From assembly GCA_017440665.1 (NCBI GenBank), contig JAFSGU010000028.1, positions 1-45,747 of the forward strand: 45,747 nt of DNA, read 5' to 3'. Positions within the stretch are counted from its first letter, which is position 1. The number at the start of each line of letters is the position of its first letter. The notes beneath the pieces were generated by a model. It saw nothing but the letters and a program-made list of their open reading frames with translations, had not been told where the DNA came from and searched no databases. The position numbers were made by a program, and so were the translations under genes. Below, piece after piece: positions 1 to 45,747 of the stretch. Source of the DNA: Clostridia bacterium (GTDB lineage Bacteria > Bacillota > Clostridia > Oscillospirales > CAG-272).

Positions 1-2550
1 GCGTGGGATGAAGATCATACGTATTATATGGTCGCGTATATGGAGGAGCGTTTTGACAGCAACGTGAATAGCTACGAGACGCATTCCTATACGACCGGCG
101 TTTTCCAGGACTGGGAGAATGGCATTTATGACGGCGACGGCGTTCTGGACTACTATTACAGTATGGGTCTTGAGATCGTCTACGGTCAGTCACTTGCTAC
201 CTGCGGTGCAGAGGTTGTCTACAGCAACGCCGTCTATGACAGCGAGCCGGTACTGACCTTCAACGACGCTTTCAATGAAATGAAAGTGAACGGAACTGAA
301 GTTTATCAGTGGCAGGTTCTTGAAGGCAATGAGTGGGTGGATCACGGAAATTACCAATACTCTCCCGAACTGGCTATACAGGGGCTTCTTAAGCATCGGG
401 GCCTTACGGGCAAGCAGGTGCGTCTGAAGATCACCCCCGAGTACGGCGATAAGCGCCCGATCTACTCCAACGTCTGCACGGTGCAGAAGGATCAGAATAC
501 GAGATGGCCCGACTTGGGCAACTTTACCTGGGAAGCAGACCCTGACCATTCCGGAAAATATATTTTAAACACGAATACCTTTAACGACTGGCTCGAGTTG
601 CTGATCTACCCCTATGACTCCGACCGCGATCTTTCCACGTTGGATTGGAGCAAAGCCATAAGCCCGTCCGAAGCCGGACCTGTTGTATTCGATGATCTGG
701 AGGTAGGCGTCTATACCGTTTATGCGCGCTTCAAGGAAACGTCAGATTACGAAGCGGGTACCGAGATCGGATACAGCAAGGTAGTTGTCGGTCCCTACGC
801 AGAGCCTAAAGGCACAAATATTCTCTATGACAATAAGCCTGTTAATGAGATTTTCGTAAAGAAAGGTGAGTGCTTCACGCTTACTGTCGGTCCCGTTCCC
901 ACTAATGCGACGCTGAACAGCACCAACGTAACGACGTGGATGCCTGATACGGAAAAGAGCAATATAATTCAATACTACACAGGCAGCAACGGTCTCTATG
1001 CACCATTTAACAAATCCTTTAGCGGAAGAACGATTGAGTTAATGGCTGATAATTTGGGTTATGTCACAATCAGCGCCGTTACAACACTACCCAACGGTAC
1101 GAGCGCTGTCGAACCCATAACCGTACGTGTAGTTCCGGATAACTACGTGCCCTATACGGTCTCCGTAGTGAACAGAGGTGAAGAAGTTCTCGAGGGCGGC
1201 TCGTTTACGCCTCAGCTGACACTGAAAGGCCGCGTTGAAATGCTCACCAAGCGACGTGCAACCAAGTTTGAAGTCGAGGATCTTCTGGACAGTGAGATTA
1301 AAACGCAGCTTCAAAGCGATACGATAAAGCAACAGCTGAGAGACAGACTCACATGGGCTTTGGTGAATCCTATTCCTCAGCCGGGTATGCCTCCGTACAC
1401 CGAAAGCACCGCCAAGGCGAGCATCAACACCAAGACCGGTGAGATCACACTCAAAGACGCCGCTGTGGCAGGCAATGTGATCAACTTTGTGGGAATACTG
1501 AATGATCCCTACCTCGGACAAATCATCATCCCCGGCTACATTACTGTCGCTGCCGCACCGGAACCGGAGCCTCACACCTGTGATTACGAGGGATATGCCG
1601 TTATAGAGGGCAACCTCAGTACGCATTACCGAGTATGCGAATGCGGCAAGAAGAAAACGGAGCCTCACAGCTTCACGGAATTTTCATCTGAGTCTGCAGG
1701 TAAGATGGTGAGCAAATACGTATGCCCCTGCGGCATCTCTTACAGCAAGACTGTTGATGTACCCGTAAATATACACAGCCATACGCTCGAGTACATGTAT
1801 GACGGCCACGATCACTGGCAGATCTGTACCGACGAAGAATGTCCTGATTCGTTTGAGGGAACGCACGAGGTCCATTCCTTTAAGCAGATCGCCACTGCAG
1901 ACAGCGGAAAGCCCGTTTACGCCTGCTCGGTATGCTCCATGATAATGGATCCGACAGACCCCGGCGGATGTCTCAAGGATAACAGCTGTCCCATGGCTAT
2001 GTTCAAAGACCTTGATATGAACGGCTGGTATCACGACGGCGTTCATTACTGCATCGACAACGGTCTCATGAACGGAACCTCTGCAGATAGGTTCTCACCT
2101 GAGGCCTCAGCGTCCCGTGCTATGATCGTTACGGTGCTTTACAGATTGGAAGGTTCTCCAGAAGTTACTACCTCATCCCCCTTTACCGATCTCAAAGCTG
2201 ATTGGTACAAAAATGCAGTTATTTGGGCGCATGAGAACGGTATCGTAAACGGAACCGGAGGGACAACGTTTGACCCCGACGGTACTCTTACGAGAGAACA
2301 GATCACCACGATCCTTTACAGATACGCTGAGTTCAAGGGATTCGACGTATCAACCAAGAGTTCTCTCGATGCTTTCTCTGACAGCGCGAATGTCGGCAGC
2401 TGGGCAGTTGAGGCAATGTCATGGGCTTACGGAACGGGTCTTATCACCGGTGCGGTTAAAGGCGGAGAAACTATTCTTGATCCTCAGGGTATAGCCTCAC
2501 GTGCACAGGTAGCAACCATCCTTTACAGATTTACAAGGCTTTCAGCTTAA
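1..2550 (+). CDS. SLH-domain surface protein, 5' end outside window
   Basis: The frame is open from base 1, so the true start and signal peptide lie upstream; 849 residues are visible. The C-terminal ~180 residues form three S-layer homology domains (about 668-720, 728-785, 795-849) with the usual FxDL..WY and FxPxxxxSRA/TRE signatures, for example FSPEASASRA and FDPDGTLTRE. SLH domains attach proteins non-covalently to secondary cell-wall polymers. The rest looks like an extracellular, Ig-like beta-rich region. Residues ~520-650 carry repeated Cys/His-rich segments (CECGK, CPCG, CSVC), as in many gut Firmicutes surface proteins. No catalytic motif was recognised. It is separated by 35 bp from the next gene. 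Confidence 0.85.
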   Translation, partial: AWDEDHTYYMVAYMEERFDSNVNSYETHSYTTGVFQDWENGIYDGDGVLDYYYSMGLEIVYGQSLATCGAEVVYSNAVYDSEPVLTFNDAFNEMKVNGTEVYQWQVLEGNEWVDHGNYQYSPELAIQGLLKHRGLTGKQVRLKITPEYGDKRPIYSNVCTVQKDQNTRWPDLGNFTWEADPDHSGKYILNTNTFNDWLELLIYPYDSDRDLSTLDWSKAISPSEAGPVVFDDLEVGVYTVYARFKETSDYEAGTEIGYSKVVVGPYAEPKGTNILYDNKPVNEIFVKKGECFTLTVGPVPTNATLNSTNVTTWMPDTEKSNIIQYYTGSNGLYAPFNKSFSGRTIELMADNLGYVTISAVTTLPNGTSAVEPITVRVVPDNYVPYTVSVVNRGEEVLEGGSFTPQLTLKGRVEMLTKRRATKFEVEDLLDSEIKTQLQSDTIKQQLRDRLTWALVNPIPQPGMPPYTESTAKASINTKTGEITLKDAAVAGNVINFVGILNDPYLGQIIIPGYITVAAAPEPEPHTCDYEGYAVIEGNLSTHYRVCECGKKKTEPHSFTEFSSESAGKMVSKYVCPCGISYSKTVDVPVNIHSHTLEYMYDGHDHWQICTDEECPDSFEGTHEVHSFKQIATADSGKPVYACSVCSMIMDPTDPGGCLKDNSCPMAMFKDLDMNGWYHDGVHYCIDNGLMNGTSADRFSPEASASRAMIVTVLYRLEGSPEVTTSSPFTDLKADWYKNAVIWAHENGIVNGTGGTTFDPDGTLTREQITTILYRYAEFKGFDVSTKSSLDAFSDSANVGSWAVEAMSWAYGTGLITGAVKGGETILDPQGIASRAQVATILYRFTRLSA

Positions 2551-2585
2551 ATGAAAAATATTTTTTAAAAAGGCAGGTAACAAAA

Positions 2586-3029
2586 ATGAGTTACGTAGGA
2601 AAATGGAAGTTTCATTCGATCGGAACGATCAGCGATGACGACAAATGGGTATTCTACAATGCGGAAGAATACCTCAAGTCACCTATGCCCTATATTGATG
2701 AGACCGACGAGGAAGCAGTCGCAGACGAACTGAAGGAGAGACGGCAGACGATCGGCGGTCAGATCGCCGTGTGCGAGGACGGTAAGCTGTATATGCTTAT
2801 GCCTCTTCCCGAAGGAGTATCAAAAGAGGAAGTCAACGGGGCAGCTGCGGCAGGAATTATTAAACTGTACGACGGCATGATGACCGACGAGCCTAAGGCT
2901 TGGGAAGAACGCGACGGTGCGCTCTGGCTGGAGGTCGGAGAAGGCATGAGTGAGGACGGCTGGGTGAAGCTCTCCGGTGATGACGGATATCTTACCTTTA
3001 TGACCACCCGTTATGTAAAAGCGGAATAA
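2586..3029 (+). CDS. conserved hypothetical protein, 147 aa
   Basis: This is a small acidic soluble protein with no signal peptide or membrane segment, starting MSYVGKWKFHSIG. The opening resembles the first strand of lipocalin-like 'GxWxxxS' barrels (also seen in the lipoprotein at 5312), but the match is too weak to name a fold. The start is supported by a purine-rich AGGCAGG about 9 bases upstream. It lies between the SLH protein and a small membrane protein, all on the plus strand and closely spaced, so cotranscription is likely. The function is unknown. Confidence 0.6.
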   Translation: MSYVGKWKFHSIGTISDDDKWVFYNAEEYLKSPMPYIDETDEEAVADELKERRQTIGGQIAVCEDGKLYMLMPLPEGVSKEEVNGAAAAGIIKLYDGMMTDEPKAWEERDGALWLEVGEGMSEDGWVKLSGDDGYLTFMTTRYVKAE

Positions 3030-3038
3030 GGCAGTATT

Positions 3039-3251
3039 TTGAAAAAGCTTTTGCTGATTTCAGGTGTTGCGAGCATTATTGCCGGTGTCATAGCTCTGTT
3101 ATTCTCCGCACTGCAAGGATACGGATATTATCATTTGCTTGACGGGGATACAGATATGTACATCAGATTACATCGAAGAATGATCCTGTTCTTTGTGATC
3201 GGGATCGTTCTTACGGTGAGCGGAGCAGCGTGCCTGACAGTTCACAGATGA
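3039..3251 (+). CDS. small two-helix membrane protein, 70 aa
   Basis: The frame begins with TTG only 9 bases after the preceding stop. It encodes two hydrophobic segments (about residues 4-27 and 48-66) flanking a polar loop rich in Asp and Arg, so it is probably a small integral membrane protein. The ribosome binding site is weak, and translation may be coupled to the upstream gene. No family was recognised. The TTG start is the least certain part, because no in-frame ATG exists before the first helix. Confidence 0.5.
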   Translation: MKKLLLISGVASIIAGVIALLFSALQGYGYYHLLDGDTDMYIRLHRRMILFFVIGIVLTVSGAACLTVHR

Positions 3252-3272
3252 TCATTTGTAAATTTATATATT

Positions 3273-3308
3273 TCTCTGCAGGCGGAGCGACCGCAACAGT
3301 AGCAGAGA
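3273..3308 (+). promoter_or_regulatory. nested stem-loop in the leader of the 3330 gene
   Basis: TCTCTGC (3273-3279) pairs perfectly with GCAGAGA (3302-3308). Inside it, GCGG (3282-3285) pairs with CCGC (3291-3294). There is no following T-run, so this looks like a structured leader or mRNA processing/stability element 20 bases ahead of the start codon, not an intrinsic terminator. Confidence 0.35.
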
Positions 3309-3329
3309 CTTTACAGGGAGGAATAGAAT

Positions 3330-3941
3330 ATGAGTCTTTTTGATTCGTTAAAAAATGCAGCACTCTCCGCACTGAAGAGAGAGTCAAGAAAAGCCGTAAG
3401 CAAAACAGTTAACACTGCCGTAAATAATATCGGCAAGGGCAGAAATCACACCGAAAAATTTACGTTTGAAGCACTTCCGACAAATGTTGATGAGCTGAAA
3501 GCACTTCCCGAGGCAAAGATGGACACCGCTTTCAAGACAACCGCGCTGACGATACTTGCGCTCAGCAGGTACGAAGCGGATCCGGAAGCCACCTATGCGA
3601 TGCTTTCTTTCCTGAAGGGGCCCGAGGAGTTCAATACCAGCGAAAAGAACTTTATGAAGGACCGTCTGACGGGCAAGGAATATAAGGTTCGTTCCTTCTT
3701 TGAGGGAGCAACACCGGACAATGACTACACGCCAAACAAACCGTATGTCATCTCGGTTATCGAAAACCCTTATTCCTTCGATAATGAAAACTGGGCTACC
3801 TTGTACGTGACAAGCGGAGGTGCGGATAATCCGAGAAACATCAAGCTGAGAAAGAAGCCCTCCACAGGTGAGTGGTTCTTAAACGATATTCAGTGTCTCG
3901 GCGACATCAGACTGCCGAAATCCGAGGATAAGTGGGCGTAA
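3330..3941 (+). CDS. conserved hypothetical protein, DUF6935-like, 203 aa
   Basis: This is a soluble protein with an amphipathic, basic N-terminus (MSLFDSLKNAALSALKRESR). A body follows with LPTNVDELKALPEAKMDTAF and a beta-rich C-terminal half ending in a WFLNDIQCLGDIRLP block. From memory this pattern matches an uncharacterised family (DUF6935) common in Clostridia, often near DUF4428-like zinc-ribbon genes such as the one at 4459; this is recognition, not a search result. The start is set by GGGAGGA about 6-11 bases upstream. The gene abuts the next reading frame. Confidence 0.65.
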   Translation: MSLFDSLKNAALSALKRESRKAVSKTVNTAVNNIGKGRNHTEKFTFEALPTNVDELKALPEAKMDTAFKTTALTILALSRYEADPEATYAMLSFLKGPEEFNTSEKNFMKDRLTGKEYKVRSFFEGATPDNDYTPNKPYVISVIENPYSFDNENWATLYVTSGGADNPRNIKLRKKPSTGEWFLNDIQCLGDIRLPKSEDKWA

Positions 3942-3946
3942 GCGGA

Positions 3947-4381
3947 ATGAAAACTGATCTGTTCGACAGCGGATACTTCCGGATCATTGTCCCGGCTGAC
4001 TGGATGGCTTTTTTCGGCATTGACAGCGAATGCAGGACAACGCAGAAAAAAGTACATATCTTTAAAGATGCCAAGCTCGAAACAGACATTTTCACTCACG
4101 CTGGCATCACGATATGCTTTTTCAACAGGCAGGATTATTATCTTTCCCCCAAGTTTATCTACGATAATGTAGAGGACATGGAGGTGTTTACACTCGGCGC
4201 ATACACATGGAACGGATACACCTGCACCAGTCTCGGCTATCCCTATACAATGCTGGAAGCCAAGCATGACGGATGCGTATTTCAGGTAATGATCCTGATG
4301 AAAAACGGCGAACACGAGGTCTCGCTTAATGATGCAGATGTCCGGTCGATCATCGAAAGCATATCGATCTGCAATGAATAA
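3947..4381 (+). CDS. conserved hypothetical protein, about 144 aa
   Basis: This soluble protein of unknown function begins MKTDLFDSGYFRIIVPADW and ends in IIESISICNE. The 'xGYFxIxVPxxW' opening resembles small beta-sheet proteins that describe themselves only as hypothetical. The ATG lies 6 bases after the upstream stop. An in-frame GTG at 3932, with GAGGAT just before it, would add five residues and overlap the upstream gene, so the start is uncertain. Its position between a DUF6935-like and a zinc-ribbon protein suggests a common operon. Confidence 0.55.
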   Translation: MKTDLFDSGYFRIIVPADWMAFFGIDSECRTTQKKVHIFKDAKLETDIFTHAGITICFFNRQDYYLSPKFIYDNVEDMEVFTLGAYTWNGYTCTSLGYPYTMLEAKHDGCVFQVMILMKNGEHEVSLNDADVRSIIESISICNE

Positions 4382-4401
4382 CTACATTGTTAATATATTT
4401 T

Positions 4402-4424
4402 GCAGTTCGTATGTTATGAACTGC
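4402..4424 (+). promoter_or_regulatory. short hairpin between 3947 and 4459 genes
   Basis: GCAGTTC (4402-4408) and GAACTGC (4418-4424) form a perfect 7-bp stem with a 9-base loop. It is not followed by a T-run. It could be a weak attenuator or an mRNA boundary; no promoter boxes were convincingly seen in this gap. Confidence 0.3.
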
Positions 4425-4458
4425 CTACGCAAAACATGATGAAAGGACGGATAAATAT

Positions 4459-5289
4459 ATGGGTTTATTCAGCAAAGAAGCCTGTACCTTTTGCGGTACT
4501 GAGGTAGGAGCACTGAAACGCTCCAAACTGGCAACGAAAGAGTTTATCTGCAACGAATGCAAACGCAAAACCAATTACTTCGCAAGAATGAGTTACACCT
4601 CCAGAGATGCCGCCCGGCACATGATGGACACACTGGCTCAGGAAGCCGCTGACTTTGAGGCCAGCTTTGATACGGCTGAGGGCAGATTTGCCAAGGCCGA
4701 GCGCAGCTTCAACACCTGGGATTTGGGCAGCAAGCGTATCCACTATCGCTCCAACACCACCATCGGCGCATTCCAGCTTAACATGAGCGAAATGAGCCGC
4801 TACGAGGTCAACCCTGTTTTCTGGTTCGACACCATGATCCCTTATGAGTTCAAGGGTGAGGGAGATGATTTTTTCTCTGAAACGCACAGAAGCAAATTCA
4901 TGGACGCCGCTGCCAACCACGTGGAGGTCGATGTGACCAAAGGTGATGATGGCAAGGTTATTCACTGCATGATCACCATTCCTTATGACGATGCCTGTAT
5001 CCGTGAGATAAAAATCGAATCGGACACAGACGATGCAGCACCTTTCTATGATCTGGCCGACAGGATCAACAGTGACCGCAGAGCATGGCTTGGTAAGGCT
5101 GAGTTCGATGCAGAACGTAAGAACAGAATGCAGGTGCGCAACCTGGGCGATACTGCCGCAGCAGCTCTCAAAGCGGCTGTGTCCGGCGGCGATGCAACTG
5201 AGGCCGTGAAAAAGGGTATTGACATGGCTAACGATATTGAAGAAGGAAAAGTGAAACAAAGCTTTTGGGGCAAGCTGTTCAAAAAGTAA
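4459..5289 (+). CDS. DUF4428-like zinc-ribbon protein, 276 aa
   Basis: The N-terminus carries a four-cysteine zinc ribbon: C9-x2-C12 and C31-x2-C34, with the spacing and surrounding CTFCGTEVG / FICNEC typical of DUF4428-type proteins. A predicted coiled, Ala/Glu-rich stretch follows (about 50-90). A beta-rich central region comes next, then a C-terminal amphipathic helix region ending in WGKLFKK. It has no signal peptide, so it is probably cytoplasmic or peripherally membrane-bound. The start is preceded by GAAAGGACGG. The gene is followed after 22 bp by a lipoprotein gene. The molecular role is unknown. Confidence 0.7.
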   Translation: MGLFSKEACTFCGTEVGALKRSKLATKEFICNECKRKTNYFARMSYTSRDAARHMMDTLAQEAADFEASFDTAEGRFAKAERSFNTWDLGSKRIHYRSNTTIGAFQLNMSEMSRYEVNPVFWFDTMIPYEFKGEGDDFFSETHRSKFMDAAANHVEVDVTKGDDGKVIHCMITIPYDDACIREIKIESDTDDAAPFYDLADRINSDRRAWLGKAEFDAERKNRMQVRNLGDTAAAALKAAVSGGDATEAVKKGIDMANDIEEGKVKQSFWGKLFKK

Positions 5290-5311
5290 TAAGCACAAGG
5301 AGAACGATATA

Positions 5312-6649
5312 ATGAAAAAGTTTTTAGCAATCATCCTTGCATTTGTAATGCTGCTGTCACTGACAGCCTGCGGCAACAAGGAAAATCCTGAAGAATCATC
5401 TAAGACACCTGCGGAGTCCACAGGTGAAGTTTCCAAAGAAGTCAAGTCCGTTATAACTCAGTATGGCAGCAACCCTGACTATGAAGTTTACACAGCTACT
5501 ATCTACTGTCCTGAAGGCGCTTACTTCGACGAAGACGAGTATGCAGAGTTCCAGACAGACGGCTATATCAATGATTTCTGGGTCTATGACGATGTACGAG
5601 AGTACAACGCTTATTCCACTGTCTATTGGAGCCGCGACATCTACAAAGAAGGCGACGAGCTTCCACAGGGCTACGGCATTGTGGAGCAGCTATACTTTGA
5701 GGGCAAAGTCGCACCTGAGACAGAAGCAGAGTATCCTGAGTACAATCAGAAGGTAACTGACCTTGGCTTCAAATGGGAGGACAAGGACGTAAAGCTCATT
5801 GAGACTACATATACCTCTGCCGATGATTATGATTACAGTGAAGTATTTGTTGGTGTCGAATACACGCACTACTTCTGGATAGTCAAGGACGGCGGCGAAG
5901 TTGAAGATGGCGTCACAGCACCGGGACTTTTTGGTTTCGATATAAGCGGCGGGGATATTACTGAGGATCAGTACGCATGGATCGCAGGCCAACTCTTTGG
6001 CGTTGACAGCGGCAGAACATGGCCGTTGGAGGGTGAAGAAGAGACCGAAGCTCCCGTGATCAATGTAGATGCTTCCAAGCTGTTGGGTACTTGGCTGCAG
6101 CGTGACAGCGACTGGGACGACACCTTCATTTTCAATGCGGACGGAACCGGTGTTGTGATCAGCGGCCCTGAGTATCCCTTTACCTATGCTGTCAGCGGTG
6201 ACATTCTCACCCTGACTTATGATGACGGAGACAAGGAAGAGTTCACCATCTCTGTAGACGGAGATTTGCTGACCATGATCGATAAGTGGGGCGATGAACT
6301 GCTGCTGGATAAGAAAGCAGAAGAAACGGCCGAACTGAAGAATGACCAGACCGAGGCTACTAAGCCTGCTGAGCCTACCATAAAGGAATTGATCATCGGC
6401 ACCTGGGAGGATCAGGAAACCGAATACAAAGAAACCTTTACCTTTAATAAGGACGGCACCGGCAAGTACAGCTTCGAAGACGGCGGCCATTGGGAGTACA
6501 CCTTCACCTACACTTGGTACGATGGTGACTATCTGGAGTTCGTTTATGATGATGACGGCACCGTAGGTGGATTTACCGTGCGTATCGAAGGCGATGTGAT
6601 GTATCTCTCTAACACGGCTGTTGCGGATATGCCGCTTGTCCGCAAATAA
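5312..6649 (+). CDS. lipoprotein with lipocalin-like repeats, 445 aa
   Basis: A lipoprotein signal peptide ends in the lipobox LTAC (lipidated Cys20), followed by a Ser/Glu/Thr-rich linker. After a unique N-terminal domain there are two repeats, each starting with a G-T-W motif. The first (LLGTWLQRDSDWDDTFIF, ~255-325) and the second (IIGTWEDQETEYKETFTF, ~355-440) both continue with a 'NxDGTG' turn and a YTYTW-like strand. This is the pattern of small lipocalin-like/DUF5640-type barrels in Firmicutes lipoproteins. It acts at the outer face of the membrane. No enzymatic residues are evident. AAGGAG lies 8-13 bases before the ATG. Confidence 0.7.
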   Translation: MKKFLAIILAFVMLLSLTACGNKENPEESSKTPAESTGEVSKEVKSVITQYGSNPDYEVYTATIYCPEGAYFDEDEYAEFQTDGYINDFWVYDDVREYNAYSTVYWSRDIYKEGDELPQGYGIVEQLYFEGKVAPETEAEYPEYNQKVTDLGFKWEDKDVKLIETTYTSADDYDYSEVFVGVEYTHYFWIVKDGGEVEDGVTAPGLFGFDISGGDITEDQYAWIAGQLFGVDSGRTWPLEGEEETEAPVINVDASKLLGTWLQRDSDWDDTFIFNADGTGVVISGPEYPFTYAVSGDILTLTYDDGDKEEFTISVDGDLLTMIDKWGDELLLDKKAEETAELKNDQTEATKPAEPTIKELIIGTWEDQETEYKETFTFNKDGTGKYSFEDGGHWEYTFTYTWYDGDYLEFVYDDDGTVGGFTVRIEGDVMYLSNTAVADMPLVRK

Positions 6650-6665
6650 GAAATAGTCTCTGCAA

Positions 6666-6699
6666 GGGGGCGAACAGTTTTTTTCGCTGTTCGTCCCCC
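6666..6699 (+). terminator. strong hairpin between two lipoprotein genes
   Basis: GGGGGCGAACAG (6666-6677) pairs with CTGTTCG-T-CCCCC (6687-6699), leaving one bulged T and a loop of mostly T. The T-rich stretch is in the loop and not after the stem, so as an intrinsic terminator it is imperfect. It may act as an attenuator or a transcript end barrier. Confidence 0.45.
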
Positions 6700-6720
6700 T
6701 GTATACAGAAAGGAATATTT

Positions 6721-8025
6721 ATGAAAAGAATCATTTGCGTGTTGCTTTTCGCCTGTATGCTCCTATGCTTTGCTTCCTGCGGTGAGAATACGGAGCATTC
6801 CCCGGAGACGGAAAGCATAGATGCGACCGAAAGTCAGAGCTCGACCGAAAGTACCGAAAACAACCAAGGAGAGGAAACGGATGAAATGCGTGTACTGACG
6901 CTTGAAAAGGCATTGCATACGTCTTATGAATGGGCAGATGATTACGACAGGGCGCTTGTTCGAAGTGAGCATTCCTGTGTGACACTGGGGCAGGCGGATG
7001 CAGATGCATATCCGGAAATGGCGCAGGTGCTCAGCCAAATCGCCACCATGCAGGAAAATGCCATGCTGGACGAGTTTGATAACCTGGTCAGCTTCGCCCG
7101 GGAAGAATTGGCTGCAGATCGCGATGGCTTTGAAACCAATGTATCAACATTGGATGTTCAGGTGCGCCGTGCGGACAGTCTTGTCATCAGCTTGCTGTCA
7201 GATTCTTATTCACATTACGGTCAGATTGAAAACTACAGAGCCTTTCACGGGAGCAATTACGATACCCAAAGTGGCAGAGAACTTATGTTGAATGATGTGG
7301 TAAACGTCAATAACGATCTGGCGAAAGCTGTGGAAAAAGAGCTCACCACTTCTGTGTGGGCGGGTGATTTTTATTCTGAAACTTCTGTTGAGGATTATTT
7401 TGCCAACACTCCCTACGACAGCTTTAGCTGGACGGTGGATTACACCGGCGTGACCTTCTACTTTGCGGTCGGAGATCTGAGTGACGACGGTATGATGACG
7501 GCAACCGTTTGCTTTGCTGAGTATCCGGAACTGTTCAATGAAAAATATCTGGTTGCTCCGACAGAATATGCGGTTGAAATCCCCCTTGATATTTCCTTCT
7601 TTGCAGAGCTGGACACAGACAATGCTTTAGAGGCAATATCCGTATCCGGATGGTACAACGATGAACGAAACCACTATATGGATTATGGCATCTACACAGA
7701 TACTGACGGTCGGTATTACGAGGAGGAATGCTATACCTATGATTTGCACCCCTATTATGTAAAGGCTGCAGACGGGAATTTTGTGTACTTGTTCTGTGAG
7801 GACGTTGAAGAGGACCGGCGGGAGATGCGTCTGGTTGTTTTAAGCTTGAACGCGGACGGCAGCGTTACAAAGGCAGGCGAGATGAATGTCAGCCCATCCT
7901 GGCTTACTGATAACAAATTTATAGTACCGACTGATCCGGGCAAGTTAATTTTGGACGATGGGGATAATGACACAAAAAAAGTGGTATTTGCTGTTGGAAA
8001 TAACGGCATGCCCGTGCTGAAATAA
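6721..8025 (+). CDS. lipoprotein with PdaC/RsiV-like (DUF3298) region
   Basis: The signal peptide ends at FASC (lipidated Cys20), followed by a Glu/Ser/Thr-rich spacer. Residues ~85-260 have the organisation of the PdaC/RsiV-like plus DUF3298 module. A QVRRADSLVISLLSDSYSH strand pair comes first, then a Y-R-A-F-x-G-x-NYDTQSGREL block ('fully folded, sets vocal default' of this family: L-x-D-V), and then VTFYFAVGDL. Proteins with this module include anti-sigma factor RsiV, which binds lysozyme, and cell-wall deacetylases; here no polysaccharide deacetylase domain follows. The ~170-residue C-terminal part is unassigned. It is likely a surface-exposed sensor or binding protein. Confidence in the family is moderate. 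Confidence 0.6.
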   Translation: MKRIICVLLFACMLLCFASCGENTEHSPETESIDATESQSSTESTENNQGEETDEMRVLTLEKALHTSYEWADDYDRALVRSEHSCVTLGQADADAYPEMAQVLSQIATMQENAMLDEFDNLVSFAREELAADRDGFETNVSTLDVQVRRADSLVISLLSDSYSHYGQIENYRAFHGSNYDTQSGRELMLNDVVNVNNDLAKAVEKELTTSVWAGDFYSETSVEDYFANTPYDSFSWTVDYTGVTFYFAVGDLSDDGMMTATVCFAEYPELFNEKYLVAPTEYAVEIPLDISFFAELDTDNALEAISVSGWYNDERNHYMDYGIYTDTDGRYYEEECYTYDLHPYYVKAADGNFVYLFCEDVEEDRREMRLVVLSLNADGSVTKAGEMNVSPSWLTDNKFIVPTDPGKLILDDGDNDTKKVVFAVGNNGMPVLK

Positions 8026-8036
8026 GGAGAAAATCT

Positions 8037-8696
8037 ATGTATTTTTCTAAATATCACAGTGGGCTTTGCTTCATCGACCGTGGTATGGGAAATCTTGAGA
8101 TAAGCGGCAAGGGCAGTATTTCTGCTTCGGATACCGAGACATGGAATCCCGACGAAAGCTGGAAGGAGCAGTGCGCCGTGCTGACGGTGTGCGACGGAAT
8201 TACGGCGATCTGCGTCGGCGTGCTCGAACAGTTCCCGAACATGGTGAAGCTGCACCTGCCGAAATCCGTAACGCGCATCGATATGACCGACGAGCTGAAT
8301 ACGCTTCTTCACACAAACGATGTACTTGTTCATGCAGCGTATGGCTCATACGGAGATACCGTCGCACAGAATAACGGACTGCGGTTCCTGCCGGAGAATA
8401 TCGAGCTTGCCTGGTGTCGGGACGAGGAGCATGACGAGAGCACCAAGCTGGTACTGCGCTTCTACGAGGACGGCTCGATGGATCTTCTGTACGACATTTT
8501 CACCGCCGGCATCTCGGCAGGATCGAACGGCGGCGCATCGCTGGATCGGCCTATGCCGGAAGAGTATTACCCGGGATGCACACTTGAAGAGTTTGCAGAT
8601 ATGTTTTCGGCACGGTATCACGAGCAAATCATTAACAATTCCGAGTTGAAGATTTTTCTCCAGCGCGAAGCCGAACGCAAAAACAAGGATAAATGA
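8037..8696 (+). CDS. conserved hypothetical protein, possible LRR-like segment
   Basis: This is a soluble 219-residue protein. Residues ~40-85 (LTVCDGITAICVGVLEQFP, then MVKLHLPKSVTRI) resemble one or two BspA-type leucine-rich repeats, in which 'I..I....F.....L..I.LP.SVT.I' recurs. The C-terminal half is Glu/Asp-rich and ends in basic residues. It starts 11 bases after the previous stop with AAGGAG in place, so it is cotranscribed with the lipoprotein gene. The function is unknown. Confidence 0.6.
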   Translation: MYFSKYHSGLCFIDRGMGNLEISGKGSISASDTETWNPDESWKEQCAVLTVCDGITAICVGVLEQFPNMVKLHLPKSVTRIDMTDELNTLLHTNDVLVHAAYGSYGDTVAQNNGLRFLPENIELAWCRDEEHDESTKLVLRFYEDGSMDLLYDIFTAGISAGSNGGASLDRPMPEEYYPGCTLEEFADMFSARYHEQIINNSELKIFLQREAERKNKDK

Positions 8697-8710
8697 GAGG
8701 AGAATACAAG

Positions 8711-8839
8711 ATGGCGGAGATTTCCGCAAACGGCAAACCGCGCATGGTTGCCACAAACAGTCAGAAAAATCCGGAAGAATACCTCTCGGAACATCGGATT
8801 CTGGAACGCCGTGTCAGCGGAAGAATTAAGGTGGGATGA
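8711..8839 (+). CDS. short ORF with strong RBS, 42 aa
   Basis: A GAGGAG box 9-14 bases upstream precedes ATG and a 42-residue basic/polar frame (start MAEISANGKPRMVATN, end VSGRIKVG). It begins 14 bases after the preceding gene's stop. It may be a genuine small protein, or the surviving N-terminus of a gene whose remainder was lost, since the downstream sequence up to the terminator at 8920 has no continuation. No family was recognised. Confidence 0.4.
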   Translation: MAEISANGKPRMVATNSQKNPEEYLSEHRILERRVSGRIKVG

Positions 8840-8919
8840 TGGGATGATTGTAAAGAATGGATTCTCCATTCAGTGACTTCCTCAGTGAGAATGACTGATC
8901 GGTGCCCCCTCATACACAG

Positions 8920-8952
8920 AAAGACGCACTCTCACGAATGCGTCTTTTTTTT
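8920..8952 (+). terminator. intrinsic terminator of the 1-8839 gene run
   Basis: AAAGACGCA (8920-8928) pairs with TGCGTCTTT (8939-8947) around a 10-base loop, and the T-run continues to 8952. This is a canonical rho-independent terminator reading plus. Confidence 0.85.
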
Positions 8953-9268
8953 ACCGTCGATGCCACTGCTTCCCCTGTGCCGTCCATCCCTGTTTTGCCA
9001 GTCTCAACGGCAGAGCCGGTATAATCGAGATGAAAATTCTTGTAATATCGTTTTTCGTCGCTCGTCGGCGAAACGTCGGCGAAAACGAAACCGAATAATG
9101 GAATAAAGTCCATGGAGTCGGCGTTCCGGGGTCGGAATAAGCATCTCATAACCCGGAGGGGAACGAGTAACGAAAATAAGGAGTTTAACGAGTTGAGTGT
9201 ATCGAAACGAAGTTAAACGACTATACTTTCGGAAGGCCATGAGGTGGGGATCCCATCTCCGGGGGGCG

Positions 9269-9328
9269 AAAAAGACATCCAATCGGATGTCTTTTTTCGT
9301 CTTAATGAGGGCTTCCCATTTGGGAAGC
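9269..9328 (-). terminator. double hairpin terminating the GDPD gene
   Basis: Reading minus after the stop at 9338, the perfect palindrome GGGCTTCCCAAATGGGAAGC (9309-9328 region) is followed by AAGACATCC/GGATGTCTT (9272-9293). The second hairpin is flanked by A/T runs on both sides, so it can terminate transcription from either direction. Confidence 0.8.
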
Positions 9329-9337
9329 CCCGTGCAA

Positions 9338-10678
9338 TTACTCAAGATAGTTTGTGGTAATGTAATCAACACCCCAGCTGATAAACTTTTCAGCTTCTGC
9401 GGCGTCGTCACAGGTCCACACGCCTAATTTGATTCCGTTGAGATGGCACTTTTCAACGTATGTTTTCATCCATACACGCTTTTGCTTAATATCCAGATCG
9501 ATATCATGCTCAACAAGCTGATCAATAAGATCATCGGTAATATCGTCGTCTTCCATGAGTAACATGATATTGCCATCGGGCAAAAGCTCTCTGAGAAGAA
9601 CGCAGTTTTCCCATGAGAATGAAATGAATACAGTCTCGCTGAGATATCCGATGGACTCGATCTTGCCTATCAGCGACTGAAGCTCTTCCTTTGTGTGACC
9701 GTCCTTAAGCTCAAGGAAAGGTACCTTTCCGTATTCCTTACAGATGCTTATGTAATCCTCAACGCGAGGGATCCTGTATTCGACGCCGCCCTCACCGGGA
9801 ATGCGGATCTTTTGGATATCTTCCCAGGTCGTTTCTCTGGCGGTTACGACTGTTTCCCCGTTGGTAACGGCAGAAGTGTCAGCGTCATGGATCATTACGA
9901 ATTCGCCGTCGGCGGTGATCCTCGTGTCGGCTTCAATGCCGTAATAGCTTCTCTCACCTGCGGCTGTAAACGCTTCGACGGTGTTTTCCATAGTGCCCGG
10001 CCAATAGCCCTTGTGAGCGATCATTCTGACATTGCGCTCGGTGGGAAGGCATGCAAGCATTTTTGCTGCCGCTATTCTCGTGGTGTTGCCGTAAGGCGAG
10101 AAGTTGCCGTTGCCGTCTCCGTTGATGATGCCTGCGGCAATACATCTTTCCACGTACGGGAGCGCCCATCCGTCTACCGTATCCATGTCCTTTATGTCTG
10201 CAGCATTGTCCGTGGGTGCCTTGAGATCCATGTAATCAATGTAGGTCACGAAGAATTTTGCCGCTTCCTGTCTCGTTACGTTGTTCTTGGGCTTGAAATA
10301 AAGCTTGTCCCCCTGCATAACGCCTGACGTTATTTTCGTAAGGTACGCCCATTCCACCGCATCGTTTGCCCATGAGCTGATGTCGTCGGCATCTGCAAAA
10401 TGCTCCTTCAGGGATGAGCTTGTTGCCTTTACGGTAGAGCCCGACAGTCTGTACAGAGTAACAACAAGCTGTTCGCGGGTGAGGATACCGTCTGAGCCGA
10501 AGGTCGTATCACCAATACCCTGCATAATACCGCCCGCATACACGGTCTCAACGTATTCGTTCGCCCATCCCGGAATATCATCGAACGGGTGCGCGGCAGA
10601 TACGCTGATCATGGTCATTCCGAGAAGAGAGATGATCATGGAGAGTGCCGCTATCGTGCTTAATATTCGTTTAAACAT
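9338..10678 (-). CDS. SLH-anchored glycerophosphodiester phosphodiesterase
   Basis: A signal peptide (residues 1-29, ending SVSAA) precedes three SLH domains (~30-85, 90-150, 160-212). A GDPD TIM-barrel domain follows (~218-446). Catalytic signatures are visible: H222-K-G, the ENT motif at 231, E249-x-D251 and H264-D265. GDPD enzymes hydrolyse glycerophosphodiesters to glycerol-3-phosphate and an alcohol, and extracellular ones can act on teichoic-acid or lipid head groups. In the canonical H-R-G motif the Arg is replaced by Lys223, which is conservative. The SLH domains place the enzyme on the wall. GGAGG precedes the start, and a promoter lies just upstream (10693-10721). It is terminated by the hairpins at 9269-9328. 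Confidence 0.9.
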   Translation of the reverse strand: MFKRILSTIAALSMIISLLGMTMISVSAAHPFDDIPGWANEYVETVYAGGIMQGIGDTTFGSDGILTREQLVVTLYRLSGSTVKATSSSLKEHFADADDISSWANDAVEWAYLTKITSGVMQGDKLYFKPKNNVTRQEAAKFFVTYIDYMDLKAPTDNAADIKDMDTVDGWALPYVERCIAAGIINGDGNGNFSPYGNTTRIAAAKMLACLPTERNVRMIAHKGYWPGTMENTVEAFTAAGERSYYGIEADTRITADGEFVMIHDADTSAVTNGETVVTARETTWEDIQKIRIPGEGGVEYRIPRVEDYISICKEYGKVPFLELKDGHTKEELQSLIGKIESIGYLSETVFISFSWENCVLLRELLPDGNIMLLMEDDDITDDLIDQLVEHDIDLDIKQKRVWMKTYVEKCHLNGIKLGVWTCDDAAEAEKFISWGVDYITTNYLE

Positions 10679-10692
10679 AATTCCTCCGTATG

Positions 10693-10721
10693 TATATAAT
10701 ATGGATACACTAACAGGTCAA
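10693..10721 (-). promoter_or_regulatory. putative sigma-A promoter for the GDPD gene
   Basis: Reading minus, TTGACC (10716-10721) and TATATA (10693-10698) are separated by 17 bases and sit just upstream of GGAGG and the start at 10678. This allows the GDPD gene its own transcript in addition to any read-through from the GH43 gene. Confidence 0.55.
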
Positions 10722-10726
10722 CGGTC

Positions 10727-12400
10727 TTACATTCTCGTGGGGACCTTTACGACTCCGATGCCGTTTGCCACGCCGCTTTCGTTGTATGCATCCACCGTTA
10801 CGTAATAATCCACGCCTTTGTTGAGACACTTGAGCGTTATGTTCGTTTGTCCGTGAATATTGTAATGAAGATTTAACTCGTCCGGGTTGATTCCGAAGCG
10901 GACTATATAGCCTTCGGCGTTTTCAGCATCACTCCAGCTCACACTCATCATTCGCTCGTCCTCAAGTCTTTCACAGGTGACTGTATTTACGGCAGTCGGA
11001 ACGGGGGCGTTGCCGTAACCGAACACACGAAGACCGCTTACCGCAAATCTGCCGCCTGCGGGAGTTTCACCCATATTTGTAAGACGAATATATCTTGTCT
11101 TCAGCTCTTTGGGTGTCTCAAAATATTCGTGTGAATAATCCTCTGAGTTGTCCGAATGGTCAACCAAAGTCTCAAAGCTCTCGCCGTCCACCGATGCCTC
11201 CAGCTTATAGCGGTAGACACAGGTACAGTCTCTTCCGCCTACGTTTTCCGCGTCCTGATCGGCGAAATTCACCTGAATGCCGCATACGGTACATACGTCT
11301 CCCAGGTCTACCTCAAGCCATTCGCCCGCTTTTCCGCTGTCTGCGCTCCACCATGTTTTGATGTTTTCGTCAAAGGCAAATGACGGTAAGCAATCTTCGT
11401 CAAGCACGGATGAAGCTTTCGCCTTTTTACCGTATGAAAGCAGGTTCCAATCGGGTCCGGGAGTATTAAACGGATCGTCGTTTTCCGTGGGGACGTACAT
11501 TGGGTAGTCACTTCGCACCGCATTCGTGTAAAGAAGTCCGTCATCGCCGAATTTTGCGGGGAGAAGTATCAGTCTGCGCTCATACTCGTGGTTGACGCTG
11601 ATAGATACGGTATCCATCTTCCACCAGTTGCCCTTCAAGTCCTCGAAAAGACATCCGTGTCCGGCTCCGCGGAGAAATCCGCTGTTCTTCCACGCAACGG
11701 GGCTGTTTTTACAGTATGTGAACGGACCCATGGGACCGTCTCCCACAAAGCATCCGTCTGCATAGGACGCGTACTTCGTATCGGGCGCGGCATAGGTGAG
11801 ATAATATTTACCGTTGTATTTATTCATCCATGCGCCTTCAAAGTAGGGGAGCTCTCCGCCTATTTCGTTATTGTCTCCAAGTCTTTCGAATCCCCTATTC
11901 CCGACATCGGATTCAATGCAGGGGAAGGGTCCCTCTACAAGCTTCATATCGTTTTTAGGATCCAGCTTTGCTACACGGATGGGGTGATACATGCTGAGTC
12001 CCTCATAGGCATATACGTAGCCGTCATCATCTGCAAAAAAAGCAGGGTCAAACCAGTCATAAGGCTTACCTATATCTACCCATGAATCGGGGTCTGTGGG
12101 ATCGTCGGACTTCAGTATTGACCCGCCCTGGGAATGAGTTACGTACATGGTCTTGCCCACAACACATACGCCGGGGGCGAAGAGATTAAATTCAGGTTGC
12201 TTTTGGGGATCTACGTGGATAAATTCCCACTCCGCCAGATCTTCAGACACCCAATAGCCGGAGCCGTGGGACGCGAACAAAAAATATTTGCCCTCGTAAA
12301 CCACCACGGCGGGGTCCGCAGACTCCCTTGAATGATAATCAAACTGATACTGATAGCTTATATTTACAGGATTGCATATCGTGCGTTTTTTATGTGACAT
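10727..12400 (-). CDS. GH43-family glycosidase with discoidin and Fn3 domains
   Basis: The N-terminal ~330 residues are a five-bladed propeller of the GH43 type. They show the general base D29 in S-A-D-P-A, the pKa-modulating D118 in W-F-D-P-A-F and the catalytic acid E188 in Y-F-E-G-A-W. GH43 enzymes cleave alpha-L-arabinosides or beta-D-xylosides (some are galactosidases); substrate cannot be told here. Residues ~340-480 form an F5/8 type C (discoidin/CBM32-like) domain and ~480-557 an Fn3-like domain. There is no signal peptide, so the enzyme is probably intracellular or unconventionally located. The start at 12400 is chosen because GGAGACC lies about 10 bases upstream and a promoter sits at 12431-12459; longer in-frame starts would run through that promoter. 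Confidence 0.85.
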   Translation of the reverse strand: MSHKKRTICNPVNISYQYQFDYHSRESADPAVVVYEGKYFLFASHGSGYWVSEDLAEWEFIHVDPQKQPEFNLFAPGVCVVGKTMYVTHSQGGSILKSDDPTDPDSWVDIGKPYDWFDPAFFADDDGYVYAYEGLSMYHPIRVAKLDPKNDMKLVEGPFPCIESDVGNRGFERLGDNNEIGGELPYFEGAWMNKYNGKYYLTYAAPDTKYASYADGCFVGDGPMGPFTYCKNSPVAWKNSGFLRGAGHGCLFEDLKGNWWKMDTVSISVNHEYERRLILLPAKFGDDGLLYTNAVRSDYPMYVPTENDDPFNTPGPDWNLLSYGKKAKASSVLDEDCLPSFAFDENIKTWWSADSGKAGEWLEVDLGDVCTVCGIQVNFADQDAENVGGRDCTCVYRYKLEASVDGESFETLVDHSDNSEDYSHEYFETPKELKTRYIRLTNMGETPAGGRFAVSGLRVFGYGNAPVPTAVNTVTCERLEDERMMSVSWSDAENAEGYIVRFGINPDELNLHYNIHGQTNITLKCLNKGVDYYVTVDAYNESGVANGIGVVKVPTRM

Positions 12401-12430
12401 ATCACAGGTCTCCTTTTCGTTTCTGATACT

Positions 12431-12459
12431 ATTATAGCATATTGTCACGCGATCTGCAA
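12431..12459 (-). promoter_or_regulatory. sigma-A promoter for the GH43 gene
   Basis: Reading minus: TTGCAG (12454-12459), a 17-base spacer, then a consensus TATAAT (12431-12436). The position is 30 bases ahead of the chosen start codon and its Shine-Dalgarno sequence. Confidence 0.8.
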
Positions 12460-12533
12460 CAGTCTTAGGCGCCACAGATGTATTCCTTGATGATCTATGG
12501 TTTAAAGAGGACCCGTTCACGGCAATAATCCAC

Positions 12534-12562
12534 TTGCAAATTTATCCTCTTCGTGTTATAAT
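12534..12562 (+). promoter_or_regulatory. sigma-A promoter for the URO-D-like gene
   Basis: TTGCAA (12534-12539), a 17-base spacer and TATAAT (12557-12562), followed by GGAG (12581-12584) and ATG at 12592. With the promoter at 12431-12459 it forms a divergent pair about 75 bases apart, so the two genes could share an operator. Confidence 0.8.
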
Positions 12563-12591
12563 ATAAAAAACGGTACATATGGAGCGTATAT

Positions 12592-13824
12592 ATGGAACTG
12601 ATCACAGCAAAAGACAGAGAGATACTCAGATGCCTTGCCGCCCGTAAGGCAGAGCTTGCACAGGACGAAAAGAACGAAGCCATACTGAAAAAATGGAGAG
12701 CACAGGAAGAAGGACGCAGAGAATCCCCTACGGTAAGACTTCTTTTTTCCAACCTGACGGACGAGATCATCACTCCCCGTATGCGCTGTGAGGGAAAGCT
12801 TGCCCGCGAGATCGAAAACACGCTTATCAGCAGTATGACGGGACGTGAGCTTTTTGATGACGATACTCCCGTGTCCGACACATTTGACATATACCTTGAC
12901 ACATGGGTAAAGCCTTTTGGTATTGAGCCTAAGAGGGTAAAGGCGAAAAACTCCGGCGGATACCACATCGAGCCTGTTATAGATGACCTTGAAGAGGATT
13001 TTGAAAAGCTCAAGGGAGGCTCCTTCGGCTCGGACATCAAGAATACGGAAGAGCTTCGCCGCGTGGTCGAGGACACCTTCGGGGACATTCTTCCCGCAAA
13101 GCTTTGCGGCTCACCTCTGCTCGGCCCTATCACCAACCCCCTTGTGCATCTTATGGGAATGGAGAATTACTACATCTCCATGTACGACTACCCCGAGCTG
13201 CTCCATGACGTTATGGACATGGCCACCACGGTGTACGAGAAGTATTACGACTTTTTGGAAAGGGAAAAGCTTCTTCTTCCCACGGTGGGAATGGCGCCTG
13301 TCAATCAGGAAAGCTATGCCTTCACCAATGAGCTTCCCGCGGACAGCGTAACGAAGACTACGGAGTGCTGGGGCTTTTTGGAGTCTCAGGAGACGACCGC
13401 AGTTGCTCCCGACACCTTCGGTGAGTTCGTATTCCCCTATCAGGACAGACTTGTGAAGCGCATGGGACTTCTTTCCTACGGATGCTGTGAGCGAGTGGAC
13501 GCCATCTGGGAGGATTATCTGTCAAAGTGGACCAACCTGAGAAAGCTTTCCGTATCTCCCTTCAACAACGAGGATATGGTGGGAGAAGCACTCCGCGGAA
13601 GCCGCGTGGTATATTACAGCAAGCCGAGAGCTGAGCTTGTGACCGACACCGTAATGGACGAGGAAGCGCTCCGCCGCGACTTCAAGCGTATTTGTGAAGC
13701 GGCATCAGGCTGTCTTTTCGAGATCGGTCAGCGCGAGGTCATGACCCTCCGCGGCGACGTGAACAGAGGCCGCGACTACGTGCGAATTGCAAAGGAATGC
13801 GTAGAGAAGTACTGGAAGCCGTAA
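12592..13824 (+). CDS. uroporphyrinogen decarboxylase-like protein (URO-D superfamily)
   Basis: The 410-residue protein has the URO-D TIM-barrel pattern of Clostridial paralogues that are not haem enzymes. It contains IYLDTWVKPFGIEP, KLCGSPLLGPITNP and ENYYISMYDYPELLHDVMD, followed by a long helical part and SYGCCERVDAIWEDYL, where the Cys-rich 'GCCE' block sits where corrinoid methyltransferase relatives bind zinc. Such proteins often act with corrinoid proteins in O- or N-demethylation, but no corrinoid-binding partner is present here, so the substrate is unknown. It is divergently transcribed from the GH43 gene, which hints at carbohydrate-linked regulation. Confidence 0.7.
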   Translation: MELITAKDREILRCLAARKAELAQDEKNEAILKKWRAQEEGRRESPTVRLLFSNLTDEIITPRMRCEGKLAREIENTLISSMTGRELFDDDTPVSDTFDIYLDTWVKPFGIEPKRVKAKNSGGYHIEPVIDDLEEDFEKLKGGSFGSDIKNTEELRRVVEDTFGDILPAKLCGSPLLGPITNPLVHLMGMENYYISMYDYPELLHDVMDMATTVYEKYYDFLEREKLLLPTVGMAPVNQESYAFTNELPADSVTKTTECWGFLESQETTAVAPDTFGEFVFPYQDRLVKRMGLLSYGCCERVDAIWEDYLSKWTNLRKLSVSPFNNEDMVGEALRGSRVVYYSKPRAELVTDTVMDEEALRRDFKRICEAASGCLFEIGQREVMTLRGDVNRGRDYVRIAKECVEKYWKP

Positions 13825-13884
13825 AGGGCAAAGCAGATTTCCGTACGTGAAGAGTGCGGGATCAGGATATCGAATAATGTTAAA

Positions 13885-14105
13885 AGGGGCTGTCGCATTT
13901 AGATGCAGAAGTCGCGATTTTGTTCTCGCCCTGTTACTCGGTACGGTAGAGAGCAAAATCGCGGCTAAAAAGACACATAAAAAGTAGAAATCCGCCGAAA
14001 AAATCGGCGGATTTCCACTTTAATGGCTATTTACTTGTGCTCTCCCCGAGGCTTTGACAATTAATTTCCTCGTGTCTTTTGTTCGGCGCTAAATGCGACA
14101 TCTCC
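13885..14105. mobile_element. MITE-like element with ~20-bp terminal inverted repeats
   Basis: The ends are imperfect inverted repeats: a GGGGCTGTCGCATTTAG-type left end (13885-13902) and its complement CTAAATGCGACATCTCC at the right (14089-14105), identical over the 12 bases TGTCGCATTTAG. Inside are two further palindromes. One is a 14-base inverted pair GCGATTTTG(T/C)TCTC (from about 13913, with its mate around 13948-13962). The other is a strong hairpin at 13987-14015. There is no transposase frame, so it would need help in trans; ends of this type occur on IS1182-like elements (recollection, not a search). A target duplication is not clear. Confidence 0.6.
13987..14015. terminator. terminator-like hairpin inside the MITE
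   Basis: GAAATCCGCCGA (13987-13998) pairs perfectly with TCGGCGGATTTC (14004-14015) around a 5-base A loop. It is flanked by AAAGTA and CACTTT. It could end transcripts of the URO-D-like gene as well as isolate the element. Confidence 0.55.
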
Positions 14106-14145
14106 TTTATTCTTCGTTGATGGTACAAAAATGTCTCATGCTGTA

Positions 14146-14174
14146 TTGTATTATATACTCGGACGTGATATAAT
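14146..14174 (+). promoter_or_regulatory. sigma-A promoter for the WYL regulator
   Basis: TTGTAT (14146-14151), a 17-base spacer and TATAAT (14169-14174) are followed by GGGAGG and ATG at 14198. The boxes lie just outside the right end of the MITE-like element. Confidence 0.75.
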
Positions 14175-14197
14175 ACTCATACGGGAGGATCTTTGAT

Positions 14198-15253
14198 ATG
14201 TATACGAAGCAACCTAAAAAATTACTTATAATAAACATTCTTGATATTCTCCGAAGATATTCCGATGAGGACCACCGTCTCAGCCAGAAGGATATCGTGG
14301 ATATCCTCAGAAAAGAATACGATATGACGGCAGACCGAAAGGCGGTGCGCAGAAATATCCTTGGCCTCATAGAGTTTGGCTATGATATAGAATACAGCGA
14401 GTCCGTCCGTATGGTGCTTGACGGAAAAACCGGGGAGCCGACTGAAAACTGTATCATGACGGATTTCTACCTTGTGAGAGATTTTACCGACGGAGAGCTG
14501 AGGCTTCTTATCGACAGTCTTCTTTTCTCAAAGCATATACCCTACAGCCAGTGTATGGAACTTGTGTCAAAACTGTCGGGGCTTTCCAACAGGTACTTTC
14601 AAAATCATATAAAGCACATTCGTACCATGACCGATACCGCTCCGCAGAATAAGCAGCTTTTTTATACCATCGAGGTGCTTGACGAAGCGATAAGCGGCGG
14701 CAGCAAGGTGGTGTTCAGCTATAACTCGTACGGTACCGATAAAAAACTGCATCCGAGGTTGACCCATGACGGCAAAAAGCGTGAATACGTGGTGAATCCC
14801 TATCAGATCGCGGCGGTAAACGGAAGATATTATCTCATTTGCAATCATGATAAGTATGACGACGTAGCGCACTACCGTCTTGACCGAATAACGGACATAC
14901 GTATGACGGACGAGCCTGCCAAGCCTGTGAAAAAGGTGCGCGGACTTGAAAACGGTATCGACCTGCCGCGTCACATGGCGGAGCACGTTTATATGTTCTC
15001 GGGCGGCAGTGAGACGGTCACCTTCCGTCTGAAGAAATATATAATAAACGACGTGATCGACTGGTTTGGCGCGGAGGTATCGTTCTTTGACGAAACTGAT
15101 GACGAGGTTACCGCGAAGGTAAGAGTAAACGTCAACGCCATGCGCCGCTGGGCTCTTCAGTACGCCCTTCACGCGAGGGTACTGACTCCCGCAGCTCTCG
15201 CTCAGCAGGTAAGGGAGGATATCCGTACAGCTGCGAAATATTACGGGGAATGA
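14198..15253 (+). CDS. WYL-domain transcriptional regulator
   Basis: The protein has an N-terminal winged helix (about 5-75, with SQKDIVDILRKEYDMTADRKAVRRNI as the DNA-binding part). A WYL domain follows (about 155-240), recognised by VVFSYNSYG, VVNPYQIAAVNGRYYLIC and HYRLDRITDI. A C-terminal WCX extension completes the protein (about 265-345). WYL domains sense nucleic-acid or nucleotide-like ligands and the proteins act as single-gene repressors or activators. It has its own promoter and a terminator, so it is monocistronic. A target is not evident; the neighbouring type IV filament operon is convergent and not divergent. Confidence 0.88.
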   Translation: MYTKQPKKLLIINILDILRRYSDEDHRLSQKDIVDILRKEYDMTADRKAVRRNILGLIEFGYDIEYSESVRMVLDGKTGEPTENCIMTDFYLVRDFTDGELRLLIDSLLFSKHIPYSQCMELVSKLSGLSNRYFQNHIKHIRTMTDTAPQNKQLFYTIEVLDEAISGGSKVVFSYNSYGTDKKLHPRLTHDGKKREYVVNPYQIAAVNGRYYLICNHDKYDDVAHYRLDRITDIRMTDEPAKPVKKVRGLENGIDLPRHMAEHVYMFSGGSETVTFRLKKYIINDVIDWFGAEVSFFDETDDEVTAKVRVNVNAMRRWALQYALHARVLTPAALAQQVREDIRTAAKYYGE

Positions 15254-15334
15254 TCAACAGCACCAAGGAGATATTATCAAGGACTTTTAAAGAATAACGA
15301 GTCGGAATGCTGTCACGCCGGTATATTGTCGGTG

Positions 15335-15420
15335 TATTTCAGGTTTGATTTCCTGAAATATGGTTTGTTATAAAGCTTAAGGCACCCGTCTGCACGTGCA
15401 GACGGGTGCCTTGTGTTTTA
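15335..15420 (+). terminator. hairpin pair between convergent WYL and pilT genes
   Basis: The first hairpin is TATTTCAGG (15335-15343) with CCTGAAATA (15352-15360). The second is a perfect 30-base palindrome centred on TGCACGTGCA (15381-15410), extended by AA/TT and followed by TTGTGTTTTA. The second is a good plus-strand terminator and may also stop the convergent pilT transcript. Confidence 0.8.
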
Positions 15421-15424
15421 AATA

Positions 15425-16483
15425 TTACTTTATATGACGCGTCATATGATCGGGGTGATCCGCGTAGTTTACAAGGGTCTCCGCGGTGATCCTGCCCTCG
15501 CCGTACAGCTTCAGCAGGTATGAGTCCATGGATATCATACCCTCGGCCTTGCCTGCGGTAATGGCGTTTTCGATCTGATAATTCTTGTTGTCGCGTATCA
15601 TTCCCTTTATCGCATTGTTGATGTGCATTATCTCAAATGCAGGGGTGATATTTCCATCGGTGTCCGGAAGCATCTGCTGAGATACGACCGTTCTAAGCAC
15701 GGTGGCAAGCTGGAATCGTATCTGTGCCTGCTGTGAGTCGGCGAAGCAGTCGATCACTCTGTCGATGGCGTTGACCGCGCCTTTAGTGTGCATTGTGGCA
15801 ATAACGGTGTGACCTGTTTCGGCAGCGGTAATGGCTGTACGGATGGTCTCGGCGTCACGCATCTCTCCGAGCAGGATGACGTCGGGAGCCTGTCTGAGGC
15901 ACGCGCGCAGAGCCGAGAGATAATCTGCGGTATCTATGGATATCTCTCTCTGGCTGATGATGCTGCGCTGATTTTTGTGCAGATATTCAATGGGGTCCTC
16001 GAGAGTGATGATGTGGCAGTCTCGTGTCTTGTTGATGTGATCGATGATACAAGCCTGCGTGGTGGATTTACCGCTTCCCGCGGTACCTGTGAACAGGATC
16101 ATTCCGTCACGGACGGAGGAAAGATCCAATACCTCGCGGGGGATGCCTATCTTCGTCCAGTCGGGTATGTCAAAGGACACCACTCGTATTACCGCGGCAT
16201 AAGAGTTTCTCTGTCTGTATGCATTTACACGGAAACGGGAAAGTCCGGGTACGGCAAATGAAAAATCGTCGTCTCCCGTACGCAGATAGTCGTCCATTGG
16301 ACGGCCCGACAGCTTATATATATCTTCGATTATGCTTGTTGTGGCGGGGGGGAGAAGCCTTTCGTCGCCCAGCCTTGTGATATGTCCGTCTATCTTAAGA
16401 CTTGCAGGTCCGCCTGCAATGAAAAACAAATCGGATGCGCCAACCTCCACTGCATGGTGCAGGTATTCCATTAAATTATCCAT
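15425..16483 (-). CDS. pilT: PilT-type type IV pilus ATPase
   Basis: The length (352 aa) and sequence match PilT retraction ATPases, with an N-terminal PAS-like domain (1-100) and a RecA-like core. The Walker A motif is G133-T-A-G-S-G-K-S-T141, with Thr-Ala in place of the common Pro-Thr. An Asp box is seen at LEDPIEYLH, the Walker B LLGEMRD at 204-210, and a His box at HTVIATMHTKGAVNAIDR. The AIRxGK-like tail (NAITAGKAEGMISMDSYL) is characteristic of PilT. It powers pilus retraction. It is the last gene of the operon starting at 20498; no PilB-type extension ATPase lies in the window, which is unusual. Confidence 0.9.
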   Translation of the reverse strand: MDNLMEYLHHAVEVGASDLFFIAGGPASLKIDGHITRLGDERLLPPATTSIIEDIYKLSGRPMDDYLRTGDDDFSFAVPGLSRFRVNAYRQRNSYAAVIRVVSFDIPDWTKIGIPREVLDLSSVRDGMILFTGTAGSGKSTTQACIIDHINKTRDCHIITLEDPIEYLHKNQRSIISQREISIDTADYLSALRACLRQAPDVILLGEMRDAETIRTAITAAETGHTVIATMHTKGAVNAIDRVIDCFADSQQAQIRFQLATVLRTVVSQQMLPDTDGNITPAFEIMHINNAIKGMIRDNKNYQIENAITAGKAEGMISMDSYLLKLYGEGRITAETLVNYADHPDHMTRHIK

Positions 16484-16507
16484 AGGTCGCCTCTTTATAT
16501 ATTAGTA

Positions 16508-16867
16508 TTAGCGGACGGTGCTGAGCGCCTGCCAACGCAGTACGTCCCATTCGCCGTCGCGATATTCAACTTCAACGTGTAAAAGTCTTGTGTCGGATAT
16601 CTGCTCTGTATATGTATAAGAGTTGCCGTCACGGGTCACGTGCGGGGGAATATTTCCCGACTTTATCTGAAAGAGCGTCTCCTCAGCCAGACAGTCTGCC
16701 TCATAAAAATCAGACACAGCCTCGGCTGATACCTTAGACAGTCTTTCTGAGGAGCTTTCCGTGGAAAGCATCAAAAGTGCAAAGGTCACGAGACTCAGCA
16801 CCGCGAATATCACTATAAGTGCAGATCCGCCCACCATGGGACGGTAAGTGCTTTCTTTTCTTTTCAT
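16508..16867 (-). CDS. pilus-associated membrane-anchored protein
   Basis: A short basic N-terminus (MKRKESTYRPMVGG) is followed by one hydrophobic helix (about 13-36, SALIVIFAVLSLVTFALLML) and an extracellular 80-residue domain. The order and topology resemble PilX/ComGG-type minor components of type IV filaments, but there is no clear prepilin peptidase site. The start at 16867 is taken because the longer frame would run into the upstream gene; the gap to that gene is 19 bases. Confidence 0.6.
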   Translation of the reverse strand: MKRKESTYRPMVGGSALIVIFAVLSLVTFALLMLSTESSSERLSKVSAEAVSDFYEADCLAEETLFQIKSGNIPPHVTRDGNSYTYTEQISDTRLLHVEVEYRDGEWDVLRWQALSTVR

Positions 16868-16886
16868 ATGATGTGCCTGCTTTCTC

Positions 16887-17273
16887 TTACCGCTGCCATG
16901 CGACGTTAAGTTCATATACGTCGCGGGCAGACGTTGATACGGTCACATTTGCTTTGCCTATACCGCCGTTTGAGACGTCGGATGTAACCTTTACCGTGAA
17001 TCGGACACCGTTTACGTCACGGTATATCACCATACCGCCGTCCGTGACTTTGCCTTCAGTAAGCTCTGCGGCAAGGTCCATGTCTCCGCGCGAGTACTTC
17101 AGCACCTCGCAGGTGTCCTGCGCAAGTAAGACTGCGGCGTCAAGCTCGCTTCGTCTTTTAGATATGTCATTAGCCTTTGTAAATCCCTGAAGGCAGATGA
17201 CTGACGCAATGGCGAAGACAGCGATTGTAAGAAGTATCTCCATCAGCGGGAGGAAGGATCTGTTTTTCATCAT
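16887..17273 (-). CDS. prepilin-like minor pilin
   Basis: The N-terminus MMKNRSFLPLMEILLTIAVF shows a class III-type prepilin pattern: basic start, Pro-Leu-Met then Glu and a continuous hydrophobic helix, with Glu at the +5-like position. The helix is followed by a ~95-residue globular part. It is probably a PilV/GspI-like minor pilin of the filament. The start overlaps the stop of the preceding gene by 4 bases (ATGA), showing tight translational coupling. Confidence 0.7.
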   Translation of the reverse strand: MMKNRSFLPLMEILLTIAVFAIASVICLQGFTKANDISKRRSELDAAVLLAQDTCEVLKYSRGDMDLAAELTEGKVTDGGMVIYRDVNGVRFTVKVTSDVSNGGIGKANVTVSTSARDVYELNVAWQR

Positions 17274-17773
17274 TTTCTGCCCTCCGTTCTGAGGTTGATC
17301 CTTACCTTTTCCGTTTCACCGCCGTCAAACACGATGTCCGCAGTAAAAAGTCCGTCCTTCACCGTGAAGGACATATTTTTTACAGACAGTACCTTTTCAC
17401 CGGCCGTACGGTCAAGCTTTGCCGACATGGGTGAGAACAGCTCGTAAAGTGCTCCGTCGTGGCAGTACAGACGGGTAACGTAGGTCACTCCGTCGAAGGT
17501 CTCGGTGAAAAAGAAGGTGTCTCCGGTCTCCTTGGGGGTCGCCTCATCAAAATCTCCGACGAAAAAGCTGCCTGCGACAGCGCTTTGTGAAACGCGGGTA
17601 ATTACGTAGGAGGTGACGGTGCGGTGGTAATAATCGTCCGTGTCACGGGTGTTTGAACGGTTGTACAGACGTACACCCGTTATCAGCACTATTACGATAC
17701 AGGCGGCAAGCATGGCGAAGCACAGCGTGGGAAACATCCGTGCTATTTTCAGCTTTGGCGTACTCTCTCTCAT
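17270..17773 (-). CDS. DUF4860-like type IV filament protein
   Basis: One transmembrane helix (about 18-38) is followed by a domain with SYVITRVSQSAVAGSFFVGDF and YVTRLYCHDGALYELFSP. I recognise this as the DUF4860 pattern, a family found next to Clostridial type IV pilus genes. It probably sits in the assembly machine or filament tip. The ATG at 17773 is chosen because GAGAGGTG lies about 7 bases upstream; an in-frame TTG at 17797 would overlap the gene before it. Confidence 0.7.
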   Translation of the reverse strand: MRESTPKLKIARMFPTLCFAMLAACIVIVLITGVRLYNRSNTRDTDDYYHRTVTSYVITRVSQSAVAGSFFVGDFDEATPKETGDTFFFTETFDGVTYVTRLYCHDGALYELFSPMSAKLDRTAGEKVLSVKNMSFTVKDGLFTADIVFDGGETEKVRINLRTEGRK

Positions 17774-17777
17774 AACG

Positions 17778-18092
17778 TCACCTCTCCGGGTTTTCAAGGA
17801 CCGTTATGGACGGCATCAGATTTGACGCGTAAAGCTCGTATTTGACCGTGTATCGGTCGGTGTCGATCCTGACCCTGTAGTTTTCCACAAGGTAATCAAC
17901 GTTTGGCGGATACGCGCCCTCTACAGCGTAGCAGGACACTGCCGCACGCGTCAGCGTTTCTTCCAGCTTTTCCAAGTCGTGGGATGCCTTGTCGGTATTT
18001 AGTTCGGACAGTGCTGTGGAAAACAGCAATACGGCGGCAAGCATCAGCACGGGGATGGCTGACAGTCGCAGTATCTTGAAAAATGCTTTCAT
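17778..18092 (-). CDS. small pilin-like protein, 104 aa
   Basis: A hydrophobic N-terminal helix (about 8-29) is followed by a charged helix and a segment AAVSCYAVEGAYPPNVDYLV. This is the 'AxxCYAxEGxYPxxxxYL' signature common to Clostridial minor pilin-like proteins. It lies second in the filament part of the operon, 38 bases after the platform protein gene, and ends 4 bases before the next start. There is no strong prepilin cleavage motif. Confidence 0.65.
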   Translation of the reverse strand: MKAFFKILRLSAIPVLMLAAVLLFSTALSELNTDKASHDLEKLEETLTRAAVSCYAVEGAYPPNVDYLVENYRVRIDTDRYTVKYELYASNLMPSITVLENPER

Positions 18093-18130
18093 GGATATAC
18101 CGTGCCTTTACTGTAGGATTTATATGTAAG

Positions 18131-19177
18131 TCAGATGATCTTCATGATGTTGATAAGAGGAAGCATTACCGTAAGGAGCACGGCTCCCGTTATAAGCGAG
18201 GTGATAATGACCAGGGCGGGCTCGATGAGCGCCACGGTGTCGGCGATCTTTCTTTCGGCTTCCTCGGTGAGCCTTTCTGCGATCTCACTCATGCTCTCGT
18301 CTCCGGAGCCTGCCTGCATACCGATCTTCAGAAGTCTGCATGACGACGGAGGCAGCAGAGCCGTTTCCTTCAGGGCGTCCTCGAGAGGAGTACCTTCTTC
18401 CAGCAGACTGAGACATTTTTTTATGCGATCGGAGGCTTTTTTATTATCCGCAAGCATTTCGGAAGCGAAGATCACTCCGTCCTCAAAGGTAGCTCCGCTG
18501 TTTGCCGCCATAGAAAGGGCGCTTGCAAAATTTGCGCGGCTGACGGCAAGAAGTATCCCGCGGTCTCCCGCGATGCTGCAGAACAGCTTAACTGCAAAAC
18601 GGCGGGCGGGCGGTATAAGATAAACGGCAAGAGCGGTGACGGCTATGCCGACTGTCACGGCGACGAGTACGGGAAGTGCGCCGTTAAGCCACTGACCGAG
18701 GGATAGGATCCCCGCGGCGGCTCCCGTCATGCTTCCGCCGAGGGAAGCGTAAACGTCGTTGAATACGGGGATCACCTTAGTAAGCAGAACGCATATGACC
18801 ACAAGCATCAGCATGACCAGGATGGCAGGATACGTGAGAGCATCACGTATCTGTCTTGCGATACGGCATCTGTCCTCGTGATACTTTGCGGCGGCGGCAA
18901 GACTGTCCTCCAGCTTGCCTACGTTTTCGCCTACTCTCAGAAGGGCTACAGTATGATGGGGGAAAGCTCCGCTGTCCGACAATACGTCGGCGAAGAAGGC
19001 ACCGTCCTCAAGTCCGTTGCAAAGGACTGAGAAAAGCTCTTTCGTTTTACTGTCAGATTCTTCTTCGGCCATGAGGCTTACGCAGTCGCTTATGGGATAT
19101 CCTGCTTTAAACATGGTATGAATACCGTAAAAGAAGTCGCGCAGGGCTTCATGTGACAAACGCGGTATGCGGGACAT
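18131..19177 (-). CDS. type II secretion/type IV pilus platform protein (GspF/PilC family)
   Basis: Two tandem T2SSF domains are visible: an N-terminal one (about 10-135, LSVLCNGLEDGAFFADVLSD-type repeat and AFPHHTVALLRVGENVGKLE) and a C-terminal one (about 205-340, FASALSMAANSGATFEDGV, LLKIGMQAGSGDESMSEIAE). Three membrane segments lie at about 140-160, 190-215 and 320-345. It is the inner-membrane platform on which pilins are assembled and which the ATPase turns. The ATG at 19177 has AAGGAG upstream; a longer frame to 19267 has no RBS and overlaps the gene before it. Confidence 0.9.
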   Translation of the reverse strand: MSRIPRLSHEALRDFFYGIHTMFKAGYPISDCVSLMAEEESDSKTKELFSVLCNGLEDGAFFADVLSDSGAFPHHTVALLRVGENVGKLEDSLAAAAKYHEDRCRIARQIRDALTYPAILVMLMLVVICVLLTKVIPVFNDVYASLGGSMTGAAAGILSLGQWLNGALPVLVAVTVGIAVTALAVYLIPPARRFAVKLFCSIAGDRGILLAVSRANFASALSMAANSGATFEDGVIFASEMLADNKKASDRIKKCLSLLEEGTPLEDALKETALLPPSSCRLLKIGMQAGSGDESMSEIAERLTEEAERKIADTVALIEPALVIITSLITGAVLLTVMLPLINIMKII

Positions 19178-19202
19178 GATGAATACTCCTTTCGGGAGAG
19201 AC

Positions 19203-20498
19203 TTAGTATACGTATTTTGAGGTGTAGGTGATCCTGTTGATGGCGTCGGCGGAACCTGTAGCGGCAAAGGTAGGATCCATGGTCTGCCAGTTTACTCCGT
19301 TAAAGAAGATAACTCCATCCACCCATCCGGTCTCTTCGGACCACACGCTGATCCATGCGTGGTACTCAACGCCTGCGTAGCCGATGACCAGCTTACAGGG
19401 AACGTCAAGGCTTCTGAGCATTCCTGCCATAAGAGCGGCGTAGTCAAAGCATATGCCGCGGCGGGACGTGAGGACCTGGTCAAGGTCGGGCAGATATCCG
19501 CTCTGTACGGTAGCCGCCTTTTCATAATCGTAGGAAATATTCGTTACGACGTAATTGTATACAGCCTTAACCTTTTCGATCATGGACGCGCCGTCGTGGA
19601 TAACGGTAGATGCCGTCTGACAGGTTATGGGCTCGTTTTCGTAGTTGACGTACTGATTGGGACGAAGGAAGGGCGCGAACTCATTTTTCAGAGAAACGTT
19701 CATTGACGCACTCAGTACCGTGGAGTATCGGTTATCCACAACGTTACGGAACAGCTTGACCGTGTATGATCCGTTTCCGTCAGAAAGAGGGAATACTGTC
19801 CACTCTCCGGGGGATACGCTGTAGGTATAGGTGGTGGTGGGACCCGTCACCTGGACCTTAAGACGTACGCCGAAATCAGTATGGAACTTTGCCATAACGT
19901 ATCCGTCAGCCATGTTTGAGTAATCGATGACGGCATCGGAATTGGATTCTGTAAGCGTACCCGGTGCCGTTGGACGCAGAACGGTTATCTGCGCGGGCTT
20001 CAGAATGGGCGCAAGCGCCTCACCCTCATCTTTGAGGTCAGGCTCCTCGGTCACAGGCTCGGTCACGGGAGGCTCTGTTACGGGAGGCTCGGTAGGAGCA
20101 GGCTCCGAGTACACGGGCTCGGTGTATGCCGGCTCAGTGTATACGGGTTCTGTGGGAGCAGGTTCGGTTGTGGCAGGCTCCGTGGCAGCGGGCTCTGTGG
20201 TGGGCGCCTCTGTTTCTGTGACAGCAGGCTCTGTGGTCTCGGGAGCGGAAGTTTCACTGTCGGAGGAGCTCTCGGCAGTTGTTTGCTCGGCGGGCTCTGT
20301 GGTCTCGGGAGCGGAAGAGGGCTCGTCGCTTTCCGTCATGCTTTCTGAGGCAGAAACGGAGTCGGTGGTGTGAGCCTCCGTGTCTTTCGAAGGCTTTTCG
20401 GGGGAATCGCTGAAGAAATATATTGAAGCCGCAACAATTCCGCCGATGAGAATGACTATGGCAGCGGCTATGATGGATATTTTCTGATATTTATTCAC
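19203..20498 (-). CDS. membrane-anchored transglutaminase-like surface protein
   Basis: The start is GTG at 20498 with AAAGGACG upstream. An N-terminal membrane anchor (about 9-31) is followed by a long low-complexity stalk of Thr-Glu-Pro repeats (~55-155, TEPVYTEPAYTEP). A beta domain comes next (~170-280), then a transglutaminase-like core (~300-420). The catalytic triad is visible as Cys in R-R-G-I-C-F-D-Y-A, His in V-E-Y-H-A-W-I and Asp in M-D-P-T-F. Such enzymes crosslink or cleave peptides outside the cell. As first gene of a pilus operon it may act on the filament or envelope (inference). Confidence 0.85.
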   Translation of the reverse strand: MNKYQKISIIAAAIVILIGGIVAASIYFFSDSPEKPSKDTEAHTTDSVSASESMTESDEPSSAPETTEPAEQTTAESSSDSETSAPETTEPAVTETEAPTTEPAATEPATTEPAPTEPVYTEPAYTEPVYSEPAPTEPPVTEPPVTEPVTEEPDLKDEGEALAPILKPAQITVLRPTAPGTLTESNSDAVIDYSNMADGYVMAKFHTDFGVRLKVQVTGPTTTYTYSVSPGEWTVFPLSDGNGSYTVKLFRNVVDNRYSTVLSASMNVSLKNEFAPFLRPNQYVNYENEPITCQTASTVIHDGASMIEKVKAVYNYVVTNISYDYEKAATVQSGYLPDLDQVLTSRRGICFDYAALMAGMLRSLDVPCKLVIGYAGVEYHAWISVWSEETGWVDGVIFFNGVNWQTMDPTFAATGSADAINRITYTSKYVY

Positions 20499-20580
20499 GT
20501 CAGATCGTCCTTTCGGGAGTTTTTCGCGGTGATACAATTGTCGGTCATTGGAGGTGCCAAAAACACAATACCACAGATAC

Positions 20581-20609
20581 AGTATACTACATCTTATTTG
20601 ATGTGTCAA
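20581..20609 (-). promoter_or_regulatory. sigma-A promoter of the type IV filament operon
   Basis: Reading minus: consensus TTGACA (20604-20609), a 17-base spacer and TATACT (20581-20586). It is the best sigma-A match in the window and drives genes 20498 to 15425. Confidence 0.85.
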
Positions 20610-20711
20610 GAGAGACAGATGTCCCGGTGCACTGTTGCACGTATAAAAAATATAACAGACACAAATATTACCGCATAATGGCTGGGAAATGGGAAAACAT
20701 CAAAAAAACTC

Positions 20712-20740
20712 TTGCAAAATACGTGTCGATATGCTAAAAT
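20712..20740 (+). promoter_or_regulatory. sigma-A promoter of the SARP-GGDEF-NRPS operon
   Basis: TTGCAA (20712-20717), a 17-base spacer and TAAAAT (20735-20740). The start codon is at 20826, leaving a leader of about 80 bases with GGGAGG immediately before the TTG start. Confidence 0.7.
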
Positions 20741-20825
20741 GGTTATGTATAACATAAAATGGGTGAGTTATCCTTACATATAGATTATATGCACAGAGCA
20801 CTGCTCTAAAGGGAGGTGTAACAGA

Positions 20826-22007
20826 TTGAAAGAAATTTATGTAAAGACTTTCGGAGATCTTATTATCGGTACAGATGAAAGGAAAATTTCCAGCGAAGGA
20901 AGCCGTTCGCGTAAGGCGTGGGTAGCCCTCGGATATTTAATATGTAACAGACATAAAACGGTGAAAAAGAGCGAGCTCATCGAGCTTCTGTGGGGGCACG
21001 GTGATGAAAGCATGAATTCTGCAGGTGCGCTTAAGACGCTTATCTACAGAGTACGCGGAGAGCTCGAACGCCTGTGGGAGGGTGCCGGCCGCGACCTTAT
21101 ACTGTCAGACGGTGACGGTTACCGTTTTAATTGGGCGTGTCCCATTACGGTGGACTGCGAGTCCTTCGGCGAGGACACTCACAACGTTGACGAGATACTT
21201 GAAAAGCTTCACTTATACCGCGGGGATTTTCTGCGCAACATGGGCTCTGAGATCTGGGTGCTTACTCTTGGCGCGCATTATCACAACATATACGTGTCGC
21301 GTATTATGGAAGTGGCTCCCATGCTCCGGGCACAGGGCCGTGGAGATGAGCTGCTTTCGTTCTGGCATATCGTGTCACAGATCGAGCCCTTCAACGAGGA
21401 CCTTCATCGCATATTCATGCGTGCATACATAGATTCAAACCGTCAGCAGGATGCCATGAAGATATACCGCAAGCTGAAGGACAGACTTCTCTCCGAGCTG
21501 GGTGTTCTTCCCGGTGACGAGGTACGCGCTCTTTATCACGAGGCTAAACGTATCAACAATTATCATACGCTGTCTGTGGAGAATCTGAAGGATCAGCTTC
21601 GCGAGACCGATGCTCCCAGCGGAGCAATGATCTGCGAATACGACTTTTTCAGAGTTCTCTACCGCTCTATGGCGCGAAGCGTTTCACGAAGCGGCATCGC
21701 CGTACATATCGCGCTTCTTATTCTTGTTGACAAAAGCGGTAACGAGCTTACTGCAAAGAAGCTGGAGCGTTCCATGGAAAATCTTGAGGAGGTTATCCGT
21801 ACCTCACTTCGCCGCGGAGATTCCGCCGCAAAGTGTACCTCCTCTCAGTACGTTATAATGCTTCCCTCCGCCAATTACGAGAACAGCTGTATGGTATGCG
21901 AAAGAATAGCTAAAGCATACAGCAGAAAGTATCCGGGCAGTGACACCATGATACATTACGAGGTGTGCCCCATAGATCTTGATGAAAAGGATTTCATGTT
22001 GACGTGA
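20826..22007 (+). CDS. SARP/BTAD transcriptional regulator with degenerate GGDEF-like tail
   Basis: The start is TTG, supported by GGGAGG 11 bases upstream. Residues 1-105 form an OmpR-type winged helix. Residues ~110-245 form a bacterial transcriptional activator (BTAD) TPR domain, recognised by LYRGDFL, SQIEPFNEDLHRIFM and IYRKLKDRLLSELGV. Together they have the architecture of SARP activators, which often control secondary metabolism. The C-terminal ~120 residues align with a GGDEF domain whose signature is T-S-S-Q-Y (338-342), so it cannot be a cyclase. The upstream R329-R-G-D332 matches the c-di-GMP-binding RxxD I-site at the correct 5-residue distance. Its stop overlaps the next start by 4 bases, so it is coupled to the diguanylate cyclase. 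It is a plausible pathway activator sensing c-di-GMP (inference). Confidence 0.82.
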   Translation: MKEIYVKTFGDLIIGTDERKISSEGSRSRKAWVALGYLICNRHKTVKKSELIELLWGHGDESMNSAGALKTLIYRVRGELERLWEGAGRDLILSDGDGYRFNWACPITVDCESFGEDTHNVDEILEKLHLYRGDFLRNMGSEIWVLTLGAHYHNIYVSRIMEVAPMLRAQGRGDELLSFWHIVSQIEPFNEDLHRIFMRAYIDSNRQQDAMKIYRKLKDRLLSELGVLPGDEVRALYHEAKRINNYHTLSVENLKDQLRETDAPSGAMICEYDFFRVLYRSMARSVSRSGIAVHIALLILVDKSGNELTAKKLERSMENLEEVIRTSLRRGDSAAKCTSSQYVIMLPSANYENSCMVCERIAKAYSRKYPGSDTMIHYEVCPIDLDEKDFMLT

Positions 22008-22966
22008 GAATTATTAACGAATTATACGGCAGAGATTTTATAACTTATGAATGCTCTGCGGACGAAGAAACGAGCTTTACGGGCAATGTCGGTAAGATCA
22101 TGACGTTCTTCGGGTACGAGGAAACGTATGCTCCGCAGCCGGCAGCTCTTTGGGATATCGTCTTTGACGGTGAGCTTGAAAAACGCAAAGATATGTTCGT
22201 TCGTCAGCTTCAATGCGGTGAAATAGAGATGTTTTTGCCCATTGTATGCGGTAATGGAGACGTACGGTGGTTCTTAAACCGCGGTCACCGACACGGCGAC
22301 GTTCTCGTGGGATTGTTCGCTTCGGTCGGCAGGGTCAAAGAGCTATTTGATCAACAGCATGACAGAATAACCCGTTACAAGGAACGTCTTAAGCATACGG
22401 AGACCATGGTCAGCACTCTTCAGGTGCTGTCCGAACAGGACTCCTTGACAAAGCTCTACAACTCGGATACTACAAGACGTTTGTGTACAGAGTATCTTGC
22501 AGCCTCCCATTCGACCTGTGCTCTTATTATGCTTGACCTTGACGGCTTCAAGCAGGTCAACGACGTGCTTGGGCATATGGAGGGTGACAGAGTTATCACC
22601 TGCGTTGCAGAAGGAATAAAGAAAATATTCCGTTCGGGCGACGTGGTCGGCCGTGTTGGCGGAGACGAGTTCCTCGTTCTTATGAAGGACGTTCCCGACG
22701 TTGATATCGTCAAGAGAAAATGCTCGTCTATCGTTGAGGCTTCGTCCAAGCTTGCGGCTGAGCTTGATTGCGAGTTCTTCGGATGCTCCGTGGGAGCGGT
22801 AGTGTCTGTACGGTGCGGAGATTACGATGAGTTGTTCCGCGTAGCTGATACGATCATGTATAACGTGAAGAATAACGGTGGTCACGACTTTAAAGTGATT
22901 TCCGATACGGACCAAGAATATAAAAAACTTATTAATGCAAAAGAGGCATCTCATCATGAGTACTGA
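22004..22966 (+). CDS. PAS-GGDEF diguanylate cyclase
   Basis: The N-terminal ~115 residues form a PAS-like sensor (KIMTFFGYEETYAPQPAALW, PIVCGNGDVRWFLNRGH). A short coiled linker follows, then a complete GGDEF domain (~145-305). The catalytic G-G-D-E-F is intact at 219-223, with LSEQDSLTKLYN at the domain start and LDLDGFKQVND in place. The I-site R210-S-G-D213 for product inhibition is present. It makes c-di-GMP from two GTP. The GTG start overlaps the regulator stop, and the 3' end overlaps the NRPS start, so all three are translated as one coupled unit. Confidence 0.9.
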   Translation: MRIINELYGRDFITYECSADEETSFTGNVGKIMTFFGYEETYAPQPAALWDIVFDGELEKRKDMFVRQLQCGEIEMFLPIVCGNGDVRWFLNRGHRHGDVLVGLFASVGRVKELFDQQHDRITRYKERLKHTETMVSTLQVLSEQDSLTKLYNSDTTRRLCTEYLAASHSTCALIMLDLDGFKQVNDVLGHMEGDRVITCVAEGIKKIFRSGDVVGRVGGDEFLVLMKDVPDVDIVKRKCSSIVEASSKLAAELDCEFFGCSVGAVVSVRCGDYDELFRVADTIMYNVKNNGGHDFKVISDTDQEYKKLINAKEASHHEY

Positions 22967-25900
22967 AAACGGAAGAGAATATTTTCCCCTATCCCTGAGC
23001 CAACAGAATATTCTCGGCCTTGAGCGTGCGCTTTCGGGCACGTCGGTCAACAATATCAGCACCACTGTGAAAATCAGGGGACGTCTTGATTTTGCCGTTT
23101 TGGAGAAGAGCATCAATGCTGTTATAGAGGCTGATTCCACTTTGCGCACACGCCTTGTATCTACTACCGAGGGAATGATGCAGTACCGTGTCCCCTTCGA
23201 AAAAGAAGAGATTCCCGTATACGACTTTACGAATACCAGTGCGGACGGTATCGAAAACTGGGAATGTGCCGTGACGAGAGAGGCGATCTTCGCAGAGAAT
23301 GCTCCTTTGTACCGATTTGTCCTTTTCAGAGCATCTGAGGACGTGGGCGGTATACTCGTAAAGCTTCACCATATAATCGCGGACGGATGGTCTCAGATAA
23401 TGCTTTGCAACAAGATAGCAAAGCTGTATCTGGAGCTTTTGTCCGGAAACGGCGAGGCGACAGTGGAACTCTCTCCCGATTACAGACTGCACATACAGGA
23501 GGAGAACGATTATCTCGCATCCTCCGCATATAAAAAGGACGAGCGCTATTGGCGCCGTATGGTATCCTCTGCAGGAGATGCGTCCTGTCTCAAGAACGTT
23601 GTGGGTGCGACGGTAAGCCCTGTTGGCAAAAGACTCAGCTTTGATCTGCCTCAGGTGATAAATCACGCCATCTTTTCCTATTGTCAGGAGAAGAGAGTTG
23701 CCCCCTTTGCGGTGTTCTATATGGCTCTCGCTATATATTTCAAGAGAAACGGCGGAGACGACAGCTTTACTGTAGGTGTGCCGATCTTCAACCGTACCAG
23801 CCATACCTTCAAGCAGAGTACGGGAATGTTCGTGACTACGCTTCCCTTCTTTAACGAGATCAGTGATGAGTGGACTCTCAATGAATTTAACGAGGATCTT
23901 GCGGAAAAGTGGTTCGAACTGCTGAAGCATCAGCGTTATCCCTTTGGAAGGATATGCGATCTTGCCGGTAACGACGGCAGACTCTTCAATATTGCGCTCT
24001 CCTATCAGGACAGCAAGATGTATGAGAGCAGAGATGCTTCCGTTATGCTGAACGGCAGATGGCATTACTGCGGATATCAGGCCGAGCAGCTCACCATCCA
24101 TCTTACGAATCTTAAAAATCATCAGCAATACGCGGTGGATTACGATTTCCTCGCTCAGTTCTTTACTGAAGAGGATATCACCGCGCTTCACCGCGGAATT
24201 TGTCATATACTGGTGGAGGCTCTGGGTGACCCCGATAAGCCTATCCACAAGCTCAACGTGCTTTCCCTTGAGGAAAAGGAAAAGGTGCTTTACAGCTTTA
24301 ACGACACGGACAGATATCTTGAGGATATCAGCGTTTTCGAGTCTCTCATCAAGACCAGCAGACGTTATCTCAACCGTGTTGCCGTAATCCATCGAGGCGA
24401 GCGCGTTACCTACGGTGCCTTGCTTCACCGCGCGGCTCAGTTTGCAGAGGCAATGGGTGAGGCGGCGGAGCGGGAAGATGCACTTGCAGCGATACTTCTG
24501 CCCCGAGGTACCGAACTGTTTGCGGCAATGGTTGGTGCGGTCCAGCAGGACTGCCCCTATATGCTCCTGTCGGACAGCCTGCCCACAGAACGCGTTAAGA
24601 CTATCCTTGAAAAGAGCAAAGCGACGGTGCTTATCACCGATAAGGAGGGTAAGCGCAGACTTGGCGGCATCTCCATATCCGTAGTGGGTGTAGAGGATGC
24701 GGACGAGTGCTACGGTATACCCATGCGTAAGTGTCCCGAGTGCGACTGCAGCGCGGGAGACCGTCTTGCTTATGTGGTATACACCTCAGGCTCGACCGGT
24801 GAGCCCAAGGGCGTTGAGATCACTCAGCGAAATCTGCTCAATCTTTCTCAGGAGATGGAGGACGTATACGGAAAGGGCGCAGTCCTTTCAGTATGTAACG
24901 TGGGCTTTGACGCCTTTATGCTGGAGAGCATGGTGGCTCTCCTTAACGGACGTACCGTAGTCCTGCCGGAGGACTCCGAACTCGAGAGCGCAGAGCGCCT
25001 TGCTTCACTTATAAACGGTTATGCCGTCGGCTTCATTTCACTTACTCCCTCCAGACTTGCGGCATTCCTTCGCGTTGACGCGTTCAAAAACGTTATGTGG
25101 CGAATGGAGAGCATCGTCTGCGGAGGCGAGGCATTCCCTCATGAGCTTCTTAAAAAGCTTAAGGAATGTACCATGGCGCGCATCTACAATCAGTACGGCC
25201 CCTCCGAGACTACCGTTGCAGTCAGCATGAAGGAGCTTTCACATGCGGACAAGATCACCGTAGGCTCTCCCATGGGCAACTGTAAGATGTACGTTCTTGA
25301 CAAGCATATGAATCCCCTCCCCATTGGCGGAAACGGACGGCTGTTCGTGGGAGGAAAATGCGTCGGACGCGGTTACAGAAACCGTCCCGATCTCACAGCC
25401 GCATCATTCAGACCCAATCCCTTCGTTCATGAGGATACAGTATACGATACGGGAGACCTTGCTTCGTGGACTCCCACGGGTGAGATCGTGCTTTCAGGCA
25501 GAGCTGACCGTCAGATCAAGCTGAGAGGCCTTCGCATTGAGCTTCAGGAGGTATCCTCGTGCATCGAATCCCACCCCGACGTCACGTCGGCACACGCGGC
25601 TGTACGCGTTATGAACGGCCAGCAGGTGCTGGGTGTGTATTACGTGTCCGAGAGCGAGATAGACGATAGTGAGCTTATCTCACATGCGGCCACATATCTG
25701 CCCGGATATATGGTTCCGGGATTCCTGCTCCGCGTCGACAGCTTCCCCTTCACGCCTAACGGAAAGATTGATGAGAACGCGCTTCCCATGCCTGAGCTGT
25801 CGGATGACGACGGTGTGGAAAGCCCCTCCGGCGAAAAGGTACTTGCGATATTCAAAAAAGTGCTCCGCCGAGAGGAGCTGGAGGCTTCCCACGACTACTT

Positions 25901-28900
25901 CCTTGCGGGAGGTAACAGCCTTAACGCAATGGAGACTATAATCGAAATAGAAAAGACGTTCGGACGACGCCTCAGAGTAGCTGATCTGTATGTATACAGG
26001 ACCGCCGCAAAGCTGGGAGCATTCCTTGACGGTGTGTCGGGACGTAGGATTTCCTCTAAGGATATTCCCGCGCGTCTCGCATTGAAGAAGGCGGAAAAGA
26101 AGGATAGCTATCCCCTCACACCTCTTCAGCAGGGAATGTACGTTCAGTCCGTACTGTCTCCCGATTCTCTTTCCTATAATATGCCCGGCGCGCTCAGAGG
26201 AAAGGGAGAGCTGGTTCCCGCGCGCATTGAAGAAGCATTCCGCGCTCTTATTGCGGGAGATCCCATATTCAGAACGGAATTCGTCAGCGACGGCGGTAAG
26301 ATCACAGCCCGTGTGCGCGACAGTGTGGATTTCAACGTTGAAGTTCTCGACGCTGTGAGCGAGGCTGAGGCTTCTGAAAAATTCCTCCGCCCCTTCGACC
26401 TGTCCCGTGCGCCCCTTATCAGAGCTGCTGTGTGGAACTCTCCCGACGGAGACGGTTATCTGTTCGTTGACAGCCACCATATCATCGGAGACGGACTTAC
26501 CACACCCGTTATGCTGCGCCGTCTGAACCGCGCTCTTGCAGGAAATGACGTTACCGCCGCATGGAGCTTCTACGATTATATGGAAAGCGGAGACCTTAAC
26601 GGCAGCCGCGGCGAGCTGGATTTCTGGCTCAAGACACTTGAAGAATTACCTGAGCCTGCCGTGCTTCCTGCCGACAGCGAGCGTCAGGCGAGATTCGACT
26701 TCCGCGGAAGCGAGCTTTCAGCAAGCTTTACAGAGGAAGAGAGCCGCAGGATCGCGGAATTCTGCCGTGAGAGCGGAGACACCGAGTACGGCGTGTTCCT
26801 TGCGGCGTTTGCTCTTGTGATATCTTCGCTTTCGGGCAAAAACGACGTTATCATCGGCGCTCCCGTTTCGGGCAGACGCCTTGATGAGTCCGCATCTATT
26901 TGCGGTCCCTTCATAAATACGCTTCCGCTCAGGCTCCGCCGTACGGAGGACATGACCGTGGGTCAGTGGCTTGAAAGAGCCCGTCACGCGGTTGTCGGAA
27001 TGATTGATCATCAGAGGACCTCTCTTGAGGAGATCATCACCGAGATGAAGCTTCCCCGCGGAGAGCAGAACGCCCTTTATCGCGTGATGCTCACCCAGAG
27101 TCCTGTGAATGAGGACCTGTTTACGTTGGGTGAGCGTAAGATGACCTACGTGCCCATATCCACGGGCAGCGTAAAGATGGATCTTATCTTAGAGCTGTCC
27201 GGAGACTCTGCCTCAGGCTACAAGATGAACTTCTCATACGCGTCAAGCATTTTCGAGAGAGAAACGGTGGCGCTTTGGAGCCGTTACGTTAAAGAAGCTG
27301 TGCTTTGTATGACGGGCGGTGACGGTGCTATGCTGTCAGAGCTCGATCTGCTTACACCTGATGACAGAGAACGTCTTGTCGACAACGTAAACTACAGCGT
27401 TACACCTTTTGTGAACCGTACGGTACACAGAATGCTTTACGGTGTGGCGAAGAGAAAAGAAAACGATACCGCGGTCATTTTCCACGACCGTAAATATACC
27501 TTCGGTGAGCTTGAGGCTCGTGCATCCTTCATAGCCGACTATATTGAAAGTATGGGCGTCACGGGCGGTGCCGTTGCGATATGTATGCCCCGAAGCTTTG
27601 AGATGATCGCCGCTATGTACGGTGTGCTTAAGGCGGGATGCGCATACACCTTCCTTAAGGATTCCTTCCCCGAGGCAAGACTTCACTATATGCTTGAAAC
27701 ATCAGAGGCGCGTCTTGTTATCGTGGGAGAAGACGTTACACTGGGAGAGGGAGCCACGGTCGGACTTGACTGTCCCGTTGTGACCGTGCCCGAAGGTGCG
27801 AGCACCGATACGAGAGGCGAGAGCGCAACTGACGGTATTGCCAATATCCTGTTTACATCAGGTTCCACCGGCAGACCCAAGGGAGTTATGCTGAGACATC
27901 GCTCTGTGGCAAACCTTTACGGTCAGATGAAGACCCTTCTTGAGGACGTGCCCGGACGTGTGCTTTGTTCCACTAACTGTGTATTCGATTGCTTCATCGT
28001 CGAAACGGTGATAGCTCTCGCCCTCGGTCGCTGTGTTGTAATGGCGGACGACGAGGAGATGATGCTTCCGTGGAAGCTTGCCGCGCTGGTTGAAAAATAC
28101 GAGACGTCAGTATTCGAGATGACGCCTACCAGACTGCGTATGTGTCTCGATAACGAGGACTTCAGACGTGCCGCCCATCACATCGGTATAGTTCTCCTTG
28201 GCGGAGAGGCTGTAAGCCGCGCCCTGGTAGAGGATTTCTGTTCATGCAGTGACGGACGTCTTATGAATATGTACGGTCCCACCGAGGCTACGGTATTTAC
28301 TACCATGTGTCAGCTGCTCCCGGGTGAGCACGTGACTATCGGCCGTCCTCTTCAGAACACAAGGACCTACGTTCTCGGAGAGGATATGAGACCCGTTCTT
28401 CCCACCGCTTGCGGTGAGATGTACATTGCCGGCGAATGTCTGTCTGCAGGATACGCTTCCGCGCCCGATCAGACCGCGGAATCTTTTGCGGACGATATCG
28501 TGTTCGCAGGAGAGCGTATGTACAAGAGCGGAGACATCGTAAGGCTGAGAGCGGACGGCAGATACGATTACATCGGCCGCGCCGACGAGCAGATAAAGCT
28601 TAACGGTCAGAGAGTTGAGCTGACCGAGATAAACGGCGCCATGGTCGATATCGATGCGGTGCTCCATGCGGCTACCGTCGGCGTGCACCGCGACGGGTTT
28701 ATGAGTCTTTGCTCCTTCTACGTTTCAACGGGAGAAGTGTCTCCCGCGGAGATCACGGAAAAGCTGAGACGCACGCTCCCGCCGTATATGGTTCCCGCAA
28801 GGATAGTACGTCTTGAGGAGATGCCCATGACGGCGACCAACAAGATCGATATGATGGCGCTGAAGCACATTGCAGAGTCGGCAGAGGAGCCTTCGGAGAA

Positions 28901-30494
28901 GCATTTTGAGGCACCTGCGGAAAAAACTGCCGCGGCAGAGCCTGCGTCAAATGCGTCGAATGTGCCCGAAGCAGGTCGGGAAATGCCCGAAAAGGTGGAC
29001 GAGCAGTACGTGCTTTCCGTGTGGAACCGCGTTCTTGACAGAGCTGTAGATGACGTTGACGTGTCCTTCTTCGACCTCGGAGGAAGCTCGATGGCAGCTT
29101 TGAACGTGCTTGGACACTACTATAACGATAAGCTTGAAATGTCACTTTCCGACTTTTACGAAAACCCCACCGCGAGAGCTCAGGCGTTGAAGCTTGGCGG
29201 TGACCGCCACGGTACACCCTCTGAGGGGAGCTCATCGGGCAGTAAGACGGACGGCGAAGACGACGGAGAGGATCACTGTGACGTCGCAGAATGTTCTGAA
29301 AAAACGGCAGACGTAACGGGATCCGCCGAGGCGACCGTAAAAAACGACGAGTCGTTTACTGAGGACGTTTGCGATGATGACGGAACGGTCATCGGTGCCA
29401 TCTCATCCGATATGTACGTGCCTGAAGAGGCGGGTGACATCCTTGTCACGGGTGCCACGGGCTTCTTCGGAGCGCATCTCGTGGCATATCTTGCCGAGCA
29501 TGATCCCCGCCGTGTGATCTGTCTTGTAAGAGACGGCAAGGGAAAGAGGCTCCGCGAGAGATTTGAATGGTACTTTGGAGAAGAGAGAGCTGAGAAGATA
29601 CTCGAACGCGTTGAAACGGTATGCGGGGACGTGAGCGAGCCATACCTCGGCATGACAGACGAGGCGCTCCTCTTCCTTTCTTCAAGAATAGGCTCCATAT
29701 ATCACTGCGCCGCAGACGTAAGACATTACAGCCCCAATGAAGAGGGGCATATGAAGGTCAACGTGGGCGGTACCCGCGAGGTTCTTGACCTTGCAAAGCA
29801 CAGTGGAGCAAAGTTCTATCATATGTCTACCTGCAGCGTGGGCGGAGATGAGCTGCGCGACGGCGGTGCAGCTGAATTTACCGAGTCTGATTTCGATATC
29901 GGACAGGTCTGGGACAAAAACGTTTACGTAAAGAGTAAATATCTTGCTGAAAAGGCTGTTTTCGAAGAAATGGAAAACGGAGTTGATGCAAAGATATTCC
30001 GTCTCGGAAGGCTTGTGGGCCGTGAGGAGGACGGAAAGTTCCAGCCCAATGCATATACCAATATGTTTTATCTGATAATTCAAAGTCTTGCCGCCCTGGA
30101 AGCTGTTCCCGAAGATGCGGCGAAGCTGCCGTGGGACGTTATGCCCGTTGATATGGCGGCGGAGCAGGTGGTAAAGCTCAGCTTTACTGACGGAAAGGTA
30201 TTCCACATCATGAATCCCGAGCCCCCCACACTGGGAGAGGTTTTCTGTGCGGTTAACGATGATTTCAGGATCGTAAGTGCGGAAGAGTTTGCCGAGATAT
30301 ACAGCGCGAAGTCTTCCCGTATAGGCATGGCGAAGGATGCCCTGCTGAAGAGTTATATAATGTCAGCTCCCGCGCAGGGCGGCGGAGTTACCGTCACCTG
30401 CAAGCAGACGTCGTCAGTCCTTGCTGAACTGGGGTATGACAAAAGGATACGTTCCCTTAAAACAGTGATGAACGGCTTTGGAAAAGGGAAATAA
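22956..30494 (+). CDS. NRPS, C-A-PCP-C-A-PCP-reductase
   Basis: The enzyme has 2512 residues in two modules. C1 (~10-440) has H138-H-x3-D-G. A1 (~455-960) has the A3 motif TSGSTGEPKG near 610 and NQYGPSETT. PCP1 has Ser988 in G-G-N-S-L. C2 (~1055-1490) has HHIIGDG at 1174. A2 (~1500-1960) has TSGSTGRPKG near 1635 and MYGPTEATV. PCP2 has Ser2045 in L-G-G-S-S. The thioester reductase (~2160-2512) has the NAD(P)H loop GATGFFG at 2166 and Y2324-x3-K2328. A first module starting with C usually N-acylates with a fatty acid; reductive release gives an aldehyde. The acyl donor would come from the AMP ligase and ACP downstream. The start is ATG 22956, with AAAGAGG upstream; an ATG at 22935 has no RBS. 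A long acidic linker (~2075-2155) separates PCP2 and R. Confidence 0.93.
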   Translation: MSTENGREYFPLSLSQQNILGLERALSGTSVNNISTTVKIRGRLDFAVLEKSINAVIEADSTLRTRLVSTTEGMMQYRVPFEKEEIPVYDFTNTSADGIENWECAVTREAIFAENAPLYRFVLFRASEDVGGILVKLHHIIADGWSQIMLCNKIAKLYLELLSGNGEATVELSPDYRLHIQEENDYLASSAYKKDERYWRRMVSSAGDASCLKNVVGATVSPVGKRLSFDLPQVINHAIFSYCQEKRVAPFAVFYMALAIYFKRNGGDDSFTVGVPIFNRTSHTFKQSTGMFVTTLPFFNEISDEWTLNEFNEDLAEKWFELLKHQRYPFGRICDLAGNDGRLFNIALSYQDSKMYESRDASVMLNGRWHYCGYQAEQLTIHLTNLKNHQQYAVDYDFLAQFFTEEDITALHRGICHILVEALGDPDKPIHKLNVLSLEEKEKVLYSFNDTDRYLEDISVFESLIKTSRRYLNRVAVIHRGERVTYGALLHRAAQFAEAMGEAAEREDALAAILLPRGTELFAAMVGAVQQDCPYMLLSDSLPTERVKTILEKSKATVLITDKEGKRRLGGISISVVGVEDADECYGIPMRKCPECDCSAGDRLAYVVYTSGSTGEPKGVEITQRNLLNLSQEMEDVYGKGAVLSVCNVGFDAFMLESMVALLNGRTVVLPEDSELESAERLASLINGYAVGFISLTPSRLAAFLRVDAFKNVMWRMESIVCGGEAFPHELLKKLKECTMARIYNQYGPSETTVAVSMKELSHADKITVGSPMGNCKMYVLDKHMNPLPIGGNGRLFVGGKCVGRGYRNRPDLTAASFRPNPFVHEDTVYDTGDLASWTPTGEIVLSGRADRQIKLRGLRIELQEVSSCIESHPDVTSAHAAVRVMNGQQVLGVYYVSESEIDDSELISHAATYLPGYMVPGFLLRVDSFPFTPNGKIDENALPMPELSDDDGVESPSGEKVLAIFKKVLRREELEASHDYFLAGGNSLNAMETIIEIEKTFGRRLRVADLYVYRTAAKLGAFLDGVSGRRISSKDIPARLALKKAEKKDSYPLTPLQQGMYVQSVLSPDSLSYNMPGALRGKGELVPARIEEAFRALIAGDPIFRTEFVSDGGKITARVRDSVDFNVEVLDAVSEAEASEKFLRPFDLSRAPLIRAAVWNSPDGDGYLFVDSHHIIGDGLTTPVMLRRLNRALAGNDVTAAWSFYDYMESGDLNGSRGELDFWLKTLEELPEPAVLPADSERQARFDFRGSELSASFTEEESRRIAEFCRESGDTEYGVFLAAFALVISSLSGKNDVIIGAPVSGRRLDESASICGPFINTLPLRLRRTEDMTVGQWLERARHAVVGMIDHQRTSLEEIITEMKLPRGEQNALYRVMLTQSPVNEDLFTLGERKMTYVPISTGSVKMDLILELSGDSASGYKMNFSYASSIFERETVALWSRYVKEAVLCMTGGDGAMLSELDLLTPDDRERLVDNVNYSVTPFVNRTVHRMLYGVAKRKENDTAVIFHDRKYTFGELEARASFIADYIESMGVTGGAVAICMPRSFEMIAAMYGVLKAGCAYTFLKDSFPEARLHYMLETSEARLVIVGEDVTLGEGATVGLDCPVVTVPEGASTDTRGESATDGIANILFTSGSTGRPKGVMLRHRSVANLYGQMKTLLEDVPGRVLCSTNCVFDCFIVETVIALALGRCVVMADDEEMMLPWKLAALVEKYETSVFEMTPTRLRMCLDNEDFRRAAHHIGIVLLGGEAVSRALVEDFCSCSDGRLMNMYGPTEATVFTTMCQLLPGEHVTIGRPLQNTRTYVLGEDMRPVLPTACGEMYIAGECLSAGYASAPDQTAESFADDIVFAGERMYKSGDIVRLRADGRYDYIGRADEQIKLNGQRVELTEINGAMVDIDAVLHAATVGVHRDGFMSLCSFYVSTGEVSPAEITEKLRRTLPPYMVPARIVRLEEMPMTATNKIDMMALKHIAESAEEPSEKHFEAPAEKTAAAEPASNASNVPEAGREMPEKVDEQYVLSVWNRVLDRAVDDVDVSFFDLGGSSMAALNVLGHYYNDKLEMSLSDFYENPTARAQALKLGGDRHGTPSEGSSSGSKTDGEDDGEDHCDVAECSEKTADVTGSAEATVKNDESFTEDVCDDDGTVIGAISSDMYVPEEAGDILVTGATGFFGAHLVAYLAEHDPRRVICLVRDGKGKRLRERFEWYFGEERAEKILERVETVCGDVSEPYLGMTDEALLFLSSRIGSIYHCAADVRHYSPNEEGHMKVNVGGTREVLDLAKHSGAKFYHMSTCSVGGDELRDGGAAEFTESDFDIGQVWDKNVYVKSKYLAEKAVFEEMENGVDAKIFRLGRLVGREEDGKFQPNAYTNMFYLIIQSLAALEAVPEDAAKLPWDVMPVDMAAEQVVKLSFTDGKVFHIMNPEPPTLGEVFCAVNDDFRIVSAEEFAEIYSAKSSRIGMAKDALLKSYIMSAPAQGGGVTVTCKQTSSVLAELGYDKRIRSLKTVMNGFGKGK

Positions 30495-30586
30495 CGTTTC
30501 CGTCGGGACCGTATCCGATGGTGTTTGAGCAGTATCCGGATGATACTTTAGCTTTGCATCAAATCTAAAGAAAGGAACGGTAATAA

Positions 30587-32443
30587 ATGATCTCCACTTT
30601 GTCACTTTGGATTTTTATAATCGCGCTGTTCTCGCTTGGCGTTTTCTTCGTGTGGAGTAAGCGTTCAAACCATAAGAGGGGTGTGCTTCACAGGCTGTTT
30701 CTGGCATTGGCTCTTGCATACGGAAGTTGGCTTATTCCTCTCATAGCGATGTATTTTGTTGACGTTACGGATACGCACGTTACCTTTGTTCTCGACTGTC
30801 TGATGCAGCCGGGCGGTGCGCTGTGCGCGCCCATATATCTTTGTATCGCCATAGTATTCGTTACGGGCGAGGAGAAAATGACCCGTCTGATGTATTGCAC
30901 CTTCGTTATTCCGATAATCACCGTGCTTATGGCGTGTACCAACGAGCTACACCATCTTTATTACGCAGCCTTTTCCACTATCAGAAAGGAGATCGTTTTC
31001 GGTCCTTATATAATAGTCAGCGGCGCGTATAACTATTTGGTCCTGATATTTGCGTTGTTTCACGTAGTAAGACTGGGTATCAAAAAAAATAACGCGCTTT
31101 ACTGGAAGCAGTGTGTAATGCTTATCATAAGCGGTCTGTGTCCTCTGCTTATCAGTATGTACGCGACCTTCAGCGGACGTGACGTGCCCATTACCGCCAC
31201 TCCCATAAGCTTTATGGCGACTCTGGTGTTCTGCGGAATCGCAATATTCCGTCTGCATATTCTGGACATTACGCCCATTGCTAATCAGCATATACTGAAT
31301 GCGATCTCAGACGCATATCTGGTGCTTAACGAGGATTGCCGAGTGGTCGAATGCAATACCAGCTTCCAGAATACGTTCGTACGTGAGTACGGTATCCGCG
31401 AGAGCAAAAAGCTCAGCGAATGTATCGGAAATGATGCAGCAGGCCGTAATCTGGTGTTCGGAATGCTTACCGCAATAGATTCCGCGCGCAGAGACAAGAC
31501 GCATATATCATACGAACAGTCCATAGCGTTCACTCAGGATAAGACTACTTCGAAGAAGCATTTCGTGGTCGACGTGTCTCCCCTTGAGATCGGACGTAAG
31601 ATTGCGGGATTCGTTATCATTTTCAAGGACGTAACTCAGCTGAGAGACAGTATGAAGCGTCTTCAGGCAAGCCAGGAACGAATGATGGAACAGGAGCGTT
31701 TTGCATTCCTCGGTCAGATGATCGGCGGTATTGCCCACAACCTGAAAACGCCCATCATGAGTATCTCCGGATGCATTTCTGCCGCAGAGGCACTCGTGAC
31801 GGAATGTGAGGAGAGCCTCGACGATGCTGAGGTCACTCCCGAGGACTTTCGCGAGATATACGGTGAGATGCGCGAATGGTTCTCTAAGGTAAAGGAATCC
31901 ACCTCTTATATGTCTGACATCATTACCGCCATCAAGGGTCAGGCGACCAATATCAGTACTGAGGACGAGGTCACCTTTACAATAGATGAGATGATCAAGC
32001 GAAGCCGTCTGCTTATGAGACACGAGCTTCTTAACAGCGGTATTAAGCTGAACGTTTCCTATAATGCGTATGAGGAGATATCGCTGAGAGGTGACATCAA
32101 CAATCTGGTGCAGGTAATCGGAAACCTTGTGAACAACGCGATATTTGCTCAGAAATCCGGCGGTACCATCGATATATGCGTAGAGCATGACGAGGAAAAC
32201 CTTTTAATCATAGTTAAGGACCGCGGCGAGGGTATCAGCGACAAGGTCATGAGCAAGCTGTTCAAGTCCATGGTCACAAGCAAGGGAACTCTTGGAACGG
32301 GACTGGGACTTTACATCTCCAATGCGGTAATAAGAACTAAGTTCAACGGACGAATGTGGTGCGAAAACAGAGAGGGCGGAGGAAGCATCTTCGGAATCTC
32401 TATTCCCCTCGATATCGTACAGATCAAAAAGAAAACCACTTAA
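30587..32443 (+). CDS. 7TM-PAS sensor histidine kinase
   Basis: Seven hydrophobic segments fill residues 1-225 in the pattern of the 7TM N-terminal sensing region of histidine kinases. A PAS domain follows (~235-350), then a dimerisation helix with the phosphoacceptor H384 in G-G-I-A-H-N-L-K-T-P. The HATPase_c domain (~480-610) shows the N box NLVNNAIFA, the G1 box DRGEGIS and the G2 box GTGLGLYIS. AAAGGA lies about 10 bases before the ATG. It is encoded 16 bases ahead of a REC protein, its likely partner. The presence of a kinase inside the biosynthetic unit suggests that an external signal adjusts c-di-GMP here. Confidence 0.88.
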   Translation: MISTLSLWIFIIALFSLGVFFVWSKRSNHKRGVLHRLFLALALAYGSWLIPLIAMYFVDVTDTHVTFVLDCLMQPGGALCAPIYLCIAIVFVTGEEKMTRLMYCTFVIPIITVLMACTNELHHLYYAAFSTIRKEIVFGPYIIVSGAYNYLVLIFALFHVVRLGIKKNNALYWKQCVMLIISGLCPLLISMYATFSGRDVPITATPISFMATLVFCGIAIFRLHILDITPIANQHILNAISDAYLVLNEDCRVVECNTSFQNTFVREYGIRESKKLSECIGNDAAGRNLVFGMLTAIDSARRDKTHISYEQSIAFTQDKTTSKKHFVVDVSPLEIGRKIAGFVIIFKDVTQLRDSMKRLQASQERMMEQERFAFLGQMIGGIAHNLKTPIMSISGCISAAEALVTECEESLDDAEVTPEDFREIYGEMREWFSKVKESTSYMSDIITAIKGQATNISTEDEVTFTIDEMIKRSRLLMRHELLNSGIKLNVSYNAYEEISLRGDINNLVQVIGNLVNNAIFAQKSGGTIDICVEHDEENLLIIVKDRGEGISDKVMSKLFKSMVTSKGTLGTGLGLYISNAVIRTKFNGRMWCENREGGGSIFGISIPLDIVQIKKKTT

Positions 32444-32459
32444 ATGAGGAATTTTGGGT

Positions 32460-33512
32460 ATGAGAAAAAGCAAACGTACAAACCAAAACCAAATATCTAT
32501 TCTAACTCTTGATGACGACCCGATAATCACTTCTACAATAAAGGACTATTTTGTCCGTTCGGGCTATGCGGTCGATACTGATAACGATCCCGAGGCTGCT
32601 ATTGAGCGGATCAGGGACGGATCATACGATATTTTGCTTCTCGACTTCCTCATGTCACCTATCTGCGGTGACCAGGTGGTAGAGGAGATCCGAAAATTCA
32701 ATAAGGATATCTTTATCGTTCTGCTCACGGGTCATAAGAGCATGGCTCCGCCGGTAAAGACCATCCGACAGCTTGACATACAGGGATATTATGAAAAGAG
32801 CGATCGCTTCGATCAGCTGGAGCTTCTCGTTGAGTCCTGCGTCAAGTCAATAAAACAGCTCAGAACCATCAAGGAATATCAGCGCGAGCTTGCAAATGCA
32901 TATATGCAGACTATCGAGACTCTCAGAAACGTAGTTGAGTCGAGAGACAAGGATACCGAGGGTCATTCAAGCCGCGTGTCCGCTTTGGCTTCGGCTATTG
33001 CTGAGGAGATGGGCCTTCCCAAAGAAGAAGTGGACAGGATCCGCGTTGCGGGACTTTTCCATGACATCGGCAAGGTGGGCGTAAGAGACGCAGTCCTTCT
33101 TAAGAAAGGTCCGCTCACAGACGACGAGTATGCTGAGATCAAGGAGCATCCCGTTGAGGGTGAAAAGATACTCTCTCCCTATACCGAGTTTGAAAAGCTT
33201 CTTCCCACGCTCCGTTCACACCACGAACGCTTTGACGGACGCGGATATCCCGACGGCCTTTCCGGCGAAGAGATCTGCCTGGGCGCGAGGATCATGTCCG
33301 TTGCCGATTCATTTGACGCTATGGTGTCGAACCGTGCGTACAGACGCGGACTCGGATTTGACGTGGCAATGGCTGAGATCGAGCGTTGCCGCGACGCACA
33401 GTTTGACGGTTCGGTGGTCGATGCGCTCAAGAGCATGATAGAAAAGATGGGAGAGGGAAACTTTATTAAGGTATTTTGTTCTCATGCGTTGAACGACGGG
33501 GGTGAGAATTAA
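32460..33512 (+). CDS. response regulator with HD-GYP c-di-GMP phosphodiesterase domain
   Basis: The receiver domain (~12-130) has the acidic pocket D18-D19-D20 and phosphoacceptor D62. A coiled linker (135-160) is followed by an HD-GYP domain (~155-345). All metal-binding signatures are intact: H169, H201-D202 (HDIGK), H230, H254-H255, and the GYP-type G-R-G-Y-P at 260-264. HD-GYP enzymes hydrolyse c-di-GMP to pGpG or GMP. There is no DNA-binding domain, so output is enzymatic. The ATG is placed 9 bases after GAGGA; a TTG six bases earlier is less likely. It overlaps the next start by one base (TAATG). Confidence 0.92.
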   Translation: MRKSKRTNQNQISILTLDDDPIITSTIKDYFVRSGYAVDTDNDPEAAIERIRDGSYDILLLDFLMSPICGDQVVEEIRKFNKDIFIVLLTGHKSMAPPVKTIRQLDIQGYYEKSDRFDQLELLVESCVKSIKQLRTIKEYQRELANAYMQTIETLRNVVESRDKDTEGHSSRVSALASAIAEEMGLPKEEVDRIRVAGLFHDIGKVGVRDAVLLKKGPLTDDEYAEIKEHPVEGEKILSPYTEFEKLLPTLRSHHERFDGRGYPDGLSGEEICLGARIMSVADSFDAMVSNRAYRRGLGFDVAMAEIERCRDAQFDGSVVDALKSMIEKMGEGNFIKVFCSHALNDGGEN

Positions 33513-35137
33513 TGAGGATCCCTAAATTAAATGAAGTAAAGTATTATTCCACATTCCGAGACATGGTCGACGGGCTCTCACTTGGAAACGAGGACAAGGC
33601 TGCGATCTCTTGGTTCACCCGTAAAGGCGAGGAAATAGGTGTAGATTACGGAAGATTCTATTCCGACGTGCGTTCACTTGCAAACGCTCTTGCATCGCGT
33701 GGGTATTCAGGCCGTCACGTTGCGGTGCTGGGAGAAAACAGCTACGAGTGGCTCTTGGTGTATTTTGCCTGCGCTTATTGCGGCGCTGTCACCGTGTGCA
33801 TTGACGTTGAACAGCCCGACGAGACTATAGTGCAGATGCTCACTATGGCAGACACGGACGTTATGTTTGCCGCTTCGCCGTTTGTTGATATCTGCCGCAA
33901 ATATTCGGCGGGCTCAAAGCCTGTGTTCACATTAAACGGTGCGGGCAGCGAATCTCTCGTCACTCTTATAGCCGAAGGTGAAACTGCAGCAGTGGAGCTG
34001 CCTGTCCTCAGCGGAGACAGTATTGCATCCATAGTATTTACCTCGGGTACCACAAGCTTTTCAAAGCCTGTGCTTCTCAGCCATGAGGCTATACTTACCA
34101 ATGCATCAGATGCTCTTGCCAACGTGGCTATAGGTAAGGTCGCTTTTACGTCTCTGCCGTTTTACCACACATACGGACTTACATGCTCCGTGCTGTCTAT
34201 GCTTATAGGCGGCGCTAAGCTGTATATAAACGGAAACCTTAAAACGGTTATGCGTGATATACATCTCGCAAAGCCGCATACGATGCTTACAGTCCCGCTG
34301 ATGCTTGAGACCATACACAGAAATCTCTGGCAGAATGCTGAGGAAACGGGTAAGGCATCGGGACTCAGAAAGCTTTTAAAGCTGAGAGGCTTCACCAAAG
34401 CGTTGGGCTTTAAGAAATGCTGCAAGACTCTGGCCGCCATTCGCGAGAAGTGTTTTGGAGAGATCAGGCTTATAATATGCGGCGGTGCTCACATGGATCC
34501 TGATATCACCGAGGAATTTGCGCTTCTGGGAGTAGACGTCGTTCAAGGATACGGTATTACTGAATGCGCGCCTCTTGTAAGCGTTAACCGTAACAGAGCC
34601 AATAAACCCCGTTCAGTCGGTCTTGTGACCCCTAACTGTGAGGTGAGGCTGGTTGACGGAGAGATATTCGTCCGCGGCAAGAATCTTATGAGCGGTTATT
34701 ATAATTCCCCCGAGATGACCGCAGAGGTAATGGAGGACGGCTGGTTCAAGACAGGCGACATTGGAGAGATCGACCGAGACGGATTCCTTTATATCACGGG
34801 CAGAAAGAAGAATCTTATCGTTTTCAAAAACGGCAAGAAGCTGTCCCCCGAGAAGCTTGAGGAAAAGATCAGAAGCTTTTCCCTTGTAAAGGACGTTGTT
34901 GTGTACGGTGCCGTGAACGGTATGTCAACGGATGACGTGCAGGTAGCGGCGAGCATATATCCGGATGAAGAAAAGGCCAAGGGTCTTGACTCATACCAGA
35001 TTCTCGAAGAACTCCAGAATAAGATCGTAGAGCTTAACCGCGAACTGCCTCTGTATCAGCAGATACAGATGGTGACCATAAGAGAGAACGCGTTTGAAAA
35101 AACTTCGCTTCAAAAGGTCAAGCGCCATCTTATGTAG
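33512..35137 (+). CDS. acyl-activating AMP ligase (fatty acyl-AMP/CoA ligase family)
   Basis: This 541-residue ANL-superfamily enzyme has an A3-type phosphate loop (FTSGTTSFSKPV), a YGITECAPLVS A5 motif, GDIGEIDRDGFLYITGR and a C-terminal Lys (SLQKVKRHLM). Sequence order and size are those of fatty acid ligases and not NRPS A domains. It would activate a fatty acid as acyl-AMP and hand it to a carrier protein. The ACP encoded next and the starter-type C domain of the NRPS make lipoinitiation of the peptide the natural role. A one-base overlap couples it to the HD-GYP gene. Confidence 0.88.
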   Translation: MRIPKLNEVKYYSTFRDMVDGLSLGNEDKAAISWFTRKGEEIGVDYGRFYSDVRSLANALASRGYSGRHVAVLGENSYEWLLVYFACAYCGAVTVCIDVEQPDETIVQMLTMADTDVMFAASPFVDICRKYSAGSKPVFTLNGAGSESLVTLIAEGETAAVELPVLSGDSIASIVFTSGTTSFSKPVLLSHEAILTNASDALANVAIGKVAFTSLPFYHTYGLTCSVLSMLIGGAKLYINGNLKTVMRDIHLAKPHTMLTVPLMLETIHRNLWQNAEETGKASGLRKLLKLRGFTKALGFKKCCKTLAAIREKCFGEIRLIICGGAHMDPDITEEFALLGVDVVQGYGITECAPLVSVNRNRANKPRSVGLVTPNCEVRLVDGEIFVRGKNLMSGYYNSPEMTAEVMEDGWFKTGDIGEIDRDGFLYITGRKKNLIVFKNGKKLSPEKLEEKIRSFSLVKDVVVYGAVNGMSTDDVQVAASIYPDEEKAKGLDSYQILEELQNKIVELNRELPLYQQIQMVTIRENAFEKTSLQKVKRHLM

Positions 35138-35147
35138 TGTATATAAG

Positions 35148-35177
35148 CCGTGTCGCGGACAATGCTCTGCGGCACGG
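35148..35177 (+). promoter_or_regulatory. hairpin between AMP ligase and ACP genes
   Basis: CCGTG-T-CGC-G-GA and its near-complement TCTGCGGCACGG (35166-35177) can form a 12-bp stem with two mismatches and a short loop. It has no T-run. It may stabilise or process the mRNA so that ACP and PPTase are made in a different ratio from the ligase. Confidence 0.35.
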
Positions 35178-35215
35178 AAGTCCGTTTGAATGCGGGCGGG
35201 AGGTAGTGTTATATT

Positions 35216-35458
35216 ATGGAAGAAAAACTTTTTGCTTTTATCGAGAAGACCGTAAGTAAGGTAACTGACAAAAGAGGTCTTACCTATGATACGGATTTCG
35301 TAAAGGACCTGGGACTCAATTCTTTCGATATAATGAATATCGTATGTGCGTTTGAGGACCATTTTGATATCGATATTCCCACGAGGGATGTGTGGTCCAT
35401 GCACCGCGTGGAAGACGTTATCAAATATATGATAGATAACGGTATTACCAATGTATAA
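35216..35458 (+). CDS. stand-alone acyl carrier protein
   Basis: The 80-residue acidic helical protein carries the phosphopantetheine site Ser in D-L-G-L-N-S-F-D-I-M (about residue 38). GGGAGG is well placed upstream. It differs from housekeeping ACPs (which have DSL) and lies between the acyl-AMP ligase and the PPTase, so it is probably dedicated to carrying the fatty acyl group to the first C domain of the NRPS. Confidence 0.9.
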   Translation: MEEKLFAFIEKTVSKVTDKRGLTYDTDFVKDLGLNSFDIMNIVCAFEDHFDIDIPTRDVWSMHRVEDVIKYMIDNGITNV

Positions 35459-36056
35459 AGATGATGTTCAAAGAGTATTCCTGTATGTCTTTGAAAAAGA
35501 CGACGGGACTACCGATCAGCTGTTAACTGCAAGCGTCAGTGATTTTTTTACAAAACGCGGCGAGGACGTAAAAGAGACGGAAATTTGTCGTGATGACAAA
35601 GGTGCGCCGTATATTGCGGGTGAAGAAATGCCGTTCGTTTCCGTAAGTCACAGCGGAGATTATACCGTGTGTGCGGTGTCTGACGGAAGAATAGGTGTGG
35701 ACCTGCAGGTCATACGTCGGTATAAGGATGAAACTGAAGCAGAGCAGACAAGGCGTCTGCTCAGGTTGGCAAGACGCTTTTTTCATCCATCAGAAACAGA
35801 GTGGATCGAAAAGGATCCTATGGGTCGCTTTTTCACCGTTTGGAGCGCGAAAGAATCATACGTAAAATACACGGGACAGGGGATCGATGACGATTTCGGC
35901 ATGACAAGTGTGATACCCGATATGGGACCGTACGGAACAGAATGGGAATGCGGCGGAATGTATTACCGCCTCTTGCCTTTTGCCGAGGGATACAGCTTTT
36001 GCGTATGCTGTGAGAGACCCATTGAAACGGAGACTGTGTTTGCATACGGATATTGA
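35451..36056 (+). CDS. Sfp-type 4'-phosphopantetheinyl transferase
   Basis: The protein (201 aa, slightly short for the Sfp class) has the P1-P3 motifs: FVSVSHSGDYTVCAVSD, G-V-D-L-Q with the Mg-binding Asp, and F-T-V-W-S-A-K-E-S-Y-V-K-Y with its Glu and Lys. It converts apo to holo carrier proteins using CoA, and is needed by both PCPs and the ACP of this locus. The ATG overlaps the ACP gene by 8 bases with a weak RBS, so translation is coupled. The operon ends at the terminator 35 bases downstream. Confidence 0.93.
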   Translation: MYKDDVQRVFLYVFEKDDGTTDQLLTASVSDFFTKRGEDVKETEICRDDKGAPYIAGEEMPFVSVSHSGDYTVCAVSDGRIGVDLQVIRRYKDETEAEQTRRLLRLARRFFHPSETEWIEKDPMGRFFTVWSAKESYVKYTGQGIDDDFGMTSVIPDMGPYGTEWECGGMYYRLLPFAEGYSFCVCCERPIETETVFAYGY

Positions 36057-36090
36057 TGATTGGCTTTATTCCCAAAACCATGGTATTGCG

Positions 36091-36143
36091 CAGCTGCAGA
36101 TTACCTTCTAATTGTCAGAAAGGGTCTGCAGCTGTATTTTTTT
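36091..36143 (+). terminator. terminator of the biosynthetic operon
   Basis: CAGCTGCAGA (36091-36100) pairs with TCTGCAGCTG (36125-36134), loop 24 bases, followed by TATTTTTTT. It separates the NRPS locus from the adhesin units. Confidence 0.85.
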
Positions 36144-36191
36144 GTTATATTTATCCGAAAAATATTGAATATTAATTATTTTAATTTCAAA

Positions 36192-36225
36192 TGTGACCGC
36201 TTTTGTGACCGTTCGGGTGTACAAT
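36192..36225 (+). promoter_or_regulatory. TGTGACCG-repeat promoter P1 (adhesin unit 1)
   Basis: Two identical octamers TGTGACCG at 36192-36199 and 36204-36211 (12-bp period), then exactly 8 bases, then TACAAT (36220-36225) as -10 box. No sigma-A -35 hexamer is present at 17 bases, so an activator is expected. An A/T-rich tract with GAAAAATATT lies upstream. The third, inverted half-site of P2 and P3 is missing. Confidence 0.8.
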
Positions 36226-36259
36226 ATTTATGAACATAAATCAGAATAGGAGGGATATT

Positions 36260-36667
36260 GTGAAAACACAGATGTTTTGCGATCCGGCAAAGATGTACGT
36301 CATATGTGTGGATTCTTATGAAGATAAGATCCTTGAAGGAAGAATATATAATGTGTTGCGCGATTCCTCAGTACCTTTTAAAAGCGCGGTTGATATGCTT
36401 GTGAAGTTAGAGATGCTTCTTGATGATGCTAAGTTGGTACAGTCGTATTCCGTTAAGCGTGTATTTACGCCGAATATGGCAAGTGGCTCGCTCGTTCAGA
36501 CCGGAAGCGTTGAAGACGGTAAGCTTGCGACATTTTCATTGAAGCTTCTGTTCCGCCAAAATGCCAGCTGGCAGGGCTCTGTCCTTTGGTGCGACGGAAA
36601 CTCGGAGGAATCGTTCCGCAGCGTTCTTGAGCTTCTTCTGCTGATGGACAATGCACTTTCGAAATAA
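36260..36667 (+). CDS. small conserved protein with internal duplication, 136 aa
   Basis: The start is GTG at 36260, directly after AGGAGGG (36248-36254). The in-frame ATG at 36230 is rejected because it lies right next to the -10 box at the expected transcription start. Two halves align without gaps: residues around LEGRIYN...FKSAVDMLVKLEMLLDD and WQGSVLW...FRSVLELLLLMDNAL. The second half matches a motif (FRQNASWQGSV...FRSVLELLLLMD) that recurs in unknown Clostridial proteins (recollection). There is no signal peptide or DNA-binding motif. It is the first gene behind P1 and precedes the TED adhesin, so it may regulate or assist it (inference). Confidence 0.7.
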   Translation: MKTQMFCDPAKMYVICVDSYEDKILEGRIYNVLRDSSVPFKSAVDMLVKLEMLLDDAKLVQSYSVKRVFTPNMASGSLVQTGSVEDGKLATFSLKLLFRQNASWQGSVLWCDGNSEESFRSVLELLLLMDNALSK

Positions 36668-36688
36668 TGCGTTGACAACATGAGAAAC

Positions 36689-36724
36689 CAAGCCATGGTA
36701 CCCGGACAAAGGTGCTGTGGCTTG
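36689..36724 (+). promoter_or_regulatory. intercistronic hairpin before adhesin 1
   Basis: CAAGCCA (36689-36695) pairs perfectly with TGGCTTG (36718-36724) around a 22-base loop; no T-run follows. It lies in the 174-base gap between the small gene and the adhesin, where no other convincing promoter was found, and may set their expression ratio. Confidence 0.35.
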
Positions 36725-36841
36725 TGCGCCCTCTCAACTTTAACGTTTTAAAGGAAATGCAAAAAACAAACGGTTGAAAGTTATGACGGACTTGCTTCGA
36801 TATATGCAGGTGAGTTTGGTATATGATAAGGAGATATGAAA

Positions 36842-39370
36842 ATGAAAAAATTCGGAAAGATACTTTCTTTGATGCTTGCGATAATGATGATCGTCAGCTG
36901 TATGTCATTTTATGTATTTGCGGCAGACACGGTGTGGAATGCTGCAGATATGTCTGTTGACGTTGTTCCCGGTACGGAAGGTTACAGCTTCCTTTCGGTC
37001 TACCGCAAACCCGGACATGCTTATGAAATGAGTAACCACATGGTAAGCACAGACGGCGGCGCAAACAACGATATTCCTCAGACTCTTGTTCTCGTGGACG
37101 CGTCCGAGGAGTATACGTGGACTCCCGGCGGTAAATACGTGCACGGTCAGTCTAACTACGAAGTGCTTTACTGCTGTGATGCTGAAACAGGCTATGAAGA
37201 CGGTATCTACTACAAGAGACTGAATCTTGAGGACAGCGAATACTACAACGCTGACCAGGCTGCTCACATCCGTGCTATCGTGACACATTCCTACCCCTAC
37301 GTTACACTCGAGCAGATGAAGGCGGATCTCAAGGCTGCAGGTCTTGAATATGCAGATGAGCTTACCCGTGCTGAGATCATTTCAGCCGTACAGGCGGCTA
37401 TCTGGGGATACGCTAACGACGACGTAGGCCTGTATACGTACAGCCGGACATTTGACGTGCCCACAAACACACAGTGGGGAACTGTTATGCATGACTACAC
37501 CAACGAAATGAACGTGTGGTGGACTACCGGTAAGAGAAAGTTCTCCACGGACGAGGCAACAGAAAAGAGAGTCAACGGACTTACAGAGTACCTTATGTCT
37601 CTCGACAAGGTCGCGCCTGCTCCCGAGGAGATCATCATCTCCAAGCTTGAGATATTGAAGACCGTGCCCGTTGTAGGCAAGGACGGTACATTCTCCACCA
37701 CGCTTAAGATCGCTCTCAACAACAGCGGAAGCGGTGAAGCAGACACACTTAAACTTGATGTATTGGTTGACGGCGTGCTTGCGCATACAAGTGACGTATC
37801 ATTCGGCACATCCGATTACGAGGTGACCGTTGATGCAAGAGTTGGTCAGAAGATCAGTGCAGTGGTATCCGGTACTCAGGTGCTTCCCGTAGGTGCGTAT
37901 TTCTATGCTCCCGAGCCTGCTGACGTAGACGGTGACGGTGTTGCGACCAGCAGAGAGGTTTCTCAGAATCTCGTAGGCGTTGCATCCGGTAAAACTCCCG
38001 TTTATACAAAGGAAGAGGTATACGTTCCCGGCGAGACTGAGCTTACGGTTATCAAGAACTGGGATGATGACGACAACCGTGATGCGCTCCGCCCCAATGA
38101 AGTTACCGTAAGACTCAATGCAGGCACAAAGGAGATCGCATCTGCTGTTCTTAATGAAGAAAACGAGTGGAGCCACACCTTCGAAGGACTTGCCATCTAC
38201 AATGAATCCGGTGATCTCATTAATTATACTGTAACCGAAGACGAGGTAGAAGGATACGAAGCAGTTATCGAAGACCTTTCCGTAACAAACGTACACCGTC
38301 CCGAGCTTACCTTCGTTGAGGTGGAGAAGAGCTGGAACGACGGCGACGACCGCGATGCTCTCCGTCCCGATGAGATCACGGTAAGACTTCACGCAAACGG
38401 TATAGAGGTAGCATCTCAGGTTCTTAACGCTGAGAACGGCTGGAGCACAAAGTTTGATAACCTTTTCAAGTATGAAAACGGAGAAGAGATCGTATACACC
38501 ATCACAGAGGATGCTGTAGAAAACTATAACCCCACAGTCACCGAGACCGAAAACGGCTTTGCCATCGAAAACTACTACAAGCCCGAGACCACCTTCGTTA
38601 ACGTAACAAAGGTTTGGGATGACGACGGTGACCGCGACGGTAAGAGACCCGACAGCGTGACCGTAGCGCTTCTCGCAGACGGCGAGATGACTGAGTATAC
38701 ACTGGTCCTGAATGCTGAAAACGGCTTTACAGGTACCTTTGCAGAGCTCCCCGTAAATCGCGCAGGTAAGAAGATCGAGTACACGGTAACAGAGCTTGAC
38801 GCGGCTCCTTACACAGCGACCGTTACCGGCGACGCTGTAACAGGCTTCAATATTACTAATACCTATGTTCCCGAAACAGTTGAAGTATCCGGCACAAAGA
38901 CATGGGTCGACGAGGACAACGCAGACGGTATCCGTCCCGAGTCCATCACAATAAGCCTCCTTGCAAACGGTGAGAAGATCGACAGCAAGACCGTAACCGA
39001 AAAGGACGGCTGGGCATGGACCTTTGAAGACCTCTACAAGTACGAGAACGGCGAAGTGATCGAATACACCGTCACAGAGGACGCTGTTGATGGATATGAT
39101 AGCGAGATCGACGGATACAACGTGACAAACACACATATTCCGGAAGAAGTGATCGAGGATGATCCGATCCCGCTCGTTCCCGCAGACAAGGATGACAGCC
39201 ACGAAGACCTCGTTGAGATCGAGGACCCTGAGATCCCCCTCGCGCCGAGTAATGGCGAAAACGCTCCTCAGACAGGAGACGGCTCCGTTATTGCTCTGAT
39301 CGCGGCTGCTGCGGCAGGCGTTGTACTCATCGCTGTTATGAGAAAGAAGAGAGCATTCCTCGGAAGATGA
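36842..39370 (+). CDS. thioester-domain (TED) adhesin with four Cna_B domains and sortase signal
   Basis: A signal peptide (1-28) precedes a thioester domain of the Gram-positive TED type. The cysteine motif Y-C-C-D (C111/C112) and the glutamine of A-V-Q184-A-A-I-W would form the internal Cys-Gln thioester that binds host surfaces covalently. A beta domain follows (~260-390). Four Cna_B repeats (~395-480, 485-585, 588-680, 683-770) form the stalk, each with K-x-W at the start and N-Y-T-V-T-E-like ends, which suits isopeptide bonds. A Pro/Glu-rich stretch, the LPXTG-variant APQTGD, a hydrophobic helix and RKKR complete the cell-wall sorting signal. The ATG at 36842 is 8 bases after AAGGAG; the ATG at 36836 is too close. 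Confidence 0.9.
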   Translation: MKKFGKILSLMLAIMMIVSCMSFYVFAADTVWNAADMSVDVVPGTEGYSFLSVYRKPGHAYEMSNHMVSTDGGANNDIPQTLVLVDASEEYTWTPGGKYVHGQSNYEVLYCCDAETGYEDGIYYKRLNLEDSEYYNADQAAHIRAIVTHSYPYVTLEQMKADLKAAGLEYADELTRAEIISAVQAAIWGYANDDVGLYTYSRTFDVPTNTQWGTVMHDYTNEMNVWWTTGKRKFSTDEATEKRVNGLTEYLMSLDKVAPAPEEIIISKLEILKTVPVVGKDGTFSTTLKIALNNSGSGEADTLKLDVLVDGVLAHTSDVSFGTSDYEVTVDARVGQKISAVVSGTQVLPVGAYFYAPEPADVDGDGVATSREVSQNLVGVASGKTPVYTKEEVYVPGETELTVIKNWDDDDNRDALRPNEVTVRLNAGTKEIASAVLNEENEWSHTFEGLAIYNESGDLINYTVTEDEVEGYEAVIEDLSVTNVHRPELTFVEVEKSWNDGDDRDALRPDEITVRLHANGIEVASQVLNAENGWSTKFDNLFKYENGEEIVYTITEDAVENYNPTVTETENGFAIENYYKPETTFVNVTKVWDDDGDRDGKRPDSVTVALLADGEMTEYTLVLNAENGFTGTFAELPVNRAGKKIEYTVTELDAAPYTATVTGDAVTGFNITNTYVPETVEVSGTKTWVDEDNADGIRPESITISLLANGEKIDSKTVTEKDGWAWTFEDLYKYENGEVIEYTVTEDAVDGYDSEIDGYNVTNTHIPEEVIEDDPIPLVPADKDDSHEDLVEIEDPEIPLAPSNGENAPQTGDGSVIALIAAAAAGVVLIAVMRKKRAFLGR
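38878..39130 (+). repeat. Cna_B DNA repeat, copy in adhesin 1
   Basis: This unit is nearly identical at the nucleotide level to those at 42748-43264 and 45337-45747, including the block coding for SGTKTWVDEDNADGIRPESI. Confidence 0.85.
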
Positions 39371-39403
39371 CCTATGGCGGTAGATAAGCTATAATAAAAT
39401 GAT

Positions 39404-39435
39404 AAGACGTGCTAAAAAAGCACGTCTTGTTTTTT
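39404..39435 (+). terminator. terminator of adhesin unit 1
   Basis: AAGACGTGC (39404-39412) and GCACGTCTT (39420-39428) with a 7-base loop, followed by GTTTTTT. A canonical intrinsic terminator. Confidence 0.9.
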
Positions 39436-39481
39436 GAAAAAATTACAAAAAATATTTGATTTTTTATAAAAAATATTAAAA

Positions 39482-39524
39482 TGTGACCGCTAATGTGACC
39501 GAGGGATGTTAAAATAAAGTCACA
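39482..39524 (+). promoter_or_regulatory. TGTGACCG-repeat promoter P2 (adhesin unit 2)
   Basis: TGTGACCG at 39482-39489 and 39494-39501 (12-bp period), 8 bases, TAAAAT -10 box (39510-39515), then 3 bases and an inverted half-site GTCACA (39519-39524). AAAAAATATT tracts lie upstream. Confidence 0.85.
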
Positions 39525-39562
39525 ATAAAGGAAAAAACCAAATAACATCCAATTCAAAGGGG

Positions 39563-39594
39563 TCGGGCGGAAGCCGCGAACGGCCCGAAAGGAG
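39563..39594 (+). promoter_or_regulatory. GC-rich leader hairpin touching the RBS of adhesin 2
   Basis: TCGGGC (39563-39568) pairs with GCCCGA (39583-39588), with GCGG/CCGC nested inside. The last A of the stem is the first base of the Shine-Dalgarno AAAGGAG (39588-39594). The stem could modulate ribosome access. Confidence 0.4.
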
Positions 39595-39601
39595 ATATAA
39601 A

Positions 39602-42600
39602 ATGAAACGTACAATAAGAAAGATCTTATCTATGGTGCTTGCAGTTATGATGACAGTCAGCTGCATGACGGTATTTGCTCAGGCGAGTGAAGCCGATGCT
39701 GAAAACGGATGGCTCGGTGACGGTATGACGCTTAATATTGAGCCCGGCAAGGAGCCCTACGTGTACGCTATCGCGCAGGATCCCGACAACAATCGCTGGT
39801 ACTACGAGACCAGTAACCACACCGTTAAGAAAGAGGTAACCGGTGGTGGAGCAATTCACATCTTCCCCATAGTTGATTCAACCAAGCTTGAGGATGGTGT
39901 ATGGACTCCCGATGATATTTATAACTGCGGCACAAGCAACTATGATGTTATGTACTGCTGTGATTCTATTACAGGTACTGACAACGCAATTTACTATAAG
40001 CGCGTAAACCTTGAGGACAGCGAGTACGTTACAAATGAACAGGCAAAGAAGCTTCGTGCTATCGTTACCAACGCTTATCCCTATGTTTCTGTTGATGAAG
40101 CAAAGGCAGCGCTTAAGGCAGCAGGCTTTGCACAGGCTGACGAGCTTGATCGTTCCGAGCTTATCACAGCTACCCAGGCGGCCGTCTGGAGTATTGCTAA
40201 CAAAGATGCCGGTGATTCTTATCGCTACAACAAGACTGCAACGACCGCTCACAAGCTTACATGGGGCGGATACATGCACGAATTTGCAAATGAGATCGCT
40301 AATTTCACCGACAGTACAGTTTCAAGAAAGTACTACAGCAACCCCAACGGTACCGGCGACCGTATCAATGCTCTCATAGATTTCTATCTCGCAATGGAAG
40401 GCGTTGAGGCGACCAGAGAACAGATCGTAATCACAAAGCTTGATATTACAGGAGCGATCCCTTCGGTAGAGAGTGATGACCTTTATTCCGTGTTCCTTAA
40501 GGTCGAGCTGAATAACAGCGGCAGCAGTGACAATGATAAGCTCAAGCTTGACGTATACGTAGACGGACAGCTTGCCGACAGCAAGGACATTATTTCCAGC
40601 AACACCGAATATGAAATAAACGTTAACGCCAAGGCAGGCGACAGCATCAATGCGGTAGTTTCCGGCACTCAGTATCTTTCCAAGAGCGTATACTTCTATG
40701 TTCCCGAGCCTCAGGACATAGACGGTGACGGAATTGCAACAAGCAGAGAGGTTTCTCAGAACCTTATCGGTGTTGCAAGCGGTGAGACTGCAGTTCGTGC
40801 AGAAGACGAGGTAAAGCTTGTTGTAAGCTCCGTAACGGGTGCTGTAACCTTGCACAAGGTTGATGAAAACAAGCAGGCTCTCGCGGGAGCGGAGTTCGAT
40901 CTTTATAAAGAGATCGACGGCGAGAAGATTTTCGTTGAATCCGTTGTGATCGGCGAAAGCGGCGCACTGCATATCGGTAATATGCAGCCCGGTACTTACG
41001 AGCTCGTAGAGACTAAGGCCCCCGAAGGATTCCATAAGCTTGAAAACCCCATCCGCTTTAACGTAAAGGAAGACGGTATTGTCGATCTTCTTACAGAGGG
41101 TGATGCCGAAGTAACTGTAGGCAGTACCGTAACAAAAACGGAGACCGTTACTGAAGACGTTGAGGCGGGAGAAGAACTTCCCAAGCTCGTATTGAACCTT
41201 ATTCCCGGTGAAGAAAGCTCTGACGAGGTATGCGTTACGGTTGAAAATGAGACTTTCTACCGCGAAGCTGTCGGCAGCGCAAGCGATGTTGAGGTGAAGG
41301 AAAATTCCACTCACGGAACAATGACGTCTCTCATGCCCGAAAAGAATACAGCGGCAGGCACAGAGCTTGATATGCAGTACTGGAAAGATCCCTCTACGGT
41401 AACCGTAACCGGTGAGGCACCCGCAGGTTATCCTTACCAGAAGGGCGGAGCGGGCCAGCAGAGCAATCAGTATATAAGCCGTATCTACGTTATATATGAA
41501 AAGGACGAAAACGGCGAGTGTGTTATCAAGGAGCTCCGCAAGCTCACAAATAAAGCGAACGAGATCCTTACTGTAAACGGTGAGCCCACACTCGATATTT
41601 ACGCACCTTTCGATCAGAAGACCGGAACGACAGCTGCTCAGGCGTTCCTTAAGGATGCGGCAGGAAATACGGCGTACGTATATTGCTGTGACCTTGGCAA
41701 GGATGTGCCCGACAACTCATGGTACTCCATAAACAATCTTGAGGATGTTGACTACTTTGCATCCGAGGACGCAGAAAACCACATTCGTAATATCGTATTA
41801 AACGGATACTGGGGAACGGCATCCGGTACGGGAAGCCTTGCAGCACTTAAGGAAAAGCTTGTTGCAGCATTTAAGGCAGGCGAGATAGGCAACACCGTAG
41901 AGATCACCTACAAAAACGTAAATAACGTAAACGTTACGGAAACTGTAACGATCACTGAGGAAATTCTTAACGGACTTACCGAGGCTGAAGCACTTGATAT
42001 GACTCAGACGGCAATCTGGGCATATTCAAACGGAACTCTGGCAGTACAGGACGGCAGAGACGGCTATATCGTAGGTAACATTACCTACGGAGACAGTGCC
42101 CGCGGTCACAAAGTCCATACAACGACCGATGACAAGGCAGGCATGGCGAGAATGACTGTTCTTCACAATTGGCTTATTAACCTTGATGAGGAAAAGACTT
42201 CTACCACTATCATCAACGAGCATAAATTCGTTGAAAACATGAAGCTTGAGATCGGCAACAAGGTTAAGGATGCAGGTAATGACGTATATCTCGCAGACCT
42301 CAGCTTTGATCTTGAATTTGCACCCGGTGCGGCAGACGACCTTCTCATCCACCTCTCTTACGTTGACGCTAAAGGCGAGACGAAGGAGATCGTTAAGAGA
42401 ATTGCCGGAACAAATACGGACGGACGCGTTTACGACGATATCGCAGTAAGAGACGGACGTTACGTGATCGAAGGACTTGAACTCAGCGAAAATACCGAAA
42501 CAAAATTCGATCTTAGAATCGAAGGCGTTCAGACTCTTGAAAACGGCGTATACCTCTACATCGCACAGAACGGTATCGAGAACGTTCAGACTCTCGTTGG

Positions 42601-43570
42601 TGTAGCAGAGGGTACTCGCGTTGCAGACGTTACCAAAACTATCAGCTTTACATTCAATGTCGATGAGAAGAAGGATGTGGAGATCGAATACGCTCAGGTC
42701 AGCCAGACTCTCTCTGTTGTAAACAAGGCTATTTATGCTCCCACTGTGTCCGGTGTGAAGACGTGGAATGACGAAGATGACCGCGACGGTATCCGTCCCG
42801 AGTCCATCACCATCAACCTCCTTGCAAACGGCAAAGTTATCGACAGCAAGGTAGTGACCGAGGCAGACGGCTGGGCATGGACCTTTGAAAACCTCTACAA
42901 GTACGAAAACGGCGAAGAGATCGTATACAGTATCGAAGAGGTAGCGGTAGACGGCTACGAAACAGCAGTAGACGGCTACAACGTAACCAACACATACGTA
43001 CCCGAGAAGACTACCGTATCCGGCACGAAGACTTGGGTGGACGAGGACAACGCAGACGGAATCCGTCCCGAGTCTATCACAATAGGCCTCCTTGCAAACG
43101 GCGAGAAGATCGACAGCAAGGTAGTAACCGAGGCAGACGGCTGGGCATGGACCTTTGAGAATCTCTACAAGTATGAAAACGGCGAAGAGATCGAGTACAC
43201 CGTCACCGAGGATGCTGTAGAAGGATACGAAACAGTAGTTGACGGCTACAACGTAACCAACACCCACGAGGTAGAGGAAGAGATCATCCCCGATGATAAG
43301 AAGGAAGACGAAGAGATCGACGATCCTCAGGTTCCTCTCGCTCCTGCAGACAAAGAGCCCGAGAAAAAGCCCGAAGTAAAGCCCGAGGCTCCCGAGAAGG
43401 AAGAGCTCGTAGAGATCGAGGAAGAGGAGATCCCCCTCGCTCCCGAGTTCACCGCACCTCAGACAGGAGACGCAAGCTCACTTATCGTATGGCTTGCAGC
43501 AGCTGTGGTAACAGGTACGCTCTTCATCATCGCAACCGCTAAGATGAGACGTGCTTCTGCAGAGAGATAA
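39602..43570 (+). CDS. double thioester-domain adhesin with Cna_B stalk
   Basis: The 1322-residue protein has a signal peptide (1-28). TED1 has the Cys motif Y-C119-C120-D and T-Q192-A-A-V-W. A beta domain follows, then a SpaA/prealbumin-like domain (~408-500, GAVTLHKVDENKQALAGAEF and YELVETKAPEGF). TED2 has Y-C695-C696-D and T-Q802-T-A-I-W. After another beta region come two Cna_B repeats (~1049-1220) and a Glu/Pro-rich spacer. The APQTGD sorting motif (about 1285) is followed by a membrane helix and a basic tail. Two thioesters in one chain may double or cross-link host attachment. It is monocistronic between P2 and the hairpin at 43598. Confidence 0.9.
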   Translation: MKRTIRKILSMVLAVMMTVSCMTVFAQASEADAENGWLGDGMTLNIEPGKEPYVYAIAQDPDNNRWYYETSNHTVKKEVTGGGAIHIFPIVDSTKLEDGVWTPDDIYNCGTSNYDVMYCCDSITGTDNAIYYKRVNLEDSEYVTNEQAKKLRAIVTNAYPYVSVDEAKAALKAAGFAQADELDRSELITATQAAVWSIANKDAGDSYRYNKTATTAHKLTWGGYMHEFANEIANFTDSTVSRKYYSNPNGTGDRINALIDFYLAMEGVEATREQIVITKLDITGAIPSVESDDLYSVFLKVELNNSGSSDNDKLKLDVYVDGQLADSKDIISSNTEYEINVNAKAGDSINAVVSGTQYLSKSVYFYVPEPQDIDGDGIATSREVSQNLIGVASGETAVRAEDEVKLVVSSVTGAVTLHKVDENKQALAGAEFDLYKEIDGEKIFVESVVIGESGALHIGNMQPGTYELVETKAPEGFHKLENPIRFNVKEDGIVDLLTEGDAEVTVGSTVTKTETVTEDVEAGEELPKLVLNLIPGEESSDEVCVTVENETFYREAVGSASDVEVKENSTHGTMTSLMPEKNTAAGTELDMQYWKDPSTVTVTGEAPAGYPYQKGGAGQQSNQYISRIYVIYEKDENGECVIKELRKLTNKANEILTVNGEPTLDIYAPFDQKTGTTAAQAFLKDAAGNTAYVYCCDLGKDVPDNSWYSINNLEDVDYFASEDAENHIRNIVLNGYWGTASGTGSLAALKEKLVAAFKAGEIGNTVEITYKNVNNVNVTETVTITEEILNGLTEAEALDMTQTAIWAYSNGTLAVQDGRDGYIVGNITYGDSARGHKVHTTTDDKAGMARMTVLHNWLINLDEEKTSTTIINEHKFVENMKLEIGNKVKDAGNDVYLADLSFDLEFAPGAADDLLIHLSYVDAKGETKEIVKRIAGTNTDGRVYDDIAVRDGRYVIEGLELSENTETKFDLRIEGVQTLENGVYLYIAQNGIENVQTLVGVAEGTRVADVTKTISFTFNVDEKKDVEIEYAQVSQTLSVVNKAIYAPTVSGVKTWNDEDDRDGIRPESITINLLANGKVIDSKVVTEADGWAWTFENLYKYENGEEIVYSIEEVAVDGYETAVDGYNVTNTYVPEKTTVSGTKTWVDEDNADGIRPESITIGLLANGEKIDSKVVTEADGWAWTFENLYKYENGEEIEYTVTEDAVEGYETVVDGYNVTNTHEVEEEIIPDDKKEDEEIDDPQVPLAPADKEPEKKPEVKPEAPEKEELVEIEEEEIPLAPEFTAPQTGDASSLIVWLAAAVVTGTLFIIATAKMRRASAER
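42748..43264 (+). repeat. two tandem Cna_B DNA repeats in adhesin 2
   Basis: Two units of about 255 bases are nearly identical to each other and to copies in the flanking adhesin genes, with the same codons through GWAWTFE(N/D)LYKYENGE. Confidence 0.85.
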
Positions 43571-43597
43571 ACCGAAACGAATAATTAAATAGCGACG

Positions 43598-43629
43598 GCC
43601 GGTGTCACCTGAGAAAATGGGGCACCGGC
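43598..43629 (+). terminator. hairpin after adhesin 2
   Basis: GCCGGTG (43598-43604) pairs with CACCGGC (43623-43629); the following sequence TGTAATTTATTT is T-rich but broken. A probable transcript end. Confidence 0.6.
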
Positions 43630-43687
43630 TGTAATTTATTTGCAATAAAAGTTACGAAAACCGGAAAAATATTAAAATAAATTTAAA

Positions 43688-43730
43688 TGTGACCGGATAT
43701 GTGACCGATATATGATAAAATTAAGTCACA
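43688..43730 (+). promoter_or_regulatory. TGTGACCG-repeat promoter P3 (adhesin unit 3)
   Basis: TGTGACCG at 43688-43695 and 43700-43707 (12-bp period), 8 bases, TAAAAT (43716-43721), 3 bases and inverted GTCACA (43725-43730). All distances equal those of P2. GGAAAAATATT lies upstream. Confidence 0.85.
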
Positions 43731-43819
43731 AAAGCGGGAAAGGCGAAGAAAAGTCGCTCCCGAGTGAAAACGAAAAACATTGTTAAACATATTTAAATTT
43801 ATTTAGTGAGGTGAAGAAA

Positions 43820-45747
43820 ATGAAAACAAACAACTTCTTCAAAAGATTTTTTGCGATCTTCCTCGTGGCAATAATGGTGTTCAGCTCGACCCATTTGACT
43901 TTTGCGGCAGATGGTAACAGCAACAGTTATGAAGGCCCGGCGGAGCATGACAAATCCAAGACTGCGACTGACTTGTATGACAACAGATACACTGACGTTA
44001 CTCTGTCTGTCCCCGGTAAGGTAGAGACACTTTCCACAGACGTTGTATTTGTAATTGACAAGTCTTCCTCTGATAAGCTGTCATCCGATTTTGCAAACGG
44101 ATTTTTTGAGCAGCTCGTTGAGGTGCAAAAGAGATCAGGCGCATTAGTCAAGGTTGGAGTTGTGATCTTCAACTACGACGGTCACATCGCACTTCCTCTC
44201 ACAGCACTGACTGAGGAGAACTATCAGACGCTGCTTGACAGCCTTCCTTCGTATTCAGGCGGAACAAATGCCGATGCGGGCCTTGTTCTTGCAAAACAGA
44301 TGCTTGATGCAGACACTGACGTTGATGCCTCCCGTAAGCACGTTATTCTAATCGGTGACGGTAAAAACTGGGCGTTTGACGTAAACGGAGCTCCTCATAC
44401 TATCCTTCTTAAAAGCAATGACGCTGCTACCTCTACTCTGTACGGAGCAGGAACGACTACTTGGCTTGAAGGCCGCAAATCTTCCGGTTACAGTATCCCC
44501 AAGGAGTTTGCTTCATGGAATGAATATTGGGAGCAGATAAAAGCATGGGTCGAGGCTGACGGTGACCGTTACGTGTTTGACATTACAAACTACAACAGCA
44601 AGGACGAATCACTCAAGCCCGATTATCAGAGCGAAAAAGCGGTTGCTTCAGCTGTTGTTATCGGAGAAAGTGCCTCACACGCGTTGAATATGGACCGCGC
44701 GATCTATGATACGTGGGAATCCTATAAAGCACTTCAGGATGCAGGATACAACTGCAATGCATATTACTCCGGCACCAGCTCTTCCGATATCGGTTACTGC
44801 CTGATGAGCATGCTCGCAGATTCAAAATCTATGAGCTTTGATGATATTAAGTATGATATTCTTTACTCCGTGTCCAAGGGCTCTGTGATCGAAGATTATA
44901 TCGGCTTCAGCGCAGATGAGATAGAAGGCTACAATTTTGATTTCATTGAGCAGGCTGAGAAGCTCGTTCTCAAGGTTGGAGAGATCATTTACAGTACCGA
45001 AAAACTTGAAGAAGCGAAGAACGGCGCAACAAGCTCCTATGAATTCACAGCGCCCGGCGCAACAGAAGCTACCTTTGCTCTCGATTATTTCAAGGGTAAC
45101 GGTACTACGACCGAAAGATTCGTATGGACCTTTGGTGAAAATGTTTCCAGATTTGCACCGGTATCATTAACTTATACGCTCGATCTCGTTGAGAGAAGTA
45201 CTGTTCCGGGTATCCATGAGAATGTTGATACAAATATTTCCGCAATTCTTTATCCCAAGGACAGCGATGGAAAGGACGGTCCTCCGGAGGAGTTTGAAAA
45301 GCCTAAGGTTAAGTATGAGGTTCTTCCGATCACCGTATCCGGTGTGAAGACGTGGAATGACGAAGATGACCGCGACGGAATCCGTCCCGAGTCCATTACG
45401 ATCAACCTCCTTGCAGACGGCGAGAAGATCGACAGTAAGGTAGTAACCGAAGCGGACGGCTGGGCATGGACTTTCGAAGGTTTGCGTGAATACAAAGGAA
45501 GCTCTAAGATCGAGTACACCGTCACCGAGGACGCTGTAGAAGGCTACGAAGCAGCAGTTGACGGCCTCAACGTAACCAATACATACGTACCCGAGAAGAC
45601 TACCGTATCCGGCACTAAGACTTGGGTGGACGATGACAACGCAGACGGTATGCGTCCCGAGTCCATTACAATCAACCTCCTTGCAAACGGCGAGAAGATC
45701 GACAGCAAGGTAGTGACCGAGGCAGACGGCTGGGCATGGACCTTTGA
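43820..45747 (+). CDS. VWA-domain Cna_B adhesin, 3' end outside window
   Basis: The frame starts at ATG 43820, 7 bases after GAGGTGAAG-type Shine-Dalgarno sequence, and stays open to the window end (642 residues visible). A signal peptide (1-29) is followed by a von Willebrand factor A domain (~72-300) with the metal-ion site D80-K-S82-S-S84, GGTNADAGL and LIGDGK. This fold is typical of pilus-tip adhesins that bind matrix ligands. From residue ~505 two Cna_B repeats begin, the second cut off by the end. The sorting signal must lie beyond. The neighbouring TED adhesins have the same sorting motif and promoter class, so the three probably form one adhesin regulon. Confidence 0.88.
   Translation, partial: MKTNNFFKRFFAIFLVAIMVFSSTHLTFAADGNSNSYEGPAEHDKSKTATDLYDNRYTDVTLSVPGKVETLSTDVVFVIDKSSSDKLSSDFANGFFEQLVEVQKRSGALVKVGVVIFNYDGHIALPLTALTEENYQTLLDSLPSYSGGTNADAGLVLAKQMLDADTDVDASRKHVILIGDGKNWAFDVNGAPHTILLKSNDAATSTLYGAGTTTWLEGRKSSGYSIPKEFASWNEYWEQIKAWVEADGDRYVFDITNYNSKDESLKPDYQSEKAVASAVVIGESASHALNMDRAIYDTWESYKALQDAGYNCNAYYSGTSSSDIGYCLMSMLADSKSMSFDDIKYDILYSVSKGSVIEDYIGFSADEIEGYNFDFIEQAEKLVLKVGEIIYSTEKLEEAKNGATSSYEFTAPGATEATFALDYFKGNGTTTERFVWTFGENVSRFAPVSLTYTLDLVERSTVPGIHENVDTNISAILYPKDSDGKDGPPEEFEKPKVKYEVLPITVSGVKTWNDEDDRDGIRPESITINLLADGEKIDSKVVTEADGWAWTFEGLREYKGSSKIEYTVTEDAVEGYEAAVDGLNVTNTYVPEKTTVSGTKTWVDDDNADGMRPESITINLLANGEKIDSKVVTEADGWAWTF
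45337..45747 (+). repeat. Cna_B DNA repeats in the VWA adhesin (second truncated)
   Basis: One full unit (45337-45590) and a partial one (45598-45747) share long identical stretches with those at 42748-43264, even at synonymous sites. Confidence 0.85.

Follow-up and report, generated by a model that had tools for sequence, protein, structure and literature searches.

Promoter architecture of the adhesin genes

The control of adhesin transcription in uncultured gut Clostridia has been little mapped so far. The contig stretch analysed here (45,747 nt, referred to as the window) raises the question what reads three promoters that share a single layout and lie in an array of adhesin genes. All three are on the forward strand and contain exactly TGTGACCG-N4-TGTGACCG-N8 followed by a -10 box, the identical spacing that a sequence-only reading of this DNA had claimed. 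P1 (36192..36225) has its repeats at 36192-36199 and 36204-36211 and its -10 box, TACAAT, at 36220-36225. P2 (39482..39515) and P3 (43688..43721) have the same direct repeats, carry TAAAAT at 39510-39515 and 43716-43721, and lie upstream of the second and the third adhesin gene, respectively. The earlier reading had all three starts and the whole of P1 right; the cores of P2 and P3 end at 39515 and 43721, its longer spans having taken in the hexamer GTCACA, which follows P2 (39519) and P3 (43725) only. The hexamer is indeed present there, but it is not the fixed shared element that had been proposed, and we rejected it as a part of the operator. In a table of 61 hand-picked sites (40 with a 12-bp and 21 with an 11-bp period, presumed chance matches excluded) it occurs exactly at the fixed offset in four of the 40 and in none of the 21, and with one mismatch in seven and four of them, respectively.

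As had also been noticed before, a -35 box is not visible. A TTGACA-like hexamer is absent from the 16-18-bp slots before the -10 boxes of P1-P3, and a scan for sigma-70 promoters returned no match at the repeats of P1 or P2 and a single weak one at P3, which agrees in 9 of 12 positions and has its -10 shifted (GTGACC-16-TATGAT, 43689-43716). The A/T tracts are likewise present at each promoter. The tract before P1 (36158..36191, forward strand) has AAAAATATT at 36158, and similar tracts precede P2 (39448-39481, AAAAATATT at 39448 and 39469) and P3 (43665-43687, AAAAATATT at 43665); A/T-rich columns precede the first repeat across 40 sites of the table. The tract upstream of P1 could possibly act as an UP element. 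A third repeat is found in at most three sites of the table at any single offset up to 40 bp upstream. Across the sites the -10 box has the ordinary TATAAT form, frequently preceded by an extended TG, and 6-7 nt 3' of it the sites have a pyrimidine-purine step in common, which is the likely start of transcription (about 36232, 39522 and 43728 for P1, P2 and P3).

P1 would transcribe the gene of a 135-aa protein, P0001 (36260..36667, forward strand, GTG start), and probably also that of adhesin 1 (36836..39370, forward strand), which has a thioester domain and Cna_B repeats and matches an LPXTG-anchor model below its cut-off. Adhesin 2 (39602..43570, forward strand) has two thioester domains, SpaA and Cna_B repeats, and adhesin 3 (43820..45747, forward strand), truncated by the contig end, a von Willebrand A domain and Cna_B. 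P0001 is predicted to consist of a duplicated beta-beta-beta-alpha unit and has no match in Pfam or NCBIfam; Pur-alpha, its best Foldseek match, was too weak to use (E 0.16). Since the first gene behind P1 encodes this conserved small protein, to which no adhesin function is assigned, the idea of a regulon of adhesins only is not supported.

Occurrence of the pattern across genomes

With up to three mismatches the octamer pair matches four times in the window, against a mean of 0.37 in 100 shuffles, none of which reached four. One of these matches, at 20048 (one mismatch, minus strand), falls within the transglutaminase gene and was discounted as coding DNA. The exact full pattern is expected about 8e-7 times in the 1.57-Mb assembly. 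Allowing three mismatches, the full pattern has four matches in the assembly, all outside the main genes, and the reversed pattern has none; besides P1-P3 there is a site at C75:530 (one mismatch, -10 TATAAT), upstream of a 1984-aa adhesin frame. P2 overlaps an 85-aa frame on the other strand and the C75 site a 103-aa frame, both of which are probably spurious. As the assembly is only 55.6% complete, the regulon may be larger.

The exact octamer pair alone, which we tried and gave up, is found in eight other genomes and our own among 295 genomes of the family. We looked at nine of ten such sites in relatives. Each of them overlaps a stop-to-stop frame of 80 aa or more, and by eye several of these frames are long and repetitive. 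The occurrence in coding DNA that would speak against an operator is thus seen in relatives for the bare pair, but in our own assembly not for the full pattern, and the pair together with the -10 box was preferred. Scanning about 85,000 species genomes for the full pattern yielded 33 stretches where about two were expected, 27 of them in Clostridia, and in other gut Clostridia the same architecture is found 5' of surface-protein genes. For the regulator search 19 loci were taken on; eight stretches, taken to be chance or coding matches, were left out (L048, L056, L061, L062, L063, L073, L077, L079), and so were six that add further sites in two genomes already in the set (L055, L057, L065, L075, L074, L078). 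The genome sets of the different surveys overlap, since G301 and G611, and likewise G299 and G476, have the same coordinates and look like the same assemblies.

It could be argued that P1-P3 arose by duplication of one adhesin promoter, or that they represent a mobile repeat, instead of being operators, considering that they stand in a single adhesin array and that the five sites of one relative have longer flanks in common. In the window, however, visual comparison shows agreement only in the repeats, the -10 boxes and the A/T tracts; the core stands before unrelated genes elsewhere, and between lineages the period of the repeat shifts while its gap to the -10 box stays constant. We regard this explanation as very improbable.

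A SARP-type regulator as candidate activator

SARPs have been studied mainly as antibiotic switches, and mainly in Streptomyces. The window encodes a protein of this type, P0005 (20826..22007, forward strand, 393 aa), which is composed of Trans_reg_C (27.4 bits, Pfam cut-off 26.2), BTAD (68.7 bits, cut-off 22.1) and a C-terminal degenerate GGDEF-like domain. It is the only BTAD match in the assembly. The order of an N-terminal OmpR-type winged-helix DNA-binding domain followed by BTAD is that of the SARPs of Actinobacteria (AfsR, ActII-ORF4, DnrI) and of EmbR. P0005 is co-linear with AfsR over residues 25-235 (E 8e-5) and aligns to EmbR mainly over the BTAD domain (E 9e-7). It is not an orthologue of AfsR, as the NCBIfam AfsR equivalog, whose cut-off is 1430 bits, gives it 24.7, and its C-terminus is a degenerate GGDEF domain where AfsR has NOD and TPR domains. 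The structure model matches EmbR, AfsR in the initiation complex, and GGDEF folds; with a mean pLDDT of 58.6 it is a low-confidence model, and these matches serve as support only.

The operator geometry points in the same direction. According to two papers on SARPs, the 3' repeat lies 8 bp from the -10 box, the period is 11 or 22 bp and the -35 region is overlapped (PMC10936776, PMC10972967). The sites described here agree with this in having direct repeats over the -35 region, the last of them about 8 bp before the -10 box in P1-P3, and in many relatives a period of 11 bp. They differ from known SARP sites in the half-site, TGTNACC, and in the 12-bp period of the window and its clade. The same two papers, one of them a SARP review, also give a 10-bp period for the secondary operator of PimR, so the SARP period is not rigid (PMC10936776, PMC10972967).

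The same gap recurs around other regulators. A grid of period by gap (90 cells) over 36 regulator loci gave 11 matches at period 12 and gap 9, six at 11/9 and at most one elsewhere; the gap of 9 is counted from TGTNACC and corresponds to an octamer that ends 8 bp before the -10 box. These loci exclude the window and those fetched by pattern; 17 were picked by regulator score alone, 16 came from genomes found by 12-bp sites and three from genomes with known 12-bp sites. The 17 alone gave six matches at 11/9 and one at 11/11. A first grid of 44 loci, among them the window and seven that had been fetched with the 11-bp pattern, had given 13 at 11/9, 14 at 12/9 and five at 11/11, with about 0.03 per cell in shuffles. 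Regulators outside the clade of the window have 11-bp repeats alongside. The match between period and regulator tree is not perfect, because five genomes with 12-bp sites carry regulators from outside the clade, and the tree has five changes of period. In this tree L166 was left out as a repeat of L120, some rows were labelled from sites elsewhere in the same genome, and L124, L125, L129 and L131 were labelled 11-bp. The split of 11 and 12 bp constitutes a natural experiment on the tolerance of the activator for an extra base between the half-sites.

Association between regulator and sites

The sites and the regulator tend to occur in the same genomes. A homologue is present in 17 of the 19 site-bearing genomes queried, in 16 over most of its length. 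The five best regulator homologues among 394 genomes of the order all come with 12-bp sites, versus three of the 389 other genomes. The 11-bp sites occur in 22 of 70 regulator-positive and in 11 of 324 regulator-negative genomes (p 6e-11), the latter rate being close to the background given by a reversed 11-bp pattern (9 of 394); the remaining 48 regulator-positive genomes have no 11-bp site. Moreover, of the 24 eleven-bp sites that the regulator-positive genomes contain, nine are at a distance of 68-290 bp from the regulator segment, where about 0.015 are expected; those of G574 and G614, which account for two of them, had already been seen when the 11-bp pattern was written. The association is not absolute. 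G476 (96% complete, with two sites of at most one mismatch) has no homologue at E 1e-20, G299, with the same site, and G300 have none at E 1e-3, and the match in G311 is a fragment of 51 residues. G486 has a 12-bp and an 11-bp site, yet only a weak homologue (8.8e-32), and for six regulators of the window's clade there is no site in the stretches fetched.

WalR (YycF) governs cell-surface genes in Firmicutes through boxes with the consensus TGTWAH-N5-TGTWAH at an 11-bp period. The half-sites found here, TGTNAC-N5-TGTNAC, are nearly the same, so that the sites could be boxes of a WalR-like response regulator of the OmpR family. The winged-helix class is shared, SaeR and other OmpR-type domains match P0005 weakly, and sites are present in G476, where no BTAD match was obtained. 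Nevertheless, in the 394 genomes the sites track the BTAD regulator and not the order at large, they adjoin its gene, and an OmpR-type response regulator was not seen among the ten protein families that recur in at least six of 37 regulator loci, of which all but one of 107 aa were scanned. We therefore consider a WalR-like reader unlikely.

The evidence for P0005 itself is one of co-occurrence and linkage, and its gene might just travel with sites that are used by another regulator, or by an alternative sigma factor to which the repeats serve as a -35 element; the genomes G476/G299 and G300, which carry sites without BTAD match, would fit this. The normal TATAAT with its frequent extended TG argues against it, as do the tandem repeat and gap, which are the published ones of SARPs, and the recurrence of this gap around regulators chosen by score alone. 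This explanation is rather improbable too. It is hardly credible, finally, that the regulator controls the peptide-synthetase cluster (22935-30494) in the manner of classic SARPs, with the adhesin sites being incidental. Its gene does head this cluster, but the scan of the window found adhesin-side sites only, three in number, and what recurs next to it in relatives are pilus-like, transglutaminase and GGDEF/HD genes instead of a peptide synthetase. The P0001 family adjoins the regulator in many relatives as well.

We thus think it quite likely that P1-P3 and the fourth promoter are operators of the SARP-type activator encoded at 20826-22007 and make up a surface-adhesin regulon, probably linked to c-di-GMP. 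The activator-controlled adhesin regulon suspected earlier gains support from the fourth adhesin site, from the surface-gene sites in gut Clostridia and from the candidate with SARP geometry within the window. P0005, as a SARP relative, is the likely activator. Two subunits would bind the direct repeat TGTNACC with their OmpR-type domains at a spacing of 12 bp (11 bp in many relatives), the bound repeat would replace the -35 element, and the activator would recruit RNA polymerase to the -10 box, 9 bp downstream of the second TGTNACC. The regulon would supply adhesins for the cell surface (thioester, Cna_B, von Willebrand A and S-layer proteins) together with a conserved partner protein of small size.

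A probable connection to c-di-GMP

The GGDEF-like domain of the P0005 family has kept the I-site RxxD in 45 of 45 members and the catalytic GGDEF motif in none of the 45, the signature of a degenerate c-di-GMP receptor. We infer from these motifs that the domain in P0005 probably binds c-di-GMP through its I-site. PelD of B. cereus, a degenerate GGDEF protein with intact RxxD, is reported to bind c-di-GMP (PMC7112168); PelD-type receptors share the motif pattern with P0005, where, unlike in PelD, the domain is fused to a predicted transcription activator. A paper on Geobacter sulfurreducens ties GSU1771, like P0005 a SARP-family member outside Actinobacteria, to biofilm; it differs in having a response-receiver domain in place of GGDEF and in its targets, and the term 'direct repeat' is absent from the main text searched (PMC10599522). 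A search of the open-access literature for SARP/BTAD regulators in Clostridia or gut bacteria surfaced GSU1771 and no such regulon. The present case is set apart from actinobacterial SARPs by its clostridial host and by adhesins, not antibiotic clusters, as targets.

A second possible connection lies in the leaders. At P1-P3 no riboswitch was found at E up to 1, nor elsewhere in the window, and behind the fourth site of the genome there is a c-di-GMP-I riboswitch (RF01051, C75:648-763, 61.3 bits). In 14 chosen site-bearing genomes 17 of 18 c-di-GMP-I riboswitches lie behind a site promoter; eight of these pairs were already known at the time of choosing the genomes, nine of the ten others have a site, and three of these nine sites (before L183, L189 and L192) had been seen earlier without their riboswitch. 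The link fails outside the site-bearing set: among the matches listed, 62 were examined (L222 was dropped at a contig edge), and the motif is present at one of 35 riboswitches in regulator-positive and none of 27 in regulator-negative genomes. In several site-bearing genomes, and at the fourth site here, the transcript would start with the riboswitch. We propose that c-di-GMP would gate adhesion at two stages, because both the I-site of the activator and the leader riboswitch could respond to it. An adhesin gene under a c-di-GMP riboswitch is described for CD2831 of Clostridioides difficile (PMC6447587). The C75 site resembles it, with the difference that the aptamer of CD2831 is of type II, whereas here it is of type I and the transcripts would begin at a SARP-type promoter.

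The wider proposal is a tentative one, about which we remain in two minds: a new c-di-GMP-sensing class of SARPs may govern surface adhesion in gut Clostridia of the Oscillospirales type, the messenger acting at the promoter through the dead GGDEF domain and once more through the riboswitch of the transcript, with a change from 11 to 12 bp in one clade and with an operator that in one genus, that of L170-L175, drives a predicted small non-coding RNA in place of a protein gene. It would place SARPs in gut surface biology. With a likely activator named and linked, like its operator code, to c-di-GMP, this code can be read from sequence and predicts co-regulated surface proteins in a number of species.

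A GGDEF protein of the diguanylate cyclase type (22004..22966, forward strand) is encoded immediately 3' of the activator gene, and divergent from the latter lies a type IV pilus-like operon (T2SSE, small proteins, DUF4860, T2SSF) with a transglutaminase-like protein (15425..20609, minus strand), genes of which recur beside the regulator in relatives. A response regulator with a domain match to HD (32454..33512, forward strand) possibly takes part in c-di-GMP turnover.

Promoter sites and downstream genes

The sequence-only reading held that three promoters share their spacing and have no visible -35 box. These forward-strand sites, P1 (36192-36225), P2 (39482-39515) and P3 (43688-43721), precede the gene for a 135-aa protein (P0001) with adhesin 1, adhesin 2 and adhesin 3, respectively. 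Reading of the sequence confirmed that the spacing is exactly the same, and an ordinary -35 was absent on inspection; a sigma-70 scan gave a single weak and shifted match, at P3 only. Given a start at 36232, the P1 leader would comprise 28 nt up to the GTG at 36260. At up to three mismatches, the octamer pair matched four times in the window versus 0.37 times in shuffles, and the pair plus -10 matched four times in the genome's own assembly (1.57 Mb, 55.6% complete), where the reversed pattern with -10 had no match. The fourth site (C75:530), with a spacing identical to that of P1-P3, lies inside a short, probably spurious frame of 103 aa and upstream of a frame of 1984 aa that carries thioester domains. 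The mechanical TTG start of this fourth adhesin frame (728-6682 of fetched locus L036) is overlapped by a riboswitch (648-763), so that the true start is uncertain.

The exact pattern TGTNACCG-N4-TGTNACCG-N8-TANAAT was found in 33 stretches among some 85,000 species genomes, where about 1.9 are expected by chance if uniform bases are assumed; 27 are clostridial by record title. The sites commonly have T-rich spacers and an A/T-rich stretch, often with TGAA at -19 to -16 ahead of the first repeat, and frequently an extended -10 TG (T in 29 and G in 25 of the 33 seed sites). A P0001 homologue directly follows eight sites (L047, L049, L058, L066, L068, L070, L071 and L076), and by look large proteins with signal-peptide-like starts lie downstream of many others. 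A Pfam scan of 30 hand-picked downstream proteins revealed adhesive domains in 15 (Cna_B, thioester, SpaA, FctA, von Willebrand A, S-layer, Listeria-Bacteroides repeat and ice-binding-like), one camelysin-type peptidase and two signal peptidases, which are 570-610 nt from the site and therefore perhaps not the first genes; the other 12 had no such match. The adhesin regulon proposed earlier is well supported. In six loci (L055, L057, L059, L065, L075 and L078) the short palindrome AAAGGCGTACGCCTTT stands right after the -10 of the site with 12-bp repeat period.

The candidate activator

The gene at 20826-22007 (+) encodes a 393-aa protein with Trans_reg_C and BTAD domains and a diguanylate cyclase-like C-terminus. 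It is the sole BTAD match in its assembly, and 11 other genomes of the genus yielded one weak match. The protein aligns with AfsR across the DNA-binding and BTAD halves (E 8e-5) and with EmbR (E 9e-7). Its low-confidence structure model (pLDDT 58.6) matches EmbR and AfsR in the initiation complex, and also GGDEF folds, including PelD. As described in PMC10936776 and PMC10972967, published SARP operators are direct repeats with a period of 11 or 22 bp that overlap the -35, the final copy being 8 bp from the -10. A clostridial SARP whose operator has a 12-bp period is the most likely activator of P1-P3; we infer its binding to the sites and to a ligand from sequence comparison.

A regulator match was present in 17 of 19 site-bearing genomes (in one as a fragment of 51 residues only) and absent in two. 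Among 394 genomes of the order, 70 have a homologue at E <=1e-20 and eight a 12-bp site at <=1 mismatch. The five best homologues all reside in site-bearing genomes, versus sites in 3 of the 389 others (p 7e-10), one of which, G486, has a weak homologue; with all homologues counted the contrast is weaker (6/70 positive versus 2/324 negative genomes, p 5e-4). The 12-bp matches of G566 look like chance. A real problem is posed by G476 (96% complete), which has two sites and in which a homologue was not found; this speaks against the activator reading.

Repeat period and regulator phylogeny

A grid of 9 periods by 10 gaps (counted from TGTNACC to the -10) over 36 regulator loci, which total 636 kb and include neither the window nor the loci fetched by pattern, peaked at period/gap 12/9 (11 matches) and 11/9 (six), with at most one match in any other cell. 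Inclusion of the selected loci gave 14 and 13 matches, respectively, with five in the next cell and a shuffle mean of 0.03 per cell; of the 36, the 17 loci picked by regulator score alone gave six at 11/9 and one at 11/11. A tree of 44 regulators places the window's in a clade of 21 members (support 100/100), with 12-bp sites in 15, none found in six and 11-bp sites in none. Within the fetched stretches, 12-bp sites occur in 11 loci, all in the clade, and 11-bp sites in 13, all outside it. In this locus set L166 repeats L120, but the 11-bp pattern itself served to fetch seven of the 13, and genomes known for 12-bp sites were the source of the 12-bp loci. The regulators of five genomes that were picked up by 12-bp sites elsewhere lie outside the clade.

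Near more distant regulators, reading of the DNA ahead of P0001-type genes showed the 11-bp form (TGTAACC-N4-TGTAACC-N9-TATNNT). The search pattern TGTNACC-N4-TGTNACC-N6-TG-N-TANNNT (<=1 mismatch) matched 33 of the 394 genomes, 22/70 regulator-positive versus 11/324 negative (p 6e-11); its reversed control matched nine. None of the five best-homologue genomes had a match, and G486 alone among the 22 also matches the 12-bp form. Of the 24 matches in regulator-positive genomes, nine are 68-290 bp away from the regulator segment; a distance of up to 700 bp would be expected for about 0.015. G574 and G614, two of these nine, had served for writing the pattern. G486 carries both site types (contigs C16 and C2; loci L103, L179 and L188) and may have two regulators.

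Genomic context

P0001 homologues occur in 20 of 36 fetched regulator loci (window not counted). Recurrent regulator neighbours in 37 loci, with names taken from the single locus L137, are transglutaminase (21), T2SSF (20), T2SSE (18), DUF4860 and small pilin-like proteins (14-15) and GGDEF/HD response regulators (13). Since transglutaminase, T2SSF, DUF4860 and T2SSE genes are also in the window, the peptide-synthetase genes that separate the regulator from P1 seem to have been inserted into an older surface locus. In this interval the window encodes a non-ribosomal peptide synthetase (22935-30494; two condensation and two adenylation domains, terminal reductase-type domain), an AMP-binding enzyme and a phosphopantetheinyl transferase (33512-35137 and 35451-36056). 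The P0001 family (36260-36667 in the window) is without a name in Pfam and NCBIfam; its model (pLDDT 73) has two beta-beta-beta-alpha units, and short versions in L058 and L066 have one.

A possible link to c-di-GMP

All 45 regulators retain RxxD at the I-site position of the C-terminal domain and have lost the GGDEF motif, with S-x-x-Q-Y/F there in nearly all. According to PMC7112168, PelD of B. cereus binds c-di-GMP in this same state. A c-di-GMP-I riboswitch follows the site in 9 of 38 scanned loci, including the fourth site of the window's own genome; none was found in the P1-P3 leaders. Of the 18 riboswitches in 14 site-bearing genomes, 17 are preceded on their own strand by an 11/9 or 12/9 site, eight of the pairs being known beforehand and nine of the remaining ten fitting. 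Among the matches listed, a site preceded the riboswitch in 1/35 from other regulator-positive and 0/27 from regulator-negative genomes, so the link goes with site-bearing genomes. Control by c-di-GMP is a strong lead. In three of the site-riboswitch pairs (L182, L189 and L192) a P0001 gene lies in between.

Other sites

Two genomes without a regulator match (L167 and L168) share an 11-bp-type site upstream of a gene that by sequence look resembles that of pyruvate formate-lyase-activating enzyme. In six genomes of one genus (L170-L175) an 11-bp site is divergent from the regulator, and no evident protein gene follows in the four read. About 110 nt after the site there is a conserved stretch in which TTTACTTTTCTTTCCGTCA is invariant and a terminator-like hairpin shows some paired changes; this stretch is a candidate small RNA.
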